Origin: Bacilli bacterium
GTDB lineage: Bacteria > Bacillota_I > Bacilli_A > RF39 > UBA660
Reading direction: 5' to 3'
Assembly (NCBI GenBank): GCA_017542465.1
Contig: JAFXXB010000010.1
Location: 1 to 32,060 of the forward strand
DNA: 32,060 nt
In this document: in pieces, positions 1 through 32,060 of the stretch
How the letters are laid out: every line of letters begins with the position of its first letter
Numbering within the stretch: position 1 is the stretch's first letter
Notes under the pieces: generated by a model
Told to the model about the DNA's origin: nothing
Seen by the model: the letters and a program-made list of their open reading frames with translations, nothing else
Databases searched by the model: none
Made by a program: the position numbers and the translations under genes

Positions 1-2
1 CA

Positions 3-31
3 TTGAAAAATAAAAAATAGTATTATAAAAT
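3..31 (+). promoter_or_regulatory. Promoter of the candidate antitoxin RNA
   Basis: A -35-like TTGAAA (3-8) is separated by 17 bases from a -10-like TAAAAT (26-31), so transcription would start near 38. No protein gene follows on this strand. The only downstream structure is a run of three hairpins ending in a terminator, which argues that the promoter serves a small RNA. This is a consensus match only; no start site has been mapped. Confidence 0.5.
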
Positions 32-37
32 GTAATT

Positions 38-115
38 AGAGGAAAGCATACCACTAATATGCTTGTCTCGATTTAGATTCGAGAAATCACCTAGTTTTTA
101 CTAGATGCTTTTTTT
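38..115 (+). ncRNA. Candidate small antisense/antitoxin RNA (about 78 nt)
   Basis: From the predicted start near 38 the sequence folds into three successive hairpins. The first pairs AAGCATA (44-50) with TATGCTT (58-64). The second pairs TCTCGA (66-71) with TCGAGA (79-84). The third, at 88-107, has one mismatch and is followed by seven T. There is no convincing reading frame. The RNA runs convergently towards the small hydrophobic peptide gene at 144-215 and would overlap the 3' part of that mRNA, the layout of Fst/par-type and TxpA/RatA-type type I toxin-antitoxin loci. The antitoxin role is inferred from layout, not from a family match. Confidence 0.45.
88..115 (+). terminator. Terminator of the candidate antitoxin RNA
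   Basis: CACCTAG (88-94) pairs with CTAGATG (101-107) with one mismatch around a six-base loop, followed after one C by seven T (109-115). This is a Rho-independent terminator for the plus strand. Confidence 0.6.
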
Positions 116-143
116 GTTATCAACCAAATAACCCCCTGATTGA

Positions 144-215
144 TTATCTAAATATAATAATCAAAATAATAATTATAATCAGTGCTAAAATGAGCAAGTC
201 ATTTTTCTTTATCAT
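144..215 (-). CDS. 23-residue hydrophobic peptide, candidate type I toxin
   Basis: The reading frame starts at ATG (213-215) and ends at TAA (144-146). The product begins MIKKND and ends FR; almost everything between is Leu, Ile, Ala or Phe, so it is one membrane-spanning helix with a basic start and end. A strong GAGGAG Shine-Dalgarno lies just upstream, but it is partly held in a stem CTCAC-GAAA-GTGAG, the kind of translation block seen in type I toxin leaders. A TATAAT at 282-287 gives a leader of about 60 nt. The short convergent RNA at 38-115 would overlap the 3' end. Size, hydrophobicity, sequestered ribosome site and convergent RNA fit the Fst/Ldr/BsrG class by architecture, but I recognise no named family. 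It could also be a harmless small membrane peptide. Confidence 0.5.
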   Translation of the reverse strand: MIKKNDLLILALIIIIILIIIFR

Positions 216-221
216 AAAAAT

Positions 222-240
222 CTCCTCACTTTCGTGAGAC
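222..240 (-). promoter_or_regulatory. Hairpin covering the ribosome site of the small peptide
   Basis: Read on the minus strand, CTCAC and GTGAG pair around a GAAA tetraloop, and the GAGGAG ribosome site begins inside the 3' arm. Opening or closing this stem would control translation of the peptide at 144-215. The pairing is directly visible; the regulatory role is inferred. Confidence 0.45.
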
Positions 241-281
241 AAACATCTAGGATATACTACCCTCTACTATTTATATTAACG

Positions 282-287
282 ATTATA
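282..287 (-). promoter_or_regulatory. -10 element for the small hydrophobic peptide gene
   Basis: A perfect TATAAT on the minus strand lies about 67 bases upstream of the peptide start codon, giving a leader of about 60 nt. No good -35 is visible 17 bases upstream, only T-rich sequence that overlaps the neighbouring terminator. Confidence 0.4.
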
Positions 288-312
288 CCCTAAAATCTCG
301 AATTAAAAATAA

Positions 313-340
313 AAAAATATGCAATTTCTTGCATATTTTT
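313..340 (-). terminator. Terminator after the SPFH gene
   Basis: AAAAATATGCAA (313-324) and TTGCATATTTTT (329-340) form a perfect 12-base stem around TTTC. It lies ten bases beyond the stop codon of the SPFH gene and is symmetrical, so it may work in both directions. It separates that gene from the candidate toxin promoter. Confidence 0.75.
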
Positions 341-350
341 ATTTATCTAA

Positions 351-1544
351 TTATTCAGCTGGAGTTTCTTCAGTTGTTTCTTCTACTGGAGTTTCTTCAG
401 CAGGTGCTTCTGCAACTGGAGCTTCTTGAGCTGGAGCAGCTTCTTCAGTTGGAGTAGTAACTACACCAGCAAATGCTTCTCCTGGAGTTGGTTGAACTGG
501 AGCTTCTTGAGCTGGAGCAGCAGCACCATTACCCATAGCAGTATTTAATACATTTGCACCTTGAGTTTGAGCCATACCCATTCCCATGAATCCCATCATT
601 GCACCATTATCATTATCAGCAGCCTTATTCATAGCTGAAGCTGTAGCAGCAGCCATAGTACCTGCCATATTGTTTGCATAAACTTGTCCAAGTCTTGCAG
701 TCTTAGCAATTTCAGCATCCATTTCAGACATAACCTTAATAGAGTCTTCAGTTGCATTAATGTTAATTGTAACATCTCCAACTTCTAAACCATATTGATT
801 CTTCCATGAAGCAGTTAATAATTGATTCATTAATGTTGTAATATCAGTTTGATAATTTTGAATTTCAGTAAATGATACATTCTTTTTTGTCATTAATAGA
901 GAAATTGCTTGTCCAACATTTTGAGAGAATTGTTGTTTTAACATTGAAGTATTTCCTTCTGAAGTAAATACATCATTTAATGTTAAAGTATCTTTTGGAT
1001 TAGCACCAATTACAGTGTTAATTAAGATAGCTGGATCAACAATCTTAACAGCATACATACCATTGTATGTAACTCTAACTGATTGATAAACTGGATCCTT
1101 GATCATAACTGGTTGTTGAGAACCATAAGTTAAACCAGGTATTAATTTGATATTAACATAGTAAACTCTTTGATCCTTTGCAGGTTGTCCACCATAAGTA
1201 ATACGGCTTCCAATAGTCTTGATTGATTCAACAATACCATTTCCTAATCCTCCACAGAAGATTGATGGTTCAGATGATGAATCAAAAGTATATGTTCCAG
1301 ATTCAGCTGTGAATTCAACAATTTTACCATTGTCGATTATCATCATAGCCATTCCTTCTGGTACAGCTATACCTGTTCCGTTTGATAATACTCCTTCTGT
1401 ATATCCTTTGTCTTCGCTTCCATGTTTAACTGTTCCTCTTTGTACAATTACATCATTATCAACAGCTGGACATTCAACGAACTCTTTAAATTGATCAGCA
1501 ATTACATTCTTAGCTGAATCAATAGCAGCTTTGATTAATCCCAT
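351..1544 (-). CDS. SPFH (band 7) domain protein, YdjI-like
   Basis: A 397-residue protein of the SPFH/'virion core protein' group that includes Bacillus subtilis YdjI; such proteins assemble at membranes and are linked to membrane stress and PspA-type systems. It begins MGLIKAAIDSAKNVIADQF, followed by the family-typical region around residues 23-35 (ECPAVDNDVIVQRG) and the SPFH core to about residue 290. There is no transmembrane start. A Met/Gly/Ala-rich stretch follows, then about 55 residues of Pro/Ala/Glu-rich low complexity (APAQEAPV, EETPVEE). Many relatives are expected to carry a zinc ribbon at the C-terminus; none is seen here. An AGGAGG ribosome site sits eight bases before ATG. 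The gene is monocistronic, with an extended -10 promoter upstream and a strong terminator downstream. No PspA homologue is in the window. Confidence 0.8.
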   Translation of the reverse strand: MGLIKAAIDSAKNVIADQFKEFVECPAVDNDVIVQRGTVKHGSEDKGYTEGVLSNGTGIAVPEGMAMMIIDNGKIVEFTAESGTYTFDSSSEPSIFCGGLGNGIVESIKTIGSRITYGGQPAKDQRVYYVNIKLIPGLTYGSQQPVMIKDPVYQSVRVTYNGMYAVKIVDPAILINTVIGANPKDTLTLNDVFTSEGNTSMLKQQFSQNVGQAISLLMTKKNVSFTEIQNYQTDITTLMNQLLTASWKNQYGLEVGDVTININATEDSIKVMSEMDAEIAKTARLGQVYANNMAGTMAAATASAMNKAADNDNGAMMGFMGMGMAQTQGANVLNTAMGNGAAAPAQEAPVQPTPGEAFAGVVTTPTEEAAPAQEAPVAEAPAEETPVEETTEETPAE

Positions 1545-1590
1545 ATTCTCATCCTCCTATAAATAAATATTTGATAATCATCATAAATTT

Positions 1591-1599
1591 ATTATATCA
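1591..1599 (-). promoter_or_regulatory. Extended -10 promoter of the SPFH gene
   Basis: The minus strand reads TGATATAAT, a perfect TATAAT preceded by TG and one base. That extended -10 form does not need a good -35, and none is seen. The start codon is about 47 bases downstream. Confidence 0.5.
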
Positions 1600-1640
1600 C
1601 ATATTATTTAATGATATGTAAAATATTTATTTATATATGT

Positions 1641-1670
1641 AAAAAAAGAAGTAATATGGTATTACTTCTT
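1641..1670 (-). terminator. Terminator after the surface-protein gene
   Basis: AAGAAGTAATA and TATTACTTCTT (1660-1670) pair around TGG, and the A-run at 1641-1647 becomes the U-tract on the minus strand. The stem overlaps the TAA stop codon of the gene at 1669-3030. Confidence 0.75.
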
Positions 1671-3030
1671 AACTTACAGTAAATGGATCATCAGGAGTAC
1701 CACTTCCTACTAATGCTACTTCTGAATTTAGTGATACTACAGGTCTAACATTTGTTGAACTTGTATTATTCTCATCAGATATTTTACCATTATCATAAAC
1801 TGATGTAATTAAATTACCATAGTATACATTATAATATGATAGTGTCCAATACCCTATGTTTGTATATAAATATGAATAAGAAGATTCTCTATTAGTTAAA
1901 CCACCCAATGTTGCTTCATTTCCATCAATTAATCCTATTGGGTATGATAGACTTCCATTAGCTACACTTCTTTTGTCTGATTCTGAGCATGTCATAGAGA
2001 ATGAATTTCCATTTGAAAGACTATTACAGAACTCTGTATCCTCTAAATAACCTTGATATTCTATTAAGTGTTCAAAATACCATGCACTTAAATATTGTGC
2101 AACAACTACATTTTTATTATACTCACGATTGTTTGTTGCAAAAACACTTGTACCAATCGCAGTATTAGCTCCTGTTGTATTTGAGCAATATCCATTAGCA
2201 TCAGGTTCACCATTATATATAATCTTAATTCCACCTGTATTTGTTGTTCTTATTATTCTCCAACAATATCCACCAAATTTAACATGATTATGAACTTTAT
2301 CATGACCACCTCTGTAGAAGTAAATTGGAAAATCATCATTTTCAGTTCCAACTAAATAATATAAACCTTCATACTCATTTGATGATGTTGGAGTAGTAGG
2401 TGTTAATGCATCAGAACTCATATATTTAGTATTTTGAGATAATTTAGAAGCAGCTGCTCTTGATCTGAATTCATCAATATCTCCACTCTTAAATTTAATT
2501 ACTACGGATAAATCTAATGATGTTGATTCAGTTGGTAAATCAGAATCTAATGTTTCATCTTTTATTACATATTTTAAAACAAAAGTAGTATTCTTAACTG
2601 CACCAGGTATCCAATAATCACCAGGTTTAACTTCTCTTGTAGTACCTGTATAATATAATTTATAATCTAATATTCTAGCTTGTGATTCAGATACACCTTG
2701 TAACTCTATTGAATCAACTTTACCAGGTATTGTACCTTCATTAACAATATCAGCAGTAAATTTATAATCATCACCTATTTTATCTAAGTAAACATCAAAT
2801 GATATTTCCTTTTTTACTTCACCATCACTTATATGTGCTTCTGTATTTACGGTTGCTTTATGTGATACTGTTCCTACATTGTCAAAGTGTATATTAAAAT
2901 CTGCTTTACCTAAACCAACTCTACCATTTATTTTTAATGCTGTTGTAATAGCGGCATAACCAACAGTTATAGCTATTAAACATATAAATACAATTGTTAC
3001 TAAAGATATTCTTTTATTTCTATCATTCAT
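1669..3030 (-). CDS. N-terminally anchored surface protein
   Basis: A 453-residue exported protein. Residues 9-29 form a hydrophobic segment ending VGYAAITTALKING, similar in style to the leaders of SipW-processed, TasA/camelysin-like proteins of Bacilli. A beta-rich region follows to about residue 200. From about residue 225 a second domain carries GGYCWRIIRTTNTGGIKII and four cysteines spaced as two likely pairs, ending in RPVVSLNSEVALVGSGTPDD. This second domain recurs in surface proteins of uncultured gut Bacilli, but its function is not known to me. There is no LPXTG or NPQTN sorting signal, so the sortase elsewhere in the window is unlikely to anchor it. It is monocistronic with its own terminator. 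A 17-base palindrome sits over the -35 region. Confidence 0.6.
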   Translation of the reverse strand: MNDRNKRISLVTIVFICLIAITVGYAAITTALKINGRVGLGKADFNIHFDNVGTVSHKATVNTEAHISDGEVKKEISFDVYLDKIGDDYKFTADIVNEGTIPGKVDSIELQGVSESQARILDYKLYYTGTTREVKPGDYWIPGAVKNTTFVLKYVIKDETLDSDLPTESTSLDLSVVIKFKSGDIDEFRSRAAASKLSQNTKYMSSDALTPTTPTSSNEYEGLYYLVGTENDDFPIYFYRGGHDKVHNHVKFGGYCWRIIRTTNTGGIKIIYNGEPDANGYCSNTTGANTAIGTSVFATNNREYNKNVVVAQYLSAWYFEHLIEYQGYLEDTEFCNSLSNGNSFSMTCSESDKRSVANGSLSYPIGLIDGNEATLGGLTNRESSYSYLYTNIGYWTLSYYNVYYGNLITSVYDNGKISDENNTSSTNVRPVVSLNSEVALVGSGTPDDPFTVS

Positions 3031-3052
3031 TTGATATCACCCTTCGATTATT

Positions 3053-3058
3053 ATTATA
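3053..3058 (-). promoter_or_regulatory. -10 element of the surface-protein gene
   Basis: A perfect TATAAT on the minus strand gives a start near 3046 and a short leader holding the AAGGGTGAT ribosome site. The position expected for the -35 falls inside the palindrome at 3070-3086 and is not a consensus match, which suggests an activator-dependent or repressed promoter. Confidence 0.45.
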
Positions 3059-3069
3059 CATCGATTTAC

Positions 3070-3086
3070 ATTTGATAATATCAAAT
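3070..3086. promoter_or_regulatory. 17-base palindrome, possible operator
   Basis: ATTTGATA and TATCAAAT form a perfect 8-1-8 inverted repeat centred at the -35 position of the surface-protein promoter. ATTTACA and TGTAAAT arms lie further out. It is not followed by a U-tract, so a protein-binding site is more likely than a terminator. The binding protein is unknown. Confidence 0.4.
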
Positions 3087-3129
3087 AATTGTAAATTAAC
3101 TAATTATTTACGTAAATTAAAAGAAGAAA

Positions 3130-4686
3130 CTATTTAGCTTCTTCTTGTGCTCTTGTTTCACGTACAACTGTAATTTTAATTGTACCTGGATATTGCATTT
3201 CTGCTTCAATCTTATTCTTAATATCTCTTGCAATCTTAATAGATGTTAAATCATCTACTTCATCAGGCTTAACGATTACTCTGATTTCACGTCCAGCTTG
3301 CATTGCATAAGATTTATCAACACCTTCAAATGAATTACCTATTTCTTCTAATTGTTCTAATCTTTCAACATATTTTTCCATAGATTCATTTCTTGCTCCA
3401 GGACGAGCCGCAGATAATGTATCAGCTATTTGAACTAAAACAGCTATTACACTCTTTTGTTCTTCATCACCATGATGCGATGCAATTGAGTTAATTACAA
3501 CTTCATCTTCACCATATTTCTTAGCTAATTCTTTACCAATTTCAACATGAGATCCTTCAGTTTCAAAATCAATTGATTTACCAATATCATGTAATAAACC
3601 AGCTCTTTTAGCTAATGCAACATTCTCTCCTAATTCACCAGCCATGATACCACAAAGATTAGCTACTTCAATTGAATGTTGTAATCCATTTTGTCCATAT
3701 GATGTACGGAAATTTAATTTACCAATATAATTAACTAATTCAGGATCCATCTTAGATAATCCTAACTCATATAAAGCATTCTTACCTAATTCAGTAACCT
3801 TTTGATTCATATCCTTACAAGTCTTGTCATATATTTCTTCAATTCTTGTTGGATGAATTCTACCATCTTTAATTAATGTTTCAATAGTTATCTTAGCTAT
3901 TTCTCTTCTGTATGGATCGAATGAAGAAATAGTGATAGCTTCAGGTGTATCATCAATAATTAAGTCAACACCAGTTACAGCTTCAATAGTTCTAATATTT
4001 CTTCCTTCTCTACCAATTAATCTACCCTTCATTTCGTCATTAGGTAAACTAATAGTTGATGTAGTTTGTAAGTTAGCTACATCCATTGAGTACTTTTGCA
4101 TTGAAGATACTAGTAAGTCTTTTGCTTGATTATCAACTTCAAGTTTAGCTTCAGCCATTTCATCTTTAATGTACTCAGCTATTTCAACTTCCATTTCACT
4201 TTCAACACGTTTCATGATTTCATCATGAGCTTTTTCTTTTGAGTATTTTGCAATGCCTTCAAGTTTTTCTAATTCTTCTTTAATTAAAGCGTCCATTTTA
4301 TTATCTTTTTCTTGAACTTGTTTTTGTAAAGCAGTTAGATTTGCTTCTTTTTGTTCTAATGAAGCATCTCTATTTTGTAATAATTCTTCTCTATTATCTA
4401 AAGATTTTTCTCTTTTTAAAAGTCTTTCTTCAGCTTCTAAAGCTTCTTGTTTTCTTTCTTTAACTTCTTTATCTGCTTCTTGCTTCATCTTAAATTGTTC
4501 TTGTTTTAATTCAGCAAGGGCATCCCTTTTATTTCTATCTGCTTCTTTTTTTGCAGCGTTTATTATTTTTTCTGCTTTTTTACCAGCACCAAATCCTGTT
4601 AACAAAACAACAACGAATGTGCCAGCTATACCTACTACAAGGCCAATTAAAAGAAATACAAATGGAGTAACACTTCCTGTTCCCAT
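3130..4686 (-). CDS. rny: RNase Y
   Basis: Ribonuclease Y is the membrane-anchored endoribonuclease that starts mRNA decay in many Firmicutes. The 518-residue product has the full family layout. A transmembrane helix lies at about 7-30, followed by a long charged coiled coil to about 200, a KH RNA-binding domain with the GxxG loop IGREGRNI (about 224-231), and an HD domain with LLHDIGK (H366-D367) and further metal-binding histidines such as SHHGDEE (about 403-409). Length matches the usual 510-520 residues. The ATG is preceded by AGAGGAAA. It is transcribed alone from a TTGTAA-N17-TATAAT promoter that overlaps the previous gene's terminator. The predicted leader begins with an 8-4-8 inverted repeat. 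Confidence 0.97.
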   Translation of the reverse strand: MGTGSVTPFVFLLIGLVVGIAGTFVVVLLTGFGAGKKAEKIINAAKKEADRNKRDALAELKQEQFKMKQEADKEVKERKQEALEAEERLLKREKSLDNREELLQNRDASLEQKEANLTALQKQVQEKDNKMDALIKEELEKLEGIAKYSKEKAHDEIMKRVESEMEVEIAEYIKDEMAEAKLEVDNQAKDLLVSSMQKYSMDVANLQTTSTISLPNDEMKGRLIGREGRNIRTIEAVTGVDLIIDDTPEAITISSFDPYRREIAKITIETLIKDGRIHPTRIEEIYDKTCKDMNQKVTELGKNALYELGLSKMDPELVNYIGKLNFRTSYGQNGLQHSIEVANLCGIMAGELGENVALAKRAGLLHDIGKSIDFETEGSHVEIGKELAKKYGEDEVVINSIASHHGDEEQKSVIAVLVQIADTLSAARPGARNESMEKYVERLEQLEEIGNSFEGVDKSYAMQAGREIRVIVKPDEVDDLTSIKIARDIKNKIEAEMQYPGTIKITVVRETRAQEEAK

Positions 4687-4710
4687 TCTTTTTTCCTCTT
4701 TTCATATTAT

Positions 4711-4730
4711 TTATAGATTAATATCTATAA
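4711..4730 (-). promoter_or_regulatory. Inverted repeat at the 5' end of the rny transcript
   Basis: TTATAGAT and ATCTATAA pair perfectly around TAAT. The predicted rny start is near 4728, so the repeat is either a 5'-terminal stem-loop in the mRNA or an operator at the start site. It ends about 24 bases before the start codon. Confidence 0.35.
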
Positions 4731-4734
4731 ACTT

Positions 4735-4763
4735 ATTATATGTTAAAAAAAAAGTTTTTACAA
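4735..4763 (-). promoter_or_regulatory. Promoter of rny
   Basis: Minus-strand TTGTAA (4758-4763), a 17-base spacer and a perfect TATAAT (4735-4740). The -35 lies inside the terminator hairpin of the upstream gene. Confidence 0.65.
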
Positions 4764-4773
4764 TGAAAAACTT
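4745..4773 (-). terminator. Terminator after the ComEC-like gene
   Basis: AAGTTTTT (4752-4759) pairs with AAAAACTT (4766-4773). The A-run at 4745-4753 supplies the U-tract on the minus strand. It lies just beyond the stop codon at 4777. Confidence 0.75.
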
Positions 4774-4776
4774 CTT

Positions 4777-5604
4777 TTATTTCAATTTATCAAATTTAAG
4801 AAAATAACCATTTGATGAAATGCTAATATTATCATCACCAGTTTTATAATACTTCTTTCTTTTACTATCTAAATAATCAATTAATTTATCTTCATATATA
4901 TTAGATGAGATAACTATATACTTAGGTCTTACATCTTCAATTAGTTTTTTATCATTCTTTTGAAAATTACCATGGTAAGGTAATTTAAGTACATCATATG
5001 TTCCTTTATGATCATTTAAATAATCTTGTATTCTATCATTTTGAGCATCACCCATGAATAAAAATGATTTGTATTTATATTTAATTGATGTAATAAGTGA
5101 CGAATTATTTGAAACATCCTCTTCATATATCTTTGTTGGTCCATTTATAATTATTTGTAATTCGCCTATAGATATATCTAAATCTCCTTCTACTTTAATA
5201 GGAGTAATATTTTTCTTTTTAATTGATTCTAAATAATTATTATAATATGTAGAATCTTTAGTAGTATTAGTTATATAAATATTTGATACTTCATAGTTAT
5301 CTATTATTTTTGATGCAGAACCAATATGATCTTTATCAAAATGAGTAAGTATTAGATAATCTATCTTATTTATCTTATTACTATTTAAATAAAGATTTAA
5401 TTTATCATAGAATTCTTCTTCGCCTGTATCTATAAGTATATGTTTATCTTCAAATGTTATAAGAGCTGAATCAGCTTTACCAGCATTAAAGAAATAAACA
5501 TTTAATTTATTAACTTTATAATTTAATAAATAACAAATAATACCTGCTATAATTAGAATAACAAATAATACTATTATTAAGATTATAGTTGTCTTTTTAT
5601 CCAT
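4777..5604 (-). CDS. Membrane-anchored ComEC-like metallo-beta-lactamase protein
   Basis: A 275-residue protein with one N-terminal transmembrane helix (about 5-27) and an extracytoplasmic metallo-beta-lactamase domain. Visible motifs are FFNAGKADSALI, ILIDTGEEE, the metal-binding THFDKDHIG (HxDxDH), a GDAQNDR segment and LPYHG. These match the C-terminal nuclease-like domain of ComEC and the stand-alone 'ComEC/Rec2-related' hydrolases. The ComEC membrane channel itself is absent, so it is not a complete DNA-uptake channel. Its substrate, perhaps a nucleic acid or phosphodiester, is unknown. It overlaps the DUF4186 gene by 22 bases and has a GAGGTGAT ribosome site inside that gene, so the two are co-transcribed. 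Confidence 0.8.
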   Translation of the reverse strand: MDKKTTIILIIVLFVILIIAGIICYLLNYKVNKLNVYFFNAGKADSALITFEDKHILIDTGEEEFYDKLNLYLNSNKINKIDYLILTHFDKDHIGSASKIIDNYEVSNIYITNTTKDSTYYNNYLESIKKKNITPIKVEGDLDISIGELQIIINGPTKIYEEDVSNNSSLITSIKYKYKSFLFMGDAQNDRIQDYLNDHKGTYDVLKLPYHGNFQKNDKKLIEDVRPKYIVISSNIYEDKLIDYLDSKRKKYYKTGDDNISISSNGYFLKFDKLK

Positions 5605-5933
5605 CTTATAATCACCTCAGTTATATAATTTATTTCTTCATCAGTTAATACTTTATCATCATTTATATGATGAATTCTACTTAAACATCCACGACAACAA
5701 CATCCTGTTGCATGTTGAGCAATAAAAGTTGGATGAACTTGTTTCATTGGTGTTTGTTTGCCATCATTAGGTAATTTTACTTTTAATCTTTGTATTATTA
5801 TTTCTTTTGTATCTTGTTTTATCTTATCTATTCCTTTACCCTTAACATATTCCTTCATCTTATCATTTAGATGAAATGAACCTCTGAACTTTGATTTAGA
5901 AAGAAATAATAATAATTTATCAATCTTATCCAT
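5583..5933 (-). CDS. DUF4186 family protein
   Basis: A 116-residue soluble protein. The first part has KSKFRGSFHL and the centre has the family signature NDGKQTPMKQVHPTFIAQHA, directly followed by TGCCCRGCLSRIHHI. The Cys-rich CCCRGC and nearby histidines suggest a metal site. The function of DUF4186 proteins is not established. The start follows an AAGGTG ribosome site. Its 3' end overlaps the ComEC-like gene by 22 bases. No promoter is seen in the 24-base gap upstream, so it may depend on a promoter that is not obvious or on readthrough of the terminator there. Confidence 0.85.
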   Translation of the reverse strand: MDKIDKLLLFLSKSKFRGSFHLNDKMKEYVKGKGIDKIKQDTKEIIIQRLKVKLPNDGKQTPMKQVHPTFIAQHATGCCCRGCLSRIHHINDDKVLTDEEINYITEVIIRWIKRQL

Positions 5934-5945
5934 ATTACACCTTAA

Positions 5946-5976
5946 TTAAAAAGGATGTTATATAAAGAACATCCTT
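5946..5976 (-). terminator. Terminator after the zinc-ribbon membrane protein gene
   Basis: AAGGATGTT (5951-5959) pairs with AACATCCTT (5968-5976). On the minus strand it is followed by TTTTTAATT. The stem overlaps the stop codon of the gene at 5958. Confidence 0.7.
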
Positions 5977-6611
5977 GCTATTTCTTCTTTTAAAGAATTG
6001 AAATCAAATATTATTAATCCAAGTATTGTTACAACTGCCAATATCATAGATATTTGAGGTAACATAGGATCTTGAGCTAAATGTAATAATACAAGTAATA
6101 ATGGAACAAATCCAAAGAATACATTCATTACTATTATATGAATATACTTTCTTGTATATCTTTGTTTTAATATTAATGCCATGATAGTTGAAAATACTAA
6201 ATCAAATATTGTTATTCCTGGAACAATATAATCCATGATTAATTGGAATCTAGTAAAATAATACCATCCAGCTAATAAAATTAAACATATAATACTTGTA
6301 TTAAAGAAGAAACTAATCCAATCCTTACGTGCTTTCTTAAAGAAATATCTTAATAATATATATCCAGATATACCTCCACATAATACATAAATGGAATATG
6401 TAAATGTTTTATCAGGATAATAATCTATATAGCCAACAGCAGCTATACCTATAATAACTAGGTATAATAATATATTTAAGAATAAATCTAGTTTTTTAAT
6501 TGAAGGCACAGGAAAAATAGGTGTACAATCACCAGTCAATCTTGATTGGCATAAAGGACACACTTTTTCATCAGTATTAATATCAATATTACAATTATTA
6601 CAATGCTTCAT
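5958..6611 (-). CDS. Zinc-ribbon membrane protein, DUF6320-like
   Basis: A 217-residue protein with an N-terminal zinc ribbon (C4, C7, C18, C21 in CNNC...CPLC) followed by six or seven hydrophobic helices from about residue 43 to the end. This layout fits DUF6320 proteins, which often lie next to acyltransferases of the condensation-domain fold. Here the start codon overlaps the acyltransferase stop codon (TAATG), so the two are translationally coupled. A role as membrane partner in acylation of a lipid or surface compound is inferred only from this pairing. Confidence 0.65.
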   Translation of the reverse strand: MKHCNNCNIDINTDEKVCPLCQSRLTGDCTPIFPVPSIKKLDLFLNILLYLVIIGIAAVGYIDYYPDKTFTYSIYVLCGGISGYILLRYFFKKARKDWISFFFNTSIICLILLAGWYYFTRFQLIMDYIVPGITIFDLVFSTIMALILKQRYTRKYIHIIVMNVFFGFVPLLLVLLHLAQDPMLPQISMILAVVTILGLIIFDFNSLKEEIARMFFI

Positions 6612-7840
6612 TAAACCACTTCCGTATTAATATATATTTCTACTCCTTCATCTCTTAATAACTTAACAAAGTTTCTTACTATATTATTGTATTTATATAT
6701 AGATGATATACCTATACATAAATCATTCTTATTAGATATTAAAGTGAATTGGAAATCATCAGTTGATGATAATAAAGAAATACACTTAATATATTTTTCA
6801 ACATTCTCATCAAATATTACAGTTCCAACATTTGAGAAACATGTTGTTCTTTTTCCACTTAAAATTCTAGTTATATTAGATACAACTAATTTCTTAATAA
6901 ATAATGGAACTATTCTAGCAGTTATTAACTTTTGGAACTTAACATACATATTTGTTCTTGATTCTAAGTTACCAGAGTTAATACGACTAGCCATTTGTTC
7001 ACTTACTACTTTAATAATATCTTCAAAATTCAAATTACCTTTAGATGGTCTAAAATCTATGTAGACAATACCAAAGAAATTCTTTAATGATTCAGACTCA
7101 TAGAAACTTCTTAAATCAACAGGTAACTCTATTTTAATTAACTTATTATAATCTGATACTTTATATTCTTTTAATGTTGAATATATAAATACCGCTAATA
7201 GATATGTTGTTAATGTTGTATTATATCTATGAGCTATTTCAATTATTTTATTTAAATCACAATGAACTTCATAGAATCTTGTTTTATCACCTAATTTAGG
7301 TACTTTATATCTATAAATATTCTTATAACTATTCTTAGGTGTATCAGTTGGTTGATAATATTTATCATATGAATCTTCTATATGATCTAATTCAGAAGAT
7401 GATACATCTAATCTAAATTCTTCATTATATCTATATTTAATATAATTATTAACTAATAATTTAAAGAACTTTAATGCTCCTCTTCCATCAGATAATATAT
7501 GAGACATTTCAAGATTTATTCTATTACCATGATAACTAACTTCATATAATAAATCATTTTCATCATATACCAATTTATGACATATAGGTTTATCTTCTTT
7601 TACTACATATACATCTTTAGATGATGACTGATAATAATACCAAAATAAACCACTTTTAAGATTAACATGAAAGTTTGGATATGTTTGAACAGTTTCCTTT
7701 AAAGCTATTTTTAACCAATCTTTATCAACAACATCTGTTAACTCACACGAAAATCTAAAGACATTAGGTCTTTTTCTGTTTCGTAAAGTAGCGAATAAAA
7801 ATGCAACATTGTCTAACTTATACCAATTATTATCATTCAT
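6611..7840 (-). CDS. CoA-dependent acyltransferase (condensation-like fold)
   Basis: A 409-residue cytoplasmic protein with the catalytic HxxxDG motif as SHILSDGRG (His about residue 114), the signature of the chloramphenicol acetyltransferase/condensation superfamily, including alcohol acetyltransferase-like and PapA-type enzymes. A later DLRSFYE segment fits the same fold. The substrate is unknown. An in-frame GTG nine bases further upstream (7847-7849) has no ribosome site, so the ATG at 7838-7840 is chosen, with a weak GTGAT before it. The extended -10 promoter would start transcription at about 7849, giving a leader of only about nine bases. It is co-transcribed with the zinc-ribbon membrane protein. 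Confidence 0.75.
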   Translation of the reverse strand: MNDNNWYKLDNVAFLFATLRNRKRPNVFRFSCELTDVVDKDWLKIALKETVQTYPNFHVNLKSGLFWYYYQSSSKDVYVVKEDKPICHKLVYDENDLLYEVSYHGNRINLEMSHILSDGRGALKFFKLLVNNYIKYRYNEEFRLDVSSSELDHIEDSYDKYYQPTDTPKNSYKNIYRYKVPKLGDKTRFYEVHCDLNKIIEIAHRYNTTLTTYLLAVFIYSTLKEYKVSDYNKLIKIELPVDLRSFYESESLKNFFGIVYIDFRPSKGNLNFEDIIKVVSEQMASRINSGNLESRTNMYVKFQKLITARIVPLFIKKLVVSNITRILSGKRTTCFSNVGTVIFDENVEKYIKCISLLSSTDDFQFTLISNKNDLCIGISSIYKYNNIVRNFVKLLRDEGVEIYINTEVV

Positions 7841-7855
7841 ATCTATCACAATATC

Positions 7856-7864
7856 ATTATAACA
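7856..7864 (-). promoter_or_regulatory. Extended -10 promoter of the acyltransferase gene
   Basis: The minus strand reads TGTTATAAT: TG, one base and a perfect TATAAT. Transcription would start near 7849, almost at the start codon. Confidence 0.45.
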
Positions 7865-7872
7865 AATAAAAT

Positions 7873-7898
7873 AAAAAAGGTATATTTTTTATATACCT
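7873..7898 (-). terminator. Terminator of the queA-tgt operon
   Basis: AGGTATAT (7878-7885) pairs with ATATACCT (7891-7898), followed on the minus strand by a run of six T. It lies about 30 bases past the stop codon at 7928. Confidence 0.75.
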
Positions 7899-7927
7899 CT
7901 TTACTATATATGAATGTCTACTTGATA

Positions 7928-9984
<2,057 letters not shown>

Positions 9985-10002
9985 TTGTTATCCTCCTAGT
10001 TG

Positions 10003-11031
10003 TTAATCTTTTTTAAAAAACATTGCATCTCCAAATGAGAAGAATCTATAATTATTCTTTATTGCTTCTTTATATGCATTAAGTACAAATTCTTTTTTAC
10101 TAAATGCTGATACTAGCATTACTAGCGTAGATTTAGGTAAATGGAAATTAGTTATTAAGCAATCAATTGCTTTAAACTCATATCCAGGATATATAAATAT
10201 ATCTGTATTACCTGAACACTCTTTAAACTCACCATATTTATTCATGATAGTTTCAAGTGTTCTAGTACTTGTAGTACCTACAGCAATAATTCTTCTACCA
10301 TCTTTTTTAGCTTCATTTAATATGTCAGCTGTTTCCTTACTCATTTGATAGAACTCTGAATGCATATGATGATCTTTTATATCATCTACCTCTACTGGTC
10401 TAAAAGTACCTAATCCTACATGTAATGTAACATTAGTAATTATTACACCCTCACTTCTTAATTCATCCATTAATTCATTTGTAAAATGTAATCCAGCAGT
10501 TGGTGCAGCAGCAGATCCATCTACTTTTGCATATACTGTATTATATCTATCTTTTTCTTTTAACTTTTCATGAATATATGGTGGTAAAGGCATTTCACCT
10601 AATCTATCTAATATTTCAAGTAATATACCTTTATATAATAATTTAACTCTAGTTACACCTTCAGGTAATAATTCAATTACTTCAGCAGATAATTCATCAG
10701 AAAATTTAATAATAGTTCCTTCATGCAATCTTTTTTGAGGTCTTGCTAAACATTCCCAGATATCATCACCTTTATCTTTAAGTAAAAGTAATTCTATAAC
10801 AGCTCCAGTGTCTTCTTTAGTTCCCATCAATCTTGCAGGTATAACTCTTGTATCATTTATTACAAGTACATCACCTTTATGCAAATAATCTTTTATATCA
10901 CTAAAGTGTTTATGTTCTAACTCACCTGTAAATCTATCCATCACTAATAGTTTAGATGATGATCTATCTTTAAGTGGAGTTTGAGCAATTAACTCTTCTG
11001 GTAACTCATAATCAAAATCAGATGTCTTCAT
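10003..11031 (-). CDS. queA: S-adenosylmethionine:tRNA ribosyltransferase-isomerase
   Basis: QueA transfers the ribose part of SAM to preQ1-modified tRNA to make epoxyqueuosine. The product (342 residues from the chosen start) opens [20 protein letters not shown], the standard QueA start. It contains [43 protein letters not shown] and [15 protein letters not shown], all family hallmarks. An upstream in-frame GTG at 11038-11040 is part of the GGGTGAT ribosome site, so the ATG at 11029-11031 is the start. It is the first gene of the operon with tgt. The leader is too short for, and shows no sign of, a preQ1 riboswitch. Confidence 0.97.
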
Positions 11032-11048
11032 AAAAATCACCCATAAAT

Positions 11049-11054
11049 ATTATA
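11049..11054 (-). promoter_or_regulatory. Possible -10 of the queA operon
   Basis: A TATAAT on the minus strand just downstream of the secretion-operon terminator. No convincing -35 is present. A start here would leave about ten bases before the start codon, so this is tentative. Confidence 0.3.
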
Positions 11055-11069
11055 TATGAAAATTAAAGT

Positions 11070-11097
11070 AAATAAAAGATATACCGTAGTATATCTT
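11070..11097 (-). terminator. Terminator of the type IV secretion operon
   Basis: AAGATATAC (11076-11084) and GTATATCTT (11089-11097) form a perfect nine-base stem with a four-base loop, followed on the minus strand by TTATTT. It lies directly after the virD4 stop codon and closes the operon. Confidence 0.7.
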
Positions 11098-11098
11098 A

Positions 11099-13795
11099 TT
11101 ATTCAAAGAAATCATCAAAATATTCATCATCTGTATTACTTTCAACAACTTGTGTTTGTGTATCAACTTTAACTGTTTGATTTTCAACAGCAGGTTGTGG
11201 TTGTACAGGTGTTGTTTGAACTGGTTGTTCTTGAACAACTGGTTCAGGATTAACAAATTGAATAGTTTGTGGTTGTTCTTGTACCATCACTTGAGGTTGT
11301 ACTTGTTGTTGAGGTTGTACAGGAACTTGTTCAACATTTTCTTTAATCATATTATCAAAGAAATTATTAGGAGTAGATACCATTCCACCAGGTTGAGTGA
11401 ATAAATTACCTTGAGAAACTTGTTCTACTGGTTTAGTTGGTTCTTCAAATACAACTTGTTGAACAGGAACTGTTTCTTGTACTTGTACAGGTAATGACTC
11501 TTGAATTTGAATCGGTTCAACTGGTTGTGCAGGTACATTTGGTTGTACTGGTACTTCAGTTTGAACTTGATTATTCATATTACTGAATAAATCATTAAAT
11601 GTTTGAGTATTACTTGTTGGTTGTACAACTTCTTCCTTCTTTTCTTCAAATGCAGGTGTTTGTACAGGATTATCAAATACAACTTTATTTTCTTCAAATG
11701 GATTGAAGTTATTTGGTTTTTCAGTTGTAACTTTTTCTTGTTTAAGTTTTTCTTGTCTTTCTTCCTCTTCAAGTTTAGCAATTTGTGCATCTATCTTTTT
11801 AACTAAATCATCAATATCTACTTTTGGTTTAGTATTCATAGTTGGTTTATTAGCATTTCTTGCTGCAACAAATTCTTCAAATGTTGGTATTCTATTAGGA
11901 TTAGAATTTGAACTTGAATTTAATCCACTCATACCACCTGACATGATATCAGCAAAACTTGGAAGTCCTCCAGAAGGTCTTGAAGAATTAGCGAATGGAT
12001 CAGATATTCCTCCAGGTCCACCTAGTCCACCACCAAATGGAGATGATTCTCCACCTTTCTTCATATCACTTCTCTTACGAACATCTACGAAATTCTTTAA
12101 ATCAAATAAAGCAACTTCTCTTTCTTCTCTTAAAGGGAATTCAGCAGGTTGATTAAATTCTTTATCACCCCAGTCAACTTGCCATGCAGGTTTAATGTGA
12201 GTTCTAAAAGGATTTTCTCTATCTCTTAAAATGATAACTTCATTAGGTTTTAACTTTTGTAAATCTGCAACAGTTATTAATGGAACTGATGCAGTCTTAT
12301 CTTCTTTCTTACTCTTAACTTCACCACATAACTTAGAAATTTCCTCTAAGGCTGCAAGCTCAGTAGTAAGTAAATAGAATTTATTTGAACAGTTAGATTT
12401 AATTGTTTCTGCTTCTTCTTTACCATATACTTTATCCAATTGTGAATAGTTTTGGATAATGAACGTAAATCTTATCCATCTTGAACGAGCGGCAGTAACC
12501 ATTGTTGTAATATCTTTTAATGCTGGCATATTTGCAAACTCATCAAGTAAGAAGTTAACTCTTATTGGTAAGTGTGAACCAGGTGAACTTTGTGCAACAT
12601 CAATTAATGATTCATATACTTGTTTAATAAAGATTGTTGCAAGTCCATGGTATGTTTTCTTTTCATCTTGTACTACAATGAATACTGCAGTTGGTTCTTG
12701 ACCTATCTTAGACATATCAAAATCAGAATAAGATAACATATCTGATAAAGTATCTCTTGAACCAAATGGTCTAATCTTTCCTCTGAATGTTGAAAGAATA
12801 CCACCCTTTGTTTCTTGAGGTGCATTTATTGTATTATTTGCTAATACATATGTAGGTGATTCTTCACCTTTAAATTTAAAGTATTCTTTAATATATGTTG
12901 AATTACCACCAAATTTATCTTCACCTATTGATGTAATATAGTTAATAGATTTTAAGTTTATTTCTTCAGGTTTTGCATCTTCAAATAATCCTAAGATACA
13001 AGCTGATAAATAGTCAGCTGATGAATCTTGCCAGAATGGATCTTGTACATTTGCATCCTTACAAATATTTGATGCAATATCATCTACAAGTTCTGATGCT
13101 TTATCTTTATTACCTGATTTATATAAGTTATATGGTATCATCAATGGATTCCATGCATTACCATTCATAGGAGAACGGAAGTTAACAACTACTATGTTAT
13201 AACCCATATGTTTTAAATATGAAGCATGATTTCTATGAATTTCACCCTTAGGGTCTGTTAAGATCATTGATTCACGAGCTTTAGCTAATGAATACACTAA
13301 TGGGTCAATTATAGCGGTAGTTTTACCTGAACCAGATACACCAACAACAAGTGTATGGTTTTCAGAATTATCTATCCACATATTTTTACCATCATTAATT
13401 AATACTACTCCACCATGTTCAGCATGTTCATCAGTTACTCCAACTTTAATAACTTTAGGAAGTTTTTTCATTTCTTTTTCTTCCATCCATCTAGAATAAC
13501 CATCTGAATCTCTTTCACCTATTTTTAATCCAGGTCCACCTTTAGCAAACTCAAATATTGTAGATGAAACTGAGAAGAATATAACAGCTAATACACCAAA
13601 GAATAATACTAAAATAACTGGTATATGTTTAATATCAAAATATTTAAACGGAAAAAGGCCAGCAAACTCTGACAAATTAATAATAGTTAATACATTAACT
13701 ACTACTACAAAGCATAAATATAATAGAATAACGCAAAAAAGACCAAACAAAGCTAAATCTTTTGCAGTTACTTTTACTTTTAACTTAAGTGCCAT
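11099..13795 (-). CDS. VirD4/TraG-type coupling ATPase
   Basis: Type IV coupling proteins recruit substrates to the secretion channel and power their entry. The 898-residue product has two N-terminal transmembrane helices (about 13-38 and 57-80), a Walker A GVSGSGKTT (152-160), LTDPKGEI typical of TraG/VirD4 (about 179-186), a Walker B FLLDEFANMP (about 415-424) and the conserved TFIIQNYSQL segment. The ATPase part ends near residue 575. The remaining 320 residues are low complexity: Gly/Ser/Pro-rich, then a charged helix, then Pro/Gln/Val-rich runs (VQPQ, VPVQP), ending in the acidic DDEYFDDFFE. This tail is far longer than in textbook VirD4. It is the last gene of the operon, 53 bases after its neighbour, with an AAAGGGG ribosome site. 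Confidence 0.92.
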   Translation of the reverse strand: MALKLKVKVTAKDLALFGLFCVILLYLCFVVVVNVLTIINLSEFAGLFPFKYFDIKHIPVILVLFFGVLAVIFFSVSSTIFEFAKGGPGLKIGERDSDGYSRWMEEKEMKKLPKVIKVGVTDEHAEHGGVVLINDGKNMWIDNSENHTLVVGVSGSGKTTAIIDPLVYSLAKARESMILTDPKGEIHRNHASYLKHMGYNIVVVNFRSPMNGNAWNPLMIPYNLYKSGNKDKASELVDDIASNICKDANVQDPFWQDSSADYLSACILGLFEDAKPEEINLKSINYITSIGEDKFGGNSTYIKEYFKFKGEESPTYVLANNTINAPQETKGGILSTFRGKIRPFGSRDTLSDMLSYSDFDMSKIGQEPTAVFIVVQDEKKTYHGLATIFIKQVYESLIDVAQSSPGSHLPIRVNFLLDEFANMPALKDITTMVTAARSRWIRFTFIIQNYSQLDKVYGKEEAETIKSNCSNKFYLLTTELAALEEISKLCGEVKSKKEDKTASVPLITVADLQKLKPNEVIILRDRENPFRTHIKPAWQVDWGDKEFNQPAEFPLREEREVALFDLKNFVDVRKRSDMKKGGESSPFGGGLGGPGGISDPFANSSRPSGGLPSFADIMSGGMSGLNSSSNSNPNRIPTFEEFVAARNANKPTMNTKPKVDIDDLVKKIDAQIAKLEEEERQEKLKQEKVTTEKPNNFNPFEENKVVFDNPVQTPAFEEKKEEVVQPTSNTQTFNDLFSNMNNQVQTEVPVQPNVPAQPVEPIQIQESLPVQVQETVPVQQVVFEEPTKPVEQVSQGNLFTQPGGMVSTPNNFFDNMIKENVEQVPVQPQQQVQPQVMVQEQPQTIQFVNPEPVVQEQPVQTTPVQPQPAVENQTVKVDTQTQVVESNTDDEYFDDFFE

Positions 13796-13848
13796 CTATT
13801 ATACCCCTTTCCTCAATATATTATTATAATATAAATCATACAATTTTA

Positions 13849-14583
13849 CTATACTCTTTTATTACTTGCGTTATACTTGACTAATACAACTGTACATACT
13901 ATACCAACAAGAACAAACGCTCCTATTATTATATATTCAAGTATTTTATATGATTGTTCATTGTGTTTCTCTTTCTTTTCTTTTGTATTATTATTTGAAG
14001 TACTATCATTTATTACTTTTCTTTCATTTGTAATTGTAGTTGTAGGTATTGTAGTTGGTTGAGTAGCATTCTTAGTAATTACTTTGCTATCTTTAGCTGC
14101 AACACCATTTTTTCTTTCTTCTATATATTCATCACTTACATCTGAATTTCTTCTATAGTTTTTACCATCAAATCCCATATCATTAAAACTAATTTGTAAT
14201 TCAATAGTAATAGATGAAGTCTCATCATCATATACATTATTAGATTTATATGTAATAAATCCATACTTATCAACAGTACCATCACTAGCTACAGCATATG
14301 CAGATAAGAATTTAACATCTGTAATAGATTGATGATATTTATTTGTACTGAATCCATCACTTTTTATTAAAGTTATTTCTTCATCTTTATAATTATCAGG
14401 TGATGAATATACTCTATATTTCATAATAATCTTAGTTATATCATCCATATTAACACTTGTAGTTATTACAGATGATACTTTTACATTATTATATGTTTTA
14501 ATAGTTTCTTCTTCAGCAAAAATATATGTAGGAAAAATACATATTAATAAAATTGTAATAAATAATAATAGTTTATTTTTCAT
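13849..14583 (-). CDS. Type I membrane protein of unknown function in the secretion operon
   Basis: I recognise no family. The 244-residue product has a signal peptide (about 1-23, ending YIFA before EEE), an outer beta-rich domain of about 140 residues without cysteines, a Thr/Pro-rich linker (TTIPTTTIT, about 180-190), a Lys/Glu-rich stretch, and a C-terminal transmembrane helix (about 212-234) with a short basic tail. It would stand on the cell surface, anchored by its C-terminus. It shares this topology with the preceding gene product but not obvious sequence. Ribosome site AAAGGAAG. Position next to virD4 and the channel genes suggests a surface role such as recipient contact or exclusion; that is inference. 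Confidence 0.65.
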   Translation of the reverse strand: MKNKLLLFITILLICIFPTYIFAEEETIKTYNNVKVSSVITTSVNMDDITKIIMKYRVYSSPDNYKDEEITLIKSDGFSTNKYHQSITDVKFLSAYAVASDGTVDKYGFITYKSNNVYDDETSSITIELQISFNDMGFDGKNYRRNSDVSDEYIEERKNGVAAKDSKVITKNATQPTTIPTTTITNERKVINDSTSNNNTKEKKEKHNEQSYKILEYIIIGAFVLVGIVCTVVLVKYNASNKRV

Positions 14584-14598
14584 ACATATACTTCCTTT

Positions 14599-15231
14599 CT
14601 ATAATGATCTTGCTTTTAAGAACATTAGTATTATTATTATAAATGCCAATACAATTCCTGATATAGCAGCTATAACAATAATTTTCTTAACTTTACTTTG
14701 TTCCTTCTTCTTTTTTGTTTTATATTTTGAATAATCTATCTTATACGAAGTAGTTTCTCCTTCATATATTTTAAATTGATTAGGTAATTGATTTTCTAAT
14801 TCATCAGCACCTTCTACTGAATAACCAACATTATATAAATCTACATTTATTTCTTTAGATGCTTTAAATCCATTATCTTTATTTAATTCTAATGAATATG
14901 AATAAATATCAGACATAATATCAATTTTAATTTTAATATCATTTAAACTCTCAGGAACATTAGCACTTATTTCTATTGTTCCCTTTTTTGCTTGAGGATC
15001 TTCATTTATATCCTTTAATTCACGTATCTTTCTTCCATTTTTATCCAATTGAACATACATTTTAGTATTAACATCATAAGACCACTCAACAGAAACTTTT
15101 TCATCATTACAGTAAGCTTCTCCATTTCTCCATTCATCAATACAAGTATGATATGAGAATGCATTTACATTAAAATACAATGTTGAAATAAAGATAATTG
15201 AAAATATTTTCAAACACATTTTTTTTATCAT
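14599..15231 (-). CDS. Second type I membrane protein of the secretion operon
   Basis: I recognise no family. The 210-residue product has a signal peptide (about 1-24, cleavage expected after NVNA), then an outer domain beginning with a cysteine pair (HTC...AYCND), beta-rich sequence containing KKGTIEISANVPESL and EGETTSYKIDY, a Lys-rich stretch and a C-terminal transmembrane helix (about 181-206). Its ATG overlaps the stop codon of the NlpC/P60 gene (ATGA), so translation is coupled. The following gene encodes another protein of the same topology, suggesting that the two outer domains may form a pair. Confidence 0.65.
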   Translation of the reverse strand: MIKKMCLKIFSIIFISTLYFNVNAFSYHTCIDEWRNGEAYCNDEKVSVEWSYDVNTKMYVQLDKNGRKIRELKDINEDPQAKKGTIEISANVPESLNDIKIKIDIMSDIYSYSLELNKDNGFKASKEINVDLYNVGYSVEGADELENQLPNQFKIYEGETTSYKIDYSKYKTKKKKEQSKVKKIIVIAAISGIVLAFIIIILMFLKARSL

Positions 15232-17390
15232 TGCACACCACTTCCAACATATCTATAAAAATCACATATTGATGTTTCTCTTCCACTACTTTTTACTGGT
15301 CCATTCTTTACTACACCAACCCAATTACCATTTGGATCAAGATTATCTTTAGTTGTAGGAGTAAAATAACCTGTTGAAGGATTATAATTATACCATTTTT
15401 TTGTAGTGTTATGACCACCTGATGATTCAAGAACAGTCATTGTTTTTTTATCAGGATTCATGCTATAAACTAATACCCAATGTTTTCTATTTTTATATGC
15501 ACATACATCTCCAGGTAATACATCATCTACAGATATTTTTTGCCAGTTAGGATCAGATCCATCCCAATGACTGTGATAACAGTGATTGTCTTCTATAACA
15601 CCCATTGACGTTTTTCCCAAAGCTAAAGCATATGCATATCCCGTAAATCTACAACAATCAATACCATGAATTAATGAAGCACTATCTACAACAGGGTTTC
15701 CTAAATATGAGGTTGGATCGTACATTGCTTTCAAAAATTCATTTTTAGTAGGATCAATATTAGTGACATTTCCTGCATAATATCCGTCAGCTGTACTAGC
15801 ATATGGTAAACCTAATGAAATAATATATTCACCATAGAATAAAACTTTTTCTCTTAATGACGCTGACGCCTCAGGACTAGGTGCTGGTCCTATAATGCCA
15901 TTACCGCCACCACCACCTCCGGCAGCTACAGCTATTGTATCTATATTATTGTATGTATAGAAAGATGTGAATCCACTATATTGTCCTCTCATAACTCCAG
16001 CATTTTTATCAATATATACCCAATAACCATTACCTAGATAAATACCGGCATCACTACCATTAACACCTATATCACCAGGTTTTAAATCTCCTTCACTAAT
16101 ACCAGTAAAATTACTATTACTTCCTAAATTAGCAACATCTATTGTTCCAGGATCTGATCCTGTAACATTCCAAAATACCCATTCAATTAAACCATTGGAA
16201 TCAATACCACCAGTTATACCAGTAGCTGTTGCATCTGTTGGTTTTCCTCCATCTTTATAATTAGTTCCTATTGCAGTAGCTCCGGCTACTACTACTACTT
16301 TTCTACCATTTGATAAAGTATCAAAACCAGGAACTTCATCAGTTACAGCTTTAACAGCTTCATTCATATAAAGTCCTGCTCCATACATAGAAATATATGC
16401 ATTATCAGAGAAGAATTCTTCTACTTTACTTACTTTATCAGTAATAAAATCTACAGCATGTAGTGCAGGTATCATAACAATCCATATTGGTAAAAACATC
16501 ATTATTATTGTAAATACTGTTGAAACCAAACTTATTACTATAAGTAAAAATAAAGATTTAGCAGTAAATTTACCACCACTCTTGATTGTTTTACCTAAGT
16601 TATCAAACATTTGACTTAAGTCACCGTTTAATAAGTTACCAAAAGCATCAAATACTGAATTAACAGAATCAGCTGCATCTTCTACCCCAGTAGCTTTGAG
16701 AGCTTTGTCCATACCAACTTTATCTAATGCATCAGCTACATCACCTGTAGCCTTGCCAATAACATTGGTAGCTTTATTCATAACATCCCGACTGATATCA
16801 TTACTATTAATAAGGTTACCAGCAGCATCCATTAATCCATTTTTACTAGCATTTGATGCAGCCTTTGTAGCTGTTTTGGCTCCTTTTGCGGCAGCACCTG
16901 CTACATTTTTAGCTCCTTGAGCAGCAGCTTGTTTTCCAGTTTGTTTAACTGTTTCTTTTGCGGCAGCTCCACCAGCACTACTTGCTGCAGATCCAGCTCC
17001 TCCACCTGCAAATATTGATGCAACCTTTAAAGCTGCTTCTCCAGTTTTCTTAGTTGCTGAATCTTCAATTTCCCCATCTTTATTTACTACTTTACCAGGC
17101 GCAACTCTATCACCAGGTTTATATTCTTTATTTTCATCAATATTATAGTCTTCTTTTCCAATACTATTAATATTGTTAACTTCTTGTTTTAATTCTTTAA
17201 GTGTAGGTTTTTGAGATGCATTTGTTGCTACTTCAGTTCCAACACTTTTAGTTGGCATAGATGCTGTTTTTGTTACTGTACCAGCTGTTTGAGTAGCTTT
17301 TGTTGCAGTATTTGCTGCTGTATTTACTGTTTTACTAGCTGTACTTGCAGCTTTAGATGCATTATTTGCAGCATTAGCTAAATTAGCCAT
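15228..17390 (-). CDS. Membrane-anchored double NlpC/P60 wall hydrolase (VirB1-like role)
   Basis: A 720-residue protein. Residues 1-270 are Ala/Lys/Thr-rich, helical and presumably cytoplasmic. A hydrophobic stretch at about 279-311 crosses the membrane. Outside are two NlpC/P60-like domains. The first (about 350-485) keeps the fold landmarks but has IDSNGLIEWVFWN where DCSGL is expected (Cys replaced by Ser398) and DAGIYLGNG where HVGIY is expected (His replaced by Asp447), so it should be inactive. After a Gly-rich linker the second domain (about 511-720) has GIDCCRF (C579), PGDVCAYKNRKHWVLVY (H637) and SGGH (H660), a plausible active triad. Such enzymes cut peptidoglycan peptides and open the wall for type IV channels, as with CwlT-type proteins. 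Ribosome site AAAGGAAG. Confidence 0.75.
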   Translation of the reverse strand: MANLANAANNASKAASTASKTVNTAANTATKATQTAGTVTKTASMPTKSVGTEVATNASQKPTLKELKQEVNNINSIGKEDYNIDENKEYKPGDRVAPGKVVNKDGEIEDSATKKTGEAALKVASIFAGGGAGSAASSAGGAAAKETVKQTGKQAAAQGAKNVAGAAAKGAKTATKAASNASKNGLMDAAGNLINSNDISRDVMNKATNVIGKATGDVADALDKVGMDKALKATGVEDAADSVNSVFDAFGNLLNGDLSQMFDNLGKTIKSGGKFTAKSLFLLIVISLVSTVFTIIMMFLPIWIVMIPALHAVDFITDKVSKVEEFFSDNAYISMYGAGLYMNEAVKAVTDEVPGFDTLSNGRKVVVVAGATAIGTNYKDGGKPTDATATGITGGIDSNGLIEWVFWNVTGSDPGTIDVANLGSNSNFTGISEGDLKPGDIGVNGSDAGIYLGNGYWVYIDKNAGVMRGQYSGFTSFYTYNNIDTIAVAAGGGGGGNGIIGPAPSPEASASLREKVLFYGEYIISLGLPYASTADGYYAGNVTNIDPTKNEFLKAMYDPTSYLGNPVVDSASLIHGIDCCRFTGYAYALALGKTSMGVIEDNHCYHSHWDGSDPNWQKISVDDVLPGDVCAYKNRKHWVLVYSMNPDKKTMTVLESSGGHNTTKKWYNYNPSTGYFTPTTKDNLDPNGNWVGVVKNGPVKSSGRETSICDFYRYVGSGVQ

Positions 17391-17414
17391 TACCTACACT
17401 TCCTTTCTAGAATA

Positions 17415-17894
17415 TTATTTATACAATTTTACAGTATAATTCCATACTCCATTCTCATAGAATACATAGTGATTATTATATTTGTCCACTACATATATCA
17501 TATTATCTTCTCTTGTATATTGAGATAAATCACTTGTTTTTAAAATCTTTTTATCTAATGTTTTTTGATAATTCAAGAAATTATCATAATTATCATTATA
17601 TAAAGATGTTTTTGTATCATTAGTTAACTTTGTATATGCTTTAGCAGGATCATCTGCCATTAATTGCATAAATTCTTTATAATAAGCTCTATATACATCT
17701 ATCTCATCTTTATTAATTAATGTATATTGATTAGTATTATAATTAACTATTTGTAAATCTTGTATTTTAGAATAAGGATTATATTCTCCTATATTATTTA
17801 TATAATACTTATATCCAAAATAGCCACCTATAATTAAACCAATAAATACTATAACTAAAATAGTTAACTTATATTTTTTAATAAAATTAATCAT
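17415..17894 (-). CDS. VirB8-like single-span protein (second copy)
   Basis: A 159-residue protein with a transmembrane helix at about 8-30 and an outer domain whose pattern (YYKEFMQLMADDPAKAYTKL, then a beta-rich end with YVVDKYNNHYVFYENG) suits the NTF2-like fold of VirB8/TcpC assembly factors. The match is by shape and context, not by strong sequence identity. An in-frame ATG 30 bases further upstream lacks a ribosome site. The ATG at 17892-17894 follows GGAGGTG by about eight bases and overlaps the previous gene by eight bases, so it is chosen. Confidence 0.6.
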   Translation of the reverse strand: MINFIKKYKLTILVIVFIGLIIGGYFGYKYYINNIGEYNPYSKIQDLQIVNYNTNQYTLINKDEIDVYRAYYKEFMQLMADDPAKAYTKLTNDTKTSLYNDNYDNFLNYQKTLDKKILKTSDLSQYTREDNMIYVVDKYNNHYVFYENGVWNYTVKLYK

Positions 17895-18420
17895 GACATA
17901 CACCTCCAAATTCTGAGGCTTCAATCACTGAAACACTGAAAGTCATTTCATTTTCATTAAGAATAATATCATAATATTCACTTCCATATGTTTTTAAATC
18001 ATTTGAACCAATTACATCACCTGATACATAATAACTAGTAAATCCTTTGCCTAATCTCTTAGAGCACATTAATTTACCTTTATATGTTACCATTTTTTCA
18101 TAGTGCTTAATTTTATCCTTTATATTATCCTTATTAATTCCATTATCAACTTTATATTTATTACTTAATAATTTAAGTGTTTCAGAATCATTATTAGAAT
18201 TAATAGTATTATAATACTTATCTAATATATTAATGATTGTATAATATCTACTATAATCACGTACTTTATTATAGTTTTGATCTACTGTTTGTTGATATTC
18301 CTTTTTAGCTTTATTTATTTTAATACCAGCTAATATTCCTAGAACCCCCATCAATACTAGACCAAATATTATCCACATTAATAGAACCCTTCTTTGTTCT
18401 TTTGTTAAATTATCTATCAT
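17887..18420 (-). CDS. VirB8-like single-span protein (first copy)
   Basis: A 177-residue protein with a transmembrane helix at about 12-33, a helical stalk, then an outer domain (about 55-175) with helical start IINILDKYYNTINS and beta-strand end, compatible with an NTF2-like VirB8 domain. Two cysteines (LMCSKR and GGVCHD) lie in the outer part. It has an AAGGTGAT ribosome site and overlaps the next gene by eight bases. Two small membrane proteins of this shape in a row suggest a heteromeric VirB8-type subassembly; the assignment rests on topology and operon position. Confidence 0.55.
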   Translation of the reverse strand: MIDNLTKEQRRVLLMWIIFGLVLMGVLGILAGIKINKAKKEYQQTVDQNYNKVRDYSRYYTIINILDKYYNTINSNNDSETLKLLSNKYKVDNGINKDNIKDKIKHYEKMVTYKGKLMCSKRLGKGFTSYYVSGDVIGSNDLKTYGSEYYDIILNENEMTFSVSVIEASEFGGVCHD

Positions 18421-18429
18421 AGTATCACC

Positions 18430-20961
18430 TTATGTTCCAAATACATTACGCATATATGGTCCAAGTTTCTTTTCTACTTGCCATGTAGCATATGCATTTT
18501 GATCTTCTTGAATAGTTGGTGTACAATCTCCACCACCTGTATTACATTGAGAAGGTTTAGCACATATTGCAGTTACTTCATCTTGTCTTTGAGGTGACAT
18601 ATATTGCTTAATATATGGGAAATATATACAACCACCTGTTGGCCAAGAACCAGGATTATACCAATTTCTACCAATATATGCATATTTTAATTGCATTGAC
18701 ATTAAATTATCATATTTAGTTACTGTACCAGCAAATCCTCTAATACCATCTTCTAGAGAACTGTATGTTATACATGCAGCATAACCACCTGTATTTGTAC
18801 ATCCCATTCCCCAATAATTATGTTTTGAGTCACCTGGAGAATTTCCTTCTGCCATTGCTCTAGTAATGACTAATTCAGGGTTAACATTAGCATTTCTTGA
18901 TGCTTCATATACAGTTGATGGACTATTACACATAGCAGCTGCAATTTGTCCAGGATGAGCTTGGCAATAAGACGATACACGTCCGACAAACTCTGATTCA
19001 GTTAAATGTGTTCCATCAAACTTAGTTGATCTTCCACCTACACCACCTATAGATGATCCACCCACAGGTCTTAAATCTTCTTTTTTAGGAGGAGTATTTC
19101 TTCCTGCAGAAGTATTTGCTATTGGGTCTTCTGCACTTGATACACTATTACCACCCATTCTTAATTCATAATAGAAGTTAGGTTTTTTAGTTTCACCTGT
19201 ATCTCCACTTTTACCAATTACTTGTCCTTTAAATACAGTTCTACCTTCACTTATTTGTTCAGATATTTCAGATAAATGTCCATATAATGTGTAATCACCA
19301 TTACTATGAGATACAATTATATAGTTACCATATCCATCATTACATTCGTAATCACCTGATGTACATCCACTCTTAATTAAATTAACTGTTCCATCAAATA
19401 CAGCTATTATAGGTGTTCCTATATCAGCAGTAATATCTATTCCATAATGTTCCTCTTTATTTCCATCAATAGGACTTGTTCTTTCACCAAAATATGAATC
19501 AACATTATCTGTTGTATACTTAGGATCTCCATCAGCAAATAGTAATGTTGTAGTATTAACATCCTCATATAATTTATATGAAGTTGAATTATCAAATACA
19601 TCACCAATTGAATCGGATAAAGTAATCATTCTCTTACCAGTTGTTGTACCACTTGTACTTCCAGTAGAAGAACCAACTTGTCTTTCAGTTATTTCTTCAC
19701 TTCCAATAGGCCAATAGAATAATGATCTATCATTTGTATTGTAAGTTGCATCATCATATTCTTGAGTACCATATCCTTCATATGACATAGGTATACCATT
19801 TTGATTTAATGTGTCAATTATATCATGTATAATATCAACTCTATCAGCTTGTATCTTTTCTTCAAATTCCTCATATCTTCCTGCTGCTTCAAGTGATTCA
19901 TCACATATATTTGATGTCATACACTTAACTCCAGCTTCCTCTAATACATCACTAAAATATCCTTGTAAGTGAGGTTTTTTATCAAAATAAGGATTTTCTT
20001 TTAAATAATCAAAATATTTATTATTAGATATATGTTTATCTACTTTATTATCTTTATCAACATATTGATAATGTGTACCTTCAGGATATTCTTGAGCTTT
20101 TTCTTCACATTCATCATAATATTCATCTTTCATATCAAGACCAAATAGTTTAAATGCTGTTGATAAAATTGAATCATGATTCATTTTAGATGAATAATAA
20201 GTCCAGAAACCTAATTCATATCCATTAGCACTTGTTGATGCTGATATATTTACAGCACATTTCTTTACTTCTTTTTTAACTCCTAACGGATGAGATATTA
20301 ATGTAGTAACAGTACCTCCATCAGGGCACGTTAACACACTAGTTCCATCATCTTTAACCACTTTTTCAGGATCACCATATATACCATAACAATATGTATA
20401 ATATGCGATAGAATTCTTTATCAAAACTACTACAGTATCAGTTTCAAGTGACATTTTATTGGCTTCTTCTTCATCATATTTTTCTTCAATATCATAATTA
20501 TCATCATCTATTGATTCATCATATATTAAACCGGCCTGTAATTCGCCTTCTTTTTTGTTATAGTAATAATCTTTATATTTCTCATCACCTTCACGGTTAC
20601 CTGTTTGTTCACCAGCTAAACCTATTAAGGCAGTTGTAATAACTAAATCATCTGAAATAACTAAACCTTTCTTTTGATATTTAGCTAGTATTTTATACAT
20701 TCTTACGAAGAACTTCTTTTGTCCCATTAATAAAGAGTCTTCTTTACATGAGCCATCTTCATTAGCATCTTCTTCTAAGCATAATTCACCAAACATAAAC
20801 TTATTACTTTCATAATATTTATCCCAATCAAACTTGGAATAATCACTCATTTTAGCAAAAGTATTACTAGGCATTATTAATAATAATGTCAACAAAACAA
20901 GAATCATAGTTAAATGATTCTTGTTAAATATCTTTCTAATAGTGTTTAATATGTTAAACAT
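18430..20961 (-). CDS. Secreted wall hydrolase: degenerate M23 domain plus GH73 glucosaminidase
   Basis: An 843-residue protein with an N-terminal signal or anchor (about 17-36, MPSNTFA). About 400 residues of unrecognised Asp/Tyr/Cys-containing sequence follow. Next is an M23/LytM-like domain (about 485-615) with HYGIDI (H505, D509), SHSNGDYTLYGHL (H552, H562) and GKSGDTGE. The final HLHFE motif reads NFYYE (595-599), so both histidines of HxH, including the third zinc ligand, are missing. After a linker, residues 655-800 form a GH73-type glucosaminidase domain with PELVITRAMAEGN (E705), NYWGMG and SSLEDGIRGFA. It probably serves as the VirB1-like enzyme that opens glycan strands, with the M23 part structural or regulatory. 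It contains 18 cysteines, unusual for this kind of organism. Ribosome site AAAGGATGTGAT. Confidence 0.8.
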   Translation of the reverse strand: MFNILNTIRKIFNKNHLTMILVLLTLLLIMPSNTFAKMSDYSKFDWDKYYESNKFMFGELCLEEDANEDGSCKEDSLLMGQKKFFVRMYKILAKYQKKGLVISDDLVITTALIGLAGEQTGNREGDEKYKDYYYNKKEGELQAGLIYDESIDDDNYDIEEKYDEEEANKMSLETDTVVVLIKNSIAYYTYCYGIYGDPEKVVKDDGTSVLTCPDGGTVTTLISHPLGVKKEVKKCAVNISASTSANGYELGFWTYYSSKMNHDSILSTAFKLFGLDMKDEYYDECEEKAQEYPEGTHYQYVDKDNKVDKHISNNKYFDYLKENPYFDKKPHLQGYFSDVLEEAGVKCMTSNICDESLEAAGRYEEFEEKIQADRVDIIHDIIDTLNQNGIPMSYEGYGTQEYDDATYNTNDRSLFYWPIGSEEITERQVGSSTGSTSGTTTGKRMITLSDSIGDVFDNSTSYKLYEDVNTTTLLFADGDPKYTTDNVDSYFGERTSPIDGNKEEHYGIDITADIGTPIIAVFDGTVNLIKSGCTSGDYECNDGYGNYIIVSHSNGDYTLYGHLSEISEQISEGRTVFKGQVIGKSGDTGETKKPNFYYELRMGGNSVSSAEDPIANTSAGRNTPPKKEDLRPVGGSSIGGVGGRSTKFDGTHLTESEFVGRVSSYCQAHPGQIAAAMCNSPSTVYEASRNANVNPELVITRAMAEGNSPGDSKHNYWGMGCTNTGGYAACITYSSLEDGIRGFAGTVTKYDNLMSMQLKYAYIGRNWYNPGSWPTGGCIYFPYIKQYMSPQRQDEVTAICAKPSQCNTGGGDCTPTIQEDQNAYATWQVEKKLGPYMRNVFGT

Positions 20962-20979
20962 ATTATCACATCCTTTATT

Positions 20980-22788
20980 CTATAATCCTCCACCAGATCC
21001 AAATGAATCTAATTCATCTTGAGTAAGAATTACATTAATTTGCATTCTTCTTGATCCACATACAAATAGACCTTCACCTTGTGTATATGTCTTGATTGCT
21101 TCTTGTTCAGCTTCATTTAAATCAATTAATTTAGCTAAATCATCAGTAGCTTGTTTCTTTAAGCCCATTACTAAATAATAAGAAGCATTATCGAATATAG
21201 CTTTACCATGTACAAATATATTTGGTGCAGCAAAGTCTGTAGGTTGTTGTGTAATTATAATTGTACCTGTGTTATATTTACGAGCACGTCTTTGCATGTT
21301 AGCTAAGTATTCAGCACCTAATTCATTATTACCAGATAATAAGATATGTGCTTCATCTACATACATTAATGTATTCTTATCTTTATTTAAACATAATCCC
21401 CAAGCATATTTTAATATGTTGAAGAATAATGCATTTCTGATATTTGCATCTGAATTCATTATTTCTTTAATATTAAATACTATAAAATCACTATCAGTAT
21501 TTAATGTTGTAATACCACAGAAATAATATCTTAATTCATTAACAAATGGTCTAACTCTTAACTCAAGTCTTTCTAATACATCTTTTTCTCTAGTTGCTTC
21601 AGGTATAGAAATTAACTTACCCTTAATAGTTTCATAAACTTGATCAAAAGTAGGATAATTCTCTGGTTTAAATTGAGAAAAATCAGTATTAAAATCTATT
21701 CCAAATCTCTTATATGTTTCTTGTGTTATAGATGAGAACATTTCTAGAACATCATCTTCAATATCAGGATTATAATATTTCATAAATGCCTTTAAAGATG
21801 TTAATGTTCTAGTTAATACAGTATAACCTTCACCATTTTGTAATTCTTCAATATCTGAATCAACTACAACTTCAAATGGATTGATCATACCATATGATCC
21901 ACCTTTACCTAAATCAACAAAATTACCACCATAATTGTGTGCCATTGCCTCTAATTCGCCTTCAGGGTCAATACAAACAATTTGATTTCTATTTCTTATA
22001 TGACTTCTAAGTAATAACTTAGCAGCTGTTGATTTACCAGATCCAGATGTACCTAAGATAATCATATTAGCGTTATTACGATTACCATAGTTCATATTCT
22101 TATCATTTCTCATTTGATAATAGAATTGATTGAATAATACTACTCCACCAGATCTATCAACACCAAATAATGCGGCTTTTCCAGGATCCTTAATTGAATC
22201 AAATACAAAAGGATACATAGCAGCTATTGTTGGTGTTGGAATAGGAATACCTATTCTTGTTTCAACTTCTTGTTTAGGGAATACAGGTAACATTGATTTA
22301 AGAACATGTTCTTGATCAAATAACAATTGCATTCCTCTCATATCTAAACTTACTAAGAAGTTTTTAACTTGTACTTTTCTTACATCTAATTCTTCTTGAG
22401 AATCAGCTGTTATCATTATATGTAATTGGAAATCAAATACTTTTGAATTAGTTGCAGCAAGCATTTGTACAAACCCTTCCATAGATTCATAACTAATTCT
22501 TAATCTTTCTTTTAAAGTATTATCTTTCTCTTTTTCATATTCATCTTTTAATTCTACTATTTCTTTATTAATTGTTGCTGATATAGTAGCAAAATCAATA
22601 GGCATATGTTTAACTACAACTTTAACACCAGGGATAGTTGTGATATTTGATAAATAACCAGGTCCAATTATATTTGGATATTGGATAATTGTAAATATTG
22701 TTGCAAACTTATCACCTATCATAAATTGATTCATTTTGAATGATAAACCTTTAGGTGCGACTTCACTTTTTAATGTACTCTTAGACAT
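20980..22788 (-). CDS. VirB4-type secretion ATPase
   Basis: VirB4 is the conserved ATPase of all type IV secretion systems. The 602-residue product has an N-terminal VirB4/TrbE-like domain (about 15-200), a Walker A GTSGSGKST (246-254), IDPEGELEAMAHNYGG after it, a Walker B TLMYVDEAHILL (about 473-484), and IIITQQPTDF (about 510-519). It is shorter than the roughly 800 residues of Tn916 Orf16-type VirB4 because the extra N-terminal TraC-like domain is encoded by the preceding gene. The two genes overlap by eight bases, and the ribosome site GGTGATG lies inside the upstream gene, so they are translationally coupled. Confidence 0.93.
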   Translation of the reverse strand: MSKSTLKSEVAPKGLSFKMNQFMIGDKFATIFTIIQYPNIIGPGYLSNITTIPGVKVVVKHMPIDFATISATINKEIVELKDEYEKEKDNTLKERLRISYESMEGFVQMLAATNSKVFDFQLHIMITADSQEELDVRKVQVKNFLVSLDMRGMQLLFDQEHVLKSMLPVFPKQEVETRIGIPIPTPTIAAMYPFVFDSIKDPGKAALFGVDRSGGVVLFNQFYYQMRNDKNMNYGNRNNANMIILGTSGSGKSTAAKLLLRSHIRNRNQIVCIDPEGELEAMAHNYGGNFVDLGKGGSYGMINPFEVVVDSDIEELQNGEGYTVLTRTLTSLKAFMKYYNPDIEDDVLEMFSSITQETYKRFGIDFNTDFSQFKPENYPTFDQVYETIKGKLISIPEATREKDVLERLELRVRPFVNELRYYFCGITTLNTDSDFIVFNIKEIMNSDANIRNALFFNILKYAWGLCLNKDKNTLMYVDEAHILLSGNNELGAEYLANMQRRARKYNTGTIIITQQPTDFAAPNIFVHGKAIFDNASYYLVMGLKKQATDDLAKLIDLNEAEQEAIKTYTQGEGLFVCGSRRMQINVILTQDELDSFGSGGGL

Positions 22789-23371
22789 TTGTCATCACCG
22801 TCCCAAACTCTGTTCTTAAAGAATCATTAAAGAATGCATCTAAAATAACTCTTAAATCATCATTAGTTACTTGTCTAGAGTTTAATCCAGCTCTAGCTAA
22901 ATTAGATATTAAGTTTTGTATTTTCTTAATTAACACATCTTTATTCTTAACTGATTCTTTTAATAATATATAGTATTCTGTATCTACAGCATTTATTTGA
23001 GGACCAACAAACATATCACATTTAGCTAAATCCTCACCTATCAATTTTCTTATTTTAGGATCTTCTTCTTGAACATACATAACTTCAAGTTCAGACTTAT
23101 ATAGGTTTATATCTACAGGTCTATCACAACAAACTAACCAGAATTCATAATCAATAGTGTTATAAAAATCTCTTAGATTATTTATAACATTAATTTGATT
23201 TTGTGTATCAGTTATAAATATATTTCTAGGTTCAATTCTAATACCTGAAATATATTGATGTCCTGTCATAGCAGTTCCTTTAGCTTCCATCATACCATCT
23301 TTAATATCAACTAATGGTAACCAATCTTCTGTACTTATAAAACCACTATTGTTTGTCTTCTTGTTCGCCAT
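22781..23371 (-). CDS. TraC-like domain protein, VirB4 partner
   Basis: A 196-residue soluble protein beginning with FISTEDWLPLVDIKDGMME and GIRIEPRNIF, the pattern of the N-terminal TraC-like domain that precedes the ATPase in larger VirB4 proteins. The rest is helical with two cysteines and RAGLNSRQVTNDDLRVILDA near the end. There is no Walker motif. It lies between PrgI and VirB4 and overlaps both genes (26 and 8 bases). It probably binds VirB4 or PrgI at the membrane. The assignment is from sequence style and position; a database profile was not run. Confidence 0.65.
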   Translation of the reverse strand: MANKKTNNSGFISTEDWLPLVDIKDGMMEAKGTAMTGHQYISGIRIEPRNIFITDTQNQINVINNLRDFYNTIDYEFWLVCCDRPVDINLYKSELEVMYVQEEDPKIRKLIGEDLAKCDMFVGPQINAVDTEYYILLKESVKNKDVLIKKIQNLISNLARAGLNSRQVTNDDLRVILDAFFNDSLRTEFGTVMTNV

Positions 23372-23672
23372 AGCACTTACACCAACCTCTCCATCTATAA
23401 TCTCTTTGATTTGTTAAAAACGCATATATATTTACCGTAAATGACCATATATTCATTTGATTAGGAACCGGTATTATCATAATACCTGTAATCAAGAATG
23501 GTAGTAAATCGATAAATACATCCATTAATGTTTGTGGGTTATTAATAAATATTAACAAAAATGTTAATATTCCACCTGATCCAAATATTATCAAATCAAT
23601 TCTTCTAAAAATACCAAATATTAACATCGACCTTTTAGAATTGGCCGGTATTAAGAAATTGTTATCTTCCAT
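23346..23672 (-). CDS. PrgI family protein (VirB3-like)
   Basis: A 108-residue protein with two transmembrane helices (about 25-43 and 48-68) and the PrgI hallmark near the C-terminus, NQRDYRWRGW. PrgI proteins are small inner-membrane parts of Gram-positive conjugation channels and are equated with VirB3; they are almost always encoded just before VirB4, as here. The GGGTGTGAT ribosome site is good. Its 3' end overlaps the TraC-like gene by 26 bases. Confidence 0.85.
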   Translation of the reverse strand: MEDNNFLIPANSKRSMLIFGIFRRIDLIIFGSGGILTFLLIFINNPQTLMDVFIDLLPFLITGIMIIPVPNQMNIWSFTVNIYAFLTNQRDYRWRGWCKCYGEQEDKQ

Positions 23673-23686
23673 AGTATCACACCCTT

Positions 23687-25408
23687 TTATTTTTTATCAT
23701 TGGTTGCAGCATATAATGCTTGCATTCTACCTACCTCAGCATCAGTTTCCTTAGCAACTTTACTAATTTGATCAACTATAGCTTTTAAAGCTCTTTTTTG
23801 ATCATCATCCAAATTTGATTGTTTTCTAATAACATTATATAATTCTTTCAACATATCAAAATCTTCAGCGCAATTTTCTGGATTAGCTATAGACAATTTT
23901 TGTGCAACATCAATAACAATGTCAGCTTCCTTACTTTTCTTAAATGCTTTCATAACAGTTTCGCATGCATTAACATATGCTTGTTTAACGTCTTTATCAC
24001 TTAAAGCCTTTTGTTGTTCATGTATCATTGTATCTGTTTCATTAATAAGTGCTTGCTTAAGTTGGTCACTATTTAATAGTTTCGCACGTTCTTCAGCGAT
24101 TTCACCATCTAACTTATCTATTTCTTCCTTGCATGTATCTTTATATAGTTCGGCATCTAATTTAGACATTATACTTGCTATTTCAGAGTCACCCATTAAA
24201 ACGCCAGTTGAATTTCCACCATCATCAGCAACACACCAATCACCATCGTCATTTGCAGTACCCCATTTTTTATTATTCGATTCTTGAAGTTTTATATATT
24301 CATCATCTGTCGAAGATAACGTTCTACCAAGTTCTTTTTCTTTTTTTGCTAATTCTCTTGCAAAATCAGCATGTTTTTTCGCTTCAATTTCATTATTAAA
24401 GCTTTCTTTAGTACTTCTTGCTTCTACTTCAGCCATGGAGTCAATAAGTCCGTCCATTTGTGTTGCCGTTAATTCAATTGGCTTTCCTGATGAATCTCTT
24501 AAAGCTGTACCATCATCGCCAGCAGCATATCTCTTACCGTCAGATGTTTGTATTCCCCATTTTTTATTATTAGCTTTTAACATTTCTCTTTTTTCATCAT
24601 TACTTAAAGATCTACCAAGTTGTTTTTCCTTTTTTGATATTTCATTAGCCAAATCTTGTTTTTTTCTCTCTTCCACTTTAGAATTCCATGCATTTCTAGC
24701 TTCTGACCCTGCAGGAGCCGCAGCTGCAGCAGCAGCTTCTTGTCTTAAAACATTAGCTTTCGCTGCAGTATTACCAGAAGTATTCTTTTGTTCTAAATAC
24801 TTATTATAATTTTCGCCGCTAATTGATGCAGCTTGAGCATCTCTTTGACTTTCAAGATTTTTCTTTTTATCAACTTTCTTAGTGATTGAACTATTGTCTT
24901 TATATATTGTATTAACAACATTACCATATTTAGCATTAGCCTCAGCTAATTTTGAAGCTTGTGGATTCATATATTTAACACCAACTTGTCTACCAGCTTG
25001 TTGAGCAGCAGCTCTTACATCTTTCATTGTAACATCATCAAGCCATGATAGTTTTGTGTTTTGGGCTGCTTTAGAGCCTTTAATCATTCCCCTTAGAGCA
25101 CCTTTAAATCCACCTGTCTTAGCTCCAGCTTCAAGTCCTTGTCTAGCACCAACTGCGCCCTTGTAAAATTTGCCAACATTTTGTCCTGCTTTCTTAATAC
25201 CGTCTCCATATTTCTTAACAGTAGATCCAACTCTACTAGCATTACTCTTCATTTCATTAAATGCTGATAAACCATTAAATTTTCCTTTTAATGCATCGTC
25301 CATTGAACCTATAATATTCTTTAAAATACCAGGAGCATCAAATCCAAATTTTAATAGACCTAGTGTTAAAAAGAATGTTGAAAATAATCTAAACGAAAAT
25401 GTATCCAT
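23687..25408 (-). CDS. Helical, Ala/Lys-rich VirB6-tail-like protein with tandem repeats
   Basis: A 573-residue protein. It starts with one hydrophobic helix (about 8-34, GLLKFGFDAPGILKNIIG) of the kind found where the membrane part of VirB6/TrbL proteins meets the cytoplasmic tail. The rest is soluble, helical and rich in Ala, Lys, Glu and Asn. Two diverged repeats of about 80-95 residues are visible at about 249-330 and 344-420. Both contain KKEK-LGR-LS, then NNKKWG, then a DG...A-DDG segment. A coiled-coil-like helix bundle follows to the end. It lies 14 bases after the VirB6-like gene, so the pair probably represents a VirB6 split in two. The function of the repeats is unknown. Confidence 0.6.
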   Translation of the reverse strand: MDTFSFRLFSTFFLTLGLLKFGFDAPGILKNIIGSMDDALKGKFNGLSAFNEMKSNASRVGSTVKKYGDGIKKAGQNVGKFYKGAVGARQGLEAGAKTGGFKGALRGMIKGSKAAQNTKLSWLDDVTMKDVRAAAQQAGRQVGVKYMNPQASKLAEANAKYGNVVNTIYKDNSSITKKVDKKKNLESQRDAQAASISGENYNKYLEQKNTSGNTAAKANVLRQEAAAAAAAPAGSEARNAWNSKVEERKKQDLANEISKKEKQLGRSLSNDEKREMLKANNKKWGIQTSDGKRYAAGDDGTALRDSSGKPIELTATQMDGLIDSMAEVEARSTKESFNNEIEAKKHADFARELAKKEKELGRTLSSTDDEYIKLQESNNKKWGTANDDGDWCVADDGGNSTGVLMGDSEIASIMSKLDAELYKDTCKEEIDKLDGEIAEERAKLLNSDQLKQALINETDTMIHEQQKALSDKDVKQAYVNACETVMKAFKKSKEADIVIDVAQKLSIANPENCAEDFDMLKELYNVIRKQSNLDDDQKRALKAIVDQISKVAKETDAEVGRMQALYAATNDKK

Positions 25409-25422
25409 ATTCTAACACCACC

Positions 25423-26436
25423 CTATCCTAACAATATTTCATTTAATACTGCTGTATTAATTGAATTTATAATATCTGGTAAAATCGTACACATAAATAA
25501 TATGAATGATATAACCGCTACTCTAACGAATACATCAATGTATGTATTTAACAGATCTTTAAACCAATTATCAAAGTTTTCTTTTTTAAACATTCTCATC
25601 ATAATTGGAACAGGAGCAAATATTTGTAGAGCAAACAATCTAAATAAACGTCCTGCAATCGAATAAACATAACCTATACCAAATACCAATAATATAATTC
25701 CTGCAATAGATGAAATAATTGGGAATTTTTCTATATGTTCATTATCACTCCAAGTTTTACTCTTCTTCATGACTAAAGTTGTCCAGAATGGGTGTTGTGC
25801 TTCACAGTTATCTATAAGTGATTGAACAAATCCTTGTTCAGTTACAGAGAAATTATCATTACTAGGACTTACAAAATATTCACTACATGATTCAGCGTCA
25901 TAGTCATTAATATAATCACCATAAGTTTTATTTACAGGATGTACAAATGTCATCCATGTCATCATTGATATTCTTTTACCTCTCGTCATAACACGAGATA
26001 CACCTTGTTCTTTACCTAAAATCATTGCAGGTATTGTATCACTTGCTAATACATGGTTTTGGAATAAACTCATATATCTAAATATCAAAGGCATCAATAT
26101 AAGCATAACCATACTAAAGACTATCCTCTTTAACATAGCCGTAGGTTTCATCTGATCTTTAACATATCTACCATCTGGTTGCATAACATATAATAATAAG
26201 TTATATGCAAATATAAATACCATAACTATAGAAATAATCATGTATATTCTTTGAGATAAAGCTTCATATAATTGTTGACCTAATGCTGTAGATCCAAATA
26301 AATCAAGTTTAGCCAAAACAAAGAATACGTTAAATATTACATCTATAAGTGCATATATACCAAAATCTATAGTATTATTAAATATAACAAATAACGCATC
26401 ATTTACTATATCCATAGTATCGCCTGATAAAAACAT
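25423..26436 (-). CDS. VirB6/TrbL-like polytopic channel protein
   Basis: A 337-residue protein and the first gene of the operon. Hydrophobic helices lie at about 12-40, 68-92, 104-130, 243-272, 275-290 and 303-328. A large outer loop (about 130-235) holds a likely disulfide pair (ESCSEYF and IDNCEAQ). The conserved Ala/Pro segment LFALQIFAPVPIMMRM and the WFKDLLNTYIDVFVRVAVISF stretch match Gram-positive VirB6/TrbL proteins, which form the inner-membrane channel. Two starts are possible: ATG at 26436 with AGGGTGAT just upstream, and ATG at 26415 with AGGCGAT. The first has the better site and is used. Confidence 0.8.
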   Translation of the reverse strand: MFLSGDTMDIVNDALFVIFNNTIDFGIYALIDVIFNVFFVLAKLDLFGSTALGQQLYEALSQRIYMIISIVMVFIFAYNLLLYVMQPDGRYVKDQMKPTAMLKRIVFSMVMLILMPLIFRYMSLFQNHVLASDTIPAMILGKEQGVSRVMTRGKRISMMTWMTFVHPVNKTYGDYINDYDAESCSEYFVSPSNDNFSVTEQGFVQSLIDNCEAQHPFWTTLVMKKSKTWSDNEHIEKFPIISSIAGIILLVFGIGYVYSIAGRLFRLFALQIFAPVPIMMRMFKKENFDNWFKDLLNTYIDVFVRVAVISFILFMCTILPDIINSINTAVLNEILLG

Positions 26437-26464
26437 ACTATCACCCTATCTAATCTATATAAAC

Positions 26465-26482
26465 ATAGGTACAATTACCTAT
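26465..26482 (-). promoter_or_regulatory. Inverted repeat in the leader of the secretion operon
   Basis: ATAGGTA (26465-26471) and TACCTAT (26476-26482) pair perfectly around CAAT. The repeat falls about 10-30 bases after the predicted transcription start and about 30 bases before the first gene. It could be an operator for a repressor or a leader stem-loop. No U-tract follows. Confidence 0.4.
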
Positions 26483-26499
26483 CATAATACACTATTATC

Positions 26500-26528
26500 A
26501 TTATAATATTTATTCAATATTTATTCAA
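26500..26528 (-). promoter_or_regulatory. Promoter of the type IV secretion operon
   Basis: On the minus strand TTGAAT (26523-26528), a 17-base spacer and a perfect TATAAT (26500-26505). The -35 and spacer consist of two tandem copies of TTGAATAAATA (26507-26528), so a second TTGAAT lies only seven bases before the -10. The start would be near 26493. This is the only good promoter in front of the 12 genes. Confidence 0.65.
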
Positions 26529-26542
26529 TAAAATAAGTAAAT

Positions 26543-26566
26543 AAAAAGCCCAATTTTCATTGAACT
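26543..26566 (-). terminator. Terminator after the yfmH-like gene
   Basis: On the minus strand AGTTCAAT and ATTGGGCT pair (two G-U pairs) around GAAA, followed by TTTTTATTT. It separates the M16 peptidase pair from the secretion operon. Confidence 0.65.
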
Positions 26567-26593
26567 TTTAATATTTTTGTAAATAATTGTAAA

Positions 26594-27886
26594 TTAATCT
26601 TTTTTAGGCTTTGCAACTATTGTTGTTTTATTATTAAAATCTATTGAATCTATTATTTTTTGGCCTGTTTCAACATCAAATCTCTTAAGTATATCTATGT
26701 AATCATTATTAACTTTTCCATATGATAATAATTGCCATAAGATACTGTTATTTATTCTCTTAGGATCATCAAATTCAATAATAAAATCACTTATATTTCT
26801 TTTGATTTTTCTGTTAATAACATCCATATCTATTTTGATATTACTATAGTATTTATTAGTGATATCAATAAACTCTTTTAATTTACCTTTATTAGGCGAA
26901 TTACCGACATTTGCACATATATATCCATCACCTTCATCAGCTGATGAACTAGATGCAGTATTAACAACATTTTTATCAAGTAATTCCCTATAATAATCTG
27001 ATGTTTCATCAAAATTTGCATCCATAATTAGATTTAAATAAACAATATATTCATATAATGATAAACCTGTTTTTTCAATAACATCTACAGGTATTTTTAT
27101 GCTTATATTTACTCTTTCATTGTTGATATTTAACTCTTCTTCAACATATTCTTTATTAACTTCTTTAGGTTCTTCTGGTAAAATTACCTCTACTTCCTTA
27201 TATTCAGCAAAAGTAAATTTATCCATTCTCTCATTTATCACTTTAACAGCTTCATCCATGTCAAAATTACCTGATATTATAAGCGTCATATTCTTTGGAT
27301 GATAAAAATATCTATATGCATCATTTATGTTTTTCGATGTAATACTATCTATATCATCTAAAGTACCTACTATTTCATGTCTATAATTAGAGTTTTTATA
27401 GAATGATCTTATATTTAAGAAGTATAATTGCCTTGCAGGATTATCCATAGCTCTTTTAGCTTCTTCTTTAATAATCCCTCTCTCATTATTAACTGTTTCA
27501 TCAGTATAATATGGTGTAAAAACATAATATAATAATAAATCTAAGCATTCTTTAAAATAATTGGTATTATATACAACATAATTAGTTCTTTCACTAGAAG
27601 TCATAGCGTTTATTGAAGCTCCATAAGGTGCATATAAATCACTTACTTCTACACCATCCATATGAAATGATAAGTGTTCTAAGAAATGCGCTAAACCGAA
27701 TGGTATTTCACATACATCTTCTTCACCTTTAAATCTAAATTTATTATTTTTACCTCCAAATGGAGTAAATAAAGATAAGAAATAACTATTTACATTTTTA
27801 TTAGGATAAAAATATACAGTTAAACCATTAGATAATACATCTTTATATATTTTTTCAGTTGTTTGATTTATTTCTATAGTTTCCAT
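26594..27886 (-). CDS. M16 zinc peptidase, YfmH-like (active subunit)
   Basis: A 430-residue pitrilysin-family protein. The zinc-binding motif HFLEH (67-71) is intact, and the third ligand is expected in NNERGIIKEEAKRA about 75 residues later. The STARTING region YFLSLFTPFGGKNN and the YFYHPKNMTLIISGNFD stretch are typical of family M16. It follows its inactive partner by two bases with an AAAGGAG ribosome site. In Bacillus this pair (YmfF/YmfH, also annotated YfmF/YfmH) is conserved and has been linked to elongation factor P modification in annotation names. No signal peptide is present, so it is cytoplasmic. Confidence 0.85.
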   Translation of the reverse strand: METIEINQTTEKIYKDVLSNGLTVYFYPNKNVNSYFLSLFTPFGGKNNKFRFKGEEDVCEIPFGLAHFLEHLSFHMDGVEVSDLYAPYGASINAMTSSERTNYVVYNTNYFKECLDLLLYYVFTPYYTDETVNNERGIIKEEAKRAMDNPARQLYFLNIRSFYKNSNYRHEIVGTLDDIDSITSKNINDAYRYFYHPKNMTLIISGNFDMDEAVKVINERMDKFTFAEYKEVEVILPEEPKEVNKEYVEEELNINNERVNISIKIPVDVIEKTGLSLYEYIVYLNLIMDANFDETSDYYRELLDKNVVNTASSSSADEGDGYICANVGNSPNKGKLKEFIDITNKYYSNIKIDMDVINRKIKRNISDFIIEFDDPKRINNSILWQLLSYGKVNNDYIDILKRFDVETGQKIIDSIDFNNKTTIVAKPKKD

Positions 27887-27888
27887 GA

Positions 27889-29112
27889 TTATTCTCCTTT
27901 AAGTACATATATAGTATGTATCTTATATTTATCTTTCATAGACTTAACTTCATCTAGTTTAATTTGTTTAACTAACTCTCTTTTTTCATCACATGATAAT
28001 AATCCTAATACGTTTACATTAAACATTTCATCATATATATTATTTAAAGAATCATATACATTATCATAGCTTTTATATATTTGTTTTTTCTTATTTTCAA
28101 ACATATCTTCCGTTATATTATCCATATCATCAATTGATTCTTGAATTGCATCCATAGTTTTTTTGATATTTGCATTATCAACGCTTGTATCTATACGCAC
28201 AAAACTACAGAATCTATTTGTTGATGAATCTACATTATAACATAGTTGATATTTTTCTCTAACAATACTAAATAATCTAGAATCCATTCCAAAGCCTAAA
28301 CACCTAGAGTATAAAACCATTTTTTGATACTCTTCAAGATCAAATTTATCAATATCATACATTAAAACTATTTGAGCTTGTTTAAGATCTTTTTTAGTTT
28401 CTTCAATTTCCACTGGCTTATCAATTGGTTTATTTACATATATGTAATCAATATCTTTATTAATACTCTTATGAATTATATTGTTATCTATATAATCTAT
28501 ATATTTATCTTCAATATCACCTAATAAGAATACATTTATATTTGAATTATTAATTATATATTCATATTTTTCTTTTAATTGTTCCATTGTTAAAGTATCT
28601 ATTATCTCATCTTCAACATAGAAGAAAGATGCTGCTGTTGGATCATCAAAGAAATTCTTTTTTGAATTCATATCAGCTATATATGCTGGATTCTCATTTA
28701 TTCCTGCATATGATTTCTTCATACTTCTCTTAACAAAATCTAAATCCTTATCATCAAATACTGGATTATTAAATACTTCAAAAGGAAAAGTAATAGCTTC
28801 CTCACTAAAATCATCATTAACTAATTTAGGATTAATAAATGATGCATTTAATCCAAATGTTACCATTCTTCCATCTCTATCAATTGATAAAAATAAATCT
28901 TCATCATATAATTCTTCACACTTAATAAACTTATCAATCTTATTTCTGTATTTTTCAGAAGTATAATTTAATAATACCTTTAAAGCTGATACAACATATA
29001 AATCTTCTAATGCCTCAAAAGAATAATTAACATGTAAGTCTATAGTTTTAAACTTATCAGTTTTATAAGTATGTAGTTTATAATTACCTTTATCTACTGT
29101 TTTACTATTCAT
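27889..29112 (-). CDS. M16 peptidase-like protein, YfmF-like (inactive subunit)
   Basis: A 407-residue partner of the active M16 protein. It has the M16 fold pattern, with YYTSEKYRNKI-like helices early and SRCLGFGMDSRLFSIVREKYQLCYNV late, but no HxxEH motif, as is normal for YfmF-type subunits that form the closed chamber with YfmH. The longest frame begins at a TTG (29116-29118), but that codon lies only two bases after the GGGAGGT ribosome site. The ATG at 29110-29112 lies eight bases after it and is the likely start. Transcribed from an extended -10 promoter divergent from deoD. Confidence 0.8.
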   Translation of the reverse strand: MNSKTVDKGNYKLHTYKTDKFKTIDLHVNYSFEALEDLYVVSALKVLLNYTSEKYRNKIDKFIKCEELYDEDLFLSIDRDGRMVTFGLNASFINPKLVNDDFSEEAITFPFEVFNNPVFDDKDLDFVKRSMKKSYAGINENPAYIADMNSKKNFFDDPTAASFFYVEDEIIDTLTMEQLKEKYEYIINNSNINVFLLGDIEDKYIDYIDNNIIHKSINKDIDYIYVNKPIDKPVEIEETKKDLKQAQIVLMYDIDKFDLEEYQKMVLYSRCLGFGMDSRLFSIVREKYQLCYNVDSSTNRFCSFVRIDTSVDNANIKKTMDAIQESIDDMDNITEDMFENKKKQIYKSYDNVYDSLNNIYDEMFNVNVLGLLSCDEKRELVKQIKLDEVKSMKDKYKIHTIYVLKGE

Positions 29113-29140
29113 ATACAAGTACCTCCCTTATTTCTTAACA

Positions 29141-29149
29141 ATTATAACA
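29141..29149 (-). promoter_or_regulatory. Extended -10 promoter of the yfmF-yfmH pair
   Basis: The minus strand reads TGTTATAAT, giving a start near 29134 and a leader of about 22 bases. It lies back to back with the start of deoD; the 78-base divergent region holds both promoters. Confidence 0.5.
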
Positions 29150-29190
29150 TAAATATGATATTATTAATATAAGAATAGAGGGTATAAAAA

Positions 29191-29913
29191 ATGGAAGCAG
29201 TACACTTAGTAACCGATAAAAAAAATATAGCTGATATTGTATTATTACCAGGCGATCCACTTAGAGCTAAATACATAGCAGAAAATTTCTTAGAAAATGC
29301 TGAATTAGTTAATACAATTAGAAATATGTTTGCTTTTACAGGAACATATAAAGGAAGAAAAATAACTGTCATGGGTTCAGGTATGGGTATGCCATCTATG
29401 GGTATATATGCATATGAACTTTATCATTTATATGATGTAAAAAAAATAATAAGAATTGGTACTGCTGGTTCAAATAACCCTAAGATAAGAATTGGCGATG
29501 TTGTTTTAGCAACTGGTGCATTCACTGTATCCAATTATGCATTTTCATATTCAAATGAAGATAAACATTTTGAGAAAGCTACACCATCATTAGTTAATAC
29601 AATTGAAAAAACTGCAAATGAATTAAATATACCTATTGTTAAAGGACCAATTATAACAACTGATATATTTGATGTATATGTAGATGGTGAACATATTAAA
29701 AAGGCATGTCCTATAAATGATGAAATATTAGCTAAAGAAATGGAATCATTTGCACTATTTCATATAGCAAGAAAAGAAAACAAAGAAGCAGATGCACTTA
29801 TATCTATAGTTGATTCAGAATATGATGATAATATGATTACACCAGAAGATAGAGAAACAAAATTAAACAAAATGATAAAGCTTGCTTTAGAAAGTATAAT
29901 AAAAGAGGATTAA
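29191..29913 (+). CDS. deoD: Purine nucleoside phosphorylase, DeoD type
   Basis: Splits purine (deoxy)nucleosides with phosphate into base and sugar-1-phosphate for purine salvage. The 240-residue product carries VLLPGDPLRAKYIAE at the N-terminus, RNMFAFTGTYKGR, GSGMGMPSMGIYAYEL, IRIGTAGS and AKEMESFALFHIA, all DeoD signatures of the hexameric class. The catalytic Asp region reads IVDSEYDD rather than the common VSDH; the Asp appears kept. Length is normal. It is the only protein gene on the plus strand. GAGGG ribosome site about eight bases before ATG. A terminator overlaps the stop codon. Confidence 0.95.
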   Translation: MEAVHLVTDKKNIADIVLLPGDPLRAKYIAENFLENAELVNTIRNMFAFTGTYKGRKITVMGSGMGMPSMGIYAYELYHLYDVKKIIRIGTAGSNNPKIRIGDVVLATGAFTVSNYAFSYSNEDKHFEKATPSLVNTIEKTANELNIPIVKGPIITTDIFDVYVDGEHIKKACPINDEILAKEMESFALFHIARKENKEADALISIVDSEYDDNMITPEDRETKLNKMIKLALESIIKED

Positions 29914-29930
29914 ATATCCTCTTTTTATTT
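29902..29930. terminator. Shared terminator between deoD and the Fur gene
   Basis: AAAGAGGAT (29902-29910) and ATCCTCTTT (29916-29924) pair around the deoD stop codon, followed by TTATTT on the plus strand. The A-rich left side lets it serve the convergent fur-type gene too. Confidence 0.75.
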
Positions 29931-30296
29931 ATTACAATTATCACATATACCATCTAATATAAGTGAATGATTTAATATTTTACATCCATCTAATTCATCA
30001 CTTATCTCAATTGGACATGTATGTAATTCTTTTACTTTATTACATTTAATACATTTAAAATAATGTTTATGTTCTTCTTTAATAATATATATTATTTCAT
30101 CATCTATTACATTCTTTTCAATTATATTATTTTCTTCTAAAGTTTTAAGAGTTCTATACACTGTTGATTGATCAATATTTAGCTTATTGATTATATTTTT
30201 AATTGTACTATTAACACTTAATTCATTGATAGCATCTAATACTTGTATTCTTTGATTAGTAACTTTTAATCCATGTTTAATTAATAATTCATTCAT
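29925..30296 (-). CDS. Fur family metal-responsive repressor
   Basis: A 123-residue Fur-family protein. The winged helix lies in the first 75 residues, with LKVTNQRIQVLDAI and the recognition-helix region DQSTVYRTLKTLEENNII. The dimer domain has HKHYFKCIKCNKV and ends with GICDNCNK, giving two CxxC pairs for the structural zinc. It is at the short end of the family. It starts one base after the permease stop codon, with its AGGAG ribosome site inside the permease gene. The shared promoter has two palindromes of Fur-box geometry, so it probably represses itself and the permease. Which metal it senses (Zn, Mn or Fe) cannot be decided from sequence alone. Confidence 0.9.
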   Translation of the reverse strand: MNELLIKHGLKVTNQRIQVLDAINELSVNSTIKNIINKLNIDQSTVYRTLKTLEENNIIEKNVIDDEIIYIIKEEHKHYFKCIKCNKVKELHTCPIEISDELDGCKILNHSLILDGICDNCNK

Positions 30297-30297
30297 A

Positions 30298-31158
30298 TTA
30301 AACTCCTATTAAATTAAGTAATATACCCATGATTGAACCTATAAAATATATCAATGCAACAATAAGTAAGTTTTCTTTAATATTCTTATTTTGTTTAAAT
30401 AATATAATTAAACCAACACCAGCACCCGTTAATAATCCACCTATAGCAGTACCTAATGAAATAACATCACTTAAATAGAATTCAGTTAAAGCAATAGATG
30501 CACCACAGTTTGGAATTAATCCTATTAATGCTGCAATAAAAGGAGCAAATATTGTATTCTTCATAAATAATTGTTGTAAGTTATCTTCACCAATAATTTC
30601 AAATAATAGATTAATAATGAAAGTAACTATAATAATAAATAATACTGTTTTTAAAGTATGTATTAATGATGATTTAATAATTGAATGATCACAATCACAA
30701 TGATCATCATCACACATATGATAATCTTCATGTTTTGTTTTAACATCTTTCTTTCTAATTATTAAATCAATAATATAACCAAATATAATACCTATTAATA
30801 CTTTAATACCTATTATTTTTAATATTTCAATTAATGTTGTTCCATCACCTAATTTACCTAACATAATTAATAACATTTCATCACTTGTTGATAAGTATAC
30901 ACTTATTAATGTACCAAGTGATATTATTCTAGTTACATATAAATTAGTACATAAAGCAGAAAAACCACATTGAGGTATAGCTCCTAATAAACCACCTATG
31001 ATAGGTCCAGTCTTTTTAGATTTAGCTAATACTTCTTTTCCTTTTTTACCCATCTTATGTTCAACAAATTCAATAAGAATAAATGCAATAAATAAGAATG
31101 GTAATAGTTTAGCAGCATCCAAAAAAGTATCTAATACTACGTCTAATAACATTTCCAT
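30298..31158 (-). CDS. Putative metal (manganese-type) permease, ArsP_2 family
   Basis: A 286-residue polytopic membrane protein made of two similar halves, each with a Pro-x-Cys-Gly motif in a membrane helix: GAIPQCGFSAL (about 59-69) and GLIPNCGASIAL (about 212-223). This matches the putative manganese transporter group (PF11449). The loop between halves has a His/Asp/Cys cluster, HMCDDDHCDCDH, likely to bind metal. It is the first gene of an operon with the Fur-type repressor. Operator sites overlapping the promoter indicate metal control. Import or export is not determined; a repressor that releases DNA when its metal is low would suggest uptake. Confidence 0.75.
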   Translation of the reverse strand: MEMLLDVVLDTFLDAAKLLPFLFIAFILIEFVEHKMGKKGKEVLAKSKKTGPIIGGLLGAIPQCGFSALCTNLYVTRIISLGTLISVYLSTSDEMLLIMLGKLGDGTTLIEILKIIGIKVLIGIIFGYIIDLIIRKKDVKTKHEDYHMCDDDHCDCDHSIIKSSLIHTLKTVLFIIIVTFIINLLFEIIGEDNLQQLFMKNTIFAPFIAALIGLIPNCGASIALTEFYLSDVISLGTAIGGLLTGAGVGLIILFKQNKNIKENLLIVALIYFIGSIMGILLNLIGV

Positions 31159-31174
31159 AATTTCAACTCCTTAA

Positions 31175-31189
31175 TGCAAATAATTTGCA
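31175..31189. promoter_or_regulatory. Fur-type operator, downstream box
   Basis: TGCAAAT-A-ATTTGCA is a perfect 7-1-7 inverted repeat with the AATnATT centre shared by Fur, Zur and PerR boxes. It covers the region just after the predicted transcription start of the permease-Fur operon, a typical repressor position. Confidence 0.65.
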
Positions 31190-31197
31190 ACAAATAA

Positions 31198-31226
31198 ATT
31201 ATAATATAGATGCAAAAAAATTGCAA
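31198..31226 (-). promoter_or_regulatory. Promoter of the permease-Fur operon
   Basis: Minus-strand TTGCAA (31221-31226), a 17-base spacer and a perfect TATAAT (31198-31203), with a start near 31191. The -35 overlaps one palindrome and the start region touches the other. The -35 also lies in the terminator of the sortase gene. Confidence 0.7.
31211..31225. promoter_or_regulatory. Fur-type operator, upstream box
   Basis: TGCAAAAAAATTGCA has the same TGCAA...TTGCA ends and 15-base length as the box at 31175-31189, with a less symmetrical centre. It overlaps the -35. The two centres are 36 bases apart. Confidence 0.5.
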
Positions 31227-31255
31227 TAAAAAATAGATGTTATAAAACATCTATT
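31226..31255 (-). terminator. Terminator after the sortase gene
   Basis: AATAGATGTT (31232-31241) and AACATCTATT (31246-31255) form a perfect ten-base stem around ATAA, with a run of T on the minus strand. It overlaps the sortase stop codon and abuts the next promoter. Confidence 0.75.
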
Positions 31256-31995
31256 AAATATGCATGCACTGCTAGTCTTGTATTATGGTTATCATAACAA
31301 GTAGATAAAGTTAATATATTCTTAGTTTCACTTATATCTTCATTATACTTATACATAGATCTATCTTTTATTGTATTTAAGAATTTCTTATAATCTGAAT
31401 CACTTGAGAACCTTGTATTTATATAATAATCCTCTACTTGTACTTTATATACAGAGAATATCTTATATATGTATACTTTATCATTAATGATTAATTGAAT
31501 ATTACGATTAGATTCATCATTATTCCAATCTTTATGAGTTGTATTTATTAAACTTCCAAACATAGTTTTATTCTTCATTGCATGACCAAATATAACTATA
31601 TTTCTATCAGTACCATCAAATTTATTTCTGTAATCAGAATAAATCCAACCGCCTTCATTCCACTTTTTATTAAAGTTATGTTTTAAATAATATTCATTAT
31701 CATTTCCTCTAACAACAGGATAATTAATATTTGTATTATTTACTCTTATCCATGCAACTGTATCAGAATTAGTTTTCTTTAATTTATCAAAATCAATTTT
31801 AACATCATCTTCATTATCAGCATTAACTTCTATATAATCATCAAGTGTTTCAACTATTTCTTGTGTATCTTTAGCAGATGTTAAATATATAGATATTTTA
31901 TATGCTGAGAATACAAATATCCCTAAAAAAATAAACAAGAATATTAAAGCTATTAATCTCTTAACACTCAACTTGTATCTTACTTTTTTTGCCAT
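31240..31995 (-). CDS. Class B sortase
   Basis: A 251-residue membrane-anchored transpeptidase that links surface proteins to the wall or pilins to each other. The N-terminal anchor is at about 12-36, with a basic start. Catalytic residues are visible: His138 in FGHAMK, Cys233 in TLSTC and Arg240 in NTRLAVHA. The region WIRVNNTNINYPVVRGNDNEYYL and the length fit class B. No protein in the window has a C-terminal sorting signal, so its substrates are elsewhere. The ATG has an AAGGA ribosome site and starts only 19 bases after the tRNA-Arg 3' end, with no room for a normal promoter between them. Confidence 0.92.
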   Translation of the reverse strand: MAKKVRYKLSVKRLIALIFLFIFLGIFVFSAYKISIYLTSAKDTQEIVETLDDYIEVNADNEDDVKIDFDKLKKTNSDTVAWIRVNNTNINYPVVRGNDNEYYLKHNFNKKWNEGGWIYSDYRNKFDGTDRNIVIFGHAMKNKTMFGSLINTTHKDWNNDESNRNIQLIINDKVYIYKIFSVYKVQVEDYYINTRFSSDSDYKKFLNTIKDRSMYKYNEDISETKNILTLSTCYDNHNTRLAVHAYLIDVL

Positions 31996-32014
31996 ATAAA
32001 TTCCTTCTTATAAA

Positions 32015-32060
32015 TGGTGTTCTGAGCGGGAGTTGAACCCGCGATCTTTCGCTTAGGAGG
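32015..32060 (-). tRNA. tRNA-Arg (CCT), 3' part, cut by the window edge
   Basis: The minus strand reads, from the window edge, the anticodon loop CTCCTAA (anticodon CCT after T33), the 3' half of the anticodon stem, a five-base variable loop AGATC, the T arm GCGGG-TTCAACT-CCCGC, the 3' acceptor strand TCAGAAC, the discriminator A and an encoded CCA. The D arm and 5' acceptor strand lie outside the window. Confidence 0.9.

Follow-up and report, generated by a model that had tools for sequence, protein, structure and literature searches.

A type IV secretion operon without a linked relaxase in a family of uncultivated gut Bacilli: very likely a domesticated conjugation machine

What does a Gram-positive type IV secretion system (T4SS) do in a genome in which no relaxase accompanies it? 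The question is raised by a 12-gene block in the stretch of DNA analysed here (the window; 32,060 nucleotides). A first-pass annotation, made from the sequence alone, had described this block as an operon encoding VirB6-, PrgI/VirB3-, VirB4-, VirB8- and VirD4-like proteins and two wall hydrolases, and had suggested two possibilities: that it is a resident apparatus for secretion or for DNA export/uptake, with a substrate that comes from elsewhere, or that it is a conjugative element that has been domesticated. The genome belongs to a 386-genome family, which we take to be RF39/UBA660 of GTDB (probable, by inference). Bacilli of the RF39 type are common in the gut, have not been cultivated, and combine reduced genomes with numerous auxotrophies (PMC6784871); no report linking RF39 or UBA660 to VirB4 or T4SS was found in the open-access literature searched. 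Our analysis indicates that the block is very likely (probability of approximately 0.85, including the channel mechanism proposed below) a domesticated, core, vertically inherited MPF-FATA T4SS, with the two-gene VirB4 of pGO1- and pLS20-like plasmids, that has been kept without a relaxase. For a domesticated, core and vertically inherited T4SS alone, the probability is approximately 0.9.

Gene content and layout of the operon

The 12 ORFs (Table 1) run on the minus strand from position 26436 to 11099 with inter-ORF gaps of -38 to +53 bp and constitute a tight operon for a Gram-positive T4SS, as previously annotated. The flanks given for it also held, namely an M16 peptidase pair (yfmFH) and a deoD-type phosphorylase on one side and queA and tgt on the other. 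The single promoter and terminator that had been claimed remain candidates only: the promoter is a consensus match from a scan that performed no better than chance overall (87 found versus 110 expected from shuffles), and the terminator hairpin is a by-eye reading that is absent from the output of the promoter/terminator scan. The statement that the window contains no relaxase or integrase held, in that none of the window proteins searched against Pfam is an integrase. Neither a tRNA nor any Rfam match is present in the window, and insertion into an RNA gene, tRNA or otherwise, was therefore dropped as a possibility.

The VirB4- and VirD4-like calls were confirmed by profiles. VirB4 is, however, encoded by two genes, which the first-pass annotation lacked, because positions 294-891 of NF045975 are matched by the 602-aa gene and positions 93-280 by the 196-aa gene upstream of it. 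A sequencing error can be rejected, since the N-terminal part is a separate gene in all 80 named loci and the two genes are also separate in pBS72, pTW11 and Exiguobacterium plasmids. The arrangement is not a novelty either, being the TrsD/TrsE layout already found in pGO1-/pLS20-like plasmids. NF045975 and NF045971 were the best profiles for VirB4, and the sequences with which it groups in the tree are from FATA plasmids and ICE-like loci; it is an ATPase of the monoderm type, as an MPF-FATA system requires. A VirD4 coupling protein, also required of such a system, is present with a score above the NF045973 cut-off. The C-terminal tail of VirD4, about 360 aa long, is rich in Pro and Gln. The PrgI/VirB3-like call for T3 is an inference from position, size and family conservation (kept in 21 of 21 regions and 78 of 80 named loci), with neither a Pfam match nor profile support for VirB3/PrgI.

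The requirement for VirB6- and VirB8-like channel proteins is also satisfied. The VirB6-like call is weak for T1 itself and is supported by its orthologues, which were found in all 20 relatives examined, mostly as one gene of 650-940 aa, and one of which (in G371) exceeds the TrbL_4 cut-off. T2 matches no Pfam family above cut-off; by inference, it may be equivalent to the C-terminal portion of the VirB6 of relatives, which is encoded there by one longer gene. The VirB8-like call held for T7, the model of which has a TcpC fold (best structural match TcpC 3ub1, Z 10.3; VirB8-like OrfG 7pkw, Z 9.1), with every Foldseek E-value above 0.01. T8 was rejected as a clear VirB8, because its NTF2-like matches are only weak; in six genomes, a single longer ORF belongs to both the T7 and T8 families. 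As for the two wall hydrolases, the M23 protein was confirmed, and the call for T9 rests on a sub-threshold NlpC/P60 match only. Homologues of T10 are confined to the three nearest relatives, and those of T11 stand upstream of virD4 within the genus.

Table 1. Features of the T4SS operon and its candidate signals, in order of transcription
Feature	Length (aa)	Position	Strand	Evidence
Candidate promoter TTGAAT-17-TATAAT, 5' of T1		26528-26500	-	Consensus match only
T1, VirB6/TrbL-like polytopic membrane protein	337	25423..26436	-	NF045848 conjugal transfer family E=1.4e-7, below cut-off
T2, rich in Ala and charged residues	573	23687..25408	-	Sequence
T3, VirB3/PrgI-like two-TM protein (inferred)	108	23346..23672	-	Position directly 5' of VirB4, size, family conservation
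T4, VirB4 N-terminal part (TrsD-like)	196	22781..23371	-	NF045975 93-280, E=1.7e-14
T5, VirB4 ATPase domain (TrsE-like), Walker motifs intact	602	20980..22788	-	NF045975 294-891, E=3.8e-97
T6, exported peptidoglycan hydrolase, M23 domain (VirB1 role)	843	18430..20961	-	PF01551 E=9.9e-25
T7, VirB8/TcpC-like, one TM helix and NTF2-like domain	177	17887..18420	-	AlphaFold pLDDT 89
T8, second NTF2/VirB8-like candidate	169	17415..17924	-	AlphaFold pLDDT 84; weak matches only, best NTF2-like E=0.05
T9, membrane protein, probable NlpC/P60-type hydrolase region	720	15228..17390	-	NLPC_P60 E=0.0027, below cut-off
T10, predicted exported, C-terminal TM, function unknown	210	14599..15231	-	Sequence
T11, predicted exported, C-terminal TM, function unknown	244	13849..14583	-	18-member family over 17 loci
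T12, VirD4 coupling ATPase	898	11099..13795	-	PF02534 E=2.2e-49; NF045973 292.6 bits vs cut-off 250
Candidate terminator, 9-bp hairpin AAGATATAC-TACG-GTATATCTT, then T-rich TTATTTACTTT		11097-11076	-	virD4/queA gap

Distribution, relaxases and phylogeny

The T4SS is nearly universal in the family. A match to VirB4-C, which is one frame of about 600 aa throughout the family, was obtained in 348 of the 386 genomes (228 of the 251 high-quality genomes and 145 of the 150 genera), and a VirD4 match in 357. The genomes are mostly MAGs, and about 335 of the 348 VirB4 matches are clear orthologues, about a dozen being weak or distant. In G250, the locus lies inside a single contig of 1.26 Mb and is thus chromosomal. 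The block occupies exactly the same queA site in the three nearest relatives, whereas the remaining members of the genus carry it at another fixed place, between infC-rplT-tdk-tmk and vtt-rmuC, so that it has moved once within the genus; in the window genome, the old neighbours vtt-rmuC are kept without the block, adjoining lepA. Genes for a rhodanese, a VTT protein and RmuC recur as neighbours across genera. A size-based guess that the downstream neighbours are RuvAB was rejected, the sequence reading suggesting a rhodanese, a VTT/DedA-type protein and RmuC.

A search of 101 orthologous loci, comprising 2077 ORFs in 2.1 Mb, detected no linked relaxase with any profile used, so that this criterion of an ICE is not met. 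As a control, the MobL-type profile matched the relaxase in 6 of 6 mobile VirB4 relatives; this control is only partly independent, as four of the six had been used in building the profile. The window genome, the assembly of which is 87% complete, yielded zero matches to PF03389, PF03432, PF02486 and PF01076 and, in the 97.6% of it that was searched, to the MobL-type and three other relaxase profiles; MOBP, MOBV, MOBT and MobA/MobL were all absent in these profile searches. Unlinked relaxases do occur in the family, with MOBV above cut-off in 32 of 58 genomes and MOBP in 15 of 98, on contigs other than that of the T4SS or far from it. Conjugative use in trans is therefore not excluded.

The VirB4 tree follows that of RpoB. 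Across 26 genomes, 17 of 23 splits are common to both trees, no conflict exists among splits with UFBoot ≥95, and the patristic correlation (r=0.81) was reached by none of 5000 permutations. The dN/dS values of VirB4 (0.05-0.16) and RpoB (0.06-0.13) point to RpoB-like purifying selection. The sister group of this VirB4 consists of ICE-like loci that carry relaxases (UFBoot 100), and it is likely that the system was captured from a relaxase-bearing mobile element, probably once, before the family diversified, and has been inherited vertically since. Our view of the system as a domesticated conjugation machine thus derives from its family-wide presence, RpoB congruence and purifying selection, the absence of a linked relaxase and the relaxase-bearing nature of its nearest VirB4 relatives.

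The first-pass annotation had named two observations that would refute its inference, a relaxase and integrase within the same insertion in close relatives and the absence of the block from this site in most relatives, with clean integration scars, and had called for a comparison of VirB4 with the species tree. As shown above, no linked relaxase was detected, the block is present in most relatives, although at another place in part of the genus, and the trees agree. Its inference is therefore supported, without a decision among secretion, export and import. Beyond its reach were the conservation across the family, the division of VirB4 into two genes, the Tad locus, which lies apart, and the VirB2-like pilins.

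Proposed function and rival explanations

Pili are frequent companions of the T4SS. A Tad-type ATPase was found in 376 of the 386 family genomes (about 317 strong matches), and 10 of 12 VirB2-like pilins match T4SS_pilin (PF18895). In relatives, genes for the Tad pilus and VirB2-like pilin often directly adjoin the T4SS; the window genome has both a Tad locus and a VirB2-like pilin, located away from it. A strong Tad match is missing from 16 of the 18 genomes without VirB4 and VirD4, as against 53 of the 368 others (Fisher p about 3e-11), although these are hand counts, inferred for part of the genomes, and linkage, genome reduction and gaps in the assemblies all confound them. The link is not obligatory, because all members seen of genera g59 and g125 lack a strong Tad ATPase match and yet retain the T4SS, and Tad was rejected as an obligate partner. 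A scan of the genome's own proteins for effectors with a common C-terminal tag, such as the VirD4-recognised domain that marks effectors of a bacteria-killing X-T4SS, revealed no effector family, and the only proteins with C-termini in common were giant surface proteins.

In the mechanism that we propose, the Tad pilus and VirB2-like pilin would draw another cell near, the M23 and NlpC/P60-like hydrolases would breach the wall, and the VirB8 pair, VirB6, VirB3 and the two-part VirB4 would build the channel. VirD4 would select substrates, perhaps via its long tail, and feed them into it. The resident service to a cell with a reduced genome may be the passage of effector proteins and/or DNA on contact with other bacteria. 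We favour such contact-dependent traffic for the cell's own benefit, a reading with slightly less than even odds and for which no substrate is known. More boldly, it is conceivable that these uncultured Bacilli live by T4SS-dependent contact with bacteria, convergently with Patescibacteria, and that Tad and VirB2 pili bind a host or prey bacterium into which the T4SS injects effectors or from which it takes DNA. Reduced genomes and the absence of cultures would be in keeping with such a lifestyle. A core T4SS under RpoB-like selection without a relaxase predicts a contact-dependent lifestyle and provides concrete testable genes. The family would join Patescibacteria as the second large bacterial lineage to combine reduced genomes, a domesticated monoderm T4SS and pili. 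It would also offer a natural test of the conversion of a conjugation machine to the cell's use, given a probable single capture, many descendants and mobile relatives that are still living.

Two rivals are unlikely but cannot be excluded. The T4SS may be a public mating machine that mainly moves MOBV/MOBP mobilizable elements or chromosomal DNA in trans, transfer among kin being beneficial. This is supported by the unlinked relaxases described above and by the retention in the operon of VirD4, which is required to receive relaxosomes. However, no MOBV match is present in the window genome or in about half of the family genomes, and service to mobile elements alone poorly explains RpoB-like purifying selection in every genus. 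Alternatively, the T4SS, VirB2 and Tad pili may serve DNA exchange or import and deliver DNA to ComEC as a nutrient or for use in repair, in a manner similar to archaeal Ced/Ted, which are relaxase-less domesticated chromosomal VirB2/4/6 systems that import DNA (PMC9905601); ComEC was found in 52 of 58 genomes, including the window genome. However, VirD4 is conserved here, whereas the Ced/Ted components named are homologues of VirB4, VirB6 and VirB2, and ComEC is not tied to the T4SS, because it is still present where the T4SS is missing, for example in G069 and G087. A recently acquired ordinary ICE or remnant, suggested by gene kinds shared with conjugative plasmids and by flanks that differ within the genus, is all but excluded, because the system is near-universal rather than sporadic, RpoB-congruent and intact, without a relaxase or, among the scanned window proteins, an integrase.

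Comparison with known systems

Returning to the domesticated T4SS, a two-gene VirB4 system beside CpaB/CpaF/TadB/TadC-type genes is also present in Mycoplasmatota strain zrk4 (CP074574) and at locus L186; both are outside the core lineage, the former on a 97.9-kb plasmid and the latter in just one genome, from a different family. The archaeal Ced/Ted systems are likewise domesticated, chromosomal and relaxase-less with VirB2/4/6 homologues (PMC9905601), whereas the Bacilli operon additionally encodes VirD4 and wall hydrolases. The MPF-FATA plasmids of the pGO1/pLS20 type share the two-gene VirB4 (about 200 + 614-655 aa), the small VirB3-position protein, the hydrolase and a VirD4 of the CD1115 family. 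In contrast to the chromosomal, core, relaxase-less T4SS described here, they are mobile, some with a relaxase beside the T4SS (MobP3 in pEYLC1.2).

The closest published parallel, as a likeness, is the T4SS of Patescibacteria (PMC12102498), which is also chromosomal and near-universal, has a distinct VirB4 lineage and lacks a relaxase in most loci. It shares the TrsD-like VirB4 N-terminal part, a VirB3 that is only inferred in the Bacilli operon, VirB6, a PF18895-type VirB2-like pilin and wall hydrolases, and its carriers have reduced genomes and type IV pili. Clear VirB8-like proteins and an often adjoining Tad locus are features of the Bacilli family, and VirD4, encoded in the operon here, is near virB4 in only a minority there. 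In Ca. S. epibionticum, T4SS genes are essential for epibiotic growth on host bacteria (PMC12102498).

The operon and its occurrence in the family

The first-pass annotation had suggested that the operon, without relaxase or integrase, may be a resident secretion or DNA apparatus, or a domesticated conjugative element, and neither enzyme turned up in the window proteins that were run against Pfam. The tightly packed operon starts with a VirB6-like protein and a 573-aa Ala- and charge-rich protein, and continues with a VirB3-position protein, the VirB4 N-part and the VirB4 ATPase. Next come an M23 hydrolase, two small proteins with one TM each (T7 and T8) and a 720-aa protein that matches NlpC/P60 only weakly; two exported proteins, each with a C-terminal TM, precede VirD4, which is encoded last. 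That VirB4 is encoded by two genes is ordinary and no novelty. Housekeeping genes lie on both sides, with a pair of M16 peptidases and a deoD-type phosphorylase upstream and queA and tgt downstream.

Coordinates of the loci described
Feature	Sequence	Positions	Strand
T4SS operon, 12 ORFs	window	26436 to 11099	minus
453-aa protein	window	1669-3030	
Giant surface protein	L286 (contig 11)	6856-15915	
Giant surface protein	L293 (contig 22)	4015-14985	
Giant surface protein	L235 (contig 4)	4887-15659	
Predicted 5588-aa surface protein	L258 (contig 28)	5552-20000	
VirB4 genes, reversed order	L186 (genome G041)	9824-12363	

The VirB4 ATPase gene was matched in 348 of the 386 genomes of the family (228 of the 251 high-quality genomes; 145 of 150 genera), approximately a dozen of these matches being only weak or distant. 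Identities were 60-85% where match places were listed, nearly always in one frame of ~600 aa, and 247 genomes sampled from the class contained no match above 36% outside the family. VirD4 was matched in 357 genomes, in some only weakly. Thus, the T4SS is very likely a core feature of the whole family. The named records are MAGs of uncultured 'Bacilli', 'Erysipelotrichaceae', 'Tenericutes' and 'Mollicutes', many of them of rumen and gut origin.

As a separate observation, the window genome (1.085 Mb in 46 contigs, 87% complete), though small, encodes three predicted surface proteins of giant size (3019-3656 aa) that end in a TM helix and a predicted cytoplasmic domain of ~200 aa (67-75% identity among them). 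This domain has a match to PF03054, the HUP/PP-loop domain of MnmA type (E=1.8e-16 for one of the copies); it would be very odd for a giant surface protein to carry a tRNA-thiolation-like domain, as inferred from this match. The genome also encodes several other surface proteins that are very long and repetitive. The N-terminal part of the 453-aa protein recurs in the predicted 5588-aa protein.

Inheritance and the missing relaxase

VirB4 and unlinked RpoB trees of 26 genomes have 17 of 23 splits in common; splits supported at UFBoot ≥95 never conflict, and one conflict arises at ≥80; patristic distances correlate at r=0.81, unequalled in 5000 permutations. VirB4 dN/dS is RpoB-like (0.05-0.16). 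The T4SS lies mid-contig in a 1.26-Mb contig of a relative (G250), and its neighbours recur across genera (rhodanese, VTT-type protein and rmuC downstream, or the M16 pair); most members of the window's genus have infC-rplT-tdk-tmk on the upstream side. The three nearest relatives have the queA side in common with the window, and the one of them with both flanks read has the M16/deoD side in common too. In the window genome, vtt-rmuC adjoins lepA elsewhere, without the T4SS, and therefore one relocation occurred within the genus. The system is very likely inherited and not in transit, which supports residence.

With MobL-type, MOBP, MOBV and MOBT profiles, no relaxase was detected among the 2077 ORFs of 101 orthologous loci, which together span 2.1 Mb. 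The MobL-type profile, built from relaxases of mobile relatives that match Pfam MobL, finds all six such relaxases, two of which were not used in building it. Four Pfam relaxase families had no match in the assembled window genome, nor had our four profiles in 97.6% of it. A full channel gene set is kept under selection without a linked relaxase. In our tree, the closest VirB4 relatives (UFBoot 100) are ICE-like loci that bear a relaxase and belong to other families of the class, and the simplest history is likely a single capture of a conjugation machine followed by relaxase loss.

Unlinked relaxases exceeded the cut-off in 15 of 98 (MOBP), 32 of 58 (MOBV) and 1 of 58 (MOBT) family genomes. 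Up to seven MOBV copies occur per genome, on contigs without the T4SS (e.g. L193, L194); these frequent elements could conceivably be hitch-hikers on the core T4SS. Some family genomes carry an additional mobile-type T4SS with single-gene VirB4 (L187, L188, L190, L191), adjoined at two of these loci by a MobL relaxase.

Tad genes and the VirB8 candidate

In many relatives, CpaB-, TadA-, TadB-, TadC- and TadE-like genes and a TadZ-like ATPase gene lie directly upstream of the T4SS, followed by a single VirB2-like pilin gene or a pair of them; PF18895 is matched by 10 of 12 such pilins. Pfam supports only CpaB and the ATPase, and the remaining assignments rest on gene order, size and homology. 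The window genome has its Tad genes on contig 22 and its VirB2-like genes on contigs 19 and 6. TadA-like matches occur in 376 of 386 family genomes (strong, E<1e-40, in ~317 by our count), and a strong match is lacking in two genera that retain the T4SS. The pairing also occurs outside the family. In G041, from another family of the class, TadA and TadC matches lie upstream of VirB4 genes in which the ATPase part comes first. On the 97.9-kb plasmid of Mycoplasmatota zrk4 (CP074574, L222), SAF/CpaB, AAA ATPase, CpaF and TadB/TadC-type genes come immediately after a T4SS with a two-gene VirB4; this plasmid may be a model for a mobile Tad-T4SS element.

The predicted T7 structure (pLDDT 89) has an NTF2-like domain closest to TcpC of pCW3 (3ub1, Z 10.3), with OrfG of ICESt3 (7pkw) at Z 9.1. 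Unrelated NTF2-like and cystatin-like folds also reach Z 8-9.6; therefore, the predicted fold is secure but the VirB8 role is only an inference, helped by context. T8 has weaker structural matches. In six genomes one longer ORF belongs to both the T7 and T8 families, recalling the two domains of TcpC.

Possible function

The most plausible gain for a reduced-genome organism would be contact-dependent traffic with other bacteria, an inference to which we give a probability of somewhat under one half. In this model, pili would draw cells together, hydrolases would breach the wall, and VirD4 would load a substrate that passes through VirB3/4/6/8. DNA exchange as in Ced/Ted appears unlikely; ComEC is found in 52 of 58 genomes, whether the T4SS is present or not. 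A public mating machine serving the unlinked MOBV elements is likewise improbable. The data do not decide among the three.

For contact-dependent traffic, Patescibacteria may serve by analogy as a model: their T4SS is chromosomal, mostly without relaxase and essential for epibiotic growth (PMC12102498), showing such use of a relaxase-less T4SS in principle. The domesticated monoderm T4SS is already known as a kind from Patescibacteria; what appears to be new, in the literature searched, is its host group, its coupling with Tad and the retention of VirD4 in the operon.
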